Assembly: GCF_039962115.1 (NCBI RefSeq) | Contig: NZ_JAMPKJ010000032.1 | Coordinates: 1 to 64,000 of the forward strand | From: Funiculus sociatus GB2-C1 | GTDB taxonomy: Bacteria > Cyanobacteriota > Cyanobacteriia > Cyanobacteriales > FACHB-T130 | DNA length: 64,000 bases | Reading direction: 5' to 3' | In this document: piece after piece, positions 1 through 64,000 of the stretch | Numbering within the stretch: the stretch's first letter is position 1 | How the letters are laid out: each line of letters begins with the position of its first letter | Made by a program: the position numbers and the translations under genes | The notes under the pieces: model-generated | Database searches by the model: none | Seen by the model: only the letters and a program-made list of their open reading frames with translations | Told to the model about the DNA's origin: nothing

Positions 1-450
1 AAATACTCCATCAGCGCGGTATACCGCGCTCATCAAGCTCTCTGTAGTTTGTTGCTCCTTAGACAATCCTTGAGTCGTCTTACGACTTGCCAACACAAGA
101 GTTGTCTCTAGGATTTCTCTGTCAATCTGATATTGCTCGATAATTAGCCCGTCACTTTCTTCGTAACGGACTTCACTTTAATAGACATCTCCGAAAATTA
201 GTCTGAAACCCTTGCCCTGCCTGAGTCGATATTTAATTTCTGGAGATGTCTAATAGCTACGCCTGTTACATTCCTTTAAATGCAGTCGTTGCACATTTAC
301 TAATTAATTGAGCGATCGCTTATAACCTGGATTTTCTCTTGCCACTCTAGTAGGCACCATGCTCCCAGTATGGGTAAATTCTGTTGAGGGGGTGACGCTG
401 CTATCAGTTACCAATCAAAGGTAGCCGATCTGACTTGATGACGGTGATAG
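1..450. repeat. Long direct repeat, left copy
   Basis: This stretch matches 54185-54715 almost base for base once two insertions are removed: a small one at 182-252 here and a 147 bp MITE in the right copy. It opens with the perfect palindrome AGCGCGGTATACCGCGCT (13-30). The window begins inside the repeat, so its true left edge is unknown. I see no gene in it. The two copies bracket the plasmid-like module and the whole Dpd island. Confidence 0.9.
182..252. mobile_element. Tiny palindrome-ended insertion (about 67-71 bp)
   Basis: The ends TAGACATCTCC and GGAGATGTCTA are exact inverted repeats of 11 bases. The matching place in the right repeat copy (near 54518) lacks this segment, so that copy serves as an empty site. 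The target duplication could be TA (as for IS630/Tc1-type elements) or AATA; the flanking bases do not decide. It is too short to code and looks like a miniature non-autonomous element. Confidence 0.65.
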
Positions 451-534
451 CAGCGCCGACATAAGCAAAAATCGTTAACCTACGTCAGGAGGGCAAAATA
501 AAAGAGTTTTCAAGCGATCGCAGTGAGGGATGAG

Positions 535-1482
535 ATGTCAATGCAAAAAGTGCCGGTCATTGATTATCGCCAAGCGAATGCAGCCAATTCACTATTGCCC
601 AAACCCTCTATCCTCTCAAGCTCTGGCTGGAGTAACCTGCATCTAGAAGTTTACCAGCAGCCAAAATTTGAAATCGCCGAGCATCAACATACGATGCACG
701 CGATCGCGCTAGCCGCGCACGCTAGCGCGATCGCTTGTGGGCTTCCTGAATCACCCGAACAACCAGAATTGGATAGCCTGATTGCCTCAGGAGAACGGTG
801 GTTGGATGGAAAGCTGGTGCGGGAAAGGCGGAGAGTGGGAGATATTGCCATAATTCCTGCGGGCATTTTCCATCGCTGTAACTGGGCTACCTCAGTTGAG
901 TTTATGATTTTGGCAATTGAGCCTGCCCTCCTCCAACAGGTCGGTCAGGATTTTGTGAATCCAGATCGCATTGAACTTACGCCCCGATTTATGAATGACG
1001 CAGATCCTTTGATTCAAGGAATTTTTTCGACCTTGAAAGAGGAATTAGAGTCTGGCAAAATCGGTGGTGATTTGCTGATTGATAGCCTCAAAACCACATT
1101 AGCGATTCACCTGTTACGGAACTATTGCACCATCCAACCGAAGCTTTCGAGTTATCCAGATGGATTATCTCAATCAACGCTGCAACAGGTAACAGAGTAT
1201 ATTCATGAGCATCTCCATCAGGACTTGAAGCTGGTTGAGTTGTGCGCGATCGCTCAACTTAGCCCCTATCATTTTCTACGTCTGTTCAAGCAACGGACAG
1301 GAACCACACCCCATCAATACATCCTGCAACGGCGAATTGAAAAAGCAAAACATCTGTTAAAACACAGCGAACTGAGCATTGCGGATATTGCAGCGCTAAC
1401 AGGTTTTTGCGATCAAAGCCACTTGACGAGATGCTTCAAACGCATCGTTGGTATAACACCAAAACAACTCCTGCAAACCTGA
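535..1482 (+). CDS. AraC family transcriptional regulator
   Basis: The last 100 or so residues hold two helix-turn-helix units typical of the AraC/XylS DNA-binding domain, ending in the signature run SIADIAALTGFCDQSHLTRCF. The N-terminal half is a cupin-like sensing region (HQHTMH, then GDIAIIPAGIFHRCNW). An ATG preceded by GAGGGA was chosen; a GTG at 523 and an ATG at 541 are alternatives. It sits about 95 bases upstream of a dienelactone hydrolase in the same direction, which it may control. A HIP1-rich perfect inverted repeat lies in frame inside the sensing region and adds about ten alanine-rich residues. The ligand is unknown. Confidence 0.9.
   Translation: MSMQKVPVIDYRQANAANSLLPKPSILSSSGWSNLHLEVYQQPKFEIAEHQHTMHAIALAAHASAIACGLPESPEQPELDSLIASGERWLDGKLVRERRRVGDIAIIPAGIFHRCNWATSVEFMILAIEPALLQQVGQDFVNPDRIELTPRFMNDADPLIQGIFSTLKEELESGKIGGDLLIDSLKTTLAIHLLRNYCTIQPKLSSYPDGLSQSTLQQVTEYIHEHLHQDLKLVELCAIAQLSPYHFLRLFKQRTGTTPHQYILQRRIEKAKHLLKHSELSIADIAALTGFCDQSHLTRCFKRIVGITPKQLLQT
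700..734. repeat. In-frame HIP1 palindrome inside the AraC gene
   Basis: Two perfect 14-base arms, GCGATCGCGCTAGC at 700-713 and its complement at 721-734, enclose a 7-base loop. Both arms contain the HIP1 octamer. It encodes an Ala/His-rich stretch between the cupin-like HxH motif and GLPESPEQP, and the reading frame stays open. Confidence 0.85.
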
Positions 1483-1577
1483 CCGCAAGAATTTACTAAA
1501 ATCGAGCAACTTTCTTCTAGAGTCTTGGATTGCCAGCTTTCTAAGCTATTTACAGCAGGTTCTCTTGGAGAAAGAAG

Positions 1578-2351
1578 ATGAAAATTGAACAAACCGAGGT
1601 ATTAATTTCTACATCGGATGGAGAAATGCCCGCCTGCCTATTTACACCAACAGGATCTGATTACCTGGAAGTAGGCAGTGCTTCGCATTATAAGCCCGCC
1701 ATCCTGCTGCTGATGGAGGCATTTGGCTTAACGTCACATATCCGAGATGTAGCAGCCCGGATTGCGAACGAAGGTTATGTAGTCCTGGCTCCAGATTTAT
1801 ACTACCGCGAGTTGCCGAACAACAAATTTGGTTATGACGAGGTTGAGCAAGCGATGGCAATGATGTGGCGCTTGGATTTCGGCAAGCCAATGGAGAACGA
1901 CATTCGAGCCGCATTAGCCTATGTAAAGTCACACTCAGAAGTGAACCCCCATCGTGTCGGAGTAACCGGGTTTTGCCTGGGCGGCGGCTTAACCTTTTTT
2001 ACGGCTTGCAAGTTATCAAACGAAATTGCGGTCGCGGCTCCCTTCTACGGCATGGTTTCCGATGACTGGGTTAATGCAGTCAAAGATATCACGGTGCCTA
2101 TCTACCTATTTTTCGGCGGTCAAGATCCCTTTATTCCAGGCGATCGCATTCGGCAAATTGAGTCGCGATTTCAAGAACTTGGTAAAGACTACACCTTGAA
2201 GGTTTACCCCGATGCAGGTCATGGTTTTTTCTGCCACGAACGATTTGACTACAACCATCTGGCGGCGGAAGATGGCTGGGGCGAACTAACTCGATTCTTT
2301 CATCAGCATCTACAGGCTTTCTCTTCCCAAACATTGACAGAAGCTATTTGA
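1578..2351 (+). CDS. Dienelactone hydrolase family protein
   Basis: An alpha/beta hydrolase of 257 residues, the usual size of the family. The nucleophile motif GFCLGGG has Cys at about residue 133, the acid is Asp183 in GGQDPF, and the His is about residue 215 in DAGHGFFC, giving the Cys-Asp-His triad of carboxymethylenebutenolidases. These enzymes hydrolyse dienelactones and related small lactones or esters in the cytoplasm. GAGAAAGA precedes the ATG. It follows the AraC-type gene and is probably its target. The real substrate in cyanobacteria is not known. Confidence 0.9.
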   Translation: MKIEQTEVLISTSDGEMPACLFTPTGSDYLEVGSASHYKPAILLLMEAFGLTSHIRDVAARIANEGYVVLAPDLYYRELPNNKFGYDEVEQAMAMMWRLDFGKPMENDIRAALAYVKSHSEVNPHRVGVTGFCLGGGLTFFTACKLSNEIAVAAPFYGMVSDDWVNAVKDITVPIYLFFGGQDPFIPGDRIRQIESRFQELGKDYTLKVYPDAGHGFFCHERFDYNHLAAEDGWGELTRFFHQHLQAFSSQTLTEAI

Positions 2352-2520
2352 TAGATAACACTACTCTAAATTATTTTGGTTGAAGGGGTTTCTGATTCCA
2401 CAGTTATTCTTGAACTTTTCTTAGCTCATTGCTCTAATAGATGTATGTTTAGGAGCAGTTCTAACCACTGTGTTCAGAAAGAAATTTCGATTTTCTTCTG
2501 CCTAAAATAATGAGCCAGCA

Positions 2521-2823
2521 TTAATCAAGACTGCTTTGTAAGACACTAATTAATTCCTCCAATCGTAGGACTTTGTGTCCAGAATGTTTATAAACACGGA
2601 GTTGTGATAAAGCTAGCTGTTCTTTCTTTGTTTGCTTACTAACATTCATTGACTTCCGGTCAATTACAAGCGTATCCTCAATTCCCTGGTCTAGATTTTC
2701 AGCAATTTCCAACAACGTTTCAGCAAACACTTCCGGCACTCGGATTGTAGTTGTCGGCTTATTTTTCCAGCGCGAAGGACGACCCCCACCCGCTCTCGCA
2801 CCACCTCGACCAGAATTACCCAT
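2521..2823 (-). CDS. Small Gly/Arg-rich protein with ribbon-helix-helix-like segment
   Basis: About 100 residues from an ATG preceded by GAAGG; a TTG five codons upstream is possible but has a poorer context. The N-terminus is Gly/Arg-rich (GRGGARAGGGRPSRWKNK), followed by TTTIRVPEVFAETLLEIAENLD, which has the strand-helix pattern of CopG/Arc-type DNA-binding proteins. The C-terminal half is charged and helical. Such proteins are common on cyanobacterial plasmids and islands; the family was not identified more precisely. It starts the plasmid-like module and may bind DNA as a dimer. Confidence 0.6.
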   Translation of the reverse strand: MGNSGRGGARAGGGRPSRWKNKPTTTIRVPEVFAETLLEIAENLDQGIEDTLVIDRKSMNVSKQTKKEQLALSQLRVYKHSGHKVLRLEELISVLQSSLD

Positions 2824-3080
2824 AATTAAAACCTTCAACTTTTGTTACTAAATTGACGAAGTATTAAGCTATGTAGCCGCTGTCACAAAACCCTTTGTTT
2901 TTATTCAAAAGCTTTCTTAACTCCAAAATATGCTTTTCTGGATTTGACACAGAATTGTTAAAAAATACTTAAAAATTACTTTAAACTTGAAATCCTTACA
3001 GGGCAAGCGTTTCAGCTTCGTATTCCTAGAAATCGCCTAAGAGCTACTCATTGACAATCATCATTACTTGTGATACAGAT

Positions 3081-3947
3081 TCATCCCAAAACATTAATGG
3101 CGGCCCGTGTTTGGTCAGGAGAAACTTCTAGGTATTTCTGCAAAGCTCCTAAGTCCTTATGTCCGCTGATTTCTTGCAGCACCCGAAGGATAACTCCTTC
3201 GCGGTGCATGATAGTGAGCGATGTCCGCCGACAGCTGTGAGAGGAAGCTCCAGAAATCCCAAGTTTGTCAAAAGTTATCTCAAAAATGTTGATAGCATTT
3301 CTGAGGCTAAGACATCCCTGACCTTGTTTTCCTGGAAACAGGAATGGATTGTTGGGTTCGGCGAATAAAAATCCGTAATTTGATGAACTGATTACTCCTA
3401 AAGTGTCATATTTTATCGTTGGCGAAGTATTGGCATCAAGTTGAGATTTGATGAGTTTTGATTCATGAAAATAACTATGGCAATTTTTACAGAGGTAAAC
3501 TTGTTCTTTATCTCTGTACCAGCCTTGCTTACTAAAATGCTTAGAATCGCAAAGAGGACATTGGAACATATTGTTCCAAACCAGTTTTCCTTCTGAATTT
3601 AAGTTCTTATGGCTCCACCCGCCAAATAGTTCTCGCAGCCGGAGTAATTCTAAAGAATCTTGGCGATACTGCTGGAGAATCTTTTTAAGATGAGGGTGGG
3701 TGGGAATCGTCCGAGTCCCTTGTTTTCCTTTGCTATTGGCTTTACGAATGATAATGTCATCTCGCACTGTTTCCTCATGAAAAGCGTCAACGAAATGCAT
3801 TTGACGGGCTTCAGAAACTCGACAAGCTGTATAAAAGCAGGTAGCAAATAGAGCTTTATCCCTAGCAAACCTAAACCCTTGCTCAAATAGCTGTTCAATT
3901 TCTCTATCGCTGAGGACTTTGGCTCGACCATTTCTGTCAATCAACAT
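3081..3947 (-). CDS. Tyrosine recombinase with inserted zinc ribbon (copy 1)
   Basis: A 288-residue protein carrying the tyrosine recombinase catalytic residues: Arg43 in ACRVSEAR, a Lys in the GKQGTRTIP strand region, His237 and Arg240 in SSHSCRRT, His263 in SGHKDL and Tyr272 in KYLEV. Between the Lys and the HxxR box sits a four-Cys zinc ribbon (Cys130, Cys133, Cys153, Cys156), an unusual place for one. There is almost no N-terminal core-binding domain. It is homologous to the next gene downstream on the same strand, with the Cys pair at the same residue number. A role in integration, excision or inversion of this element is likely but inferred. Confidence 0.85.
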   Translation of the reverse strand: MLIDRNGRAKVLSDREIEQLFEQGFRFARDKALFATCFYTACRVSEARQMHFVDAFHEETVRDDIIIRKANSKGKQGTRTIPTHPHLKKILQQYRQDSLELLRLRELFGGWSHKNLNSEGKLVWNNMFQCPLCDSKHFSKQGWYRDKEQVYLCKNCHSYFHESKLIKSQLDANTSPTIKYDTLGVISSSNYGFLFAEPNNPFLFPGKQGQGCLSLRNAINIFEITFDKLGISGASSHSCRRTSLTIMHREGVILRVLQEISGHKDLGALQKYLEVSPDQTRAAINVLG

Positions 3948-4131
3948 GAGTTTATGGCTCCTAAATTCCTAAATAAATTATGATGACAATTTTACAGAAC
4001 TTTCAATGGCAGAATTATCGACTTCAGCACAAATATAGGAATCCTAAATGAGATTAAAACGCCAACCCGTTGTCACCACTTTTCTGCCAGGGTTGGGAGT
4101 TCGTAAATCAAATAGGATTGCTATATTCAGG

Positions 4132-4983
4132 TTAAGGTAAAAGAAACACAGCCTCTTCAACTTCTTCTCTAGAAACTTCTAGATATTTTTGGAGATTGGA
4201 GACCCGGCTATGTCCAGAAATATTTTGAGTGACTCTGATGGGCACCCCAGCTTTATGCATCTCTGTTAGTGCTGTCCGTCGCCAACTATGAGTAGAAGCT
4301 CCAACTAAATTCACTCGCCTACAACCCTTCATGAAGATGCCAATAGCTGTGTTCAAAGCGAGACACTCTTTTCCTTCTGCGCCAGGAAATAAATAAGGGT
4401 TCTTGGGATACATGAAAAGAAAACCGTAACTCATTGAGTTATAAACTCCCAGACGAATTACAGTGTCTCTTAGTTCAGGATGATCCACGAAAGCTGTTTT
4501 TATTTGAAAGCGATACAAACAGCTTTTACATTTATACATTTGTTTATCCCGAACCATCCCAGCAGTTGTAATATCGTAGCTGGCACATTTAGGGCAAATA
4601 ATTCTCTGCTCGTTGTCAAAAACTTGACCACAATACAAGCTCTTGTAATCCCATTGTCCAATAATTTGTTTAATCTTTAGAAGTTTCCTAGAGTCTTGGA
4701 TGTATTTTTCTAAAGACTGGGCTAGATTTGGATGAGTGGGAATGCAGCGAGTAGCTTGTTGACCTTTAGTAATGCATTTCCTAATGACGATAGTATCTCG
4801 AACTTTATCCCCATCAAAGATATCTGTGTACCGAGCTTGTCGGGCTTCTGAAATCCGACAGGCTGTGTAGTAACAGAGTTCATTCAAGGCGCGGTCTCTT
4901 TGACAGAGAAAACCTTGATTCAGCAAAAGTTGTCTTTCTTGTGGGGTTAAAATTTTGGACTGACCGTTTCTATTGACTTTCAT
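4132..4983 (-). CDS. Tyrosine recombinase with inserted zinc ribbon (copy 2)
   Basis: A 283-residue paralogue of the neighbouring recombinase with the same layout: Arg43 in ACRISEAR, zinc ribbon Cys130/Cys133 and Cys152/Cys155, His232 and Arg235 in STHSWRRT, His258 in SGHSRV, Tyr267 in KYLEV. Every catalytic residue is kept, so it should be active. The two proteins have clearly diverged, so the duplication is old or the two arrived separately. Both lie on the minus strand with about 180 bases between them, so they may work as a pair, as in other tandem tyrosine recombinase systems. Their target sites are unknown. Confidence 0.85.
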   Translation of the reverse strand: MKVNRNGQSKILTPQERQLLLNQGFLCQRDRALNELCYYTACRISEARQARYTDIFDGDKVRDTIVIRKCITKGQQATRCIPTHPNLAQSLEKYIQDSRKLLKIKQIIGQWDYKSLYCGQVFDNEQRIICPKCASYDITTAGMVRDKQMYKCKSCLYRFQIKTAFVDHPELRDTVIRLGVYNSMSYGFLFMYPKNPYLFPGAEGKECLALNTAIGIFMKGCRRVNLVGASTHSWRRTALTEMHKAGVPIRVTQNISGHSRVSNLQKYLEVSREEVEEAVFLLP

Positions 4984-5139
4984 AGTTCTTATTTCAACTG
5001 TAAATTGAATGGAGTTGTGAATTAAGGAGTAAACCTTTAACTACAACGTTCCGAAACACAGCTTTTTGTTCAACACGCACCAGAAAATTAATGACCAGCA
5101 ATGACGGTAGTCACTCAGGAACGTCTTCCCTAGTCGCGG

Positions 5140-5191
5140 TAAAATCCTAAAAAGGCTCACTCAAATAGTATAGGATAAAATCCTAAAAAGG
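5140..5191. repeat. Twin 16 bp direct repeats upstream of the recombinases
   Basis: TAAAATCCTAAAAAGG occurs at 5140-5155 and again at 5176-5191, exactly 36 bases apart. They lie in a 334-base gene-free stretch between two recombinase genes that otherwise shows nothing recognisable. They could be protein-binding sites for regulation or recombination; this is inference. Confidence 0.6.
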
Positions 5192-5317
5192 TACACTAAA
5201 ATTTGAGGTGGAGGAATGAGAGATTTTTAAACCGAGAGAGTGAGGTAGTTAGATTTGAGCTAAAAACGTGTCTGTGCAAGGAGTTCCTGCATTCAATCAG
5301 GGAATAACTTGCACAGT

Positions 5318-7132
5318 TTAAGGCTCTGAAAAATCTTTAGGGGAGTCTCCTGGCTCCGACTGTTCAACAAGCTGAAACTGTTCAATGATGTGTTTAGTGG
5401 AGCCGATATTACTATCAGTCTGTTCTGGGGATGTCAACGCTCCCAGTAACGGGTCAGGCTGATTAATTGGGTTATTGGGCGGTGGTGTCAACGCTCCCAG
5501 TAATGGGTCAGGCTGATTAATTGGGTTATTGGGCGGTGGTGTCAACGCTCCCAGTAATGGGTCAGGCTGATTAATTGGACGCTTGGGAGATCGCATCTGT
5601 TGAGCAATCTGTGCTGCCGGACTGTCATACCTCTGGGGAGGTGGCGACCATTGAGGAATTTGTCCCTGACTGACCCTAGTCGGGTAACCTCGTCTTGAAC
5701 ATCCGATTTGTTCTAAGTAAGCGAAAGCCGTGTGTCGAAAAGCTCGCGGTGTGACTTGCTTGGGAGTCCCAAACAATACTGAGGTAGCTTTGTAGATGGC
5801 TGTGGAAACCAGCTCAGAAATGTCGCGGGTACTAAGGGGTTGGCCTATGGTTTCGGGTGTGCGATTAGAACCAAGCCGTACAAAGACTAAATTATGATCC
5901 GTGGGAATCTTGTCACGCCACTGCTCCCTCCAGGTGTCCAAGTCTTGAGCGAGATGCTTAGGCAATCGAAACTCGCGGGAAGCTAAAGTTTTTCTCCCCC
6001 TTTCCGACCTCAGGGCAGATTGAAACCGGTAGACGTTTTTTTCACGAAATAGCGTGCGCTGCCACTCCAACTGAGAAATTTCTCTTTGGCGAATCGGCGA
6101 GTAAACTAGAAGAGCGGTAATCAGGTAACGTTGCCAGGATTTCAAGATTGCCGCTTCTGAGCGTGGCGCTCCTGACTGATCCCGTGGTGCACAGCACTGC
6201 CGTAAATACTCGACAATCTGCTCCCCTTCTTCCAGGGTTAGCTCTGCTTTGCTCTGGCTCTGTTGTGAGAACTCGTGTTCATAATTAGTTCTAAGGGTAT
6301 GTAAATAATCCTGTAGCGCTTTAACGGCAGAAATTTCTGAGTTGCGCTGCTTCTGGGAGTCCAGCCATTTAGCAACAGATAAAGATGCCTGAACCATATT
6401 GAGCGCCCAGCCGTAGCTGTTGCCCTTTTGCTTAAGACCCCAGTCGATGAAAACTTGGAGTTGCTCTAGCGAAGCCACTTGCTCAATTGCGAGCTGTTCG
6501 GAAGAGTATCCCTGAATATTATGCAGCCATCCCAAAATGCAGAGAATATTACTTTTATAAGTTTCAAAGGTGTCGAGCGCGATCGCTTTTCCTTTTCTTC
6601 CCCGTACTTGAGATTTAGTCCAGAAGTCGCCGAGTTGTTCGAGCTGCTGCTCTAGCTTATGGGTAAGCTCTTCCTGTTTGAGGGCATAGGGTTCTGCCTG
6701 ATGCTGTCTCGCTTTCTGTTGTGTTTTGGACAACATTTGACCGATGTACATCTGAGGTGCATACTCCCCGCTCCGACTGCTTGGGGTAGGGTCATCCCAA
6801 GCTTGGGTATACATCCAGCTCAAAAATCTCTGCAAAGCTGAGTGGTAGTTGTTGAGGGTTCCACGGGAAACTTTTCGCGCTTTTGAATGCAGATTTGAGC
6901 CAGTATCCAGGGTTTCCAGAAGTTGTCTTGCGTTTCCTAAAAACTGTGACAACGGAATTTTTGCCAGACATTCATCTAGATGACTTCGTAGTTCAGCTTC
7001 CGCAAACCCATAGTTTGGCAAAATATACCGTCTTAAAGCTGTCTGAAGATTACTGACGAGTCGGGGGTTAGCCTGAGCTGCCTTAGTCTTGGTAAATTGC
7101 TCTAATGCTTCACTGACTGTCTTTGGTTGCAT
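5318..7132 (-). CDS. Tyrosine-recombinase-like protein, degenerate active site, C-terminal repeats
   Basis: A 604-residue protein. The middle and C-terminal parts resemble the tyrosine recombinase catalytic fold: an Arg in YSPIRQREISQLEW, a basic strand near GRKTLASREFRLPKH, and TPRAFRHTAFAYLEQIG where the HxxR box should be, with Arg in place of the first His. After this box there is no recognisable GHS motif and no nucleophilic Tyr context; instead the chain runs into a Pro-rich tail with three near-identical 18-residue repeats (core NQPDPLLGALTPPPNNPI). It is probably not catalytically active in the usual way. It may be an accessory or domesticated recombinase, or the product of a C-terminal rearrangement. 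Confidence 0.65.
   Translation of the reverse strand: MQPKTVSEALEQFTKTKAAQANPRLVSNLQTALRRYILPNYGFAEAELRSHLDECLAKIPLSQFLGNARQLLETLDTGSNLHSKARKVSRGTLNNYHSALQRFLSWMYTQAWDDPTPSSRSGEYAPQMYIGQMLSKTQQKARQHQAEPYALKQEELTHKLEQQLEQLGDFWTKSQVRGRKGKAIALDTFETYKSNILCILGWLHNIQGYSSEQLAIEQVASLEQLQVFIDWGLKQKGNSYGWALNMVQASLSVAKWLDSQKQRNSEISAVKALQDYLHTLRTNYEHEFSQQSQSKAELTLEEGEQIVEYLRQCCAPRDQSGAPRSEAAILKSWQRYLITALLVYSPIRQREISQLEWQRTLFREKNVYRFQSALRSERGRKTLASREFRLPKHLAQDLDTWREQWRDKIPTDHNLVFVRLGSNRTPETIGQPLSTRDISELVSTAIYKATSVLFGTPKQVTPRAFRHTAFAYLEQIGCSRRGYPTRVSQGQIPQWSPPPQRYDSPAAQIAQQMRSPKRPINQPDPLLGALTPPPNNPINQPDPLLGALTPPPNNPINQPDPLLGALTSPEQTDSNIGSTKHIIEQFQLVEQSEPGDSPKDFSEP
5432..5578. repeat. 54 bp tandem repeats in the recombinase-like gene
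   Basis: Units begin at 5432, 5486 and 5540. The first two are full 54-base copies differing by one base, the third is partial. 54 is a multiple of three, so copy number can change without shifting the frame; each unit adds 18 residues. Confidence 0.9.
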
Positions 7133-7265
7133 GGTTGCCTAATCCCAGCTACTGCCCTAACGGCTTGCATATCACTTCTGTGTTGAGCTTACCGCCATAC
7201 CGCCATTATGTGTTGCAGCAGAAAGCTCGCGGCTTTCTGCTCCTCTGGAAAGGGTAGTTACTGCC

Positions 7266-7448
7266 CTTTTAATCCCACATTCCGCACCCCCTACTGTCAC
7301 AATCGGTTTTTACGGAATTTACCGACCTAATGGAGTTATTTTTGATACGAAGAACTGGAAAACCCGTTTTGCGATCGCAAAACCAAAATACCCAAAAAGC
7401 CAAAATTCGTAGTGTGACAGTAGGGGGTGTGGAAAGTGGGTTTTAATG
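7266..7448. repeat. Long imperfect inverted repeat, MITE-like or origin-like
   Basis: Arms of 35 bases at 7266-7300 and 7414-7448 share the core ACCCCCTACTGTCAC and its complement; about 30 of 35 bases match. The A/T-rich centre contains the perfect 18-base palindrome GTTTTGCGATCGCAAAAC (7366-7383). It fills the gap of more than 400 bases between the 604-residue recombinase-like gene and the primase gene. It may be a mobile element remnant or a plasmid replication or recombination site; no iterons were seen. Confidence 0.7.
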
Positions 7449-7559
7449 CTATCTCAGGAACAATTAGTGAGCCACTACTGACACAAAGCCATTTTTGGAG
7501 CTGCTCCAATTGCTAGTTGGAACGAGAAAGGGATTCTACTTCTTAAAATGCGCCAATCA

Positions 7560-9593
7560 TCAGAGCAGCCGCCACTGTGACTCACCAAATATCGGTACCC
7601 ACTCCCCAGAGTCCAACTTAAAAGCCCAGTACCCCTGCCGTGGGGGATTAGGAATTGAAACCATCACCGCCTCTACCCATTCAATTGTTTGGTCTAAATG
7701 CGTACCCGTAATTTGCTGAATCAGGCATTTTTTGCCAATAGGTGCAGCGCCATTTTGTGCTTGAGATATGGAAGACACATCAGGATTGTCAAGATTACCT
7801 CCAACGGGTATTAAGCGAGGATTTTCACTCATGGGAGAGGATGCGATCGCATCCTCCTTTAAAACAGGTTGCGACTGTACAACTTCAGTTTGCACAACTT
7901 CAGTTTCTAGCACGGGGCCGTTAGAGGTCATTACCACGCCAGGGGTTTCTCTGACCCACCTCTCGATATTGATCCGATTCTTCATTCGCCGCCACTCAAG
8001 ACGCTTCACCTGCACCTGGATAAACAGCGGTACCTCAGAAGACGGCTCAACGGCCTTTTCCTCCCCGTACCCCTCTTTGAAGTCAGATCCGGCTGCCTCT
8101 GGATGCCTTTGAGGGGCATCCGAGGCAGACAGCGCATGTACAACCTTCATATAGGGGGGGGGTGTAGGAATTTCTGGCGAATCCTGTGCTGATAAGGGTT
8201 CTGGCTCTTCTATCAGGTTTTCTAATGGCTCAACTAGAGCTATTTCGGACTCAGTAGAAGTGTTTGAAACTGTCTCTGGTTGGTTTATTTCACACCTTTG
8301 GTTGTGGCGTTTTGGATGCCACAAGTCTAAATAGGATTGCTTATATAAAGTTTTGTGACTAATCGTTACTCCAAACAGTTGCTTGGTTGTGGCAATCAGG
8401 GCTTTAGCTCTTGCTGTGGCAGCCGTGGGCAGGGTCTGAGTCGCTTCTAGGTGGGATAGGGCGTTTTTTACCCGCTCTTGGGCTTGGGCGCTGCGTTGCT
8501 CGTTAATGCGATCGCTCAACGGTACTATGTTGTTGGCTGCGCCGGAGCTGGTGTCTTTATTGAATGTGTCGGAGTATGTACGAGACCGCTTTGGATGGCT
8601 GCAATAAGGAACATAGAAGCTTTCTGCTGCATGCGCCCATTCTTTTGCTCTTTTTCCAATTTCATGTTGATGGGAGCAGTATTGCTGATAACCTGGGGCG
8701 TTGATTGCGGTCTTTTCAATGTGGTTTATTAGTTGTTGACCGCTGAGGGCTAGCCATACAACACCATAAGTGCCAAAGTCTTTCAAGAGTTCGTTGGTCT
8801 GCCCTGGCGCTGTCCAACCTTCGCTAATCCGAGTTTCTAAGTGTTGTTTCCAAACTTTGGCTTTAGAAGTTGTGTTGGGGTGGTAGGAGAGTTTTTGACG
8901 TTGTAGGGCGGCGGCTAGTGCTTCTCTCAACTGGGACATATCCTGCTTTGTGGCGTGCATAGAAGCTACGTCCAGGAAGCGGGAGATGTCGTTGGTGAGG
9001 GGTTGGAGGTCAGTGTCCAGCAGGTAGGAGCCTACTTGGAGGGGCAAGCGATGTCCGTTGTAATTGGTGGGTTTTCCTTTGCTGTAGGGTTTGGCGTTGG
9101 GGAAGGTTTCTAGTTGTCCGGCGCTTAGTTGCAATCCTTGATCTTGGAGGGCGAATTTAATGGCACAGGCTAACGCTAGGGTGGGTACTGGCTCTGATAA
9201 GAAGAAGTAAATATGTAACCCGCCGCTACTGCTGGACTGGACGGGTAGGTGGCGACATAGCCCAATTTTCTCGGCTGCTTGAATGATTAATTGAAATTTC
9301 TCTGGGTCATTGTTGGGGTGGTAGTCGCTACCTCTATCGATATCTATGAGTGCGTAGCGAGTCTCCGTGTCAAATCGCAACCCTAGGATGATGTTCGGGT
9401 CTTTGTACGTTTCCCAGAGATTGCGGGGTTCGAGGGGGTAGCTGTTCTGTGTTGTCCACTGGGGTTTATTCCCTGGCTCTGGTACGGGAGCTGATATAAA
9501 ACTCCACTGGTGATTAAAATATTCGCAAAATCTTGCTCCCACTGGGTCGGCTGGTTTCAACCCTATAGTTTTTCTGGCTGCTACTGCAACCAT
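7560..9593 (-). CDS. Archaeo-eukaryotic-type primase, plasmid replication protein
   Basis: About 677 residues. The start was moved to the internal ATG that follows GGAGG at proper spacing. The N-terminal 220 residues carry the two hallmarks of the AEP primase fold: the metal-binding acidic pair in ALIDIDRGS (near residues 84 and 86) and the SSSSGGLHIYF strand with its His near residue 127. The region around TATARAKALIATTKQLFG looks like a helix-turn-helix. The C-terminal third is low-complexity and acidic. Primases of this type are found on cyanobacterial plasmids and integrated elements, where they prime or start replication. The distance to parA-parB is short, fitting a plasmid backbone. 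The family was assigned from motifs only. Confidence 0.7.
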   Translation of the reverse strand: MVAVAARKTIGLKPADPVGARFCEYFNHQWSFISAPVPEPGNKPQWTTQNSYPLEPRNLWETYKDPNIILGLRFDTETRYALIDIDRGSDYHPNNDPEKFQLIIQAAEKIGLCRHLPVQSSSSGGLHIYFFLSEPVPTLALACAIKFALQDQGLQLSAGQLETFPNAKPYSKGKPTNYNGHRLPLQVGSYLLDTDLQPLTNDISRFLDVASMHATKQDMSQLREALAAALQRQKLSYHPNTTSKAKVWKQHLETRISEGWTAPGQTNELLKDFGTYGVVWLALSGQQLINHIEKTAINAPGYQQYCSHQHEIGKRAKEWAHAAESFYVPYCSHPKRSRTYSDTFNKDTSSGAANNIVPLSDRINEQRSAQAQERVKNALSHLEATQTLPTAATARAKALIATTKQLFGVTISHKTLYKQSYLDLWHPKRHNQRCEINQPETVSNTSTESEIALVEPLENLIEEPEPLSAQDSPEIPTPPPYMKVVHALSASDAPQRHPEAAGSDFKEGYGEEKAVEPSSEVPLFIQVQVKRLEWRRMKNRINIERWVRETPGVVMTSNGPVLETEVVQTEVVQSQPVLKEDAIASSPMSENPRLIPVGGNLDNPDVSSISQAQNGAAPIGKKCLIQQITGTHLDQTIEWVEAVMVSIPNPPRQGYWAFKLDSGEWVPIFGESQWRLL

Positions 9594-9764
9594 AATAGAT
9601 GCCTCCATCGCTTATGTGTCGCGTAGAAACGGATAGAGGCGATCTATTTTCGGCTTCAACTTGTTGTAACAAAGTTATAATTCTTGCTACGATAAAGCCA
9701 GCGCGGGTTAGCTATAAGCCGCCCAGATGGTGATTGAACTTTCCCGAGTCTTGCACCTTCTGAG

Positions 9765-9962
9765 CTAGAAGCCTCTAGCCCGTTCTACAAAATTTAATAT
9801 TTGTTTTTTTGATTTAAGGGAGTCTAGGATGCTTTCCAATTCAGCAATTTGCTGTTTAAGGAGTGTAACCTTGGCTCCTTTTGCTTTCTTCCCTGCAAAT
9901 AGTCCTTCTCCTTCTAACTAATTCGTTTATGGGCAAGCCCGATAAGGTACTCAAAAGCTTTT
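9765..9962 (-). pseudogene. Broken coding remnant behind the RHH gene
   Basis: Directly after the stop of the ribbon-helix-helix gene, another frame reads LAKKAFEYLIGLAHKRIS and then a stop, followed by GLFAGKKAKGAKVTLLKQQI and a heptad-like helix ending in FVERARGF. There is no start codon for this second piece. The picture fits an ancestral longer protein, RHH domain plus a coiled-coil tail, broken by a frameshift and a nonsense change. It may also be an unrelated decayed gene. Confidence 0.4.
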
Positions 9963-10172
9963 TTAGCTAGTGGACTCCTCCGGCTTTGATACTGGAATAA
10001 CGCCACGACCGATGCGTTCCATCAGTTCGGAGCGAGAGACATCCCACGCTTTAGCTAACTCATCTAAACCCTCAATGCCAGTGGGAGTCAGGGTGAAATT
10101 TACCCGTTTCTTCATCTCATCATAGAAGGCGGGTTCTCCTTTCGTGCGCGGTCTTTTGCCTCCTTTCTTCAT
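9963..10172 (-). CDS. Small ribbon-helix-helix-like regulator
   Basis: About 69 residues from an ATG that opens MKKGGKRPRTKGEPAFYDEM; a start 60 bases upstream would run through the probable operator. After a basic N-terminus, KRVNFTLTPTGIEGLDELAKAWDVSRSELMERIG has the strand, helix, turn, helix pattern of CopG-type proteins. Two direct copies of TCAAGTATAYATTTG lie just upstream of the start, a good position for autorepression. It is likely a plasmid copy-number or partition-type regulator. The 3' side carries what looks like a severed continuation of the gene. Confidence 0.65.
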   Translation of the reverse strand: MKKGGKRPRTKGEPAFYDEMKKRVNFTLTPTGIEGLDELAKAWDVSRSELMERIGRGVIPVSKPEESTS

Positions 10173-10182
10173 AGCGTTCTTC

Positions 10183-10257
10183 TCAAGTATACATTTGCTT
10201 GTCCTCTTCAAGACTTTTGGTAGTAATATCAAGTCAACCTAATCAAGTATATATTTG
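10183..10257. promoter_or_regulatory. Putative operator: two TCAAGTATAYATTTG repeats
   Basis: TCAAGTATACATTTG at 10183-10197 and TCAAGTATATATTTG at 10243-10257 differ by one base and are 60 bases apart, close to a whole number of helical turns. They precede the RHH gene on the minus strand by about 11 bases and lie between divergent genes, as expected for an RHH operator. Confidence 0.5.
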
Positions 10258-10339
10258 AGAGTGAACCAAGGCGACTGGCGGTCAACCTCTGCCCTAGCTA
10301 ACCTCTTTCCACTTGTCAAGTTTAGAGGACAAATTAATA

Positions 10340-10483
10340 ATGACAGAGAACTTACGACAGAAGCAAACGGATAGCTTGTCTACCTATCAGCAAGCCCTAA
10401 ACGATTCTTGCATCACAGATCTGGTAGAAAAACTCAGCGACTGCTCTAATCGCGCCACAAAAAGTGACATAATCACTTGCTAG
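10340..10483 (+). CDS. Small protein upstream of the integrase
   Basis: A 47-residue reading frame starting MTENLRQKQTDSLSTYQQAL and ending SDIITC. TAGAGGA lies about 10 bases upstream of the ATG, a good ribosome site, and the stop is less than 30 bases from the integrase start. It has three Cys and no recognised domain. It could be a real leader gene of the integrase transcript or a chance frame. Confidence 0.4.
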   Translation: MTENLRQKQTDSLSTYQQALNDSCITDLVEKLSDCSNRATKSDIITC

Positions 10484-10510
10484 AAACGCTTTCCGAGCAA
10501 GTAATTAGTG

Positions 10511-11485
10511 ATGGGTGACTCCAAAACCACGACTTCTATCCCAGAGGAGTCTTCTTTAGCGCTGACTGTGCCACTGCCCTTGACGCGACATCCGGCACAC
10601 GTCTATCTCACGTCTTTGGGGCAGGGGTCAAGACAGACGATGCGGGGTTCTCTCAACGCGATCGCATCAATGCTGACATTTGGAGAGTGTGATGTGATGA
10701 CTCTCGATTGGGCCAAGCTGCGGTATCAGCACACGGCAGCGGTGAGGGCTGTTTTAATAGAGAAGTATAGCCCCGCCACAGTCAACAAAATGCTAACGGC
10801 GTTGAAAAGAGTGTTGCAGGAGGCTCTCAAATTGGAGTTACTCTCGGAAAAAGACTATAAGTTAGCGACTGACCTGCGCCCAGTTCCCGGCAGCAAAGGT
10901 TTGAGAGGTCGCGCTTTGAGTCGGGACGAGATCGCGGCTCTTGTTAAAGTCTGCCAAAACGATTCCACGCCCACTGGGACAAGGGACGCGGCATTGATTG
11001 CCATCTTGCGGGGGTCTGGAGTGCGTCGCCGGGAGTTAGTCAATCTGGATAAGAGTGATTTTTACCCCTCAAAGGGAGCGATTGAAGTTCGCGATGGGAA
11101 GGGAGGGAAAGACCGGACGGTGTACCTGTCTACTCAGGCAATTCGGGTGGTGTTAAATTGGTTAGCGGTTCGGGGTGACGCTCCTGGTCCGTTGTTGTGT
11201 CCGGTGAGTAAAGGCAAGCGAGTCACCATCAGACGGCTCACCTCGCAGTCCGTGTTATTCATTCTGCAAAAACGAGGAGAAGAGGCGGATGTTGCTGATT
11301 TCAGTACCCACGATTTCCGCCGAACTTTTATCTCTGACCTGCTAGATGCGGGTGTGGACCTGGTAACGGTTCAACGCCTTGCGGGGCACTCCGACCCCAG
11401 TACCAGTTCCCGCTACGACAGAAGACCTGAAGCGGTGAAGCGACGGGCGGTGGAACTTTTGGACTTGCCGGGGCTTTCTGAATAG
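10511..11485 (+). CDS. Tyrosine recombinase / integrase (XerC-like)
   Basis: A full-length recombinase of about 324 residues with an N-terminal core-binding domain and the complete active site: Arg in GSGVRRREL, Lys in DGKGGKDR, His and Arg in STHDFRRT, His in AGHSDPSTS, and Tyr in SSRYDRR. All residues are in consensus context, so it should be active, unlike the 604-residue relative at 5.3 kb. GTG at 10508 or ATG at 10511 can start it. It stands just upstream of parA-parB in the same direction, a typical plasmid arrangement for resolving dimers or for integration. Confidence 0.9.
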   Translation: MGDSKTTTSIPEESSLALTVPLPLTRHPAHVYLTSLGQGSRQTMRGSLNAIASMLTFGECDVMTLDWAKLRYQHTAAVRAVLIEKYSPATVNKMLTALKRVLQEALKLELLSEKDYKLATDLRPVPGSKGLRGRALSRDEIAALVKVCQNDSTPTGTRDAALIAILRGSGVRRRELVNLDKSDFYPSKGAIEVRDGKGGKDRTVYLSTQAIRVVLNWLAVRGDAPGPLLCPVSKGKRVTIRRLTSQSVLFILQKRGEEADVADFSTHDFRRTFISDLLDAGVDLVTVQRLAGHSDPSTSSRYDRRPEAVKRRAVELLDLPGLSE

Positions 11486-11577
11486 CCGATTCTTGTGAAA
11501 TTGGGGAGAGGAGATATCAATGCTAAAGAAGCGTAACTAATAATAGAGGAAGGGGGGAAACTGCCTTAAACTACCCT

Positions 11578-12351
11578 GTGTTGCTACTGTATCAGCCTGT
11601 GCCCAAGATTATCTCCCTGTTTAATCAGGCGGGTGGAACAGGTAAAACCACCCTGACACAGAACTTAGGTTATCAGCTTACCCAACGGGGACATAATGTG
11701 TTGCTAGTTGATATTGATCCACAAGCATCACTAACTGCATTCATGGGTTTAGAACCGTTTGAGTTGTCGCAAACGATCGCGGACGCATTACTTAAAGATG
11801 CTCCACTCCCAGTTCATCGACAGCTTCATGGCATGGATTTAGTTCCTTCAAACATTCTCCTTTCCGCCGCCGAGGTACAGCTTCACTCCGCGCTCGCTCG
11901 TGAATGGAGGCTTAAGCAAGTTCTCTCGTCTGTTCAGAACAACTATAATTTCATACTGGTTGATTGCCCTCCTACACTGGGAATTTTCAGTATTGTGAGT
12001 CTGGTGGCTTCAACCCATGTACTTGTCCCGATTCAGACTCACTTCAAAGCGTTTCTGGGTGTAGAACTCCTTCTCGACTCTATTCGTCAGGTAAGAGAAC
12101 GTATTAATCCAGAACTGGCTATTATTGGTGTAGTTCCGATGATGCACGAGAGCCGCACTAGCCAAGGGAAAGTCATTCTAGATGGTATAAAAGAGCAACT
12201 CGGCAGGGTAGCGCCCATCTTTCCGGCTATTCCCAGAGCGATCGCTTTTGCTGATGCTTCGATGGAGCGAAAACCACTAGCCGTCTATGACCCTAAGCAT
12301 CCGGCTGTGCCGCTCCTTGAATTTATTGCTCAGAGATTGGAGAAAGACTAA
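11578..12351 (+). CDS. parA: ParA-type partition ATPase
   Basis: A 257-residue ATPase with the Walker A box NQAGGTGKTTLT near residues 16-27, the VDIDPQAS switch strand and VDCPPTLG. These are the marks of ParA/Soj partition proteins, which form ATP-dependent patterns on the nucleoid and move ParB-bound DNA. It begins with GTG, and a second GTG seven codons in (before PKIISLFNQ) is possible. An AGGAAGGGGGG stretch lies upstream. It overlaps parB by one base, so the pair is translationally coupled. Confidence 0.9.
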   Translation: MLLLYQPVPKIISLFNQAGGTGKTTLTQNLGYQLTQRGHNVLLVDIDPQASLTAFMGLEPFELSQTIADALLKDAPLPVHRQLHGMDLVPSNILLSAAEVQLHSALAREWRLKQVLSSVQNNYNFILVDCPPTLGIFSIVSLVASTHVLVPIQTHFKAFLGVELLLDSIRQVRERINPELAIIGVVPMMHESRTSQGKVILDGIKEQLGRVAPIFPAIPRAIAFADASMERKPLAVYDPKHPAVPLLEFIAQRLEKD

Positions 12352-13274
12352 TGGCTGTCAAGAAGTCCGGGCGAACGGCTCCAGAGCTAAAGACGCTGGA
12401 TGCTTACCTTAGTAAACCTTCAGAGCCATCCACTTCAAAAGCGCCAATCGATAAGATTCGCCACCCCTTGAAGCAACCCCGTCGCTATTTTGCACCTGAC
12501 AAGCTGGCTCAACTCGTGAAGTCAGTTAAGGAGCATGGCATTTTAGAACCTTTGTTAGTTCGTCCTCTTGAGGCTGGGGAGTACGAGCTGGTTGCCGGGG
12601 AACGACGGCTCCGAGCTGCTCGCGATGCCGGATTAACAGAAGTTCCCATCGTTTCCCGCGCTCTGGATGATAAGCAGGCTCTCCAAATCGCCTTAATGGA
12701 GAATCTTCAGCGAGAAGACCTGAACCCATTGGAAGAGACGGAGGCTGTGCTGGAACTGCTAGCGATTGTTCTGGAATTAGACACTCGCGAGGTGGTGTCT
12801 GTTCTCCACCAGTCCTATAACGCTAAACAACGAGGAATTGAGTTGAATCAGAACGTTCTGATTCAATTGGAGAAGATTGAGTCACTCCTATCTTCAATAG
12901 GACGTTTCAATGCTGGAACCTTTCGTTCTAGTCGTCTTCCCCTACTGAATCTTCCATCGGATGTGCTAGAAGCGCTACGGAAGGGAGAGCTTGAGTACAC
13001 AAAAGCGATGGCGATTGCGCGGGTGAAGGATGAACAGCTTCGGTCTGATTTGCTTTCGTTGGCAATTGCGGAGAACTTATCGCTCAACGAAATCAAGGCA
13101 CATATTAAAGAACTCAAGCCTCAATCAGAATCAACTCCACAGAGGATTATGCTTGAGCGTTTGAGTGAAATTAGTAAGCGTTTACAGAAGAGCAAGACTT
13201 GGGGTGAGAGAAAGAAGAGAGAGCGGATTGCTAGATTGTTGGATGAGTTGGATAAACTGACAAAAGAGAGTTAG
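12351..13274 (+). CDS. parB: ParB/RepB-type partition protein
   Basis: A 307-residue protein with a ParB N-terminal domain: PLKQPRRYF, LVKSVKEHGILEPLLVRP, ELVAGERRLRAARDAGL and the ALMENLQREDLNPLEE arginine-patch region that binds CTP in this family. A helix-turn-helix-like middle part and a basic C-terminus follow. It starts inside the parA stop codon. No clear parS repeat was found around it. It partners ParA to stabilise the element. Confidence 0.9.
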   Translation: MAVKKSGRTAPELKTLDAYLSKPSEPSTSKAPIDKIRHPLKQPRRYFAPDKLAQLVKSVKEHGILEPLLVRPLEAGEYELVAGERRLRAARDAGLTEVPIVSRALDDKQALQIALMENLQREDLNPLEETEAVLELLAIVLELDTREVVSVLHQSYNAKQRGIELNQNVLIQLEKIESLLSSIGRFNAGTFRSSRLPLLNLPSDVLEALRKGELEYTKAMAIARVKDEQLRSDLLSLAIAENLSLNEIKAHIKELKPQSESTPQRIMLERLSEISKRLQKSKTWGERKKRERIARLLDELDKLTKES

Positions 13275-13567
13275 CGAGTGGCTATCCTATCGTGTCAGGG
13301 TGGGAAGACGACATCCCTCATTCTCCTGAGATGAAGCTAAGTTTTGCCGTCAACCGAAATAGTAGTCATAACTGCTAACGGTAGAGCCGTTGCAGCAAGC
13401 GTTGGATGTTCTTGAACGGGACGAAGATGCGGAGTGAGCAGAAGAACTGTCTCTTACTCTACCGCAACAACGTTAAATGCTAGATGGGGTTCAGTCTTTT
13501 GCTGTGCTCTTTGTATAGTGTATTGCCGGGGACACACTACCGTTTGAGAGAGTAGATTTAGGAATGG
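13275..13567. other. Gene-free stretch after parB
   Basis: No convincing gene. One frame reads STEIVVITANGRAVAASVG, faintly like the end of a Phd-type antitoxin, and may be a leftover. No parS-like palindrome, promoter or strong terminator is evident. Confidence 0.4.
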
Positions 13568-14044
13568 TTGTCTATCACTGTGCAGATTGGAATGAATAAT
13601 TCGAGCAACTGGAACACGATTACTGAGTCAAACTTCCCGTGGGAGCGGGAGGCGCTGGACTTCGTGCGTCAGCAGTTCCCTGCACATGAGCCTTATCGAG
13701 CTTGGTCTAATTTTGAGTTTATTGCGACGGATGGCAGTATCAATGAGGTTGATCTGCTTGTCTTCACTCCGCAGGGGTTTTTCCTAATTGAGATTAAAAG
13801 TCGTTCTGGGCGGTTGTTTGGCGATGCAGGAACCTGGACTTGGGAAACAAACGGTAGACTCCATACCAGCAACAACCCGCTAATTGCAACCAATACCAAA
13901 GCTAAAAAGTTGCGATCGCTGCTAGAACGGCAAAGAGCCTGCCGAAGTAGAGGGCAGATTCCGTTTATCGAAGCCTTGGTGTTTTGTTCTGCTCCAGAGC
14001 TTCGCTGTGAACTGCAAGGAACTGCACGATCTACGATCAATTGA
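13568..14044 (+). pseudogene. NERD-domain gene, truncated by an IS remnant
   Basis: The 158 residues present form a NERD (nuclease-related) domain: FPWEREALDFVRQQFPAHE, NEVDLLVFTPQGFFLIEIKS with the Asp and ExK residues expected for a restriction-endonuclease-like core, and a downstream helical part. Such domains usually head much longer defence proteins with kinase or helicase parts. Here the reading frame stops exactly where the IS6-type sequence begins, so the rest is missing. The start is a TTG after AGGA, or an ATG eight codons in. The remaining piece could still be made, but its function is doubtful. Confidence 0.75.
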
Positions 14045-14653
14045 TGGGTGTTGAAGTATGCCCCAGAGTTAGACAAACGAATTCGTCCCCATTTGAATCT
14101 CACGAACGATTCGTGGCGGGTGGATGAAACGTATATCCAGGTCAAGGGAGCGTGGAAATATTTTTATCGAGCGGTGGATTCAGAAGGGGATACCCTAGAT
14201 TTTATGTTGAGCGCGAAGCGGGATGGCAAGGCATCTGCAAGATTTTTTCGTCAAGTGCTCAAAGCCCAGCATACTCAACCGCCACGAGTGATTAACGTGG
14301 ATAAGAATGCTGCCTATCCAGTCGCAATGAAAGCCTTGAAAGCGGGTAAAACAATTGCAGAGCAGACCGAGCTACGGCAGGTGAAATATTTGAATAACGT
14401 GATTGAACAGGATCATAGAGCCATCAAGCGAATCGCTAAACCAATGATGGCGTTCAAATCATTCAACACCGCCAGACTAACCTTGAGCGGAATTGAAGCG
14501 ATGGCGATGATTCGCAAAGGGCAAGTGAACGGAATCGACAAAGGGGACACTATGTCTCAAGCCAAGTTTATTAAAGCAATCTTTTGTGTGAGTGCTTAGG
14601 GAAATACGAACGATACAAATCGTTTATCACTTAAAAGTTCTTGCAACAGAACC
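14045..14653 (+). mobile_element. IS6-family insertion sequence, left end missing
   Basis: The right end is recognisable: GCAACAGAACC at 14643-14653 is the complement of the GGTTCTGTTGC terminus typical of IS6 elements. No left terminus is present; the sequence joins the NERD gene within the transposase coding region. The element is therefore a remnant left by a deletion rather than a clean insertion. Confidence 0.75.
14048..14599 (+). pseudogene. IS6-family transposase, N-terminally truncated
   Basis: The frame keeps the whole DDE catalytic region: WRVDETYIQVKG (first Asp), NVDKNAAYP (second Asp) and NNVIEQDHRAIKR (Glu). It lacks about the first 45-50 residues, including the zinc-finger/HTH part needed to bind the ends, and begins at the conserved WVLKYAPELDKR segment. 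A GTG could start translation but the product would not be a working transposase. Confidence 0.85.
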
Positions 14654-14928
14654 AGCTGCTTTGGGCTAACCAAGCCTATCAAGGACAACTTAGATTGTCT
14701 GTACCCATTGTCTGTTGTTTTACTTGAGTATTGCCAAGCGTACTAAACCAGGATTTGTGGTGTTTCCTCGTCGGCGGGTATTGGAGCGAATTTTTGCAAG
14801 GGAAGGGACGCTACCGTTGTTTGAGTAAAGATTATGAACAACTGCCACAAGTCAGTGAGGCTTTTGTTTATGCTGCTATGACTAGATTGATGCTTCGGCG
14901 GTTAACTTTTACAGTTAAGATGACTTAA
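14654..14928 (+). pseudogene. Decayed IS5-type transposase fragment
   Basis: Pieces in two frames match the C-terminus of IS5-family transposases: WANQAYQGQL, then IAKRTKPGFVVFPRRRVLER, then after a frameshift RYRCLSKDYEQLP and SEAFVYAAMTRLMLRRL. The normal order is kept, but the middle is deleted and the frame broken near the FPRRRVLERIF segment. It abuts the right end of the IS6 remnant. Confidence 0.75.
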
Positions 14929-14960
14929 TTTTTATTTTACAAACAGCCTCTAAAATTGTC

Positions 14961-15038
14961 GGGAGCCGGATGCACCCAAACGCGCACGTTTGGTTTTAAC
15001 TGAAAGGTGCGGGGGATAATACCCTCCATCGACTCAAC
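14961..15038 (+). ncRNA. Group II intron 3' end (domains V-VI), remnant
   Basis: GAGCCGGATGCACCCAAACG followed by CGCACGTTTGGTTTT has the length and layout of a group II intron domain V hairpin: outer stem GAGCCGGA with TTTGGTTT, AAA-containing loop, and the CG bulge. It continues with a GGGGGATAATACCCTC hairpin like domain VI. Several inner pairs are broken or wobble. No reverse transcriptase is present upstream, so only the tail of the intron survives, just before queD. Confidence 0.6.
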
Positions 15039-15083
15039 CAAAATAACCGTAGTTTTAAAAATTAGCTACGAAGGGAGATCAAG

Positions 15084-15473
15084 ATGCCCAAATGGAAACT
15101 GGTAACAGAATTCGCGTTTGACAGCGCCCACTACATCAAAGACTACGATGGTCCCTGCGGTCGGATGCACGGGCATACCTATAAGGTGCGAATCGAGGCA
15201 ACCTCATCTAAGCTCCACTCCTCAGAATACTGCCCTCACTCAGTCATGGTGGCTGATTTCAGAACCTTGCGCTGGGCTAAGCAGGACGTGATGAAGGGAG
15301 GACTGGATCACTGCGTTCTGAATGAAATTTTGCCCCCAGAGTACGAGGCAACGGCTGAGATGATTGCTAAGTATATTTATGACAAAACGAAGAAACAAGT
15401 GCCTGAGGGTGTGCAACTGAAAGTTGCAGTTTCAGAAACTCCTAATTCTTGGGTAGAGTATGAGGATGACTGA
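15084..15473 (+). CDS. queD: 6-carboxy-tetrahydropterin synthase QueD
   Basis: A 129-residue member of the 6-pyruvoyl-tetrahydropterin synthase fold. The zinc ligands are His16 (SAHYI), His29 and His31 (GRMHGHTY); Cys25 is the catalytic Cys two residues before the loop, and GGLDHCVLN and SETPNSW supply the catalytic His/Asp and the pterin-anchoring Glu. QueD turns dihydroneopterin triphosphate into 6-carboxytetrahydropterin, an early step towards preQ0. Its overlap with dpdA shows that here it serves DNA modification. AGGGAG precedes the ATG. queC, queE and folE are absent from the window. Confidence 0.93.
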   Translation: MPKWKLVTEFAFDSAHYIKDYDGPCGRMHGHTYKVRIEATSSKLHSSEYCPHSVMVADFRTLRWAKQDVMKGGLDHCVLNEILPPEYEATAEMIAKYIYDKTKKQVPEGVQLKVAVSETPNSWVEYEDD

Positions 15474-17574
15474 ATTATCCCAAACAATAGCTTTGTCCTC
15501 AAATAAGATGAGGCATCATCCTCGTGTCTTAGTTATTACGTCCTGCACGGGACAGAAGCGTTTTAAGCCTGCGAATCAGCTAACATTAGAAGACTTCAAA
15601 GACTCTTTAAAACTTCCTGAACGTGAAACTTCTCTTTGCGAGTTTGCTAGTCCTACTGGTCTTATGTACACAGGGTTACAGCACTTGCGGACAATGGAGG
15701 GGGTGACTCTGCTACGCCAGTCTTTTGGGCGAGAAGTAGTAGACGTGAAGATTCTTTCGGCTGGGTATGGGCTAATCCCGGAAGACAAAATAATCGTGCC
15801 TTATGAAGTCACCTTTAATAGGATGAAGGGGTACGAAGTTGATGAATGGGCAAAGTTTTTAGAAATCCATCAAGCTTTTGAAAAAGCTATTTTTGGCTAC
15901 GATCTAGTATTTATCCTGCTAGGGGATAATTATCTGCGATCGCTTTGCCTCCCCGTTGAAACTTGCAACAACCAAACCTTTATCTTTTTAGCCTCGTCCA
16001 AGAGTGCTAATTACATTCGAGATTTAACGGCAAAAACGTTTGTCTTGCCTCTTGACAACACCGATGCTAAACACTACCGCTATGGATTAGTAGGTTTGAA
16101 AGGGTTTTTGTTTAAAAGGTTTGCTGAATGTGTTGCCAGAGAAGGAATGCTGCTACAGAAGGTTTACGACGATCCAGAAGCCTTTATTCAGATTATAGAT
16201 ACTGAGCCTGTTCAGCTAGAACTACCTTTAGGACTGCCAGAACTAAAGCTTTCTACTAAATCAGTCAAGAAGCTAAAATTCGGTAAGTCCGAAGACAAAG
16301 AACTTATTCCTATTCCCGATCTGCCCCCAGCTCCTAATTGGCGTTTAGGAATGCAGTACTTCATTCCGGAATGGGACGATCATGTAGACCCTAAATATAA
16401 TTTTTTGAGCGATGCTCTGACACCAGGGCGAGACCCCTATGAGGATGAAGTCTATGCCCATCAGATTTATCCCACTGCTAACTATGATGGCATTCTAGTT
16501 TCTAAGGTAGTTGTAGAAAGTAGCAAGAAGAAAAAAGCCCTTATTGAAAAAATAGGGATTCACAAATTTATCCGCTTTCCAGGCCCAGTGATGGGTGATT
16601 GTGGAGCTTTTGGATACATCGAGGAAGAGGTTCCTCCCTACACGACAGAAGAAATTCTGGAATACTATCAGCACCTCGGCTTTAACTATGGAGTGAGCAT
16701 CGATCACTTGGTTGTTGGACCGTTTGCTGAATCAGGAGTGAGAGAAAAACGATATGAGTTAACAATTAAGAATGCAGAAGAGTTTATCCAGAAGCATCAA
16801 GTGGGAGGGTATACATTCACTCCCATTGGTGCAGTTCAAGGGTGGAGTCCAGAATCTTATGCTAAGGCAGTCAAAGCCTATATTGAAATGGGCTATGAGT
16901 ATATTGGAGTGGGTGGACTGGCTAGAGCACCAAGTCAAGAGATTTTAGAAATCTTAAAGAGCATTCACCCGCACTTAACTCCCCAGACAAAGATGCATCT
17001 GTTTGGAGTAGGGCGACTCAATGCTGTTCCAGTCTTCCGTCATCTAGGAATAACCAGTTTTGATTCTGCAAGTCCGTTGCGTAAAGCTTGGTTGGATTCA
17101 GCAGCGAATTACCATACTTTCGATGGTAAAACCTATGCAGCTATTCGCATTCCTAACGTAGATAGACCTGGGGTGCGAATTAAACGATTGCTGGAAGCTG
17201 GTGTATCAGACCGGAAAACTCTTAAGCGGCTTGAAGAAAAAGCACTTCATATACTGCGTGAGTTTGATGCAGGCCGCGTTACTTTAGAGCCAACTCTCTC
17301 ATCATTGCTTGCCATAGACGAGTTGTTAGAATTGCCACGCAATGGTGAAGTAAACGCTCAATCTTCAGCCAGACGCTTAACTAGACACGCGCAAATGTAT
17401 CGGGAGCTTTTGGAAGAACAGCCCTGGAAGAAGTGCGGTTGTGTAATCTGTCAAGAAATTGGGATTGAAGTTGTAATTTTCCGAGGAAATGATCGCAACC
17501 GTAGACGTGGCTTTCATAACACCTATATTTTCCATAAGCGGTTTAATGTCTTAGTTAAAGGTGAAAAATCTTGA
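15460..17574 (+). CDS. dpdA: DpdA, DNA-guanine transglycosylase of the 7-deazaguanine system
   Basis: A 704-residue protein. The first 200 residues (VLVITSCTGQKRF, ILSAGYGLIPED) form a DUF6884-like domain. The part from about 330 to 590 is a tRNA-guanine transglycosylase-like barrel: SIDHLVVGPF, TPIGAVQGWSPESY, YIGVGGLARAPSQEI, HLFGVGRLNAVPVF and TSFDSASPLRKAW, whose Asp matches the TGT nucleophile region. The C-terminus has a TGT-type zinc site (CGCVIC near residue 658, then His). In the known Dpd system DpdA inserts preQ0 into DNA in place of guanine. It overlaps queD by 14 bases. The start is ATG 15460 or 15466. Confidence 0.9.
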   Translation: MRMTELSQTIALSSNKMRHHPRVLVITSCTGQKRFKPANQLTLEDFKDSLKLPERETSLCEFASPTGLMYTGLQHLRTMEGVTLLRQSFGREVVDVKILSAGYGLIPEDKIIVPYEVTFNRMKGYEVDEWAKFLEIHQAFEKAIFGYDLVFILLGDNYLRSLCLPVETCNNQTFIFLASSKSANYIRDLTAKTFVLPLDNTDAKHYRYGLVGLKGFLFKRFAECVAREGMLLQKVYDDPEAFIQIIDTEPVQLELPLGLPELKLSTKSVKKLKFGKSEDKELIPIPDLPPAPNWRLGMQYFIPEWDDHVDPKYNFLSDALTPGRDPYEDEVYAHQIYPTANYDGILVSKVVVESSKKKKALIEKIGIHKFIRFPGPVMGDCGAFGYIEEEVPPYTTEEILEYYQHLGFNYGVSIDHLVVGPFAESGVREKRYELTIKNAEEFIQKHQVGGYTFTPIGAVQGWSPESYAKAVKAYIEMGYEYIGVGGLARAPSQEILEILKSIHPHLTPQTKMHLFGVGRLNAVPVFRHLGITSFDSASPLRKAWLDSAANYHTFDGKTYAAIRIPNVDRPGVRIKRLLEAGVSDRKTLKRLEEKALHILREFDAGRVTLEPTLSSLLAIDELLELPRNGEVNAQSSARRLTRHAQMYRELLEEQPWKKCGCVICQEIGIEVVIFRGNDRNRRRGFHNTYIFHKRFNVLVKGEKS

Positions 17575-17606
17575 ACTAAGATGTCTGTATACTCAAGAAA
17601 GTTGAG

Positions 17607-17629
17607 ATACGCTTTTCCTGCGTATTTTT
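17607..17629 (+). terminator. Possible weak intrinsic terminator after dpdA
   Basis: ATACGC and GCGTAT form a six-base stem around a seven-base loop and are followed by TTTT. The stem is short, so termination may be partial; the next gene starts 100 bases further on the same strand. Confidence 0.35.
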
Positions 17630-17729
17630 GATATGTATCCTAAAAAACTGTTTCTCCTTGTTGTGCTGTAAGGTAACAGGAAAAAGCGAAGCTCCTGGGA
17701 ATGTGAAACATTAGGATTTTGAGGTTTCA

Positions 17730-18554
17730 GTGGAAAAGAAATTTTTACCGATCTTCTCTATGGACCACGCTGGTCTGTTAAGAAAGTTGAAGGATATCGA
17801 AGGAGAGTACGGGATTCTAGCTCCCCTTTCCTGCCCGAAAAATCTCCTTAAAGATATTCGCGATACAAATAAGCTTTTCTTTATCGATAGTGGTGTTTTT
17901 GAAAATCAAGATTGTCCTTGGTACTATCAACTCCATTGTGAGTTTAAGAACAACCGATGGGTGCGTGAGTTACGTTTGGCGTCGGAACAGCAGTTGCGAC
18001 AGAAAATAAGAAACTATCTGGAGCGCTGCGACAGTTTCAGTCCTGATTATGTTTTTGCACCTGACGTTTTTGGAGAACCCCTACTATCTCTTTATTTAGC
18101 TCGACTCAGCTGGGAAGAATATTGGCGGCGGTCAAGACCTTATGACTTGATTGGGGTTGTGCAGGTTGGAGCTGTACTCTACAACTGGCAAGAGAAAGCT
18201 GTGCCGCAGTCGGACTCCTTTCTACCCCATTACGGCTCACCTAAGAGCTTCCTGGCTCCTCTGATGAGTGCGTACCGAAACATCGGCTATCAGTACATTG
18301 CTCTGGGAGGCTTGTTGAAAGCCGATACTACGATGCCAACTGGTTTAAGGTTTGGCTTGTCTGCTGAGGAACTGGATGAATTGCTAACCTGGAGCCGACC
18401 TGAATTTGTCTTGGGTGGGCTGGCTTTAAGCCGTCTGGAAATTATAAGAAAGCATGAGGTCTGGGCAGATTCTACCAATTGGCTCTGGTGGGATGCTCGT
18501 TACGACTACCAAAGGTTTGGGCATCGGAATGCCTTGCAGGAAGTCTTGGGGTGA
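17730..18554 (+). CDS. Second TGT-fold protein of the Dpd cluster (DpdC candidate)
   Basis: A 274-residue protein starting at GTG after TTGAGG. It shows a smaller version of the transglycosylase barrel pattern found in DpdA: PDYVFAPDVFGEP, LIGVVQVGAVLYNW, YIALGGLLKAD, EFVLGGLALSRLEII and a final ADSTNWLWWDARY, where DpdA has FDSASPLRKAW. No Cys-rich zinc site is present. Its place right after dpdA suggests a base-modification step. In Salmonella the Dpd system needs DpdC to convert DNA preQ0 to the amide; this gene is the only candidate here, but I could not match it to DpdC by sequence, and it may be a second DpdA-type enzyme. Confidence 0.6.
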   Translation: MEKKFLPIFSMDHAGLLRKLKDIEGEYGILAPLSCPKNLLKDIRDTNKLFFIDSGVFENQDCPWYYQLHCEFKNNRWVRELRLASEQQLRQKIRNYLERCDSFSPDYVFAPDVFGEPLLSLYLARLSWEEYWRRSRPYDLIGVVQVGAVLYNWQEKAVPQSDSFLPHYGSPKSFLAPLMSAYRNIGYQYIALGGLLKADTTMPTGLRFGLSAEELDELLTWSRPEFVLGGLALSRLEIIRKHEVWADSTNWLWWDARYDYQRFGHRNALQEVLG

Positions 18555-18855
18555 GCTTTCACACAACCGTTTCCACACAGACGCTTATTCTAGCTGTACT
18601 CCTAGTTCACAGACTAGGTATGTAGAAAATTAAGTGAGGTTGGTAGTTTTTTGTTGACTAAGGGAATTCTATAAGTAGAGGAACTGTTAACCAACAGATA
18701 TTTCTGCTCCTAAGGTTGAACACTAGCACGTTCGCTATGATACAAGTCGGTTTAGAGTACGTCAAGCTTCAAAATTTACTGAATTTCCTTATCCGCAGCG
18801 TCGTCTGGCAGACTCCTGTTGCTCCCCTTGTTATTGCTGTAATTGGACTAGAACT
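18555..18855. other. Gene-free leader before dpdE
   Basis: About 300 bases without a gene. The only structure seen is a small hairpin, CCTAGT and ACTAGG, near 18601-18618. This is the likely promoter region for the long dpdE-J transcript, but no convincing -35/-10 pair could be picked. Confidence 0.4.
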
Positions 18856-21800
18856 GTGATCGAGCTTGGATCTCTGGTGCGATCGCACCACAACTATCTA
18901 GGTACAGGAAAGGTTATTGAGCTAACAAATCTGGATGCCACTGTTGAGTATTTTTGCTCAGTTGGACAACGGATTTCAAAAACTATAGCCCTAAATTCGC
19001 TTCAACGAGTTAAGCTCCCGCGTCAGACACGATGCTACTTCTGGTCGGAAAGTCAAGAAAGTTGGTTCATTGGCAGAATTTTTGGCTGGGATGAATCTCG
19101 CCATCAATATCAAATCGACTTACCCGATAAGCATACTGTATTGGCTTGTGAGCGGGAAGTCTATGTCCGTTGCAATCTGCCGATCGCAGACCCCATTGGA
19201 ATCTTAGCGATGAAGGGTCACGAAACGCCTTACTTCCACAACAAGCGATCGCGTTTTGTCCAATGTCTGGTTGAGCAACGGGCAGTCAGTCGCGGGATGA
19301 CTGGACTTATTTCTGCCAACATTGAGCTTTTTCCCCACCAAGTAGAAGTCGTCCGGCGCGTTCTGGAAGACCCCATTCAACGCTACCTGTTAGCCGATGA
19401 GGTTGGACTGGGAAAAACTATTGAGGCAGGAGTGATTCTGCGGCAATACCTACTGGATGAACCGCACGGACGTGCATTGGTCTTGGTGCCGCAATACCTT
19501 CTGGAACAGTGGCGTCAGGAGTTGGAAGACAAATTCTACCTCTCCCACTTTTCAGACCGCGTGCAACTGCTTGCCGTTGATGACTTGAATCAGATCAGGC
19601 TCAATGAGGGTTTTGGCTTCCTCATTTTAGATGAAGCACACCACATCGCGGCGATGGCAACCTCCTCGAATGTGGTACGTCGGCAGTGCTTCGAGACCTG
19701 CAAACAGCTTGCTCATAAAAGCGATCGCCTACTGCTATTGTCCGCTACCCCAGTTCTGAACCATGAGCGGGATTTCCTAGCGATGCTTCACCTGCTCGAT
19801 CGAACCACCTATCAGCTTGATGATTTAGAAGGCTTTCGAGCTAGAGTTCAAAAGCGTCAGGAGATCGGTCGAGTTCTCCTTTCCTTCAAAGAAGGCGCAA
19901 AACCATTTGTTCTGAAGACGAAACTCGGTCAGTTGCGAAACCTTTTTTCCGAAGATACATATCTACTGAATCTCGCCGACGAGTTGCAAAGTAATCTACA
20001 GAATCAAGAAGCTCCTGCTGCTGAGCGAGATAAAATTGTGCAGGCGATTCGTACCCACATCAGCGATACCTATCGACTGCACCGCCGGATGCTCCGTAAC
20101 CGTCGTGCTGAGGTTAAAGATGTGCTTTTTGACCGCAATGCCATACCTAAAGCCGAGTATGACTTAGATGAGCATTCCTACCAAATTCACGAGCTTATAG
20201 ATGAGTGGCGAACTGTTGCCCCGAACGAGGAGTATAGCCGCATTTTCCTTCTCCTCTTTCGTGCCAGCAGTACTTGGTTGGGGATTTTAAAAGAAGTCGT
20301 TGAAGCGCGTTTAAACAACGTATCCCATCCAGGATTACTCAAAGAGTTTGGTGCTGATGATGTTCGTATCCTGATTGAAACTCCTAAATTTCCTGGGGAA
20401 GAGGAGATTTTGCAATCCTTACTCAAAATTCTTCAACAACCGTTTGAAGAGGGTGATCGCCTTGAGTTATTGAAAATAATTTTGCTTTATCACCTCTCAG
20501 AAATTCTTGGACTCCAATCCTACCAAAGAGACATAGTTAAGTTATTGGAGAGAGTCCAAGAGAGACTTCGTAAACCTTTCAAGAGCGATAGTTTGCCCAA
20601 AATTGTTATATTTACAAGCTTTGTGCAAACCTGCTCAGAAATTGTCCGTTATTTATCGAATTCTTTTGGTGAAAATTCAATTGCTAGCCATCAATTTGGA
20701 GCCTCACGAGAACAGGTTGAGCAGAATATTAGTAAATTCAAGAACAATCCCCAATGTTTCATTTTAGTTTCTGACTTCTCTGGAGAAGAAGGGCGTAACC
20801 TTCAATTTGCGGATGGTTTGATACACTTCGATCTGCCTTGGTCACCTAATCGCGTCGAACAAAGGCTGGGAAGACTTGACCGGATTGGCGGCAAAATGGG
20901 AGCCAAGTCCTGGCTATTGGCAGGTCCAGACTTACCAGATAGTCCTCAAGAGGCTTGGTATCAGCTCTTAAAAGAAGGATTTGGTATCTTCAATCAATCA
21001 ATTGCTAGCTTACAGTTTTATGTCGATGAAAAATTACCAGAACTAGAGGCTGCTCTGTTCCATTCGGGAGCAGGGGGGCTTATGGAAATGATTCAGCCTA
21101 TCCAAGAGGGTATTCAAGCCGAACAGGTAAAAATTAGCGAACAGAATGTTTTAGATGAAATTGAAGCATCTGATGAAAATGCCGTCCAGTATTTTCAAGC
21201 TCTAGAACAATTCGATGACAATCAACAGAAAATTGAAAAAGCTACAGAAGGTTGGATTTGTAGGGCTTTGGATTTTCTAAGAATTGATGACCCCAATTTA
21301 TCAGGAGTTCGTCGTTATAAGCCCACTGAACGCACCTTAATTCCAGTTAGCGAGATAATCGATCGCTTTTCTCAGGCTAAGGCATCTGGAGCTTACAATC
21401 GGAGGTTGGCAAACAAGTATTCTGGTATCAACCTCTACCGAATTGGTGAAGGGCTGATTGAAGAATTAGCTTCTTACATCCATTGGGATGACCGGGGTCA
21501 AGCCTTTGCCATGTGGCGACATAATGAGTCTTGGGACTCTGGGGAAGGTACGGAGTGGGTTGGATTTCGCTTCGATTATGCGATTGAGGCGGATTTATCA
21601 GTTGTTCAGCAATTTGTAAGGGATGATGGGCTGAACAATTTTAATGAAAAAGCACTGAGGCGACGAGCAGATGCCTTGTTTCCACCCCAGATGAAGACTA
21701 TCTTTCTAGATGCTCAAATGGATGTTGTTGAGAATGCCGAACTTCTGAGTATCCTGCAACGCCCCTATTTTGGCAAGAGCAGTGATTATTGCGACTATAA

Positions 21801-22182
21801 CTTGGCAAAAAACCGTTTGCCAATTCTTGATGAATTTATAGACCCTGGCAAGTGGGCGGATTTTTGCCGCGAAGCGCGTCACACCTCGGAGAATTTATTG
21901 CGCGATCACCCCTCTTTCATCGAACTCTGCGAACAACGAGCCAAAAGTGCCACACTGAAATTGGAGAATCGGCTCAACCAGCTCCAACTGCGCTTTAACC
22001 GATTATCGAAGCGCGAACAAATTTCTGATTCTGGGTTGGCAAAGGAACTCAGTACCGAAGGTGCATTAAGTCAAGGCTTGCTAAAGGGAATTTACCGTCC
22101 CCGCATGACGCTTGATTCTGTGGGATTCATTATAGTTTCCGGGCGACCTCCTGCTCAACCTAGTCAAGACACAGGTTATTGA
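18856..22182 (+). CDS. dpdE: DpdE, SNF2-type helicase of the restriction arm
   Basis: An 1108-residue SNF2/RapA-like ATPase. The N-terminal 150 residues are barrel-like; then come Walker A in LADEVGLGKTIEAG (near 180), LILDEAHHI (near 256), LLLLSATPVL (near 295), and in the second RecA lobe DFSGEEGRNLQFADGLIHFD and NRVEQRLGRLDRIG (near 660-675). The long C-terminal part is helical. It starts with GTG. In the Dpd system DpdE is one of the proteins needed for restriction of unmodified DNA. It overlaps dpdF at the stop codon and opens a tightly packed series of genes. Confidence 0.87.
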   Translation: MIELGSLVRSHHNYLGTGKVIELTNLDATVEYFCSVGQRISKTIALNSLQRVKLPRQTRCYFWSESQESWFIGRIFGWDESRHQYQIDLPDKHTVLACEREVYVRCNLPIADPIGILAMKGHETPYFHNKRSRFVQCLVEQRAVSRGMTGLISANIELFPHQVEVVRRVLEDPIQRYLLADEVGLGKTIEAGVILRQYLLDEPHGRALVLVPQYLLEQWRQELEDKFYLSHFSDRVQLLAVDDLNQIRLNEGFGFLILDEAHHIAAMATSSNVVRRQCFETCKQLAHKSDRLLLLSATPVLNHERDFLAMLHLLDRTTYQLDDLEGFRARVQKRQEIGRVLLSFKEGAKPFVLKTKLGQLRNLFSEDTYLLNLADELQSNLQNQEAPAAERDKIVQAIRTHISDTYRLHRRMLRNRRAEVKDVLFDRNAIPKAEYDLDEHSYQIHELIDEWRTVAPNEEYSRIFLLLFRASSTWLGILKEVVEARLNNVSHPGLLKEFGADDVRILIETPKFPGEEEILQSLLKILQQPFEEGDRLELLKIILLYHLSEILGLQSYQRDIVKLLERVQERLRKPFKSDSLPKIVIFTSFVQTCSEIVRYLSNSFGENSIASHQFGASREQVEQNISKFKNNPQCFILVSDFSGEEGRNLQFADGLIHFDLPWSPNRVEQRLGRLDRIGGKMGAKSWLLAGPDLPDSPQEAWYQLLKEGFGIFNQSIASLQFYVDEKLPELEAALFHSGAGGLMEMIQPIQEGIQAEQVKISEQNVLDEIEASDENAVQYFQALEQFDDNQQKIEKATEGWICRALDFLRIDDPNLSGVRRYKPTERTLIPVSEIIDRFSQAKASGAYNRRLANKYSGINLYRIGEGLIEELASYIHWDDRGQAFAMWRHNESWDSGEGTEWVGFRFDYAIEADLSVVQQFVRDDGLNNFNEKALRRRADALFPPQMKTIFLDAQMDVVENAELLSILQRPYFGKSSDYCDYNLAKNRLPILDEFIDPGKWADFCREARHTSENLLRDHPSFIELCEQRAKSATLKLENRLNQLQLRFNRLSKREQISDSGLAKELSTEGALSQGLLKGIYRPRMTLDSVGFIIVSGRPPAQPSQDTGY

Positions 22183-24740
22183 TGACTGATTCGTTTGAAG
22201 AACTCAGAGAGATTATCCAAACAGGGGGTAGTCTTCCAGCCGATTTGAGCCACTTCTCAGAGGCTTGTCATCGGCGCTTACTCGATGCCCTTGGTGTGGG
22301 TAGTCCCTACGCACCCGCAGCGGGAGATATTGCCTGTCTAGTTCGTCATGTGCTGCGGCGGGAAGATGAAGACCTAAAGGGAGGAATGTCCCAAAGTATT
22401 AAAGTGCCTCGAACACCTCCATATCCTTTGGAGAGAGAGATTTGGCAAAGATGTGGCATCAAAGTTTTGCGTGAGGAGCCAGACTACTTTTTGATTAGCG
22501 CTCAGGCTTGGAAACCAGAGTGGCTCGACTTTTCTGACCAATATCCCCCAGATAAACCTGCATTTGACGAAACTCCCCGTCGCAATTACGACCCGGTACC
22601 TGGCGATCCTTTTCTCGATTTGCTTGGTTTGAAAGATTACCAGAGTGTGGGTCAACGTGAGGCAATTCGTGCTGTTTTGACAGCACCACAGGGTTCGACG
22701 CTCACCATTAACCTTCCTACTGGTTCTGGGAAAAGTCTCTGCGCTCAACTCCCTGCCCTACTGAAATCGCGCACCTCTGGTGTCAGTGTAGTCGTTGTTC
22801 CCACAACAGCACTGGCGATTGACCAAGAACGGGCATTAGAACCTTTTATCAACCACCCGACTGCCTATTATGGTGATGATTCTGAGGAAGGAAAAGAAAG
22901 ACGAGAAGGTATCCGGCAGAGGATTCGTCAAGGCACTCAGCGCATTATTTTTACCTCCCCTGAAAGTCTTATAGATTCCCTAGCTCCCTCGGTTTATGAA
23001 GCCGCCAAACTAGGAATGTTGCGTTACTTTGTAATTGATGAAGCGCACATGGTCGAACAGTGGGGGGATGAGTTTCGCCCTGCTTTTCAAGAACTTCCTG
23101 GGTTACGCCGAGCTTTATTACGCCTGACTTCGTTTAATACTTTATTACTCACTGCAACCTTAACGGAATCCTGTTTAGATACCCTGGAAACCCTATTTAG
23201 TCAACCCGGTTCATTTCAGGTTATTTCTGCTGTCCAGTTGCGTCCCGAACCTTCTTACTGGTTTTCTTGGTGTCGAAGCGAGCAAGAGAGGAGAGAACGG
23301 CTCCTTGAGGCAGTGTATCACCTTCCCCGTCCTTTAATTATTTACGCCACTGAACGGGAAGATGTATTTGACTGGAGTGGTGAATTGTCTCGTGTCGGTT
23401 TTAAGCGGTATGCCATGATGACCGGGGAATCTACTGCCCAGGAGCGATCGCAACTAATTAAAAATTGGCACGAAAGACGAGTTGATATTGTTGTTGCGAC
23501 TTCTGCTTTTGGCTTAGGTGTCGATCAAGCAGATGTTCGAGCAGTTATTCATGCCTGTGTCCCTGAAACGATTGACCGTTTTTATCAAGAAGTGGGACGG
23601 GGAGGACGAGACGGTAAAGCGGCAGTCTCTCTAACACTGTATACCAGCAACGACCAGAAAGTTGCCAAATCCCTTAAAAAATCAACCATTACCATTGATC
23701 GAGGTTTCGAGCGGTGGCAAAGTATGTTCTATAGAAAAGAAATTGCTCCAGATCGTAAATTTCGTGTACCTATAAATGCTCCTCCTTCCATGAAAGAGGG
23801 AGACATTGATATGTACAATAAAAAGAGTCGTAAGTGGAATATTCACACCCTCACTCTTATGAGTCGAGCAGGTTTAATTGAAGTTAATTGGGAAGACCCG
23901 CCTATTAAAACCAACTTTGACTCAGAAGAATCATATCTTAAAGCCTTTGAGCATTATCAAAATCATCGGATTATTAATATTATCAATGAATATCATTTAT
24001 CAAAAGACAGTTGGGAAACTCAAATTGATCCAATTCGCCTTCAACGTCAAGACTTAAGTTATCAAAAACTTCAATTAATGAAAGAAGCGCTGTGGACAAA
24101 ACCGCAACGTTGTCTCTCAGAAATTTTTGCTGAAGCTTACACAATTTCTGTAAGCGAAAAACTCTCTCCCAGGAAGCCAATTATAGTAGCTCGTGCTTGC
24201 GGGGGATGTGCTTTTTGTCGAAAGCGTGGAGTCAAGCCTTTTCCAGGGATTATGCCCGCACCTCTCCCCGTGTGGCAACATCCAGATTTCTTCGTGGGAG
24301 GGGAACTCCAACGTTTACTTGCAGAGGAGAAGTTACTACTAATTTTTTATGAGTCAGTTGAAGCAAAAAAATGGGAGCGACAACGCAATAAGTTGCTCAG
24401 ATGGTTAATTGCACAGGGGATTCATAATGTTGTAACTCCCCAGGAACTCCATAGCATTTTCAAAAAAGAAGCTAATCGAGTTACCGATGCTTTTATTTTC
24501 TTTTTTGAGGATGAAAAATATCAGCCAATTAAGATGCCTCGTCTTCCCACTTTAATCGTTCATTCTCAAAAATTTCCCCTGCCTCAAATCTACCTAAAAA
24601 ATAGTACCTCCCAAGCACCGCATATTATTTTACTTCCCGTTAGTACCCCTGACCCAAGCCGAGATGACCGAAGACTGATTGATATTTTTCCTGGACGTAG
24701 CTTTCGCTTTGAACCATTTTGCACGGAGATTGGAATATGA
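22182..24740 (+). CDS. dpdF: DpdF, RecQ-like helicase
   Basis: A helicase of about 852 residues: Walker A NLPTGSGKSLCAQ (near 180), VIDEAHMVEQWGDEFRP (near 284), LLLTATLTES, and SAFGLGVDQADVRAVIHAC with RFYQEVGRGGRDGKA (near 455-475), the RecQ layout. A four-Cys-like cluster CGGCAFC (near 672) sits where RecQ proteins bind zinc. The ATG overlaps the dpdE stop (TGATG). It belongs to the Dpd restriction genes by order and motif, probably unwinding or moving on target DNA. A TTG one codon earlier is a less likely start. Confidence 0.87.
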   Translation: MTDSFEELREIIQTGGSLPADLSHFSEACHRRLLDALGVGSPYAPAAGDIACLVRHVLRREDEDLKGGMSQSIKVPRTPPYPLEREIWQRCGIKVLREEPDYFLISAQAWKPEWLDFSDQYPPDKPAFDETPRRNYDPVPGDPFLDLLGLKDYQSVGQREAIRAVLTAPQGSTLTINLPTGSGKSLCAQLPALLKSRTSGVSVVVVPTTALAIDQERALEPFINHPTAYYGDDSEEGKERREGIRQRIRQGTQRIIFTSPESLIDSLAPSVYEAAKLGMLRYFVIDEAHMVEQWGDEFRPAFQELPGLRRALLRLTSFNTLLLTATLTESCLDTLETLFSQPGSFQVISAVQLRPEPSYWFSWCRSEQERRERLLEAVYHLPRPLIIYATEREDVFDWSGELSRVGFKRYAMMTGESTAQERSQLIKNWHERRVDIVVATSAFGLGVDQADVRAVIHACVPETIDRFYQEVGRGGRDGKAAVSLTLYTSNDQKVAKSLKKSTITIDRGFERWQSMFYRKEIAPDRKFRVPINAPPSMKEGDIDMYNKKSRKWNIHTLTLMSRAGLIEVNWEDPPIKTNFDSEESYLKAFEHYQNHRIINIINEYHLSKDSWETQIDPIRLQRQDLSYQKLQLMKEALWTKPQRCLSEIFAEAYTISVSEKLSPRKPIIVARACGGCAFCRKRGVKPFPGIMPAPLPVWQHPDFFVGGELQRLLAEEKLLLIFYESVEAKKWERQRNKLLRWLIAQGIHNVVTPQELHSIFKKEANRVTDAFIFFFEDEKYQPIKMPRLPTLIVHSQKFPLPQIYLKNSTSQAPHIILLPVSTPDPSRDDRRLIDIFPGRSFRFEPFCTEIGI

Positions 24741-25633
24741 GCGTATTAAAAACAGCTTTAGCAAACCCTAGCCGGATGCAAGGAATATTTAGATATTTAC
24801 TCCATGCTAAGGGTCAAAGAGAGAAAAGAGAAGTACTAGAGCGCATTCTTTCTCCTGATAAGCTGGTTGAGGATAAAAGTTCTCCGCGTCCTATGTTCCG
24901 TGCTGCACTTAATGAAGGACTGAAGTGCCGTCTTTTAATAGAAGAGGAAGAAGGACTTGATATCGCTATTAATCCTGATTTGCCAGAGGAGGCTAGAAAT
25001 CCTCAGCTTGGCACTCAATTATTACCTAATACCCTTGCCGATTTATTTTTTGCCTCGGACAATGAAGATGAAAAAGACTTTGGTCTTGATTGTGCGTGGT
25101 ATTTAGCACAAGACCTGTATGATGCCCCTGGAACTTGGGAAGAAGTAGAACAGAGAGTTAATCAACAGAGAGTTGGTGACCTTTTAAAATTGTCAAGTGA
25201 CCGTCTTTTCGATCAATTAGGAGACTGGATGTGCTACTTAGGTTTGGCATGGAGATATGCTCTGAAAGAGGGGAACAACTTGAAGAAGATACTGGTTCCC
25301 GATCCTACGGTTTATATCAGACATAATCTTAACCAGCTATTTAATGGACAAATTGGCAACAAAATTCTACTCAATGAATTTATTAATAAATTGGCAATAA
25401 AATGCCCTCTTTTTGAAACTGGGCATTTTCGAGAAACCATTGAAGCCAATATTGGTCGGCGTAAACCTAAATATTTATCAACATCTACAGCTTTTGCTTT
25501 GTTGCGCCTTCAAGATGAAGGTTACATCCAGCTTATAAGAGAGTCGGATGCAGACTTGATGCTTCTGCCAAAAGTGAATAATCAAGTTGATGACGATGGA
25601 CGAATTTCTCAGATTATTTACTTTGGGGAATAA
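24737..25633 (+). CDS. dpdG: DpdG
   Basis: A 298-residue protein with no catalytic motif that I can recognise. It starts at the ATG of an ATGA overlap with dpdF; the longer frame beginning with MHGDWN is not supported. The N-terminus (RMQGIFRYLLHAKGQREKRE) looks like a winged-helix-type domain, and the rest is mostly helical and acidic. The name rests on position between a RecQ-like DpdF and an ATPase DpdH. DpdG is known to be needed for the restriction phenotype in Salmonella; its molecular role is not known. Confidence 0.75.
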   Translation: MSVLKTALANPSRMQGIFRYLLHAKGQREKREVLERILSPDKLVEDKSSPRPMFRAALNEGLKCRLLIEEEEGLDIAINPDLPEEARNPQLGTQLLPNTLADLFFASDNEDEKDFGLDCAWYLAQDLYDAPGTWEEVEQRVNQQRVGDLLKLSSDRLFDQLGDWMCYLGLAWRYALKEGNNLKKILVPDPTVYIRHNLNQLFNGQIGNKILLNEFINKLAIKCPLFETGHFRETIEANIGRRKPKYLSTSTAFALLRLQDEGYIQLIRESDADLMLLPKVNNQVDDDGRISQIIYFGE

Positions 25634-25635
25634 TT

Positions 25636-28600
25636 ATGACATTTCAAAATTTTGTTTGCTGGCGTTCTCAACAAGTTCAGAGCATCATGAACGTGGAAGC
25701 AACTCAGCCTCCCGATCATATATTTTTAGCAACTCACCATCCAGTCGCCATGAAACGGGGGGAACTCATCAAGGGTGGCTCAGAGATTCGCTATAGTGAG
25801 GAGGAATTTCTAAGAGATTTTTTAGCAACAGAAGACTTTGCTTTTGTACCTGTTTTAGGAGAGTCAGGTACAGGAAAGTCACACCTAATCCGTTGGTTAG
25901 CAGCAAATATTCAATCAACCGATACACGCAAGGTTTTGCTGATTCCTAAAATTGGTACGAACTTAAACGATATTATTGGTCTTATCCTAAATATTGAGGG
26001 AATGGAGGGGGAGAAGTTTGATGAATATCGACAACGATTGAATAAAGCTACAAGTACATTAACAGAAGTTCAAGCTCGTGTCCAATTGCTTAATCAGTTA
26101 GCCGCCGCAGTAGGCGATAAGGGAAAGCGCGATCGCTCCAAACTCACTGATGAACAAAACTATTTAGTTGATGAGCTTCACTCCCTCTTGTATGATCCAT
26201 TTTTTCGAGAATATTGGCTCAAAGACGGCAGTATTATTCATCGTCTAGTTATTCACACTCTCGGACACCAAGATACATCCAAAGTTGTTGAGGAAATGAG
26301 AGACTTTTCCATTGATGACTTACCATTAAATGTTTTGGATTTGCCAAAAGCAGGACAGCAAGCACAAGAGTTTTACAGTTTTCTTATCAGTAATGACAAC
26401 CTACAAAAGGCAACCGTAGACTGGTTAAATCGTCACCGGGATGAAGCAATTACGCAGGTATTAAATCTTGGTCGGGAAGACCTGCAAAGATTAATGCGTG
26501 ACGTGCGTGAAACTTTAGCAGACAAGGGCATCGAGCTGGTTCTACTAGTTGAAGATTTTGCCAAGCTAAAAGGCATCGATCTAGAGGTACTAGAAGCGGT
26601 TTTAGCACAACCTCAACAACCAGGAAATAAGCCTCTATGTGCCATGCGAACTGCACTCGCTTGTACAACAGGGTACTATGACGGTTTAGTCAAGCGTTTT
26701 GATACGGTTCTGCAACGAGTTACCTTCAGTGTCAATCTAGATGTTGGCGCAGTTAGCAATCAATCCTTAGTCAATGAAGCAGACATCCAACAGTTTATCG
26801 CTCGATATCTTAATGCAGTTCGCTTGAAAGATGAGGAAATTCGTAATTGGGCAAAGGCTCAAAAAGAAGATGGAGTTAACAGAATAGAGACACCAAATTT
26901 CTGCGACGATTGCGAATATCAACAAGCTTGTCATGCTGCCTTTGGAGAGGTGAATAAAATAGGAATTTATCCCTTTACACCAAAAGCATTGAAACAAATG
27001 CTTAGTCGGGTCAATAGAGGAAACTTTAACCCTAGAATTTTGATTAAGGATGTCCTTAAATATACCCTAGAAAATTCCGTTACTGATATTCGACAAGGAC
27101 GTTTTCCTTCAGTTTCGCTGCAAGAACACTTTGGTAAAAAGAGGCTCAGTGCCATAGTTCAGGATGAAATTAGAGTCAAAGACCCTTTAAATGCTGCTCG
27201 ACGTGAGGTACTGCTCGATCTATGGACTGACAGTGATAATCTTGTTGATTTACCTGTTGAAGTTCATACGGCTTTCAATCTTCCACCATTGGGAGTCACC
27301 GTGCAGCAGACGCAAACTTCAACGGTAGTTCCGCGTACCAAGGAATCATCAGCAGTTTACAACCTAGAGCAGGAATTGCCCACAAGACAAGCTGAGGAAA
27401 TTACCACAAAACTAGATAACCAAATTGAAATTCTTAGTAACTGGAACAACCAGGACATTTTACCTCAAGATATCGAAAAACTAATTCGTGAATTTGTTTA
27501 TCCTGCCATTGTCGAGAGGATAGAATGGGATACAGAAATGTTATTGGAAGGAAGCTTTGCTGGTAGTGGAGGAAAAATATTTAAGCAACAAAATGTTATT
27601 GTTCAGAGTCAAAAAGTGACAAGAAGGGAAAAGTATCTTTCGGGAATTATTTTATCTCTCCCGCTTAATCCCGATGATGAGAAGGACTTTCGAGATACTA
27701 CGATCGCCTTCCAAGGCATTTTGCAGTATAGCTATTACAAGCATTGGAAGTTTCTTAATGGCGATCGCTACTTCCGTGCTTACGCTAAACAACTAGAACG
27801 ATGGAGCCAGTATGTAATAGAAGAGATTCGCCGTCGTCCCAGAGAGTCTGGTGAACCTTGGAATCCTGTCCCCGCAGCAGTGGAGTTACTGGCGATCGCA
27901 GCGCGAATGTCTGGACATCCTACCAGTTCTCTAGATGATTTAATTAATGCTTTGTTCCTAGATTTAGAGGATAAGGATGAGGCAAATCGAACTAAGACGT
28001 GGAAAGAGTTATTTAAGGTTTTTCAGAAAAATCGGAAACAGCTCTTAGAAATTGTCGAGAGTCGAATTGCTTGTACGAAAGGTAGTCGCTCGCCGTTCCA
28101 AATCATTGATACCGTTCAAATTATCGAACCTCTTAAAGATATTCGTAAAGAATGGCAACCTAAATGTGAAATTCCGAATGATTTACGCCAAGAATATGAG
28201 GTAATTCAGAAAGTTCGGCAAAAGATAAACGAATTACTGGTACAAGCAATCGAGGAAGAGCGCGAACGCCAACTTGGTGTTTACCAACTATTAGTCGCTG
28301 AGTTTGGGGAAGATATAAAGAAAAAAGATGTAATAGATGCTGTTAAGCAGGCAATGGATAAGGCAAGCGCAGCAGGTGTTTTTGGTCAAAAAAACGCAGA
28401 AAATCTAACATCTATAATAGACCAATTTCAGCGAACTCGCTTCGGTAATTATATAGAGACAATGAAACGTGTAAAGGCAGAAAATGAGAAAATAGATAGC
28501 GCCCCTACCAAACTGCTGCAATATCTAAGCGAAACCCATCAAAAAGCCATGAAGGATGCTTCAGAATTTCTTAAGGAAACCAATAGTTTTCTGGATACAT

Positions 28601-28731
28601 CCATAACTCGCGCACAGAATGACATTGGACAACTTAAATCAAATAAAGGTGGAACCGTTGAATTTAGCCTTCAAGCAATTAAAAGCGAATTAGCCCAATT
28701 GCGTAGTCTGGTTACTGAGATTAGAGGATGA
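25636..28731 (+). CDS. dpdH: DpdH, large P-loop ATPase
   Basis: A 1031-residue protein with a P-loop VLGESGTGKSHLIRW near residue 75 and an acidic hydrophobic strand ELVLLVEDFAKL near 300 that can serve as Walker B. A Cys-rich site CDDCEYQQAC lies near residues 422-431. The C-terminal third contains long coiled-coil helices (ERERQLGVYQLLVAEFGED onward). The layout recalls BREX/Dnd-type defence ATPases that organise other subunits. It starts two bases after dpdG. The name follows from the P-loop and its place in the dpd order. Confidence 0.82.
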   Translation: MTFQNFVCWRSQQVQSIMNVEATQPPDHIFLATHHPVAMKRGELIKGGSEIRYSEEEFLRDFLATEDFAFVPVLGESGTGKSHLIRWLAANIQSTDTRKVLLIPKIGTNLNDIIGLILNIEGMEGEKFDEYRQRLNKATSTLTEVQARVQLLNQLAAAVGDKGKRDRSKLTDEQNYLVDELHSLLYDPFFREYWLKDGSIIHRLVIHTLGHQDTSKVVEEMRDFSIDDLPLNVLDLPKAGQQAQEFYSFLISNDNLQKATVDWLNRHRDEAITQVLNLGREDLQRLMRDVRETLADKGIELVLLVEDFAKLKGIDLEVLEAVLAQPQQPGNKPLCAMRTALACTTGYYDGLVKRFDTVLQRVTFSVNLDVGAVSNQSLVNEADIQQFIARYLNAVRLKDEEIRNWAKAQKEDGVNRIETPNFCDDCEYQQACHAAFGEVNKIGIYPFTPKALKQMLSRVNRGNFNPRILIKDVLKYTLENSVTDIRQGRFPSVSLQEHFGKKRLSAIVQDEIRVKDPLNAARREVLLDLWTDSDNLVDLPVEVHTAFNLPPLGVTVQQTQTSTVVPRTKESSAVYNLEQELPTRQAEEITTKLDNQIEILSNWNNQDILPQDIEKLIREFVYPAIVERIEWDTEMLLEGSFAGSGGKIFKQQNVIVQSQKVTRREKYLSGIILSLPLNPDDEKDFRDTTIAFQGILQYSYYKHWKFLNGDRYFRAYAKQLERWSQYVIEEIRRRPRESGEPWNPVPAAVELLAIAARMSGHPTSSLDDLINALFLDLEDKDEANRTKTWKELFKVFQKNRKQLLEIVESRIACTKGSRSPFQIIDTVQIIEPLKDIRKEWQPKCEIPNDLRQEYEVIQKVRQKINELLVQAIEEERERQLGVYQLLVAEFGEDIKKKDVIDAVKQAMDKASAAGVFGQKNAENLTSIIDQFQRTRFGNYIETMKRVKAENEKIDSAPTKLLQYLSETHQKAMKDASEFLKETNSFLDTSITRAQNDIGQLKSNKGGTVEFSLQAIKSELAQLRSLVTEIRG

Positions 28732-28735
28732 ACCC

Positions 28736-29437
28736 ATGCTCCTAGAAAAATCACAAAAGATCATTGAGTTGTCGCAGGATAAAATTGCTCTCCAAAACTA
28801 TGCTGATAATCTTGACGGCTTTAAATCGAGACAACAAATAATTAGTCAAGCAGTCACGAGCATTACCCCCATTGTCAACGCATTTAGAGCGTTTCGTCAG
28901 CGAGGACTTGTTACTTTTGATTTAACACAGAAAGTGGACAAGTTATTGGAAATTATTACCATAGCGGAGGAAAACTTTCAGAAAGAACCGGAGTGGATTC
29001 TCGATAATAAAAACTTCAAAGGCAACATTTTTATATCCACTGTAGAAGGATTGATTAATACTCTTACACAGCAACTCTCACAATCCTGGAAAAACTACCT
29101 AGTTTTGCGAATTATTACTAATCAAGAAACGCTTAATCTGTTGGGTAGGGTTGATGCCTTTAAATCAACTGTACAAAAGATTAGAAACCTAGATGCACTC
29201 ATCCCGCGAGAGGAATTCCCTAAGAGCTGTGAGCAGTTTGAGAATATAGATAGATTGATTGATCAGTTGAGAGAGTCTTGGGATAGCCTTAATTCTGATG
29301 AAGTACCTGATGCAGTGCAGGACTTTCTCAAAGCTGCTGCTAATCAAGGAGCGCCTCTGACGCTTCTGACTCCAGAAGTTCAAGAGTGGATCGTTCGTCA
29401 TGAAATATCTGATTCTTTACGAATTCGCTTGACCTAA
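28736..29437 (+). CDS. dpdI: DpdI
   Basis: A 233-residue, almost entirely helical protein with no recognisable enzymatic motif, beginning four bases after dpdH and ending eight bases before dpdJ. Its heptad-like pattern suggests coiled-coil contacts, possibly with the coiled-coil end of DpdH. It is named by its place between DpdH and the DpdJ helicase. DpdI is reported as part of the restriction function in the Salmonella system, without a known activity. Confidence 0.72.
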   Translation: MLLEKSQKIIELSQDKIALQNYADNLDGFKSRQQIISQAVTSITPIVNAFRAFRQRGLVTFDLTQKVDKLLEIITIAEENFQKEPEWILDNKNFKGNIFISTVEGLINTLTQQLSQSWKNYLVLRIITNQETLNLLGRVDAFKSTVQKIRNLDALIPREEFPKSCEQFENIDRLIDQLRESWDSLNSDEVPDAVQDFLKAAANQGAPLTLLTPEVQEWIVRHEISDSLRIRLT

Positions 29438-29445
29438 AATTTTGA

Positions 29446-32400
29446 ATGGAAAAAAGGCGAAAGGTGACTACACAGTGGGATAAATTAATTCAAGAATTCC
29501 TCGATATTTTAGAACAGAAGGAAGTTCAACTCCTTTCTTGGGGAGTTGTGGATGGCGGATTCTCTGAGGATGAACTGGAAGAACTGGCTGAAGAATTCCT
29601 GACCGATAAAGAGGCTGATGAGGATGTTTGGGATTTTTTAGATGAGATGATAGAAGAACGGCGCTTGCTGTTTGAACTGAACCTCAGAGGGAATCGCCGT
29701 TTTCGCACCCGGATGGCAGAAGCCGTCAGATTATTTGCACGCTTACGTCAACTTTTCCCCAACAATAATTGGCAAACTGCACCCACTCTTGTTGCTGATT
29801 ATCGCTTTCAGATTCGTCCGCGAGTTTATCCACGACGGCACATTTCCCCAGAAAAAGCGATCGCACAGCTTGAAGCCGAAAAACTACTAAACCCCATCAG
29901 GCAAAAGGCGCTTGAGGCGATGCTGAGTTCACCCAACCGAGGTGAACTCCATCTGGCAGATTTCCAGTTACGTGCCACGATGCAGATGCTGCGGAACTTG
30001 AACAGTACCAAAAGCCGAGGCACAATCGTCTGCGCCGGAACTGGAACGGGAAAGACTTTGACATTTTACCTGCCAGCGCTGTCACACATTGCGGGTTTGG
30101 TGAAAAAGAATCAGTTTTGGAGCAAGGGACTCGCCATTTATCCCCGCAATGAACTGCTCAAAGACCAGTTTTCTGAAACCTATATTGAAGCACGCCGTCT
30201 GGATGTTGTCCTCCAGGCAGAGGGGAAGCGAAAAATCCTTATCGGTGCGTTCTTTGGACTGACTCCAAGAAAAGCTTCTTTAGAAGATAAGCAATTGAAT
30301 CGGTGGCAATCGGAAGCTGGGGGGTTTACCTGTCCCTACTTGCGATGTCCCAGATGCGAGGGTGCGCTATCCTGGCGACGGGTGGATGTGGAGGCAGGTA
30401 AAGAGCGACTTTCTTGTATGACCCAGTCTTGTGCTGCTGTCATTCAGGAAGACGAGGTGGTTTTGACTCGCGATCGCATGACGAAAACGCCTCCCGATTT
30501 AGTCTTCACCACTACAGAAATGTTGAATCGATCGATGGGGGACTCCCAGTACAGTCATGTATTCGGCATCGGTGCAGAGAAACCGCCTCAGATGGTACTG
30601 CTGGATGAGGTGCATACTTACACTGGAATTCATGGGGCGCAAGTGGCTTATCTGCTGCGGCGGTGGCAGAAGGTCATTAATAAAAAAGTACAATTCACCG
30701 GACTCTCGGCGACGCTGCAAAGTGCTGAGGAATTTTTTACCCAACTTACGGGTCTTTCCCCTGGTTCGGTAAAAGAAATTTCTCCCGGTGAAGACCTGTT
30801 GGCGGAGGGGATGGAGTATCAACTGGTTCTCAGGGGCGACCCGGTGTCGGGGACAAGTTTGCTCTCTACCAGTATCCAGACGGCAATGCTGTTGCGGCGC
30901 GTACTCGACCCCTCTCTCGACCCACCCAGTCACGGAATTTATGGTTCCCGCGTCTTTGCCTTCACCGATGATTTGGATGTCACCAATCGCTTATTCCACA
31001 ACCTTTTAGATGCTGAAGGTCGGGACAGTTGGGGTCGTCCGCTACCACGACGACAGCCACTGGCGGTTTTGCGATCGCATGGTGCTGCCAATAGTGCAGA
31101 ACGCCTCATCGCCGGACAATCCTGGCACCTGTGCGAGGAAATCGGTCATGCGCTGCAAATCCCCTTGAGTATTGGACGCACCAGTTCTCAGGATACAGGC
31201 GTTACCCCAGATTCAGACGCGGTTGTTGCTACTGCTGCCCTGGAAGTGGGATTTAATGACCCGGAAGTGGGTGCGGTGATGCAGCACAAGGCACCCAGAG
31301 ATATGGCATCGTTTCTCCAGCGGAAGGGACGGGCGGGACGGCGCAGAACGATGCGACCTTGGACAGTGGTGGTGCTTTCGGATTACGGACGCGATCGCAT
31401 TGCTTATCAAGGTTATGATGTCCTGTTTAACCCCATCTTGGAAAAGCGATCGCTCCCTATCGCCAACCGCTATGTTCTACGAATTCAAGCGGTTTTCGCC
31501 TTCATGGATTGGGTGGCTCAACAACTTCCGGCTAGAACTAGCAAAGGGAGTGTGTGGAATGACTTTGCCAGTCCGTCTACCTATGCAAGCGTTCGCCAGC
31601 GGCAGGAAATCACCCTAACTGAGAATATTCTAGAAACCGAGGCGGGGCAACGCGACCTGGAAGCTTACCTGCAATCGGCACTGCACCTCACTAGGGATGA
31701 AGCCGAGTCAATTCTGTGGGAACCGCCGAGGTCGTTGATGATGGCAGTGCTTCCCACGTTGTTGCGGCGGCTGAAGTCTGGGTGGAAGCGGATTCCCATT
31801 CACTCCGATGAATCAGATCAAGATTACCAGGTTCCCTTCGCACCTTTGCCGGATTTCGTTCCCCCGAACTTATTTAGCGATTTGCTGTTGCCAGAGGTGA
31901 CGATTACCACGCCGCCAGCGACGCGCAACAGCGAACCGGATGTCAACCCCATGCCGATTGTCCAAGCGCTGAAAACCTTTGCGCCTGGGAGAGCAACGCG
32001 CCGATTTGGGGTGCAGCATATCCGTGCGACTCACTGGATTGCCCCGCCAGATTTGCAGCGTTCAGAGCAGGAGTTGACCGTTGAGGACTACTGTAGCGAA
32101 TTTGAGGAAGCAGGGAATTTTCAGTTTTGGCAAGACGGACAGGTTGTTGAGATTCGCTGCGTTCGTCCTTGGGCGCTGAATCCGACCCAAGTTCCGGCTG
32201 ATGTCTCCATCACGTCCAATGCTCAGTTGGAATGGCGCACTCAGCTTGTACCGCCGGACTCCGGCACAAAACTGGATTTGCCTCAAGGTTCCCCCTGGTG
32301 CCAAATTATTGAAGAGGTTTGCTGCTTCAGCCACAGCCAACAATCGCCTGTGGAGGTGCGACGGTTTGCGATCGCATCCCATGCTAACCTCCGCTTCCGC

Positions 32401-32598
32401 AACGGTGGGGAATTGGATACTACGATCGCTTTACGCAGAAACAGGATGGTTGCCCTGCTGCAATCGGGTTTGCCCAATCGGTTGATGCTCTGGTGTTTCG
32501 CTTCCGCATCCCAGCTAGTTTCAGAATTAGCCCCAGTGACGCGAATCGGGAGAAGATTCGGGCGTTTCGGACGGCGTATTTCCGGCATCGGGTCTTGA
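29446..32598 (+). CDS. dpdJ: DpdJ helicase, N-terminal part of a frameshifted gene
   Basis: 1050 residues holding the two RecA lobes of a DEAD/DEAH-type helicase: CAGTGTGKTLTFYLPALS (near 197), LLDEVHTYTGIHGAQVAYLL (near 385), FTGLSATLQ, ATAALEVGFNDPEVG and FLQRKGRAGRRR (near 628). Between the lobes is a Cys-rich insert (CPYLRCPRCEGAL and a later CxxxxC). The last 30-60 residues are out of frame: from about 32403 the next frame reads DGCPAAIGFAQSVDALVFRF, the natural entry into the DUF1998-type domain encoded by the next frame. A net loss of one base would explain it. DpdJ is probably involved in restriction, and this copy is likely inactive unless the shift is a sequencing error or is suppressed. 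Confidence 0.82.
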   Translation: MEKRRKVTTQWDKLIQEFLDILEQKEVQLLSWGVVDGGFSEDELEELAEEFLTDKEADEDVWDFLDEMIEERRLLFELNLRGNRRFRTRMAEAVRLFARLRQLFPNNNWQTAPTLVADYRFQIRPRVYPRRHISPEKAIAQLEAEKLLNPIRQKALEAMLSSPNRGELHLADFQLRATMQMLRNLNSTKSRGTIVCAGTGTGKTLTFYLPALSHIAGLVKKNQFWSKGLAIYPRNELLKDQFSETYIEARRLDVVLQAEGKRKILIGAFFGLTPRKASLEDKQLNRWQSEAGGFTCPYLRCPRCEGALSWRRVDVEAGKERLSCMTQSCAAVIQEDEVVLTRDRMTKTPPDLVFTTTEMLNRSMGDSQYSHVFGIGAEKPPQMVLLDEVHTYTGIHGAQVAYLLRRWQKVINKKVQFTGLSATLQSAEEFFTQLTGLSPGSVKEISPGEDLLAEGMEYQLVLRGDPVSGTSLLSTSIQTAMLLRRVLDPSLDPPSHGIYGSRVFAFTDDLDVTNRLFHNLLDAEGRDSWGRPLPRRQPLAVLRSHGAANSAERLIAGQSWHLCEEIGHALQIPLSIGRTSSQDTGVTPDSDAVVATAALEVGFNDPEVGAVMQHKAPRDMASFLQRKGRAGRRRTMRPWTVVVLSDYGRDRIAYQGYDVLFNPILEKRSLPIANRYVLRIQAVFAFMDWVAQQLPARTSKGSVWNDFASPSTYASVRQRQEITLTENILETEAGQRDLEAYLQSALHLTRDEAESILWEPPRSLMMAVLPTLLRRLKSGWKRIPIHSDESDQDYQVPFAPLPDFVPPNLFSDLLLPEVTITTPPATRNSEPDVNPMPIVQALKTFAPGRATRRFGVQHIRATHWIAPPDLQRSEQELTVEDYCSEFEEAGNFQFWQDGQVVEIRCVRPWALNPTQVPADVSITSNAQLEWRTQLVPPDSGTKLDLPQGSPWCQIIEEVCCFSHSQQSPVEVRRFAIASHANLRFRNGGELDTTIALRRNRMVALLQSGLPNRLMLWCFASASQLVSELAPVTRIGRRFGRFGRRISGIGS

Positions 32599-34019
32599 CG
32601 GATGAGGGATTATGTGCACTCACCAATGTGTTTCAGCGGGATTGGCTGTGTCAAATCTATCTGTCAATGCTCTCTGCTCGCGCTTTGGCAGACCAAGTTT
32701 CTCTGGCTGAGGCGTTTGAGGCTCTCAGGGGTGAAGATATGGGTGAGGAAATGGCAGAGGTGCTGGAAAACATCTTTCAGACGTTGAATGTGGAGGAGAC
32801 GTTACTGGAAGAAGGGGAAGAACGGGATGAATTGGCACCCGACCGGACGCAGGGGCGGCAGAGGGTACACGACCGACTGCGAGGACTTTGCAACCTTGAG
32901 GCGGTTCAAAGGATTTTAAATCACCTTGCGCCAGTGCTTTGGTCAGAGCCAGATGAGGAGTGGCATCGGTGGGCGGCGCTGCGATTTAAGGCGACGCTGG
33001 GAGGGGCGTTGCTGGATGCTTGCGGGCAGTTGTGTCCTCAGTCTGATGCGGTTGAGCTGATTTTGGATATCGATCCGGGAGTGCGATCGGAATCGCCGGA
33101 TGCTGCTGCTATCCCTTCAGGAGTGGAGGAAATCTGGATTACAGAGTCTACAATTGGCGGCGGCGGGGTAATTGAGGAAATTTTACGGCGCTATGCGGCT
33201 GACCCGGCGAATTTCTTTCGGTTGGCTAGTAGTGCGCTTGAGCCTTCGGATTTCGAGATTGTGGACTCGGAACTGACTCGGTTACTGGAGTTGACCGAAA
33301 CGAGTGCTGAGGTAGCTGAGGCAATGGGGGATGTGCGGTCGGCAACAGGGTATGGTGAACTGAAACAGGCAAGCGATCGCCTCCGGAAAGTGCTGTCTTC
33401 TCAGGGGATTTTGGTGACGCATCCGGTGATGACGGCGATTAATGCACGGGTTTTGCGTCCGGGGAGTAATCAGGAAACGGATAAGCTGCTGCTGGATTTG
33501 ATTCGGTTGTGGCATGAGGAGGAGGAACGGTTAGGGATTGAGATTGATGCGCGGGTTTTTGCTTATGTAGTCAGCAATGATGACCAGTTGGATCGAGCGT
33601 TGTCGCATCTGGGTTTGGTTCAGCCTAATCCCTATTGGCGGTTTCAAGCGATTTATGGGTTGCTGTGGTCTAGAGGGAATATTTTGCGATCGCGTGCTTT
33701 GTCTTCCTACAATCCGTTTGCGGTGCTTCCCGATGCGGATCGAGAGCTGTTGCTGGATGTGTTACAAAAGGATGAATACACAGTTTGGCTGGATAATCCG
33801 GATTGGCGGGAGCAGGTGGCAGAGGCGTTTAAACGGGGTATCTCGGTTTCGCTGATTGCTCATCCTGATGCAAAGAGGGATTTGAAGTCGGCGATTTTGG
33901 GTTTGGCGGCGGAACCTGTGGAGCTTGGGTTTTTGCAGGTTTATCCGCAGGTTGAGGGGGTGCAGAGGCATCCGCGTGGGTTTGCCGTGAGGTTGAGGAT
34001 GAGGGAGGCGGTGCAGTGA
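32493..34019 (+). CDS. dpdJ: DpdJ C-terminal part, DUF1998-type domain, out of frame
   Basis: Carries the C-terminal 500 residues of DpdJ, including LGGALLDACGQLCPQSDAVE and EEIWITESTIGGGGVIEEIL, the pattern of DUF1998 domains fused to or paired with phage-defence helicases. The listed GTG is not a real start: the homologous reading continues upstream in this frame to about 32403, inside the first ORF. The two pieces together give about 1520 residues, a normal size for DpdJ. A separately translated fragment is possible but no ribosome site is visible. Confidence 0.75.
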   Translation: MFRFRIPASFRISPSDANREKIRAFRTAYFRHRVLTDEGLCALTNVFQRDWLCQIYLSMLSARALADQVSLAEAFEALRGEDMGEEMAEVLENIFQTLNVEETLLEEGEERDELAPDRTQGRQRVHDRLRGLCNLEAVQRILNHLAPVLWSEPDEEWHRWAALRFKATLGGALLDACGQLCPQSDAVELILDIDPGVRSESPDAAAIPSGVEEIWITESTIGGGGVIEEILRRYAADPANFFRLASSALEPSDFEIVDSELTRLLELTETSAEVAEAMGDVRSATGYGELKQASDRLRKVLSSQGILVTHPVMTAINARVLRPGSNQETDKLLLDLIRLWHEEEERLGIEIDARVFAYVVSNDDQLDRALSHLGLVQPNPYWRFQAIYGLLWSRGNILRSRALSSYNPFAVLPDADRELLLDVLQKDEYTVWLDNPDWREQVAEAFKRGISVSLIAHPDAKRDLKSAILGLAAEPVELGFLQVYPQVEGVQRHPRGFAVRLRMREAVQ

Positions 34020-34183
34020 AGAAAAATTCAGTCTCAAGCTCTTTCAATTCGGGCTATGAATAGCACAACTAGAAGTTTGTTCAAATCCTTGTTTAGTGAG
34101 GATTTTGCATCTACGTATAATTGACGCGAGTGGCAAAAATAATTGACACCAAATATAACTTCTCGTTTTAGCCATTGAAATTA

Positions 34184-35440
34184 ATGACAACAGATCAGTT
34201 AGATTTTGCTCTTAGCCGTTACAAGGCAGCACTTGATGTAATCGAGAAAGGAGAAAAAAATCTATCAGCCGAAGCCGTTCTTTGCGTATTGATGGCTCGC
34301 GATGCAGTTCAGTCTGCCTTAACTGATACCCGCCAAATTCCTGAAGAGAAAGTTATTCAAGTTGTTGAGTTAGATAATCGCGTAAGAGAACAGGGTAAAC
34401 GCATTGTTCAAACGGTTAATCTAGCAGATTTGCGTACTATTTTAAAACCTCCAGAGGATGCCTGGTGGTGGTTTTTACCGGAGCCGCTCCATCGGTTAGA
34501 TGTTGTGGACTGGTTGTGGAATGGATTGACGATTACTTCCCTAACAGCTTCATTGAGTCTATTAGTAGACATTTCCAACCGTTTTTTGAGCGGTGGGTTG
34601 GATTTAGTTGGCTCTTTTGCCGTGATTTTCCCCAGTATATCGGCACTGTTAACAGTTGGCGGTGTGTTAACCAAGGCAGGAAGCCAAGGTATAGAGCAAG
34701 TTTTAGCCAAACTAAGAATTGATAACCATCTCTGGCAGGAGATTAAGTTTGGATTTTCCCTGCTACTTTTACTAAGTTTAATTGGCTTTCGGTATCGCCT
34801 ACCCAGTATTTCTGACTACTTTAATCACCAAGGGTTTGAAAACTACAAGAATAGCAATTGGGGAAGTGCTAAGTCTGATTACGAGAGAGCTATTAGCCTT
34901 AATCCAGATAATGCGGAAGCTCACTACAATTTGGGACGACTTTACGAACAGTTACAAGAAATAGATAAAGCTGAAACTCAGTACAAGTTTGCTGTGGGTG
35001 GAGACTTTAGTACTGCCCACAGCGCTCTAGCACGTTTGTATATTCAGAAAAAAAAGTATGCAGAAGCAGTACTTCTGATATACAGAGGATTAGAATTGGT
35101 TAGAGCGGAAAATAAAAAAACAAGAAAGGAAAATAAAAAACTATTATATGAATTGCATAAAAACTTGGGTTGGGTACGTGTGGAGCAAGAACGTTATACT
35201 GAAGCTCGGATTGCACTTGAAAGCGCAATTACTATAGAAAAATCGATTTCTCTAGATGAAGTCACAGGCTCTGCTCATTGTTTGTTAGCCCAAGCTCTGG
35301 AAGAGAACCGTAAAAGTACTCCGGAAAAGGCACTGCCAGAATGGGATTTATGTATTGCATATGGCACTCCACGCTCTCCAGAGGAAGATGAGTGGTTTTA
35401 CATAGCAAATCAACGTTTGAACGCCAAGGGAGCGAAGTAA
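34184..35440 (+). CDS. Membrane-anchored TPR protein
   Basis: About 418 residues; ATG chosen over a TTG three codons upstream. The N-terminal 100 residues are helical, then three hydrophobic segments (around 108-128, 138-160 and 185-203) make an inner-membrane anchor. The C-terminal half has TPR repeats, clearest in YKNSNWGSAKSDYERAISLN and AHYNLGRLYEQLQEIDKAET. It is the first of three same-direction genes with TPR repeats ending in a CHAT protease, and its stop overlaps the next start (TAATG). It may position or sense for that protease. The cassette sits between dpdJ and dpdK. Confidence 0.7.
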   Translation: MTTDQLDFALSRYKAALDVIEKGEKNLSAEAVLCVLMARDAVQSALTDTRQIPEEKVIQVVELDNRVREQGKRIVQTVNLADLRTILKPPEDAWWWFLPEPLHRLDVVDWLWNGLTITSLTASLSLLVDISNRFLSGGLDLVGSFAVIFPSISALLTVGGVLTKAGSQGIEQVLAKLRIDNHLWQEIKFGFSLLLLLSLIGFRYRLPSISDYFNHQGFENYKNSNWGSAKSDYERAISLNPDNAEAHYNLGRLYEQLQEIDKAETQYKFAVGGDFSTAHSALARLYIQKKKYAEAVLLIYRGLELVRAENKKTRKENKKLLYELHKNLGWVRVEQERYTEARIALESAITIEKSISLDEVTGSAHCLLAQALEENRKSTPEKALPEWDLCIAYGTPRSPEEDEWFYIANQRLNAKGAK

Positions 35441-36411
35441 TGCCAAATCCTGCTGAAATTACTGCCTTTACAGGCACTGTGGAGATCAAACGGAACGGGC
35501 AGCAAAGTTGGGAACAAGTGTCTGTGGGCACAAAAATAGTTTTGGGTACTCTGCTCAGGAAGAAGTCTGGTGCAACTGTCAAGATTCGCTGTGGCAATGG
35601 TACACCAAGCGAACCCGTACCTGACGATCTGCTGGTGGGTTTGCGGTACATTTGCCCAACACAAGTGATGAGTCCGGGAGATCCCAGGATTCCCTACATC
35701 ATCAGCCCACGAGATACCCTCATCCTTACCGATACACCAATACTGCGCTGGAATGCGGCTGCGGATGCTAGTAGCTTCACTGTAACGGTTAGAGGTCGGG
35801 AGTTGGAGTGGGCTAAGCAAGTGAGCCGAGAAGAGGTTTGTCATGATAATCGTTGCGAGTTTGTTTATCCAGGTGAGCCACCGTTGCAGCCAGACGTTAG
35901 CTACAAACTAGTAGTTGAGGCAGATACAGGCAGAAATTCCAATGAGGAAACGGCATTGGGATTTAAGCTGATTGATGCAGAGCAGGCTGAAACCGTGCAG
36001 GCACTTGCCCAAAACATTCAGGAACAGGACTTATCCGATTTATTGAAGGCATTAGCTCTAGCTAATCTCTATGCAGACCAAAACTTAGTGGCTCTAGCCA
36101 TTGAAACCCTAGAAGCATTCATTAAAGATGTAGAGGCTGCTGGTGTTTTCAACCAACCCGCCGAACTTTCTGCTGTTTACACTCAACTGGGTGAGCTGTA
36201 TCGCTGGATTGGACTATTCCGTGAAGCTGAGGTGCAGTATCAAAAGCTAGTTGCCCTAGCAGAAGTTGAGGTAGGGGAAGTCAGATGGAGCCTCGGTAAG
36301 AGGAAGGAAGCCATAGATTCCCTAGAGAAAGCTAAGGCGATTTATGAAGAATTAAGAGATAAGCAGCGAGTTAGCGAACTGGAAGAGCGACTTACTGAGA
36401 TGAACGGCTGA
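35440..36411 (+). CDS. FecR-like/TPR protein of the CHAT cassette
   Basis: 323 residues from the ATG that overlaps the upstream stop; the frame is open further upstream. Residues 1-50 (ITAFTGTVEIKRNGQQSWEQ, VGTKIVLGTLLRKKSGATVK) resemble the FecR-type beta domain, residues 85-180 look like a fibronectin/Ig-like strand-rich domain (TPILRWNAAADASSFTVTV), and the C-terminus has TPR-like helices (AVYTQLGELYRWIGLFREAE). Similar FecR-Ig-TPR proteins occur next to CHAT proteins in cyanobacteria. Without a signal peptide it should be cytoplasmic. Its role is probably recognition or scaffolding. Confidence 0.65.
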   Translation: MPNPAEITAFTGTVEIKRNGQQSWEQVSVGTKIVLGTLLRKKSGATVKIRCGNGTPSEPVPDDLLVGLRYICPTQVMSPGDPRIPYIISPRDTLILTDTPILRWNAAADASSFTVTVRGRELEWAKQVSREEVCHDNRCEFVYPGEPPLQPDVSYKLVVEADTGRNSNEETALGFKLIDAEQAETVQALAQNIQEQDLSDLLKALALANLYADQNLVALAIETLEAFIKDVEAAGVFNQPAELSAVYTQLGELYRWIGLFREAEVQYQKLVALAEVEVGEVRWSLGKRKEAIDSLEKAKAIYEELRDKQRVSELEERLTEMNG

Positions 36412-36501
36412 GTTACGTAGCGATGAGTATTTCCAGATCGTTCTAAAGCCGAGGAGTTCAGCTCGAACTTCCATAACTCTTTAACTAAGGGCAAACAGCG
36501 T

Positions 36502-38901
36502 ATGACTCAGAGTCCACAGCTAGATCGAAACGATCAGTTGCAAAATCTGTTGGAGTTCTGGCAAGAAAAATTAGAAACATCTCAGGAAAACAGTGATCGC
36601 CAAGGTGAGACAATAGCGCTGGGAAACCTGGGATTGGTTTACTTAGAGCTGGAAGAATATGCCCTAGCCATTGAAAAACTCGATCAATGTCGAGTTATTG
36701 CACGAGGATTGCCAGATCGCCAAATCGAACAGCAAGCTATATTAGCTTTGGCTAATAGCTATTACTACCAAGGACACCAACAATATTTTCAGCAGATTCC
36801 TCAAGTCCTAGCAGCCTTGCAATCCTGGAAGCGATCACTGACATTTTATCGCGAAATCAATTATCGCCAGGGAGAAATGCAAGTTCTCCAAGCTCTAGGA
36901 ATTGCTTACGATGGCTTTTACGACCGACACAAAGCAATCGAGTATTTCCAGAATAGTTTAGCCATTGCCGAGGAACTAAGCGATCGCCCAATGCAAGGCC
37001 GTCTGCTTGGGGACTTAAGCGTTCCTTACCTGGCGTTAGAAAACTATGATAAGGCAATCGAATACGCCGATCGCAGCCTAGCTGTTGCTAGAGAACTTAA
37101 GGCTAACAGCAATGAACTCCCTGCTACTGTACTTATGGAAGTGGCTAGGACTGAATGGTTAGCTCTGAGCAATTTAGGTAATGCTTATTTCTTGCAGAAA
37201 AACTACGATCGGGCAGCAGAGTATTACGAACAGATGCTTGCGATTGCCCTAGAATCTCAAGACTCTTTTGGGGAAATGCAAGCTCTACACAACTTGGGAG
37301 CAGTTTACCTTGATCGGGAAGAGTATGATAAATCGGCGGATAAATTCCAGCAAGCCTTAGCGTTAGTAAACGAACTCAATGACCCTCAACAGCAAGCAAT
37401 CGGTTTAGTTGCACTGGGGAGAGTCGCTAAACAACGAGGCAACATTTCAGAGGCAATTAAATACTATCAGGACTCGATCAAAATTACTGAGTCAATTCGA
37501 GGTATTCTCAAGGTTTCAGAAAATGCTGCCTCCTTCGCGAATTTATGGATTAGTGATTACGAAGAGCTGATTAATCTACTCGTTTCCGAAAACTATTTTC
37601 AAGAAGCCTTCAATTACGTCGAACGAGCGCGATCTCGATCATTCCTCGACCAACTGGCTAATGCTCGGATAGACTTTCGCGCTGGAGCAGACGCCGAGCT
37701 CATCAAACGGGGAGAAGCTCTAGAACGTGAAATTATAAGGCTCCGACGGGAAGATCCCTTTAACGAGCAGTTACAAGCGCTTGAACAAGAATACCAAGAC
37801 TGGTTAACCGAGTTAAAAATTCACAGCCCGGAGACGGTGGCTCTTAAAAGCGTAGATGTTGCCTCTATAGCTGAAATTCAAGAGCGTCTTGACACAGACA
37901 CCACCCTAGCTGAATACTTTGTCGCGGATGAACGGACTCTTGTCTTCCTGCTCACTAAAGATAGCTTCAAAACCGTTGCTTTAGATGTTCGTCGAGAAAA
38001 ACTCTCGAAAGAGATACATCTTTTTCAAGACCATTCTGAGAGAGATAACCTTTATCCGGATACACTCCAGAATCTATACGACTGGTTAATTGCTCCTCTT
38101 AAGTCCGATTTCAAAACGCCTAAACTGAGTATCGTTCCTCACAGCATTCTCCACTATCTTCCCTTTGCTGCTCTAACCGATGGAGATCGCTACCTCATTG
38201 AGGACTATACTTTATTGAATCTACCTAGTGCCAGCACCCTGCGATTTTTACCTGATAAAATTATTTCCGGAACTGAAACTATCTTGATACTAGGTGACCC
38301 ATCGGTTGAAAATCAACCTTCTTTGCCCTTTTCTAGAGAAAGCGCAAACGAGATTGCAGATCTATTCAACACTAAAGCCCTAGTAGGTAAAGAGGCGACT
38401 GAAAGCGCTGTTTGGTCTAAAGCTACGAACGCTAAGATTCTACATATTGCTGCTCATGGCAAGTTCTATAGCAACAATCCTCTGTTCAGCACTATTCACT
38501 TAGCCCCAGACGAGCAAGCTGAGGATTTTCAGAAAGACGGTCAGCTTGAAGTTCACGAAGTTTACAACCTCAAGTTAATAGCTACGAATTTGGTTGTTCT
38601 TAGTGCTTGCGAGACAACCCTTGGTAAGTTGAGTCAAGGGGATGAAGTCGTTGGGCTTAACCGAGCCTTTATCTATGCTGGCACTCCAACCCTAATAGCC
38701 AGTCTCTGGCAGGTAGATGAAAGAGCAACAGCATTGCTGATGAGACGGTTTTACACCCGCCTTAAAGCAGGGATGGGTAAAGCTGAAGCATTGCGACAGG
38801 CACAGATGGAAATGCGAACAGATTATCCTCATCCTGACTTCTGGGCCGCATTTGTGTTGACAGGAGATGGGGGTGAAAGCTCACAACAAGAATCTGGTTA
38901 A
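36502..38901 (+). CDS. TPR-CHAT caspase-like protease
   Basis: A 799-residue protein. The N-terminal 360 residues are TPR repeats (for example GLVYLELEEYALAIEKLDQC and LGNAYFLQKNYDRAAEYYEQ). The C-terminal 350 residues are a CHAT domain with the catalytic His near 652 in LHIAAHGKFY and Cys near 703 in VVLSACETTLGK, followed by RAFIYAGTPTLIASLWQVD. CHAT proteases are caspase relatives; in some bacterial systems they are activated by nucleic-acid-sensing complexes. AGGG precedes the ATG. It lies just upstream of dpdK in the same direction, with two partner genes. A link to Dpd restriction is inference from position. Confidence 0.87.
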   Translation: MTQSPQLDRNDQLQNLLEFWQEKLETSQENSDRQGETIALGNLGLVYLELEEYALAIEKLDQCRVIARGLPDRQIEQQAILALANSYYYQGHQQYFQQIPQVLAALQSWKRSLTFYREINYRQGEMQVLQALGIAYDGFYDRHKAIEYFQNSLAIAEELSDRPMQGRLLGDLSVPYLALENYDKAIEYADRSLAVARELKANSNELPATVLMEVARTEWLALSNLGNAYFLQKNYDRAAEYYEQMLAIALESQDSFGEMQALHNLGAVYLDREEYDKSADKFQQALALVNELNDPQQQAIGLVALGRVAKQRGNISEAIKYYQDSIKITESIRGILKVSENAASFANLWISDYEELINLLVSENYFQEAFNYVERARSRSFLDQLANARIDFRAGADAELIKRGEALEREIIRLRREDPFNEQLQALEQEYQDWLTELKIHSPETVALKSVDVASIAEIQERLDTDTTLAEYFVADERTLVFLLTKDSFKTVALDVRREKLSKEIHLFQDHSERDNLYPDTLQNLYDWLIAPLKSDFKTPKLSIVPHSILHYLPFAALTDGDRYLIEDYTLLNLPSASTLRFLPDKIISGTETILILGDPSVENQPSLPFSRESANEIADLFNTKALVGKEATESAVWSKATNAKILHIAAHGKFYSNNPLFSTIHLAPDEQAEDFQKDGQLEVHEVYNLKLIATNLVVLSACETTLGKLSQGDEVVGLNRAFIYAGTPTLIASLWQVDERATALLMRRFYTRLKAGMGKAEALRQAQMEMRTDYPHPDFWAAFVLTGDGGESSQQESG

Positions 38902-38937
38902 GTTAAATAAGTACATCTCTGCAAAGAATGAGATGAA

Positions 38938-39459
38938 ATGCCCTCCCGATATATTCACTCCCGCCTAAGCTCCCGCCAAGTCCCCGACTTGCTCCAAGCC
39001 ATCTTCCTTTCCGAACTAATGACCCCCAGCGGATGCCTGTGGCTCGTCTCCCCCTGGATATCAGACATCCCCATTATCGATAACAGCGCCAACACCTTCC
39101 TGTGCTTGGAGCCATCTTGGAGTCGTACCCGCGTTCACCTCTCGCAAGTCCTCGCCACCCTAGCCGAACAAGGAACCACCATCCACATTGCCACCCGTCC
39201 CGACACCCACAACCACAGCTTTATTGAAGGACTCAAAGCCAGGATTGACCGCCTCGACGTAGCCGTGCGCTTCTACATTGCAGAAGAACTCCATACCAAA
39301 GGTATCCTGGGAGACGGCTATTATCTCGCGGGTTCCATGAACTTCACCTACAACGGCATTACCGTCAACGAAGAAGCCTTAACTTACGAGACATCCCCAG
39401 AAGTTATTGCCGAGCAACAGCTAATTTTCACCAACCGTTGGGGAGGGGCGAAGCCATAA
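38938..39459 (+). CDS. dpdK: DpdK, phospholipase-D-type nuclease
   Basis: 173 residues with one PLD motif: His119, Lys121 and Asp126 in LHTKGILGD followed by AGSMNFTYNG. The N-terminus has WLVSPWISDIP, a strand typical of PLD nucleases in restriction systems. One HKD motif per chain implies a dimer. DpdK is one of the restriction proteins in the Salmonella Dpd system. The 3' 180 bases recur 1.5 kb downstream, beyond two inserted genes, next to dpdD. Confidence 0.87.
   Translation: MPSRYIHSRLSSRQVPDLLQAIFLSELMTPSGCLWLVSPWISDIPIIDNSANTFLCLEPSWSRTRVHLSQVLATLAEQGTTIHIATRPDTHNHSFIEGLKARIDRLDVAVRFYIAEELHTKGILGDGYYLAGSMNFTYNGITVNEEALTYETSPEVIAEQQLIFTNRWGGAKP
39276..39459. repeat. dpdK 3' segment, duplicated copy 1
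   Basis: This end of dpdK matches 40797-40985 at roughly 80-85 percent of bases, including the last codons. The two copies flank the minus-strand pair of genes like a long target duplication or a recombination scar. Confidence 0.85.
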
Positions 39460-39477
39460 CCAACCGCAGTCATTGCG

Positions 39478-40197
39478 CTAATCTAAAACCGTCCGCTCCA
39501 GGGAAATCACTTGGTCTGGTGCCAGCAGTCCTCCAACTTTCACGACTTGCAGTTCCCCAGTTTCCTGAGGGTTTTGCTCCCTGACTTTAGCGATCGCAAC
39601 TTCGAGTCCAGAGGCTTGAGCAATATAGATTTTCTCTCCACTCCTCAGCACCCAGATGGGTTGGGGCCAAGTGTATCGAGGGTGAAGCACTGCTTTGTGG
39701 ATGACTTGATGCGTGAACTGGACGATTTGCTCGATATCGGCATCATTACAAAACTCCCCCAACTCAGACTGAAAAATCTTTCTGAGTTCTCCCGTAGGAA
39801 TGTGTTGGGCAACTTGCTCCGATGGTGTTGGTGATGGTTTGGGACGCTCTGATTGAGTGTGAGCCTGCACAACCTTTGACTCGATAAAGCGACTCACTTG
39901 AGTCATGATCGAGTCAAAATCCCGCTCCATCAGCACATGACCTAGATGTTCTCTCAGTAGATTTCTCAGCTTCTCATCCGAGATATTGATGCCGCAGGTT
40001 CTCAGATAGACGGGAAGCCGCTCTCCCCAATCCCGACCGCAGCCAACTTCCCCATTAGAGGCATCTTCTGCCTCGACCAATTCCATCAACCGTTGGTAAC
40101 GGGTCTCACTATCCGTCATCGTGTGGGATTGTGTAGCTTGCTGCTTTGATAGCGAAGCTTTCGCAGAGGAATCAGGAGTGGGGAGCGACTGAGTCAT
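39478..40197 (-). CDS. Protein of unknown function paired with a GNAT enzyme
   Basis: A 239-residue protein that I do not recognise. The N-terminus is Ser/Gln-rich and disordered-looking, followed by helical segments with RYQRLMELVEAEDASNGEVG and a C-terminal strand-rich part (IWVLRSGEKIYIAQASGLEV). It overlaps the upstream GNAT gene by four bases (ATGA), so both are made together. The pair was inserted between dpdK and dpdD. It may be a partner of the acetyltransferase, for example an antitoxin-like or substrate protein; nothing in the sequence proves this. Confidence 0.7.
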   Translation of the reverse strand: MTQSLPTPDSSAKASLSKQQATQSHTMTDSETRYQRLMELVEAEDASNGEVGCGRDWGERLPVYLRTCGINISDEKLRNLLREHLGHVLMERDFDSIMTQVSRFIESKVVQAHTQSERPKPSPTPSEQVAQHIPTGELRKIFQSELGEFCNDADIEQIVQFTHQVIHKAVLHPRYTWPQPIWVLRSGEKIYIAQASGLEVAIAKVREQNPQETGELQVVKVGGLLAPDQVISLERTVLD

Positions 40198-40754
40198 GGC
40201 TGTTGCCGTAGGGTTTCAAAATAGATGAGATTGTCCGGTTCTTCAGGGTCGGAACCGCAATCGAGCAGTCTCACCCTTAGCTTTCTGTAGAATCCTAACG
40301 CACCTGGCAAGGCATGTAAGCCTATCCTGCCTTGATAACCTAATTCATAACTTCGGGCGATCGCAAAATCGATTAAGTTTCCACCAACCCCTTTGTAGGT
40401 AGGAGGATTCGTCATGGCAGGTCTATTCCAAGGAGCCGTTGCCAGCCCTCTAATGTACACTAACCTCTGTCTCAATTGAGATTCAATCTGGCAGCGCTTT
40501 TTCAAAAGGTCGATGGTCATCAAGCCCTGAGTGACCCCATCACACTCAATCGCATAAAGTTCATCTCCCGGTAACAGCTTGGCTCGACGGCTCTTGGCAA
40601 CCCAATCCCAGTACTCATCCTCTGCTCCAGTCCCCTGAAGTAAAGGTTCCCAAAGCGTTTCGGCATCATTCAAGTGCTTCTGAGTTACCTCCGTCAGGAT
40701 GGCATCAACGACTTGTCTATCTCGAACTCTAAGAAGCTGAATAGGGCGATTCAA
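40194..40754 (-). CDS. GNAT-type N-acetyltransferase-like protein
   Basis: 186 residues. The region YKGVGGNLIDFAIARSYELG has the acetyl-CoA-binding pattern (a degenerate Q/R-x-x-G-x-G/A loop and following helix), and RIGLHALPGALGFYRKL is the terminal strand-helix of GNAT folds. GNAT proteins transfer acetyl groups to amines; some are toxins acting on aminoacyl-tRNA. It is the first gene of the two-gene insert on the minus strand. The substrate cannot be guessed. Confidence 0.65.
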   Translation of the reverse strand: MNRPIQLLRVRDRQVVDAILTEVTQKHLNDAETLWEPLLQGTGAEDEYWDWVAKSRRAKLLPGDELYAIECDGVTQGLMTIDLLKKRCQIESQLRQRLVYIRGLATAPWNRPAMTNPPTYKGVGGNLIDFAIARSYELGYQGRIGLHALPGALGFYRKLRVRLLDCGSDPEEPDNLIYFETLRQQP

Positions 40755-40793
40755 CGAACATTGGGCAACTCGACAACTGTTTCATCATAAGAC

Positions 40794-40988
40794 TTGTTGT
40801 TCCACATTACTGAAGAACTCCATACCAAAGCTATCCTGGGAGACAGCTATTATCTCGCGGGTTGCATGAACTTCACCGACAACGGCATCATCCTCAATGA
40901 GGAAGCTTTAACTTACGAGACATCCCCAGAAGCGATCGCCTGTCAACAGGTGATGTTCGCGAACCGCCAGGGAGGGGTGAAGCAATGA
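40794..40988 (+). pseudogene. 3' fragment of dpdK next to dpdD
   Basis: The 64 residues repeat the C-terminal part of DpdK, including HTKAILGDSYYLAGCMNFTD, and lack the first 110 residues. The stop overlaps the dpdD start as ATGA, so this is the original dpdK-dpdD junction, and the intact dpdK upstream is the other side of the duplication. Several substitutions separate the two copies, so the event is not very recent. It probably does not function alone. Confidence 0.85.
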
Positions 40989-43267
40989 CCAATTCTATCA
41001 ATACCGATGTCCGCTGCTTCCTAGAGCAGTTCTTCGGTACAGGCAATCAATTAGACTTGGGAAAAATCGAACGCGGTGAAGGAAACCACGCCAAAATCCG
41101 TCCTTGGCTGGAACGACTGACGCAAGCCGAACCCCAACCAACCGTTCTCCCCCGCTGGCGCACAGGAGGTGTGGATTGGTACGGTATCGCCCAAAGCGAT
41201 CGCCAATTACGCCGCTTGAGTGAAGAATTGATGGCATTTATCGGTCCCACCTACTCCACATTTCGGGGACAACGAGCGCAACTCAACCTTCAAGACTCCG
41301 TAGAAGCAGCAGTTTACGAATTCACCGGAGGTGCAGCCGTCAAATTTTGTGGAAATGACCCTGATGGTCGTGCCACTGCTGTTTGGGACGCGCTAGAACG
41401 GATGCGCCGGGTGAGCGATCGCAGAGTGAAGCGGAGCGCAGAAATCCCCCGTCCTACAGGTCGGGTACTGCGCGACTTCTACATGGCACTGCAAGCAGGC
41501 GATCGCCCCTCTGCCGAAAAAGAACTGCAATACCTGCTCGACCAGCATCGCCTCGATGCCCTGAATCTCCTATTTCTGCGAGTGCAACTGTTAGCCGAAC
41601 TGGAGCAATGGAACGAATTACTCGACCTCCCCGAACTGCCCAATCTCTTGCAAGTTCGCCGACCCTTTGCCGTCACCCAAGCCTTGCTCCAGGCAGTATA
41701 CCGCACTCAACTCCAACAATTTGAAGACAATAACGCCCTCACCAGTGCCGTCACCTATTTCCGAGAAGTCGCTTTCCCCCGCTACAGTAACCTTTTCGCC
41801 GTCCGTGCTGGCAGTAAACTCCCAGAAGTCCTAAAATTGTTCATGCTGCTGGCAGTGGGAGGAGAATCACCGCGACCCGCTCTCCGCGACGAACTGATAG
41901 CAACTCCCGGAATTGATGAGTCCCACCGCCGCTACTTGCAAAGGCTAGCTGCACTGCTCCCCGATGCCACGCCACCCCGCGAGGGAGAACCCTTACAACG
42001 AGCGGAACAGCTATCAAAAGACGGAGACTACGATCAAGCCTTTTCACTACTGGGCGATGCGCCGCCGTCCAAGGAAAAAGTTCGCCTGCTTCTCCAGTGC
42101 GCCTACGAGTTGCAAACCTTGGCAGCGGACAAAGCCGCGTTGCAGGCGTTCGACGAGCTGACCCCTGACGACCAAAACGCCTTACAGAAGGTACGCTGGA
42201 ATCAAAATTATCTTGCCCAACTGCGGGGGGGTCAGGAAGCGGTAACTGAGGATACCCCCAGCGCTGAATCAGTCCCGACCAATTGGCTAGAGTGGCTGTC
42301 CCAGCTCGATAAAGACCCGAATTGGAAACGGGCGCTTTATGTTGCTCGGCAGGGGTCTACCGAGTGGGATGCCACCAGCTTACTTGCAGAACCAGGGGCA
42401 GTGGAACAGTTTGCCGAATTACTGGATAAAGTTGGCTCAAAAGCCGAGACTGTTCTCCACAATGCCCTTCCCTACCTACTGGCATTCTTCCAAAAAGACG
42501 AGCAATTGCCCCGCCGAGAGTTTCTCACCCTTTATAACTCGCTACTGGACTTGCTCGTTCTCAGTACAGAGGGTGGAGATGCCGATTTAGTCTTGTTCAA
42601 TGAATTAGCGATCGCTCTCTTAACTCTAGGCATAGATAGGGCAAAGTATATCGACATCGTCGGTCACGCGATCGACCTGTGGAATCAGTTTGCCGCTCCT
42701 AAAACAGTGGATTGGGTGCTGGACTTTCTCGACGTGCTAGTAGTGTATCCCTGTCCGGTCAAGGAGACGCGATCGCAACTCCTCTTTGCCACTGCTGAAA
42801 CTCTGCGACGCTTCGCAGGACGCATTGATGAAGACCAATGGGGAGTCTTTCGCTCTCTCGTTAAAGACTTGAACTTGCAAGAATCGCTCCCAGATTTGCT
42901 TGGCGAACAAGCAAGCTTGGTGGAGCAAAGCCTTGAGGGTGAGACGAATATCTACCAAAAACTGAAGGATAAATCCGTTCTCATCTACACCCTGACCGAA
43001 TCGGCAGCATTAAGGGTAAAAAGCATTTTGGAAGCCGCTTGCCAAGGGGTTAAAGTCCACCTTAGCCATGACAAAGGAGGTAACGAGCAGCTTCGTCAGT
43101 GGGTGAGAAATTCTGACCTTGTTGTGATGGTAACAGCGAGTGCCAAACACGCCGCAACAGGTTTTATTGAGGCTAATTGCCCCTCAGATATTTCCAAAAT
43201 TCTGATGGTTAATAGCAAAGGCAGTGCAAGTATGCTACGTGAAATCCGGCAGTATCTAAGTCAGTGA
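40985..43267 (+). CDS. dpdD: DpdD
   Basis: A 760-residue protein, mostly helical, with no catalytic motif that I can name. The C-terminal 100 residues (KDKSVLIYTLTESAALRVKS, GVKVHLSHDKGGNEQLRQWV, SDLVVMVTASAKHAA) look like a Rossmann/CheY-like or DUF2325-like domain. The rest resembles tandem helical repeats. It begins at the ATGA junction with the dpdK fragment and its end overlaps the convergent NACHT gene by 12 bases. It is assigned to DpdD because of the dpdK linkage and its size; DpdD is needed for restriction in Salmonella. Confidence 0.65.
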   Translation: MTNSINTDVRCFLEQFFGTGNQLDLGKIERGEGNHAKIRPWLERLTQAEPQPTVLPRWRTGGVDWYGIAQSDRQLRRLSEELMAFIGPTYSTFRGQRAQLNLQDSVEAAVYEFTGGAAVKFCGNDPDGRATAVWDALERMRRVSDRRVKRSAEIPRPTGRVLRDFYMALQAGDRPSAEKELQYLLDQHRLDALNLLFLRVQLLAELEQWNELLDLPELPNLLQVRRPFAVTQALLQAVYRTQLQQFEDNNALTSAVTYFREVAFPRYSNLFAVRAGSKLPEVLKLFMLLAVGGESPRPALRDELIATPGIDESHRRYLQRLAALLPDATPPREGEPLQRAEQLSKDGDYDQAFSLLGDAPPSKEKVRLLLQCAYELQTLAADKAALQAFDELTPDDQNALQKVRWNQNYLAQLRGGQEAVTEDTPSAESVPTNWLEWLSQLDKDPNWKRALYVARQGSTEWDATSLLAEPGAVEQFAELLDKVGSKAETVLHNALPYLLAFFQKDEQLPRREFLTLYNSLLDLLVLSTEGGDADLVLFNELAIALLTLGIDRAKYIDIVGHAIDLWNQFAAPKTVDWVLDFLDVLVVYPCPVKETRSQLLFATAETLRRFAGRIDEDQWGVFRSLVKDLNLQESLPDLLGEQASLVEQSLEGETNIYQKLKDKSVLIYTLTESAALRVKSILEAACQGVKVHLSHDKGGNEQLRQWVRNSDLVVMVTASAKHAATGFIEANCPSDISKILMVNSKGSASMLREIRQYLSQ

Positions 43268-45973
43268 GGAATCGAGGGGGATGAATAGGTTGTCTTCGAT
43301 GCGCGAACGAACTTCTGGATTCACTCTACTATTATTCAGGCAATCCATTAGCAACTTATTAGCTTGATAATACTGCTCTAGCACTTCAAAACTTTTATCA
43401 TAGAGAAATCGCCGCTCAAATGTCCAGTCGTAGCCAATATGGCGATATTCCATTATAATATCTCTTAATTCTTCAGCCCACTCTCCACCATTATATTTCC
43501 ACCAATCCACAACTTCTTCTAATTTTTCATTCAAGGATGGTAGTTCGTTTTTAAGTTTTTGAATTAACATAATTACTTCAAAGTTATGAGATATAGTTTG
43601 GGGAATATTAAAGTAAAGCTTTTGTTCTAATTCACAATTTAGTTTATAGACTTCCGATAGATCAGATATTTTGATTTGCCCGAAAACACACCAATCAGCT
43701 AATTCACTAGAAATTGTAAATGCACGAACAAGACGATAGTCAACCTCAATGTCACATTCAAAACTATTACCAAGTTTTAAAATACGACGAAGGTTGGAGT
43801 CAATAGAAAAAGCCAATTCAAAGCCATTCTCATTATCAATCCAACTCCATCTATAACCGGGTTCAATGTCGTGGAAATCAAGAAAATCAGTAAGGATAAT
43901 ACTACAGCTCAAATAAAATGCTCGAACTGCTGCTGGTTTATAGGGAGTGGTAGCCGCCTTATAGTTCCGATTTGCTTGTATAAGAAACTCTTGGCAGTCC
44001 ATGTCACTGATTAATGGAATTGCCCAGTATGGATTGTTATGCGAAGATAAATATAAATCATTTCTTAATGCATCTTGATTGCAATTATTGTTACCTTTTT
44101 CTAAAAAACAGAAAGCTTTTTCTACTAAGCGCAAAAACTTCTCATCACTTGGGTTTGTTTCAATATTTTTAACTTCTAGCTTATAAAAATTCTGTTTGAT
44201 TAATAGCATAAATTCTTCAGTATTTGGCAAGGCTCCTAGCATCCTAAAAAAGACTTCACGCCATCGTGGTTCTGCTAAATGGGTGAGTATCAACCGCCAA
44301 CCTTGCTGATAACTTGGTAAATTTTCAGCAAAAAAACGCAAAAAATCCTGAAGATTTGGCAGTATTTCGACTATCATAAAAAAGATTTCACGCCACCGTG
44401 TTTCCGCTATATGCGTGAGTATTTTATGCCAGCCTTTTTGAGATACAACTAATTTTTCAACAGTCAAATACTCTTGAAAAGTCTGATGAGAAAATGCGTA
44501 TATTTTCCATGTTTTCTTTACCAATAATCCAGATAATAATTCAATGTTATACAAAGCACTAGAACAGTTTTCGAGAAACGGCAAAATTTCCGCTTCTTCA
44601 AAAGAAAACTTGCCCTCCTCAAAAGTAATAGCAGCTATCTGCCTTAAAACCTTTCTCAACTCAACTAAATCTATATTAGGTACTTCTATCTGAGTACGCT
44701 CATTAAATTGATTCCATTTCTCTAGCAGCAGGTCTATCCCTTCTTTGTAAAGGTCAACTCGTTTAGAAGGCAAATCACATTTATTTTGGAAAATCAAGCA
44801 AATCAGATGTAGTAATAGGGGTGTATCAGCCAGCTCTCGAATTCGCTGATTTTTTCGGAGTCTCAGCTTATCAATTAACTGAGTTGCTTTGATTGACCTC
44901 TTCCTTTGCGTATCTACCGTAACCTCGTTAAACCAGCTTTGTATAAATTCTTCAATTTGCTGTTGTTCAAGATCTGCTACTTTACAGAAGGTAAAGTTAC
45001 TAAAGTACTTAGACTTGTAAGATTGAAACTCTTTTCGACAACTAACGATAAATCGATTGTCTCTATACTCGTCAATTAACTTATAAATCTCTTGACCGAC
45101 AACGTGGATTTTTTCTTCCGTAACCTCATCTAAACCATCTAGCAAAAATAGGAACATTCCGTTACTAAGTAATATTTCCAGTTCCAGCTCTGAAACCCCA
45201 ACACGGCAATATTTTTTGCGGATATAACTTAGTAAATCAATTTCATCCGCACCTCTGGCATTTTCAGCCAAGGTTTTCAGGCTAACAAAAACAGGTACAA
45301 GCTTGGGTTGAAACTCAATCTCATCACAATGAATAGCAATATATTGCAGTAAGGTAGTTTTTCCCGCACCTGGTTTACCCAACACCATCAGCTTAGGGTT
45401 TCTCAGCACTACCTCATTCCATAATTGCCGTTCCTGACTAAACTCCGTTGAACCGAAGCCTTGAGATTCATTGAGCTTAGTCTGAACATAAATTCTGCTG
45501 AGATTCCCCCGCATGGGAGTATAGAGCAGATTGAACGTACATAAGGTTTCGCACTCGTCTCGGATTTTCTTATCGAAATGCGATCGCACTTTCTGCACCA
45601 GTACCTCTATATCCTCTGAAGCGGACTCTGCGATCATACTCTCAACCCCGACAGAATCAGAGTTCACTCCTGTTGTTTCTTCTGCGGTATCTGTCTGTTG
45701 AGGTAGTGGCTCTTCTGCTGATTGTGATGTCTGCAATCGCATTGGTGGTTGAACAAATATCTTTGTTAGTTCCCCCAGTTCAACTCCCAATGCCGTCGCT
45801 ATCTTTTCAAGAGTTGTTGGTTTAGGTTCAGCCGTCTGTCCAGTTGCAATCTTACTGATAAGACCTTTATCTAAACCAGTTACTTGCTCAAGCTTGTACT
45901 GCGTGAAGCCTTTTTCTTTCAGTAATTTCTTAAATGCCTCTCCAGCTTGCTTATTTTTCTTAGGTCTTGGCAC
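43256..45973 (-). CDS. HTH-NACHT NTPase
   Basis: A 905-residue protein starting at GTG after GGGG. Residues 10-70 form an XRE-type helix-turn-helix (FTQYKLEQVTGLDKGLISKI). The NACHT ATPase follows: Walker A MVLGKPGAGKTTLLQ near 200 and the Walker B strand FLFLLDGLDEV near 278. The C-terminal 350 residues contain two near repeats (ILTHIAETRWREIFFMIVEI and ILTHLAEPRWREVFFRMLGA) and a helical domain. NACHT proteins act as phage sensors or death switches in bacteria. It is convergent with dpdD and inside the Dpd island. Four spaced TTCAAC copies lie just upstream of its start. Confidence 0.88.
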   Translation of the reverse strand: MPRPKKNKQAGEAFKKLLKEKGFTQYKLEQVTGLDKGLISKIATGQTAEPKPTTLEKIATALGVELGELTKIFVQPPMRLQTSQSAEEPLPQQTDTAEETTGVNSDSVGVESMIAESASEDIEVLVQKVRSHFDKKIRDECETLCTFNLLYTPMRGNLSRIYVQTKLNESQGFGSTEFSQERQLWNEVVLRNPKLMVLGKPGAGKTTLLQYIAIHCDEIEFQPKLVPVFVSLKTLAENARGADEIDLLSYIRKKYCRVGVSELELEILLSNGMFLFLLDGLDEVTEEKIHVVGQEIYKLIDEYRDNRFIVSCRKEFQSYKSKYFSNFTFCKVADLEQQQIEEFIQSWFNEVTVDTQRKRSIKATQLIDKLRLRKNQRIRELADTPLLLHLICLIFQNKCDLPSKRVDLYKEGIDLLLEKWNQFNERTQIEVPNIDLVELRKVLRQIAAITFEEGKFSFEEAEILPFLENCSSALYNIELLSGLLVKKTWKIYAFSHQTFQEYLTVEKLVVSQKGWHKILTHIAETRWREIFFMIVEILPNLQDFLRFFAENLPSYQQGWRLILTHLAEPRWREVFFRMLGALPNTEEFMLLIKQNFYKLEVKNIETNPSDEKFLRLVEKAFCFLEKGNNNCNQDALRNDLYLSSHNNPYWAIPLISDMDCQEFLIQANRNYKAATTPYKPAAVRAFYLSCSIILTDFLDFHDIEPGYRWSWIDNENGFELAFSIDSNLRRILKLGNSFECDIEVDYRLVRAFTISSELADWCVFGQIKISDLSEVYKLNCELEQKLYFNIPQTISHNFEVIMLIQKLKNELPSLNEKLEEVVDWWKYNGGEWAEELRDIIMEYRHIGYDWTFERRFLYDKSFEVLEQYYQANKLLMDCLNNSRVNPEVRSRIEDNLFIPLDSSLT

Positions 45974-45989
45974 TCAGTTATCCCCCAAT

Positions 45990-46031
45990 TTCAACCTTGT
46001 TCAACTCTTGTTCAACCATTGAATGTTCAAC
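45990..46031. promoter_or_regulatory. Iterated TTCAAC motifs upstream of the NACHT gene
   Basis: TTCAAC occurs at 45990, 46000, 46011 and 46026, at steps of 10, 11 and 15 bases, between divergent genes and 17-58 bases from the NACHT start. The phasing on one helix face suggests an operator, perhaps for the protein's own HTH domain. Confidence 0.5.
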
Positions 46032-46115
46032 CAGTTGCACAACTGCAACTTTGCGAAGTTTAGACAACAGATAACACTGGTGACATGACCAAGTTATCGA
46101 GGCATCAAGCAAACA

Positions 46116-46340
46116 ATGAAAAATTCCTATATCCAGCCAACTCTTTTTGACCTGGAACCCTACTCAGTTAACCCTGAATTAGACCCTATTCATCTGATCA
46201 ACAAAGTAACTGCATCACTCACAGTCTATCTGACTCCAACGGAGAAGGCGCAACTTGAGGAGAACGCTTCCCGTGAAAGTATGAGTGTGAGCGAAAAAGT
46301 GCGTGAAGTAATTCAGCCTTGGATACAAGAACTGAACTAA
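46116..46340 (+). CDS. Small ribbon-helix-helix-like protein
   Basis: 74 residues. The first 25 residues are variable (PTLFDLEPYSVNPE), then KVTASLTVYLTPTEKAQLEE and SMSVSEKVREVIQPWI follow the strand-helix-helix pattern of CopG-type proteins. It is divergent from the NACHT gene and could regulate the shared upstream region. The start has only a weak ribosome site. An unrelated small helical protein is possible. Confidence 0.6.
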   Translation: MKNSYIQPTLFDLEPYSVNPELDPIHLINKVTASLTVYLTPTEKAQLEENASRESMSVSEKVREVIQPWIQELN

Positions 46341-46418
46341 GTCTCAACTTCTCTACCAATAATCTCAGTTTTATGGGGTGGGCATCTTGCTCACTCTTAC
46401 TCAAAATCAACCTTCCAC

Positions 46419-47513
46419 TCAAACAACACCACTCACTGGAGCAATACCGACAAACTCACGCAGTACCTTATGACACGCATCCACTGTTGTCTTCGTATTT
46501 GAAATAATAGGTTCGACCGTCGCACCAACTTGCGTTACTCCTCGCTCTCGCCACAATTCGTTAGAGCGCCGCCAATCTATCTCTTGCAATCTAGCCAACC
46601 ACTTGACAAGCTCCTCCTCCGGTATGCTCTCTAAGTAAAATTCACGAGCCAGCATTCCCAAAGCCTGGAACACAACCGCACTTACTGCCAGTGACTCCTG
46701 TCTTTGCACAGAACATTCCTCTTTACTTCTGACTCTCCAAGGGTCGTTAGGTAGAACGCTTGCTGCTGCTGCCCAGAATGTTGCTGCCCAATCAGTTCTA
46801 AGCTCCAAATCCTTCTTAGACTTCAGATTAGGAAACATATGTCGGGTAGCTGTCACCAGGGTAGATAGTGTCATTAACTTGGAATTGTGTTTGCCCAAAC
46901 CATTCTCAACCATCTCCACATTGTTGCGGAACTGAGGGACTCGCTGGATCAGGTTTTTGGCAATTAAGACCGCAGGAGAGCGCTGATCGAATGCGTGAGA
47001 GAGCGATACACTGGGTCTTTGCACTAAAAGGTTTTGATCGCGGAAGGCTTGACGTTCCTCCTCTAATGACAGCCCAGCATATAACAATACCCCAATCTCA
47101 AGTTGAGAAAGGATAGGCAGATACTCCGCCTGCTCAACTTGGATGTCCTTTAGCGCCTGACGGATACCAAAACATCTATGCTGACCGTCTGTCAAGCGCA
47201 GAGTAACCGAGTGGTAAGGAAGAAAGATACTGCCATCTCTATAGATCGGCGGTGGCTGAACATTGATACAAATTGGCGGGAAAAAGGTCGTGCCGTCTTG
47301 GTAGGTCTCCAGAATATACCGCGCGATCGCTTTAACTCGTGTAGCGTTAGGTTTGCGTTGGGCGAAGTCTGGTAAGTCTGGCTCATTCGGAACATAAAGG
47401 CGATCGTCATTTAGCAGTCGGGCGACATCTCCAAAGTACAGACTGGCAACATAACTTTGATGTTCACCCTGTGATCCCCGACAAACAGGTACAGCTCGAA
47501 GCACAAGTTCCAT
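46419..47513 (-). CDS. dpdB: DpdB, DGQHR-domain protein
   Basis: A 364-residue protein with the DGQHR signature of the DndB/DpdB group: LRLTDGQHRCFGIRQAL, at residues 105-121, preceded by a basic RKPNATRVKAIARYILE segment. The C-terminal half is helical. In the Salmonella system DpdA and DpdB are enough to make preQ0 in DNA; DpdB may position DpdA or hydrolyse ATP. AAGGAATC precedes the ATG. It lies apart from dpdA, on the opposite strand, with two small RHH-like genes on either side. Confidence 0.82.
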   Translation of the reverse strand: MELVLRAVPVCRGSQGEHQSYVASLYFGDVARLLNDDRLYVPNEPDLPDFAQRKPNATRVKAIARYILETYQDGTTFFPPICINVQPPPIYRDGSIFLPYHSVTLRLTDGQHRCFGIRQALKDIQVEQAEYLPILSQLEIGVLLYAGLSLEEERQAFRDQNLLVQRPSVSLSHAFDQRSPAVLIAKNLIQRVPQFRNNVEMVENGLGKHNSKLMTLSTLVTATRHMFPNLKSKKDLELRTDWAATFWAAAASVLPNDPWRVRSKEECSVQRQESLAVSAVVFQALGMLAREFYLESIPEEELVKWLARLQEIDWRRSNELWRERGVTQVGATVEPIISNTKTTVDACHKVLREFVGIAPVSGVV

Positions 47514-47607
47514 TGTTGATTCCTTGGTTAGAGGAGCAAATCCTGTCTTTTAATCCTGTAGTCATGCCTACATGGTAGCAGGGGTTCTGTCAAGCTGACT
47601 AGAATGC

Positions 47608-47877
47608 GTGAGACCCCCTTCAGGCAATCCAACCTTGTCTTCAACAGTCCGCGTACCGGGTGAACTCTACGAAACGCTGCGCCAAATCAGGCTTTCACTT
47701 GAGAGCGAACACCAAAGTGCTGCACCGACTGTGCAGGATATGATTAGCGTCGCCCTGAAACGATTCATCAATGATTGGGAGAATCCTGACAAGCAAAATC
47801 AGCTTTTGGGTGAGTTACTAGAGCATCGCAGAGTCGCCCGCTCAAACATGGGTAAAAGAAGAATTGACGACAGCTAG
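47608..47877 (+). CDS. Small ribbon-helix-helix-like protein next to dpdB
   Basis: 89 residues from a GTG; no strong ribosome site. SSTVRVPGELYETLRQIRLS is the strand-helix entry of RHH or CopG proteins, and PTVQDMISVALKRFINDW the second helix. The tail is basic (RRVARSNMGKRRI). It is divergent from dpdB and upstream of the second helicase in the same direction, so it may regulate one or both. The family was not identified further. Confidence 0.6.
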   Translation: MRPPSGNPTLSSTVRVPGELYETLRQIRLSLESEHQSAAPTVQDMISVALKRFINDWENPDKQNQLLGELLEHRRVARSNMGKRRIDDS

Positions 47878-47942
47878 ACGGTGGTGACGGATGACATTCG
47901 CTAACTTTGAATCGCCTCAGCAATCTACCTTACGTCTAGAAA

Positions 47943-50900
47943 ATGATGAGTCCCAACACTAAAAACACTGACCAACTCATTTTGCGTCATCTAGAGGATA
48001 TTGAGCAGGAGCGGATTAACTTTGGTCTCTACGAAACCTATGTCACAAAGGCTGACATAATACAACGTGCCCAAGAAAAGGGTGAGAACTTGGACGAGGC
48101 TGCATTAGAAGAAGGGTTAGCCAGTTTAGAAGAGCAAAGGTGGGCGCTCAAGCTGGATGAGAACCACTATCGCTCACGAATTAGCGAGATTGTCCGGCTC
48201 CTCAAGAATGTTAAGCAAAGGTTTCGCAGCAATGATGCCCAAAGCGCCCCTTATCTAATCCAATCCATCCGTGTTGAGTTTGCAGATCGCCGCAGATTAG
48301 CGCGTGAGACTAAGTTTAAAGAAACTATCAATCAGTTATTTAAAAGCAGTAGAAGTCTGAGACTAAAGCATCTAGATAACGCTCGCAAAGCTGTTCAAAA
48401 TGGTTTTTGTAAAGCACTAGACAAAGAACTAGACGAAGTAAGACTAACCCGTGTGCAAGAACGGGCGTTGCAGGAAATCACTCAGAAATATTTCCAACGT
48501 CAAGGACAGGGATATGTAATTACTGGCAACACTGGTAGTGGTAAAACTGAAGCTGCGTTACTTCCTCTGCTGCTTGGAGCGTTGCAGGAGAAGATGAACA
48601 ATATTGCGGGATGTAAAATTATCCTAGTTTATCCCCGGCAGACTTTAGCCAAAAATCAGTTAGAGCGACTCAGCCAGTATGTAGCCGCCATTAACCAACA
48701 AGTGTATGGAATGGCAATGAGTGGAGTGTCGAACCAAGATTTGACTGTAGGAATTGTCTTTGGTGACACTCCATCCAATGACGAGGAACTGCGTAATGGA
48801 TACTCAAAAGACGGAAAACTCCAGCGTGGACGTTGGGAAAAGCAAGATGAGAAATACAAACTCCCGTACTTCACAGACAAAAACGGAGAGCCGGTCTACG
48901 CAGTCAACCTAGCCAATGGTGAATGTACCCTAAAACCTGCTGACAGCAGTTGGGAGTTGAAGGGCTTTAAGGCTACGCGCAGCGCTATTCAAAGCAACCC
49001 GCCAGACGTGCTAATTATCACCACTGAAATGCTGCATCGGTGGTTGATGGACGCTGCATTCAATGATTTTTTCGGCTTATCGACTCGCCCAGGTTATCCA
49101 CCAAATTTCTGTGCCCCACGAGCTGTCGTATTCGACGAGATTCACCTCTATGACACTATACACGGCGCTCAGATTGGCTTGCTGATTCGCCGTTTACGCC
49201 ATCGGCTACAACAGGCAATGCGTTCGTGTGATGGAGAATCTTGGCGATACCCACTGATGCTGGGGATGAGTGCAACTATTGGTAATCCTCAAAAGTTTTG
49301 GAAGGAACTTAGTGGGGTTGCGGATGTAGATGAGATTTCACCAGAAGAGAAGGACATGGAAGATGCTCAGGGACGAGAGTATTTCCTGTTCATTCGCCCA
49401 GAAACTTACTCGCGTGGCAAGCCTGTAGGAGATGCTTCGACAGCAATCCAGACGATTATGGCGATCGCCCACAATATGCGTCGGCGAGACAGTGATGGGA
49501 AAGAACCTCCTAAGTTCAGAAGCCTCGTGTTTCAAGACTCCATTAGTAAAGTCAAAAAGTTAGCACTTGAATTCCACGATGCCGAAACCAACAATAATCT
49601 AGCATGCTACAGACTTCAGCGACCCAATTCTAGCCACGACGTACTAACCTCACCAGCGTTTCTGGATGGTGAATATTGGTACTTTGATGCTGAAGACCTT
49701 GACCAATACTCCACGAAACGCCAACCCGGAACAGAAGCGCGATCGCTCACTTCAAAGCCTTTTCCAGTGTACAGCGGTAGTGGTAAAGGAGATATCGAAA
49801 TTCTGCTGCAAGACATCATCTTTGCTACTACTTCTTTAGAAGTTGGCTACGACGACGCTAGCATCCAATTTGTAATGCAGCACCACGCCCCTCGTAACCC
49901 AGCTAGCTTCGTGCAAAAGAAGGGCAGGGCTGGTCGTTCCCTCCAAGACCGTCCTATCACTGCGGTCACCCTCTCACAAAACTCTTACAAGGATGCCTTC
50001 TATTATCAGAACCCGCAACTCCTCTACGATCCTTCCGACTACCGCCCACCTCTCAATGTCGATAACTACTTTGTGCAGCAGTTTCAAACCATCGCCCTAA
50101 TCTTTGATGAGTTGGCGCGTCTTAAACAAGGGCGAAACTTACTCCAGGGAAACTTCAGTAGTGTCGAAGAGCATTTGGACGAAATACAGCAGGAGTTGGA
50201 TAGATTCGAGATTGGGCAGGAACTTCAGCACGCTTACAAGTATGTAACAGGCGAATCGTTTCAAAAAGTTCACCCTATTTGGAGAGAGATATGGAATTGG
50301 TTTAAAAAGCGAATGCTTGAAGATGATATCCGCTATAACTTTGGGAAAAACAACAATCTGCTCCAAATTTGTCCGGACTTACCAGACAACCTGTTTAGCT
50401 CTATCAATCTGCCTACAGTTCGGGTCATGTTTTCGGGAGGCGGGGAGCCAGAAAACTGGTCAGGGGCAGACGAGGATATCTCTCTTGCTTTCTTAGAATT
50501 GGCTCCCGGCAAGATCACGCGCCGCTACAACCCTCGCTACCATCTTTACTGGCGACCGTTAGTTGCTTTTGTAGAACCAAGAGAAAACTTTAAAGGAAGA
50601 CCTGTCTCCAATGCAGTAGCTATGGAGCGATATAAGTATGAAAAACGCTCGGAAAATCCTGGACCATTTAATTCTCTGCTTCTCAAGCAGCTTGATCAAG
50701 TATGGGGAAGTAATTGGCAAGATTACTTCCCCTTGAATGTAGAGCAGGTTTACACTCAAGCTGTACCGCAGCGTTTCTACCGAGTTCGCTATTTGGAACT
50801 GTGGGACTTTGGTAAGGACTTAGTTGATGATCCAAAGCACCCGAATACTGAATGGTTGGGTGCGTTTAAGCCTGACGGTAGCGTGGACTTGAGGTTTGGA

Positions 50901-52940
50901 AGCAAAAGGAAACAGCTTGACAAGCTTTATCCAGGTAGGGTTCGCTCAGTCTCCCCAGATTCTAATAGCTACCCGTTGTCTTTCAGCGTGGTCAAGGTAA
51001 ATACGGCAGATCAGGAGGAAGTAGAGCCTCGGCACAGACTAGAGTTGCCTCCCCTATTCAAAGGCTTGGTCAATAATCTGGATTTCTACTATGGCGAAGT
51101 CGGGGAAAATCGCTCAATGCTCAATGTGTGGGAAGTTCAATACGGAGCTGAGGCTCGTATTCGGTTGCTATCTGATGAGCAGTTGCTACGTCAAGGTAGG
51201 AAAGACCCGCACGCGGGCATGGGTCAAAACACAGTTAGATACATCAGCGAACACGATGGGAAGCCCACCCTGTACGGCTATGACTTGAATACTGAGGGAG
51301 TACGGGTTCCCTATTCATACGAACAGCTACGCAAAGTAGCTGAGTTTTTGTTCGAGGAGATATGGAATGATCCTAAACGCAAGACTCACTTACAAGACCA
51401 GTACCTTCGATTCTTGCTCAAGTCGAGTTCTTGGCAACCAAAGGGAGTAGAACATCCCTTAACCGCTTTTGACCTGCGTAAAGTAGCAGACATCATTGCA
51501 ACCATGCGTGCGGAGTCACGAGCAATGGGAACGGAGGATTGGCGAACTTTTTTAGAGCATCTGACTAATCCCGATGGGTTGAATAATCTAGTAGATATGG
51601 TGCGTGCCAAGTACTGGCGTGACCACCGAGTCTTTCCTGAAGACTTCAGAGACCGATTGGTTTCAACTCTGGCCTATTCCAATAGCGTTACTGAATCTCA
51701 GAGTGATAGTGCCATTCAAGGCACGTTGTTTGATACAACCGCATTTCAAGCTGAAACAACTACATCTAAAGAACCAGCAACACCCTCAAATACTCGACAA
51801 CTTTTGGAGGAGCAGGTTTTCGCTAAACTCGGCAAGAAATCTGAAATCTTGGACTACTTGATGGACAACATAGTTCATTCACTGAAACAGGCAACAAGGA
51901 ATCTGTTTCTGACAGAAGGTAGCACTCGTGATGAGGAGATAGGCAGCCACAGCGTACTAAAATTAACCTACGGGAAAAAGCCTTGGGATACTTCGTTTTA
52001 CGTTTACGAACGCAACCAAGACGGTAATGGGGCGACAAGGCTGGCATCAGAGGTACTAAAAGAGAATCCAACCCATTTACTTAAGCGTTGGTGGGAAGTA
52101 ACTTTATCGTGTCCCCTAGGTGATGAAGAAGACTTTTTGAAGAGAGTCTTACGAGACAATAAGCAGCTACTTCTGGACTTCCAAGAAACATTTTTCCAAT
52201 CCGAACCACAGAACAGATCAAACCCCAGAGATTTTCTTTTCCCTCTTGTTGAGGAACAGGTTAAAGATAAAGATCACGATCCTTTACTCCAGCGTTTAGC
52301 TGGATTGCTGACGAGTGAACTGAGCATTGCAGGGCAGACCTTGCCCCGCATTGGCTTACAAAGTGAGTTGCTGCATCTGGAAGATGCCTTGGCTGAGAGA
52401 TTTAAGCGACCTCCAACCCCAAGGGAACTGGCAGGTTACGCAGCCACACAAGTTCAACAGGAGCCAACAAACTATCCTTATCTAGCTCAGTTGATGCAGA
52501 GGTATGAAGAGCATACCCAAAACTTAGGTTTAGAGGATGAAGATTCGGAGGACACGGCAAATGCATTAGACCGATTCCTGGCTCAAGTTGAGAATATGAG
52601 TCTGAGTACTTGTGTGGATGCCTGTCCAGCTTGTTTGGCAGCTAGCTGCGATCACGGGCATATTGATGTGATGCGCCATACCATTTCTCGACGTTACTTG
52701 AAAATGGCTCGCCATCTTTTGACCCAAGAACTGACTCGTGAATACGGTCAGGAGCCTGTTGAAAACTTGGTGGCGATCGCTCAGCACAACGGGGGTTATG
52801 TAATCCTCGAACATTTGGGTCAACCCAATCCCGCTTACATGCTTCAGCTCAAGAATCAGGGCTTCAAGATGATTAAGCGGGACTTTGACCACGAAACTTT
52901 TGTCGTGCGCCAGATGTTCTATTACCAAGGAAATACATGA
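47943..52940 (+). CDS. Second DpdJ-like helicase with DUF1998-type C-terminus
   Basis: A 1665-residue helicase: ITGNTGSGKTEAALLPLLLG (near 196), VVFDEIHLYDTIHGAQIGLL (near 397), LGMSATIG, IIFATTSLEVGYDDASIQFV and FVQKKGRAGRS (near 661), and a Cys cluster CVDACPACLAASCDHGH (near 1557) typical of DUF1998. The start region matches DpdJ in pattern (RISEIVRLLKNVKQRF against RMAEAVRLFARLRQLF), and the motif II and VI surroundings are alike. It is therefore a distant paralogue of DpdJ, or a DrmA/DrmB-like fusion. Unlike DpdJ it is intact. It overlaps the PLD gene behind it by ATGA. Confidence 0.85.
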   Translation: MMSPNTKNTDQLILRHLEDIEQERINFGLYETYVTKADIIQRAQEKGENLDEAALEEGLASLEEQRWALKLDENHYRSRISEIVRLLKNVKQRFRSNDAQSAPYLIQSIRVEFADRRRLARETKFKETINQLFKSSRSLRLKHLDNARKAVQNGFCKALDKELDEVRLTRVQERALQEITQKYFQRQGQGYVITGNTGSGKTEAALLPLLLGALQEKMNNIAGCKIILVYPRQTLAKNQLERLSQYVAAINQQVYGMAMSGVSNQDLTVGIVFGDTPSNDEELRNGYSKDGKLQRGRWEKQDEKYKLPYFTDKNGEPVYAVNLANGECTLKPADSSWELKGFKATRSAIQSNPPDVLIITTEMLHRWLMDAAFNDFFGLSTRPGYPPNFCAPRAVVFDEIHLYDTIHGAQIGLLIRRLRHRLQQAMRSCDGESWRYPLMLGMSATIGNPQKFWKELSGVADVDEISPEEKDMEDAQGREYFLFIRPETYSRGKPVGDASTAIQTIMAIAHNMRRRDSDGKEPPKFRSLVFQDSISKVKKLALEFHDAETNNNLACYRLQRPNSSHDVLTSPAFLDGEYWYFDAEDLDQYSTKRQPGTEARSLTSKPFPVYSGSGKGDIEILLQDIIFATTSLEVGYDDASIQFVMQHHAPRNPASFVQKKGRAGRSLQDRPITAVTLSQNSYKDAFYYQNPQLLYDPSDYRPPLNVDNYFVQQFQTIALIFDELARLKQGRNLLQGNFSSVEEHLDEIQQELDRFEIGQELQHAYKYVTGESFQKVHPIWREIWNWFKKRMLEDDIRYNFGKNNNLLQICPDLPDNLFSSINLPTVRVMFSGGGEPENWSGADEDISLAFLELAPGKITRRYNPRYHLYWRPLVAFVEPRENFKGRPVSNAVAMERYKYEKRSENPGPFNSLLLKQLDQVWGSNWQDYFPLNVEQVYTQAVPQRFYRVRYLELWDFGKDLVDDPKHPNTEWLGAFKPDGSVDLRFGSKRKQLDKLYPGRVRSVSPDSNSYPLSFSVVKVNTADQEEVEPRHRLELPPLFKGLVNNLDFYYGEVGENRSMLNVWEVQYGAEARIRLLSDEQLLRQGRKDPHAGMGQNTVRYISEHDGKPTLYGYDLNTEGVRVPYSYEQLRKVAEFLFEEIWNDPKRKTHLQDQYLRFLLKSSSWQPKGVEHPLTAFDLRKVADIIATMRAESRAMGTEDWRTFLEHLTNPDGLNNLVDMVRAKYWRDHRVFPEDFRDRLVSTLAYSNSVTESQSDSAIQGTLFDTTAFQAETTTSKEPATPSNTRQLLEEQVFAKLGKKSEILDYLMDNIVHSLKQATRNLFLTEGSTRDEEIGSHSVLKLTYGKKPWDTSFYVYERNQDGNGATRLASEVLKENPTHLLKRWWEVTLSCPLGDEEDFLKRVLRDNKQLLLDFQETFFQSEPQNRSNPRDFLFPLVEEQVKDKDHDPLLQRLAGLLTSELSIAGQTLPRIGLQSELLHLEDALAERFKRPPTPRELAGYAATQVQQEPTNYPYLAQLMQRYEEHTQNLGLEDEDSEDTANALDRFLAQVENMSLSTCVDACPACLAASCDHGHIDVMRHTISRRYLKMARHLLTQELTREYGQEPVENLVAIAQHNGGYVILEHLGQPNPAYMLQLKNQGFKMIKRDFDHETFVVRQMFYYQGNT

Positions 52941-53743
52941 AGGTCTATGGTAATTACCCAGAGCCAACCTTTTCCAGAGGTCTAGCTGAGTTACTCGTGC
53001 AGTTACTGGACTTTCCAGGGGACGAGGTCTGGTTAATCAGCCCTTGGCTTAAGGATGTTCGTTTGGCGATCGCTCAACTGGGAGACTTTGCCAGTTTGCT
53101 GGGTGGGCAAAGAGAGGAAATTGAATTGAGCCAATTGCTCACCCGTATAGCTGAGCAACACAGGCTCCACGTAATTACTAAGCCTCCAGAGGAACTAATC
53201 CCTTTTAGGGTACTTAAGCGTCTAGCAAACAAGATTGACTTACGAAAACGCTTGCTGAAGGAAAGAGAGGTAGAAGAAGATTTACAAGGTTACGACATTA
53301 TCGAAGAGGTCATAGAGGAGTTCAATACAGAGATTGAGCAGCTAGCTAGTGAAGCTACCGTACATGCGGAAACTATTCGTATTGGTCGAATGCTACAAGC
53401 AAAGGGAGCTGAATTATACTACTTAGATAAACTCCACGCTAAGTTGCTCTGGACTCCCATCGGAGCATTAATTGGAAGTGCTAATTTCACCAATGGTGGG
53501 CTAAGTTATAACAACGAGCTGATGGTAGAAATAACTGAACCGGCTGAGCTTCCGAAGTTACAATCCATAGCTCAGCAAATGGGAAATCGAGCAGTAATAG
53601 CACAGAATTACAGTCTTAATAAGGCCTTAAAGCGAGAGGAATACCCATTAAACGACTATTTAGCTTTTATCGATAGTCAAGAGCTTCAAAACCTACCAGG
53701 TTTACAACATTTATTGGAACAAATTAATCAATGGATTAAGTAG
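52937..53743 (+). CDS. Second PLD-type nuclease, atypical HKD motif
   Basis: 268 residues with the same entry motif as DpdK (VWLISPWLKDV) and a PLD box LHAKLLWTPIGALIGSANFT. His167 and Lys169 are there, but the Asp expected five residues after Lys is Pro174. A 55-residue charged helical insert (about 100-155) separates the two halves. It is coupled to the helicase before it by ATGA. DISARM and Dpd systems also pair a DUF1998 helicase with a PLD protein. Its catalytic competence is uncertain, though His and Lys are the key residues. Confidence 0.8.
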   Translation: MKVYGNYPEPTFSRGLAELLVQLLDFPGDEVWLISPWLKDVRLAIAQLGDFASLLGGQREEIELSQLLTRIAEQHRLHVITKPPEELIPFRVLKRLANKIDLRKRLLKEREVEEDLQGYDIIEEVIEEFNTEIEQLASEATVHAETIRIGRMLQAKGAELYYLDKLHAKLLWTPIGALIGSANFTNGGLSYNNELMVEITEPAELPKLQSIAQQMGNRAVIAQNYSLNKALKREEYPLNDYLAFIDSQELQNLPGLQHLLEQINQWIK

Positions 53744-54020
53744 ATTTAAACAAGAAAAAAGCGTCGATGCCATTATATAAGAAAGCACAGTGGGAGTTTC
53801 TGAAGCTGGTGCAACCTGGTTTATTTGGTATTGGCTAAATAGAAATTAGGGGGTTTTTCAGTACAGCTTGCTCAATGTTAATCATTTCGGGGTTACGTAT
53901 CTAGAGCGATAAAAGTTTAATAATCAGGGCTATCAAGGTATTTGATGACTTCAAAAACTGTACGATAGGCATTAACTTTGGTGTTGCAAACGGTCATCTA
54001 TAGCGCACGAGAAGGAATTT

Positions 54021-54118
54021 TCAACTATAAATACTTGATGAGCGCGGTATACCGCGCTCATTGATCTCCGTGTGGTTTGTTGCTTCTTAGACAATCTAAG
54101 AGCCATCTTACGACTTGC
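54021..54118. repeat. Palindrome-bearing repeat unit, tandem to the 450 bp repeat
   Basis: It repeats the first 98 bases of the sequence starting at 54177 with scattered changes (ACTATAAATAC against ACTGTAAATAC). Its palindrome is perfect over 24 bases (54038-54061), with AGCGCGGTATACCGCGCT at the centre. The same palindrome occurs at 54197-54214 and at 13-30. Confidence 0.85.
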
Positions 54119-54184
54119 TTTGGCAACGCGATCGCTAAGAGCTTAATAACCTAGAGTCAGCACTACCGGGAATTTTTCAACTGT

Positions 54185-54715
54185 AAATACTCCATCAGCG
54201 CGGTATACCGCGCTCATCAAGCTCTCTGTAGTTTGTTGCTCCTTAGACAATCCTTGAGTCGTCTTACGACTTGCCAACACAAGAGTTGTCTCTAGAATTT
54301 CTCAGGACTTACGCACTTGCCGTGAACTAAAGTTCCGGCTCAAAGCCCAAACCCATTGAAATGGGCTGGTTTGAGGCTTTTTAGTCAGTTGAAACTGACT
54401 TGGGTTTTCAGCCAGGAAATTGATTTCCTGGTTCCTAGTGCGTAAGTCCTATTTCTCTGTCAATCTGATATTGCTCGATAATTAGCCCGTCACTTTCTTC
54501 GTAACGGACTTCACTTTAATAACCACGCCTGTTACATTCCTTTAAGTGCAGTCGCTGCACATTTACTAATTAGTTGAGCGATCGCTTATAACTTGGATTT
54601 TCTCTTGCCACTCTACTAGGCACCATGCTCCGAGTATGGGTAATTCTGTTGAGGGGGCGGCTCTGCTATCAGTTAGCAATCAAAGGTAGTCGATTTGGCT
54701 TGATGACGGTGATAG
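54185..54715. repeat. Long direct repeat, right copy
   Basis: It matches positions 1-450 with few mismatches, apart from the MITE at 54304-54450 and the absence of the small insertion found at 182-252. It lies between the last island gene and the amidase row, so the two copies bound about 54 kb. Confidence 0.9.
54304..54450. mobile_element. MITE with 13 bp inverted ends and three hairpins
   Basis: The ends AGGACTTACGCAC and GTGCGTAAGTCCT are exact complements. ATTTCTC is duplicated on both sides and present once in the left repeat copy, so this is a real 147 bp insertion. Inside are three near-perfect hairpins: CCCATTGAAATGGG, AGTCAGTTGAAACTGACT and CCAGGAAATTGATTTCCTGG. It has no coding capacity. 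Confidence 0.9.
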
Positions 54716-54942
54716 TTGTCAGAGAACAAATTATTTGTCGCTATTAACACATTAGTGTCGTTAATCTAAAAACCTTTCAAATCTTTTCCAATAGGGTTTT
54801 GGTCTAAGTAACACTTTGTAGGAATTCCTCTTTAAAGCCATAATTGTCTTAACTTCAGCTTTTCTTCATCCAAATATATCTAAGCTTTGGTAGCGATAGA
54901 AACGCTCAACGACAACAATTTATTAAGACGGCAAATAATCTG

Positions 54943-56661
54943 TTATTCGGCAACAACGGTTTCAGGCCGATATTTGTTTTGTTTCTTGCCCCGCCTGATG
55001 ACCTTAATTCCAAAAGCACTGATCCCTAAAACCGCTAGTGCCGGAATCATGCCAGGTTCAGGTACCGTTTCATACTCAATCTCCTCCCCAGAAAGTGCAG
55101 GAAACAATTCTGGAGCGCGACGAGCTTTAGTCGCTTGCTCAAAGGCGTAGGCATAGCCCAATAGTGTTGGCTCGCTGTAGGCCTGTCCAAAGAAGGAAAT
55201 TGTTACTGGCAAGTCATCGGAGGTAAACCCTGCCGGAACCTGAACATCTGGGAAGCCTGAAATGTTTGCAATATTTGTAGGCGATATCCCTGGGTTACAC
55301 ACAAACGTGGGATCAGTTATTCCAGGAAGTGGGCTCGCTGGACAGCCTGATGTGGGATAAATCAAGGCATCGAGACTATTGGCATTCAACAAGTCTAGAG
55401 TCGCATTGCGAACTAACGCTCTGCCATTGGTAAACGCATCTATATAATCAGGATCAGTAATGGATGCACTTGCCTGCTCATTCTTAAACAAATTTAAGCG
55501 CGTTGGATACTGCTTAAAAAAGTCATTTTTTTCTGCAAGAGCAATGATATCATCAAGATCTTTGGGATATTGATCGCCTACGGTTGCTAAGTAATCAGGA
55601 ATTTGCTCCTTAAACTCTGGCCATCGAACTCGTGTGTAAATCGTTTCTTTGGCTGTAAGAATCTCGGGCGGATAAAAGACAGAATCAACAATAGTTGCTC
55701 CCAACGTTTTCATTTTGGCGATCGCATTCTCAACAATCTGATCGACCTCAGGGTTACGACCAAAGAAATCACGCGCCACGCCAATTCGTGCACCTTGCAA
55801 TGCGCCCTTATCTAGAAACTGCGTGTAGTCTTTGAAAAACTTACCTTCGCTTCCTAGCGTTGCTGGATCAGCGGGGTCAATACCTGCCATGATGCCAAGA
55901 GTAATAGCAGCATCTTCAACGGTTCGAGTTAACGGTCCTCCCACATCAAATGACAGAGCCAGCGGAATAATGCCGTCACGGCTTGTTAACCCTAGCGTGG
56001 GTTTAATTCCCACCAGTCCATTAGCCGCCGCTGGACCTCGAATCGACCCACCTGTATCACTACCCGTACCAATCACGCCGAAGTTGGCAGCGATCGCGGC
56101 TCCAGTACCACCGCTAGAGCCAGCCGGGCTGCGCTCTAAGTTATAGGGATTGCTTGTTAAACCAGCGAGAGACCCACCCGGAACGCCAGCCGCAAACTCT
56201 GACATATTTGCCTTGGCAAAGATAACAGCTCCTGCATCCCGCAGTTGCTTCACCAAAAATCCATCATCTGGAGGCACCGACCCTTTAAGAACCGCTGAAC
56301 CCCCCGTTGTGGGCATATCAAAGGTATCGTAGTTGTCTTTGAGAATGACTGGAATTCCATGTAGTGGGCTTCTCGGACCCGTTGTTTGACGCTCTATATC
56401 TAACGCTTTAGCAATTTCTAGTGCATCTGAATTAACCGTGATAATTGAGTTAAGGCTGTCATCATATGTATCAATTCGATTGAGATATAACTCAATCAAT
56501 TGTTCAGATGTCAGCGCGCCCGCATCAAACGCTCTATTGATTTCAGAAACTGTTGCCTCTTCTAGCTGAAACGTTGCTGCCAACGCTCCTAGCGGAAGAA
56601 GTCCTAGTGCTACCGTTTGAGCTGCTACCAATGTAGCCGTTCGTTTCATGCTTTTTAACAC
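54943..56661 (-). CDS. PEP-CTERM-anchored amidase 1
   Basis: A 572-residue amidase-signature enzyme starting at GTG after AGGAG. The N-terminus is a signal peptide ending LGALAA. Catalytic residues are Lys108 (VILKDNYDT), the serines of SPAGSSGGTGAAIA, and nucleophile Ser206 in GSDTGGSIRGPA. The C-terminus is a PEP-CTERM sorting tail: TVPEPGMIPALAVLGISAFG with a following basic cluster. It is therefore exported and handled by exosortase. These enzymes hydrolyse amide bonds; the substrate outside the cell is unknown. It is the last of at least six tandem copies. Confidence 0.92.
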   Translation of the reverse strand: MLKSMKRTATLVAAQTVALGLLPLGALAATFQLEEATVSEINRAFDAGALTSEQLIELYLNRIDTYDDSLNSIITVNSDALEIAKALDIERQTTGPRSPLHGIPVILKDNYDTFDMPTTGGSAVLKGSVPPDDGFLVKQLRDAGAVIFAKANMSEFAAGVPGGSLAGLTSNPYNLERSPAGSSGGTGAAIAANFGVIGTGSDTGGSIRGPAAANGLVGIKPTLGLTSRDGIIPLALSFDVGGPLTRTVEDAAITLGIMAGIDPADPATLGSEGKFFKDYTQFLDKGALQGARIGVARDFFGRNPEVDQIVENAIAKMKTLGATIVDSVFYPPEILTAKETIYTRVRWPEFKEQIPDYLATVGDQYPKDLDDIIALAEKNDFFKQYPTRLNLFKNEQASASITDPDYIDAFTNGRALVRNATLDLLNANSLDALIYPTSGCPASPLPGITDPTFVCNPGISPTNIANISGFPDVQVPAGFTSDDLPVTISFFGQAYSEPTLLGYAYAFEQATKARRAPELFPALSGEEIEYETVPEPGMIPALAVLGISAFGIKVIRRGKKQNKYRPETVVAE

Positions 56662-56730
56662 AGTATTTGCTCCTAATAGTCAGGTGAATGAATGATTTAG
56701 ACAGGTAATATGTAAACCAAACCTGCAAAA

Positions 56731-58389
56731 TTAGGTCGGGCTTTGTGCTTTCTTACGCTTTAGACCGAAAGCTGATAATCCGGTGATACCTAGTGCGATC
56801 ACCATTCCTGGTTCAGGTACAGATTCAATTTCCTCACCAGCAAGAGCGGGAAAGAGGGTTGGTGATCGCCGATTTTGAGTTCCTTGTTCATAGGAATAGG
56901 CAAGACTAATAAGAGTAGATTCACTGAAGGGTCTACCAAAAAATTCAATCCCAATTGGAACGCCAGTTGGCGCTGCATCAGAAGGTGCTGAGAAACCAGC
57001 CGGAACGACTAGTCCAGGGAAGCCTGTTCCCCAGGCAAGAATTCCATTCCGGTCGGCTTGGGGTTCACCAACAGGAACTACGAGACGTTGTTGATGAGGA
57101 TATACCAATGCATCAAACTGGTATTCGTCCATCAGGTCAAGCAGAGTTTCCTTAAACGCTTCGCGCTGCTGCAACCGTCGTAGATATTCAGGATCTTGCA
57201 GTGGAGACTCGATCGCTTGAGCGGCTTCTAGTGAAGCTTTGATCGATGGATCATAAAGCCCAGAAGCAATCAGTTCTTCCATCGTTTTGACAGGAGCATC
57301 TGGTCCGAGGCTGGCAAAATAAGCATTGAGTGTTTCTTTAAACTCATAGCTCGTGACCGAGAGATTAGTGGTTAATTCTGTCAAGTTAGGGATAGAAACA
57401 GGAACAACGGTTGCTCCTAACTTTTCCATTTTTTCTAACTCTGCATTAATAACAGAATTCACCTCAGCATGGATTGGCTCCTGCCCAAATAGATCTAAAA
57501 CAACACCTAATTTGGCTCCTTTGAGAGCATCTGCATCCAGAAAATCAATGTAACTTTCTGGCACGTTACCAATGCTGGTAGCGGTTGCTGGATCGGCGGG
57601 ATCGTAACCTACCATTGCATCTAGCATTAAAGCCGTATCTGCAACGGTGCGTGTAATTGGTCCAGCCGTATCTTGAGTGAAGGAAATGGGAACAATGCCA
57701 TCACGGCTGAGTAATCCAATTGTTGGACGTAACCCAACCAGACTGTTGGCAGATGCTGGAGAACGAACAGATTGCCCAGTATCAGAGCCTGTTCCAAGCA
57801 CTGCGAAGTTGGCAGCGATCGCCGCCCCTGTACCTCCACTTGATCCGCCTGGGGTTCTCCCCAAGTCATACGGGTTTAACGTCTGTCCACCTAAGGAACT
57901 GATGGTATTACCGCCAGATGCATATTCGGTTAAGTTAGTTTTAGCAATAAAAATTGCCCCCGCCTCTCGCAAACGCGCCACCGTAAAGGCATCATCTGGA
58001 GGAATTGAATTCTTCAACGACAGAGATGCTGCTGTGGTAGGTAAATCAAACGTATCAAAGTTATCCTTTAGAATAACTGGAATCCCATGTAGTGGACCTC
58101 TCGGACCCGTTGTTTGACGCTCTAAATCTAACGCTCTAGCGAGCTCTAGCGCATCTGGATTAACCGTAATAATTGAGTTAAGGCTGTCATCATAAGTATC
58201 AATTCGATTGAGATATAGCTCAACCAATTGCTTCGATGTTAATGCACCAGAATCAAATGCTTTGTTAATCTCGGAAACCGTTGCTTCTTCTAGCCGAAAC
58301 GTTGCTGCTAACGCCCCTACTGGGAAAAGCCCTAGCATTATTGCTTGACCAGCGACTACCATAGCCGTTCGCTTCATGCTCTTCAGCAC
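56731..58389 (-). CDS. PEP-CTERM-anchored amidase 2
   Basis: 552 residues, GTG start. Lys108 in VILKDNFDT and RTPGGSSGGTGAAIA are kept; the nucleophile strand reads GSDTGQSVRSPAS, with Gln for the second Gly but Ser retained. The sequence is more diverged than copies 1, 3 and 5 and shares FVSLGLRP-type features (SLVGLRPTIGLLSRDG). The tail SVPEPGMVIALGITGLSAFG and KRKK is a PEP-CTERM. The spacing to its neighbours is about 70-90 bases, so the row is probably one transcript. Confidence 0.92.
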   Translation of the reverse strand: MLKSMKRTAMVVAGQAIMLGLFPVGALAATFRLEEATVSEINKAFDSGALTSKQLVELYLNRIDTYDDSLNSIITVNPDALELARALDLERQTTGPRGPLHGIPVILKDNFDTFDLPTTAASLSLKNSIPPDDAFTVARLREAGAIFIAKTNLTEYASGGNTISSLGGQTLNPYDLGRTPGGSSGGTGAAIAANFAVLGTGSDTGQSVRSPASANSLVGLRPTIGLLSRDGIVPISFTQDTAGPITRTVADTALMLDAMVGYDPADPATATSIGNVPESYIDFLDADALKGAKLGVVLDLFGQEPIHAEVNSVINAELEKMEKLGATVVPVSIPNLTELTTNLSVTSYEFKETLNAYFASLGPDAPVKTMEELIASGLYDPSIKASLEAAQAIESPLQDPEYLRRLQQREAFKETLLDLMDEYQFDALVYPHQQRLVVPVGEPQADRNGILAWGTGFPGLVVPAGFSAPSDAAPTGVPIGIEFFGRPFSESTLISLAYSYEQGTQNRRSPTLFPALAGEEIESVPEPGMVIALGITGLSAFGLKRKKAQSPT

Positions 58390-58481
58390 AATTCCTATCT
58401 CCTATAATCCAGTGAACGATTTAGCGATTGAAGTAGTGCATGGGTGCGCTTACAGTACTGCTGTAACGCACCGCTAGTATC

Positions 58482-60278
58482 TTAGAGTCGGTTTGCATCA
58501 ACACAAACAACCGCTGAATTGCCAACCGCTTCCTCGTAAGCTACAGGCAAAATCGCTTTGTACGTTCCTTGGGGTTGACCGTTACGCCGCTTGACGAATT
58601 TGATTCCAAGAGCGCTAATTCCTAGCACAGCCAAAGCTGGAATCATGCCAGGTTCGGGTACTGTTTCGTATTCAATCTCCTCTCCTGGAAGAGCAGGGAA
58701 AAGTGGTGGTGGGCTACGGAATTTTGTTGTTTGTTCATAGGCGTAAGCGTATCCAAGCAATGTGGGTTCGCTGAAGGCACGACCAAAAAGAGAAATAGTT
58801 AGCGGCAACCCATCGGATGTGAAACCCATCGGCACTTGAACATCGGGGAAACCGGTAATGTTCGCGATGTTTCGTGCAGCAGGGACAGTTTCATCACAAA
58901 TATAGGTTGGGTCTTCTACCGTGTAAATGGGAACAGCAGGACAATTTCGAGTTGGATAAATTAATGCATCAAGATCATTACTATCCATTAGGTCTAAAAC
59001 AGTTTTCCTCACAAGCGGAATACCATTTTCGACCGCATCAATGTAATCGGGATTGGTTAGCCCTCCACTTGCCAGGTTTCGCCTGTATGACTCAATACGC
59101 CCAGGTGCGACAGAGCGATCGGAGTTTACGACATCCGGATCAGTACTAATCGCTAGAATTTCTTCCAGTGTCTTGGGATAATCTCCCTCCAACGTAGCTA
59201 GATACGCCTCAATCTGAGGTTGAAACTCTGAATCAAATATAAGCGTTGATATCTGGCTCCGCTCCTCAAGAAATTCCTTAGAATAGCTTGTCTCAACAAT
59301 GGTTGCTCCTAAGTCAGTTAGTTGGTCAACAGCATCCTCAAATAACTGATCTACCTCGACGTTGCCGCCTAAGAAGTTTTGCAATACGCCAATACGCGCT
59401 CCTTGAAGTGCATTCTTATCGAGAAACTGCGTATAATCCTTAAAAAACTTACCTTCGCTCTCAAGCGTCACAGGGTCAGCAGGATCAATCCCTGTCATAA
59501 TTCCTAGAGCGATCGCAGCGTCTTCTACCGTCCTTGTCATCGGTCCTCCAGTATCGAAAGACAAGGCTAATGGAATAATCCCATCACGGCTCAATAGCCC
59601 TAAAGTGGGTTTAATTCCAACAAGCCCATTATGAGCAGACGGGCTACGAATTGATCCACCTGTGTCGCTTCCTGTGCCGATTACACCAAAGTTAGCAGCG
59701 ATCGCAGCACCAGTACCACCGCTTGACCCTGCGGGCCCACGCACCAAGTTGTAAGGATTTAACGTTTGCCCTCCAAAGGAGCTGTATCCATCCCGTCCTC
59801 CACTAGAAGCAAACTCGCTCAAGTTAGCTTTAGCAAGGATAATCGCTCCTGCATCTCGCAATTGTTTAACGAGGAAAGCGTCATCTGGTGGAATTGAGCC
59901 TTCTAAGGTAATTGATCCACCAGTAGTAGGCAGATCAAAGGTATCGTAGTTGTCTTTGAGAATAACTGGAATTCCATGCAGTGGGCTTCTCGGGCCCGTT
60001 GTTTGACGCTCTATATCTAACGCTCTAGCAATTTCTAGTGCATCTGAATTAACCGTGATAATTGAGTTAAGACTGTCATCGTAAGTATCAATTCGATTGA
60101 GATATAGCTCAATCAATTGCTCTGATGTTATTGCACCTGCATCAAACGCTTTGTTAATTTCAGAGACCGTCGCTTCCTCTAGTTGAAACGTTGCTGCTAA
60201 CGCTCCAAAGGGAAGGAGTCCTAACGCTATCGTTTGAGCCACTACTAAAGTAACCGTTCGCTTCATGCTTTTCAGCAT
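58482..60278 (-). CDS. PEP-CTERM-anchored amidase 3, extended tail
   Basis: 598 residues, ATG after GGAG. Catalytic parts are standard (VILKDNYDTFD, GPAGSSGGTGAAIA, GSDTGGSIRSPSA). The PEP-CTERM TVPEPGMIPALAVLGISALG is followed by KRRNGQPQG and about 30 more residues (TYKAILPVAYEEAVGNSAVV and on). A normal sorting tail ends soon after the basic cluster, so this extension may come from loss of the usual stop. Whether it is still sorted by exosortase is open. Confidence 0.92.
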   Translation of the reverse strand: MLKSMKRTVTLVVAQTIALGLLPFGALAATFQLEEATVSEINKAFDAGAITSEQLIELYLNRIDTYDDSLNSIITVNSDALEIARALDIERQTTGPRSPLHGIPVILKDNYDTFDLPTTGGSITLEGSIPPDDAFLVKQLRDAGAIILAKANLSEFASSGGRDGYSSFGGQTLNPYNLVRGPAGSSGGTGAAIAANFGVIGTGSDTGGSIRSPSAHNGLVGIKPTLGLLSRDGIIPLALSFDTGGPMTRTVEDAAIALGIMTGIDPADPVTLESEGKFFKDYTQFLDKNALQGARIGVLQNFLGGNVEVDQLFEDAVDQLTDLGATIVETSYSKEFLEERSQISTLIFDSEFQPQIEAYLATLEGDYPKTLEEILAISTDPDVVNSDRSVAPGRIESYRRNLASGGLTNPDYIDAVENGIPLVRKTVLDLMDSNDLDALIYPTRNCPAVPIYTVEDPTYICDETVPAARNIANITGFPDVQVPMGFTSDGLPLTISLFGRAFSEPTLLGYAYAYEQTTKFRSPPPLFPALPGEEIEYETVPEPGMIPALAVLGISALGIKFVKRRNGQPQGTYKAILPVAYEEAVGNSAVVCVDANRL

Positions 60279-60348
60279 TGTATTAACTCCATAGTCAGGT
60301 GAATGGCTTATGCAAATTGAATTGAACTACGCAAAACGAACCAACCCA

Positions 60349-62046
60349 TTAAGCGGGACTTTGTACTTTCTTACGCTTCAAACCTAAAGTTGAGACCCCG
60401 ATGACGCTTAATGCGATCGCCACTCCTGGCTCGGGTACAGTCTCATATTCGATCTCCTCTCCAGGAAGCGCCGAGAAAAGTGATGGAGGACGACGGTGTT
60501 TAGTTGTTTGCTCGTAGGAATACCCCAATCCAATGAGTGTTGGTTCATCAAAGGGGCGGCCCCAGAATTGCAGTCCTGCGGGGAGGGTATTATTGATGCT
60601 GTAACCCATTGGCACTGTGATTGCTGGAAAACCTGTGGGTGGAGCAGTGATACCGCTGTTGTTGCCATTTGGACTGGTTTCATCGCCTATTAACCGAGGC
60701 GGATTGCTCCAGGTTGGAAAGATAAATGCATCATATTTGTTAGAATCGAGAACATCTAACACTGCCGTACGCATCACATCTCGGTTTGCCTCTGCTGTCT
60801 GACAAACTGCTCGCTGTTCAGGTGGTACATCCTCAACAGCCGCTCCAGCAATCAGGCTCTCAGTAACGGTTGGGTCAAACTTTCCAGACGCAATAATTTC
60901 GTCCAGGGATTTTACTGGAGCATTGGGTCCAAGGCTAGCCAAATAGTTATTAATGTCGTATTCAAATCGGTTGCAGCCACCTGTAGCAGTTACCAGTGCG
61001 TCAAAGTCAGGGATCACAGTAGGCTCAACGATCGCACCCTGGGATCTTAAATCAGCGATCGCCTCATCCATTAACCTCTCAATTTCTGGACTAGCCGTTG
61101 CTGCTCTGGTACTTCCGCTGGATGGTCTAAACAACTCATCCAACACTCCCAATCTCGCTCCCTTCAAGCTGCTTTTGTCGAGAAATTCGCTGTAGTCAGG
61201 AAGCGTTAGATTCTTCACCGCTTCAGTTGATGGATCGGCTGGATCGTAGCCTGCGATCGCCTCAAAAACGAGTACAGCATCTTCAACCGTTCGTGCCATT
61301 GGCCCACCAATATCACGGTAGAGATTGAGTGGGACAATGCCATCGCGGCTGGTTAGACCAATCGTAGAGCGAATACCAACCAGAGCATTGTGAGAAGACG
61401 GACCTCGAATCGAGTTACCTGTATCAGTTCCCAAGCCCACTGTTCCAAAGTTGGCCGCGACTGCTGCTCCTGTTCCGCCACTGGAGCCAGCAGGAACACG
61501 GCTCAGATCATAGGGGTTGCGAGTCGTTCCTAAAATCGAACTCACACTGCGCTGAGGACTAAAAGCAAACTCCGCCAAATTAGACTTTGCCAAGACGATC
61601 GCACCTGCATCACGCAGCCGTTGCACCTGGAATGCATCATCAGGTGGAATTGAACCTGCAAGCGATAAAGAGCCTGCCGTAGTTTGTAGATCAAACGTAT
61701 CGTAGTTGTCTTTAACAATAATTGGAATTCCGTGCAAGGGGCTGCGCGGGCCGTAAAGCTCACGCTCTAAATCTAATGCTCGTGCTGTTTCTAAGGCATT
61801 TGAATTAGTCAGAATAATAGAATTAAGCGGCGTTTCTCCCGCCTTGTCATAAATTTCAATGCGATTGAGATATAGTTGCACCAACTGCTCAGATGTCAAT
61901 GCATCTGCATCAAATGCGCGATTGAGTTCGGCGATCGTTGCTTCTTCTAGCTGAAACGTTGCTGCTAACGCACCAATTGGAAGAAGCCCCAGTGCTATTG
62001 ATTGAGCCACTACTAAAGTAGCCGTTCGCTTCATGCTTTTCAGCAT
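60349..62046 (-). CDS. PEP-CTERM-anchored amidase 4
   Basis: 565 residues, ATG after GGAG. Catalytic motifs are VKDNYDTFDL, VPAGSSGGTGAAVA and GTDTGNSIRGPSS, where Asn replaces the second Gly. A few extra residues (IYDKAGETPLNS) sit in the N-terminal part. The tail TVPEPGVAIALSVIGVSTLG and KRKK is a PEP-CTERM. It groups with copy 2 rather than 1, 3 and 5. The 80 bases upstream of it and of copy 3 are almost identical. Confidence 0.92.
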   Translation of the reverse strand: MLKSMKRTATLVVAQSIALGLLPIGALAATFQLEEATIAELNRAFDADALTSEQLVQLYLNRIEIYDKAGETPLNSIILTNSNALETARALDLERELYGPRSPLHGIPIIVKDNYDTFDLQTTAGSLSLAGSIPPDDAFQVQRLRDAGAIVLAKSNLAEFAFSPQRSVSSILGTTRNPYDLSRVPAGSSGGTGAAVAANFGTVGLGTDTGNSIRGPSSHNALVGIRSTIGLTSRDGIVPLNLYRDIGGPMARTVEDAVLVFEAIAGYDPADPSTEAVKNLTLPDYSEFLDKSSLKGARLGVLDELFRPSSGSTRAATASPEIERLMDEAIADLRSQGAIVEPTVIPDFDALVTATGGCNRFEYDINNYLASLGPNAPVKSLDEIIASGKFDPTVTESLIAGAAVEDVPPEQRAVCQTAEANRDVMRTAVLDVLDSNKYDAFIFPTWSNPPRLIGDETSPNGNNSGITAPPTGFPAITVPMGYSINNTLPAGLQFWGRPFDEPTLIGLGYSYEQTTKHRRPPSLFSALPGEEIEYETVPEPGVAIALSVIGVSTLGLKRKKVQSPA

Positions 62047-62116
62047 TGTATTAGCTCCATAGTCAGGTGAATGGCTTGTGCAAATTGAATTGAACTACGC
62101 AAAACGAACCAACGAA

Positions 62117-63823
62117 TTAAGCGGGACTTTGTACTTTCTTACGCTTTAAACCTAAAACTGAGAACCCGACGACGCTTAATGCGATCGCGAGTCCTGGTTC
62201 AGGTACGGTTTCATATTCAATTGTTTCGCCTGGTAGGGAGGGAAACAGGGGTGAAGGGGCACGTAGTTTGGTGGCTTGCTCGTAGGCGTAAGCGAAACCT
62301 AAGAGAGTGGGTTCACTGTAATCGCGCCCCAGGAAAGAAATCGTAGTGGGCAGCCCATCCGATGTAAATCCGGCGGGAACCTGAATATCTGGAAACCCAG
62401 AAATGTTGGATAGGTTGGTTGCAGACGGACCAGATGTACACACAAACGTTGGGTCTACAACATTGATAATGGGACTGGCAGGGCAGCGTGCTGTGGGATA
62501 AATCAACGCATCGAATTTGTTGCTGTCTAAAATAGACTGGAGCGTATTTTTGACGTAAGGAATACCACTAGTTACAGCATCAATATAGTCAGGATTGCTA
62601 TATCCTCCGCTGGCTAAGTTTGTCTTATAAACTTCAATTCGTCCTGGATTAACTGGAGTTGTCGAGTTTGCAATTTCAGGAGACTCACTAATTGCAATCA
62701 GCTCTTCGAGAGTTTTTGGATAGTCGTCTGAAAGCGTTGCTAAGTACGCTTCAATTTGGGGTTGAAACTCTGAATCGAAGATTAAACTCGATATTCTACT
62801 TCTCTCTGTCAAAAACTCTTCTGAAAGCGTGATTGGTTCAACAACTGCTGCACCTAACTCTTTCAGTTCTTCGATCGCATCGCCAATCAGCTGATCGATT
62901 TCGACATTCCCTCCAAAGAAGTTAGTGACGACTCCAAGCCGAGCACCTCCTAAGGCATCCTTCTTCAAGAAAGAGGTGTAGTCTTTAAAGAATTTACCTT
63001 CACTATCTAGGGTGACAGGATCGTTAGGATCAACGCCAGTCATAATGCCCAATGCGATCGCAGCATCCGTTACAGTTCGCGTTAACGGTCCACCCGTATC
63101 AAAAGATAAAGCCAGAGGAATAATGCCATCTCGGCTAAGAAGCCCTCGTGTAGGTTTGATGCCAACAATTCCATTGGCTGCTGCTGGCCCGCGAATCGAA
63201 CCACCCGTGTCGCTTCCTGTTCCGATTACACCAAAGTTAGCGGCGATCGCCGCTCCTGTTCCACCACTAGACCCAGCTGGACCCCGATTTAACATATAAG
63301 GGTTAACCGTTTGTCCACCAAAGGAGCTATAGCCATTCCATCCAGCGGTGAGGGCAAACTCACTTAAATTAGCTTTCGCAAAGATAATAGCCCCCGCATC
63401 TCGAAGCTGTTTGACCAGGAAAGCATCATCAGGTGGAATCGAGCCTGCAAGCGTATCAGAACCACCTGTCGTGGGCATATCAAATGTATCAAAATTGTCT
63501 TTGAGGATGACTGGAATCCCATGTAGCGGACTTCTCGATCCAGTCATTTGGCGCTCTAGGTCTAACGCTCTGGCAATTTCCAAGGCATCTGAATTGACCG
63601 TAATGATTGAATTAAGGCTGTCATCATAGGTTTCAATTCGATTGAGATATAACCCAATCAATTGCTCAGATGTTAGCGCGCCCGCATCAAACGCCTTGTT
63701 GATGCTAGAAACAGTCGCTTCTTCTAGCTGAAATGTTGCAGCTAACGCGCCAATCGGAAGAAGCCCTAGCGCCATCGTTTGAATAGCTACATTAGTAGCT
63801 GTTCGCTTCATGCTTTTTAGCAC
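62117..63823 (-). CDS. PEP-CTERM-anchored amidase 5
   Basis: About 568 residues. The frame is open 63 bases further upstream, but the GTG preceded by AGGAG aligns with LKSMKRTA of the other copies and was chosen. It has a signal peptide (LLPIGALAA), VILKDNFDTFD, GPAGSSGGTGAAIA, GSDTGGSIRGPAA and the tail TVPEPGLAIALSVVGFSVLG with KRKK. It is closest to copy 3 (YSSFGGQT, EFQPQIEAYLATL). Confidence 0.92.
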   Translation of the reverse strand: MLKSMKRTATNVAIQTMALGLLPIGALAATFQLEEATVSSINKAFDAGALTSEQLIGLYLNRIETYDDSLNSIITVNSDALEIARALDLERQMTGSRSPLHGIPVILKDNFDTFDMPTTGGSDTLAGSIPPDDAFLVKQLRDAGAIIFAKANLSEFALTAGWNGYSSFGGQTVNPYMLNRGPAGSSGGTGAAIAANFGVIGTGSDTGGSIRGPAAANGIVGIKPTRGLLSRDGIIPLALSFDTGGPLTRTVTDAAIALGIMTGVDPNDPVTLDSEGKFFKDYTSFLKKDALGGARLGVVTNFFGGNVEIDQLIGDAIEELKELGAAVVEPITLSEEFLTERSRISSLIFDSEFQPQIEAYLATLSDDYPKTLEELIAISESPEIANSTTPVNPGRIEVYKTNLASGGYSNPDYIDAVTSGIPYVKNTLQSILDSNKFDALIYPTARCPASPIINVVDPTFVCTSGPSATNLSNISGFPDIQVPAGFTSDGLPTTISFLGRDYSEPTLLGFAYAYEQATKLRAPSPLFPSLPGETIEYETVPEPGLAIALSVVGFSVLGLKRKKVQSPA

Positions 63824-63895
63824 AGTATTCGCTCCTATAATCAGGTGAATAATTGATGTAACTTGGATTAGTTCTACAGAATCCAATCAACAAAA

Positions 63896-64000
63896 TTAAG
63901 CTAGACTTCGTGCCTTCTTACGCTTCAAACCTAAAGCTGATAGCCCGAAGACACCTAAAGCGATCGCTACTCCGGGCTCTGGCACTGTTTCATATTCGAT
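63896..64000 (-). CDS. PEP-CTERM-anchored amidase 6, C-terminal end only
   Basis: Only the last 34 codons are in the window: they read EYETVPEPGVAIALGVFGLS, a Leu/Ala stretch, then LKRKKARSLA and a stop. This is the same PEP-CTERM tail as the other amidases of the row, at the usual spacing of about 70 bases from the next start, so a sixth amidase copy can be inferred. The catalytic part lies outside. Confidence 0.85.
   Translation of the reverse strand: MEYETVPEPGVAIALGVFGLSALGLKRKKARSLA

What the first reader, a model, noticed from the sequence alone, without database searches (positions are those of the whole stretch)
34184..38901. CHAT protease cassette embedded between dpdJ and dpdK
Three same-direction genes (membrane TPR, FecR/Ig/TPR, TPR-CHAT with His652 and Cys703) interrupt the restriction operon. 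A caspase-like protease wired into a DNA-modification defence system would add an abortive, protein-cleaving arm. I know of no description of such a Dpd-CHAT combination.
Basis: inference. Interest (0 to 1): 0.85.

Follow-up and report, generated by a model that had tools for sequence, protein, structure and literature searches.

The report
CHAT module in swappable Dpd slot
A cyanobacterium carries a possible protease module inside its Dpd DNA-modification defence operon, at a spot where related cyanobacteria carry quite different, often defence-type modules, so the spot looks like an exchangeable cargo bay rather than part of a dedicated Dpd-protease machine.

Summary
In detail: three intact same-strand genes (membrane TPR, FecR/Ig-like TPR, TPR-CHAT with His652/Cys703) lie between dpdJ and dpdK (34184-38901). 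A purpose-built Dpd-CHAT system is not supported. None of 44 other dpdK loci showed the triad in the stretches fetched. Its middle gene has relatives in 142 of 388 genomes of the order, dpdK in 9 of 388. I inspected 20 of the 21 best outside relatives, and they lie away from dpd genes.
Instead there is a cargo slot. Coleofasciculus sp. S288 is 95.3% identical up to the dpdJ stop and 93.7% again from 14 nt before dpdK, with 5.4 kb of unrelated cargo between. Other cyanobacterial dpd loci carry UG19 reverse transcriptase, NsnA/B, type IIG R-M, AIPR or HNH modules there. In 31 other loci the gap is at most 160 bp. Cargo differs between loci with 91-97% identical flanks. Best reading: a semi-autonomous, possibly abortive protease module, one cargo among several. 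Defence is inferred from position, not shown.

The parts
29446..34019 (+). dpdJ (YprA-like helicase); two frames, 29446-32598 and 32493-34019, split by a one-base deletion near 32423 relative to S288. Left edge of the slot is its stop codon.
   Evidence: NCBIfam NF041067: profile 1-982 in the first frame, 999-1482 in the second; alignment to L118
34020..38923 (.). cargo slot A: 4.9 kb with no match to S288 while both flanks are 94-95% identical
   Evidence: blastn against L118: 29410-34019 at 95.3%, 38924-39475 at 93.7%; no nucleotide match to any of 16 other slots compared
34184..35440 (+). cargo gene 1: membrane segment(s) plus TPR, 418 aa
   Evidence: Pfam TPR; hydropathy; homologue, in some only of the TPR half, close to the FecR-like gene in 20 of 20 loci inspected
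35440..36411 (+). cargo gene 2: FecR/Ig-like N-terminus plus TPR, 323 aa
   Evidence: weak TPR; relatives in 142 of 388 genomes of the order at E 0.001, many partial
36502..38901 (+). cargo gene 3: TPR-CHAT protease candidate, H652/C703
   Evidence: PF12770 E 2.8e-74; residues
38938..39459 (+). dpdK (PLD-family nuclease); the 14 nt before its start are shared with S288 and form the right edge of the slot
   Evidence: NF041068 214.6 bits; edge sequences
39478..40754 (-). cargo of a second slot (B): two ORFs without Pfam family; the first whole and part of the second also present in S288
   Evidence: no Pfam hits; blastn 39464-40328 to L118 at 93%
40800..40993 (+). partial second copy of the dpdK 3' end, directly before dpdD
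   Evidence: 85% nt identity to S288 dpdK 3' end; tblastn residues 109-172 at 72%; profile match
40985..43267 (+). dpdD
   Evidence: NF041061 601.6 bits

Best explanation
The interval between dpdJ and dpdK in this cyanobacterial group of Dpd loci is an exchangeable cargo slot with sharp edges (the dpdJ stop codon; a few bases before the dpdK start). Modules enter and leave, most likely by recombination in the flanking dpd genes. The mTPR/FecR-like/TPR-CHAT triad is the cargo in this genome. It belongs to a widespread cyanobacterial family of scaffold-plus-protease modules that mostly live without dpd. Most likely it works semi-autonomously. The TPR proteins form a membrane-linked scaffold or sensor that holds the CHAT protease inactive until an infection or stress signal releases it to cleave host or phage proteins and stop growth. 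In the Dpd setting it would be a second layer behind restriction, perhaps sharing transcription. Shown: the genes, catalytic residues, slot edges, cargo exchange, and the triad without dpd. Inferred: defence role, protease activity, abortive outcome, co-expression, the recombination route.
For: Flanks 95.3% and 93.7% identical to S288 with wholly different cargo. Further pairs: L120/L192 flanks about 97% with RT versus IIG cargo; L119/L173 flanks 91-94% with small ORFs versus AIPR. Cargo more alike than flanks: L198/L120 RT cargo 88% over 2.6 kb against 79-81% flanks; L173/L124 small-ORF cargo 95% over 428 bp against 78-82.5% flanks. 10 of 18 other measured slot-group loci hold a gene of a defence-type family: UG19 RT 3 (broken in L049), NsnA/B 1, type IIG 4, AIPR 1, nSTAND 1. 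One member of each kind was scanned; the others are assigned by 84-95% nt identity. 31 dpd loci outside this group have dpdJ-dpdK gaps of -1 to 160 bp. Leftover dpdJ 3' ends inside slots L120 and L049 and a leftover dpdK 3' end in the window fit recombination in the flanking genes. No dpd genes near triad relatives in 20 of 20 loci inspected, save a 29% dpdE-like match in L097; a CHAT match over the catalytic sites in 16 of 20.
Against: Only one locus has CHAT in the slot, so this cargo's role is argued from other cargoes. PADLOC has no match for the two main S288 cargo proteins; their nSTAND label is 34.3 bits against a cut-off of 34. Nothing defensive was recognised in L119 (five ORFs scanned) or L121 (two of six scanned, DUF2887 only); L123 and L204 were not scanned; L174 and L195 are nearly empty; L198 also holds a kinase-FHA-HSP70 gene. 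Away from dpd, some relatives sit with TPS secretion genes (L098, L102) or DUF1822 and a sigma-like gene below cut-off (L096). PADLOC matches among 69 neighbour proteins are scattered and have no measured background. The dpdJ frameshift may mean this Dpd restriction arm is already broken.
Confidence: 0.75

Rival explanations
1. Dedicated Dpd-CHAT system: Dpd sensing of unmodified DNA directly activates the CHAT protease as a built-in abortive arm.
For: Same strand, short gaps (164 nt, overlap, 90 and 36 nt), intact catalytic pair, and no promoter-like or terminator-like + strand site in the dpdJ-mTPR gap.
Against: 0 of 44 other dpdK loci showed it; the near-identical sister locus has other cargo; triad relatives mostly without dpd. 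Some cargo in the slot points the other way, e.g. NsnA/B in L124.
Confidence: 0.08
2. The triad is a regulatory or envelope-signalling proteolysis module (HetF-like or FecR-like signalling) that hitch-hiked into the slot and has no defence role.
For: Some relatives sit with TPS secretion genes (L098, L102) or DUF1822 (L096); 25 CHAT matches in this genome; a Nostoc CHAT protein (all2170) is linked to loss of nitrogen fixation in a phage-resistant substrain (PMC10811720, passages).
Against: Most slot cargoes with a family assignment are defence-type. Close relatives such as L086-L091 are three-gene sets without dpd, and others adjoin a caspase (L093; L100 by 86% identity) or an NB-ARC ATPase (L092).
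Confidence: 0.3
3. Assembly chimera: the cassette was misjoined between dpdJ and dpdK.
For: Draft genome in 142 contigs; dpdJ carries a frameshift.
Against: Both edges coincide, within a few bases, with the ends of flank similarity to other loci with other cargoes, and the contig runs on through dpdD.
Confidence: 0.03

Closest known systems
Dpd (7-deazapurine in DNA) restriction-modification islands
   Same: dpdA, E, F, G, H, J, K, D found by NCBIfam above cut-off (DpdJ over two frames); DpdI below cut-off; DndB-domain (DpdB-like) protein at 46419-47513.
   Different: 4.9 kb of foreign cargo between dpdJ and dpdK, further cargo between dpdK and dpdD; 31 other loci are compact at dpdJ-dpdK.
Auxiliary/backup effectors within BREX loci (PMC12839542, passages only)
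   Same: Varied, partly autonomous effectors placed among the core genes of a modification-based defence system.
   Different: Those in the passages seen are nucleases; here the host is Dpd, the position is one fixed slot, and one cargo is a CHAT protease candidate.
Craspase Csx29 (type III-E TPR-CHAT; PMC9729208, search listing with start of abstract only)
   Same: TPR plus CHAT architecture; weak profile match, 42 bits at residues 542-767.
   Different: Far below the 300-bit cut-off; different partner genes. Type III-E genes were not searched for as such.
Cyanobacterial mTPR/FecR-like/CHAT triads without dpd (e.g. L086-L091)
   Same: Same three genes in the same order, CHAT 44-48% and FecR-like 44-50% identical.
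   Different: No dpd genes within the 14-18.5 kb fetched.

Membership tests
Dpd system | TGT-like DpdA and DndB-like DpdB for modification | tested here: met
   DpdA NF041059 476 bits; DndB PF14072 at 46419-47513
Dpd system | restriction genes dpdD-dpdK intact | tested here: inconclusive
   all found, but dpdJ is in two frames and DpdI scores under its cut-off
Dpd system | 7-deazaguanine bases in host DNA | not testable with these tools
   needs mass spectrometry
CHAT peptidase family (PF12770) | CHAT profile over cut-off with His/Cys pair | tested here: met
   250.6 bits against a cut-off of 24; H652/C703, 16 of 16 matches covering both sites, 20 loci examined
CHAT peptidase family (PF12770) | proteolytic activity | not testable with these tools
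   -
Craspase (Csx29) | profile score over NCBIfam cut-off | tested here: not met
   42 bits against 300
Dedicated Dpd-CHAT system | triad conserved in other dpd loci | tested here: not met
   0 of 44 loci; none in the further loci
Exchangeable cargo slot | conserved flanks, unrelated cargo, fixed edges | tested here: met
Exchangeable cargo slot | cargo gives phage protection | not testable with these tools
   inferred from family names

The most novel reading that the evidence does not exclude
The dpdJ-dpdK slot is an evolved effector socket. Dpd supplies a common trigger, or shared transcription tied to DpdJ/DpdK engaging unmodified DNA, and whichever module sits in the slot (CHAT protease, reverse transcriptase, NsnA/B, IIG R-M, AIPR) acts as a plug-in second strike when restriction fails.
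Probability: 0.15. Interest if true: 0.85.

Novelty: new variant of a known kind. Interest (0 to 1): 0.6.

Why it matters
It replaces a single odd gene arrangement with a general one: a fixed site inside a modification-based defence operon that takes up different modules. That makes cyanobacterial Dpd loci a place to look for new defence modules (the CHAT triad and the S288 nSTAND pair are candidates) and gives natural pairs of loci, alike but for the cargo, for testing whether nested systems act together. The searches listed no paper whose listing or read passages described this slot; most subscription papers are absent from that library.

Tried and rejected
Dedicated Dpd-CHAT system: rejected. 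Transposon-borne insertion: no direct repeat of 8 nt or more at the two slot edges, and none of the three genes is a transposase or recombinase by Pfam. Same-species empty site: DpdJ and DpdK have no real match in the same-species genome G416 (other dpd genes not searched there), so it offers no empty site. Base composition: GC3 of the triad (0.34-0.44) differs from dpdJ, K and D (0.53-0.65) but not from dpdE-I (0.31-0.43), so it settles nothing. Structure of the FecR-like protein: the single-sequence model was too poor to search, so no fold search was run. Solved structures: the matches to the CHAT protein lay in or near its TPR part. Promoters and terminators: no more than in shuffles. Defence neighbourhood of triads away from dpd: 69 of the 118 neighbour ORFs were scanned with PADLOC. 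The first 25 of 123 matched families each matched 1 or 2 proteins (pAgo, Cas12k, DrmD and RT among them); the number of proteins matched is not shown and there is no background, so no claim. A typed motif pattern found the His/Cys pair in only 8 of 13 loci; it was too narrow and was replaced by alignment. Remnants of other cargoes in the window slot: no convincing tblastn match. The 14 nt before dpdK are shared with S288, where 8 of them end its HNH gene, a weak hint that an HNH cargo was replaced. Plasmids: the FecR-like protein matched 2 records and DpdK 5; only one, Nostoc sp. C057, was examined. In a first phylum sample DpdK was over its cut-off in 4 of 386 genomes. Dropped rows: L160 and L161 (partial dpdK, no dpdJ) and L051 (no dpdJ found) were left out of the gap counts; L055 and L127 have degenerate or cut dpdJ and were not measured; L203 is a dpdK fragment. 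L172 equals L118, and L050, L175 and L176 repeat named loci by a shared stretch. L193, L194, L196, L197 and L199-L202 were taken as repeats from matching contig lengths only and not analysed.
Full report
Observation. H652 and C703 are correct and align to H and C in 16 of the 16 matches that cover both sites; 20 loci were examined. Around them lie dpdA, dpdE-dpdI, dpdK, dpdD and a DndB-domain (DpdB-like) gene. DpdI scores below its cut-off. dpdJ is split by a one-base deletion relative to the S288 relative, so DpdJ may be inactive here, unless this is a sequencing error.

Is the triad tied to Dpd? Not as far as sampled. The genome has 25 CHAT matches. The first 215 residues of the FecR-like frame (read from 35392) match 142 of 388 genomes of the order at E 0.001, many only in part. 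dpdK matches 9 of 388 at E 1e-15. Two genomes appear in both lists, this one and G191, and the 20 kb fetched around G191's broken dpd genes showed no triad match. I fetched the surroundings of 20 of the 21 best FecR-like matches outside this window (all down to G328 except G604; one place per genome). All 20 have an mTPR match close by, in some only its TPR half, and in L099 with another ORF between. 16 have a CHAT match spanning the catalytic sites. None has dpd genes within the 10-18.5 kb fetched; the one weak dpdE-like match, in L097, is 29% identical. These are top-ranked matches, not a random draw.

What is the interval? I scanned genome contigs for DpdK and got 44 loci; none showed the triad at E 1e-7 in the stretches fetched. 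In 31 of them (actinobacteria, planctomycetes, Paenibacillus and four cyanobacteria) dpdJ and dpdK are -1 to 160 bp apart by match ends, and in 30 of 31 at most 50 bp. Two of the 31, L132 and L133, are the same locus in two assemblies or nearly so. A group of cyanobacterial loci is different. With the window I count 21 such loci. Of 19 where the gap can be measured, 17 (window included) hold 0.86 to 7.1 kb and two hold 113 and 191 bp (window gap 4918 bp from the coordinates). 14 of the 21 are in the tree; L055, L139, L191, L192, L195, L198 and L204 were grouped by resemblance only.

The closest locus, Coleofasciculus sp. S288 (L118), fixes the edges. It is 95.3% identical to the window up to the dpdJ stop, has unrelated cargo for 5.4 kb, and is 93.7% identical again from 14 nt before dpdK. 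Its cargo is a 1192-aa protein with an nSTAND NTPase match at the cut-off, a 311-aa partner, a 106-aa ORF and an HNH gene. PADLOC has no match for the two large proteins and weak PtuB-like matches for the HNH protein. Other cargoes are DUF4365 with a UG19 reverse transcriptase (L120; L049, where the RT is broken; the RT also in L198), NsnA/NsnB homologues (L124), a type IIG restriction-methylase (L126, L139, L191, L192), and AIPR (L173). L139, L191, L192, L049 and L198 were assigned by 84-95% nucleotide identity to a scanned member. That is 10 of 18 other measured loci with a gene of a defence-type family. The rest hold unassigned ORFs, the HNH gene, DUF2887, remnants, or next to nothing, and not every ORF was scanned. 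L198 also carries a kinase-FHA-HSP70 gene. UG19, NsnA/B and IIG are PADLOC labels; that NsnAB belongs to the system called Menshen, and that AIPR stands for abortive infection, I recall.

Exchange is shown by comparing cargo with flanks. L120 and L192 have about 97% identical flanks but RT versus IIG cargo. L119 and L173 have 91-94% flanks but different main cargo. L198 and L120 share 88% identical RT cargo on 79-81% flanks, and L173 and L124 share a 95% identical 428-bp stretch on 78-82.5% flanks. A tree of DpdJ plus DpdK (21 rows) places the window and S288 as sisters (support 1.000) and puts unlike cargoes on neighbouring tips, such as NsnA/B L124 with RT L049. Broken extra copies of the dpdJ 3' end inside the slots of L120 and L049, and of the dpdK 3' end in the window beyond two further foreign ORFs, fit homologous recombination through the flanking genes. 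No direct repeats of 8 nt or more mark the window slot.

How it may work. The triad looks like a scaffold-plus-protease module. Other relatives place TPR/FecR-like genes beside a C14 caspase (L093; L100 by 86% identity), an NB-ARC ATPase with a kinase-TPR fusion (L092), or a CHAT-TPR fusion (L104). Still others place them beside TPS secretion genes (L098, L102) or DUF1822 with a sigma-like gene below cut-off (L096). The first group recalls the conflict systems of multicellular bacteria of PMC7159879 and PMC8195603. I saw passages of both; neither mentions FecR, PMC7159879 does not mention CHAT, and the 'chat' passage shown from PMC8195603 was an author's name. The second group suggests envelope signalling. 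I therefore hold defence as more likely than not, but not shown. Triggering by Dpd is unsupported beyond position and shared direction.

Relation to what is known. The nearest idea in print that I found is the auxiliary effectors set among BREX core genes (PMC12839542, passages). The three Dpd papers whose passages I saw (PMC12458937, PMC11888242, PMC6884629) have no match for 'CHAT'. PMC12458937 has none for 'hotspot' or 'dpdK' either. PMC11888242 notes variable dpd gene content and neighbouring genes including HNH. No paper in the library held both 'FecR' and 'CHAT domain'. Most subscription journals are not in the library.

Verdict. Real arrangement, misread as a dedicated system. It is best described as one cargo of an exchangeable slot inside cyanobacterial Dpd loci: a new variant of the known practice of nesting defence modules.

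Noticed in passing
29446-34019, near 32423: dpdJ is split into two frames by a one-base deletion relative to S288, whose copy is in one frame; true mutation or sequencing error unknown.
   Followed up: partly
39478-40993: Second cargo stretch between dpdK and dpdD ending in a broken dpdK 3' copy; S288 shares the first ORF and part of the second and has an extra ORF with an HSDR_N match below cut-off.
   Followed up: partly
47943-53743: A second YprA-like helicase (1665 aa; DEAD, Helicase_C, MZB below cut-off) with a PLD-domain gene right behind it, a Dpd-like pair downstream of dpd; helicase and PLD relatives also lie close together in L052-L054.
   Followed up: no
13568-14599: A 158-aa NERD fragment matching the start of BREX PglW, followed at once by an IS6 transposase: looks like a broken BREX remnant.
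   Followed up: no
15460-17574: The DpdA protein carries an N-terminal DUF6884 domain; PMC11888242 (passage) links DUF6884 to DpdC, so this may be a DpdC-DpdA fusion. PMC12839542 (passage) gives DUF328 for DpdC.
   Followed up: no
43256-45973: HTH-NACHT-NCH2 protein on the - strand directly after dpdD; relatives next to dpd in L119, L173 and, as a fragment, L124.
   Followed up: no
10508-13274: Tyrosine recombinase, ParA and ParB genes upstream of dpd; DpdJ and DpdK have no real match in the same-species genome G416 and four other genomes of the family, so the dpd locus looks acquired.
   Followed up: partly
L093 5023-7320, L100 2357-4651: A C14 caspase gene (L100 by 86% identity) beside a CHAT gene and the mTPR/FecR-like pair in two genomes.
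   Followed up: partly
L127 7851-10489: dpdJ is cut short and runs straight into dpdK, as if the slot and the dpdJ 3' part were deleted together.
   Followed up: no
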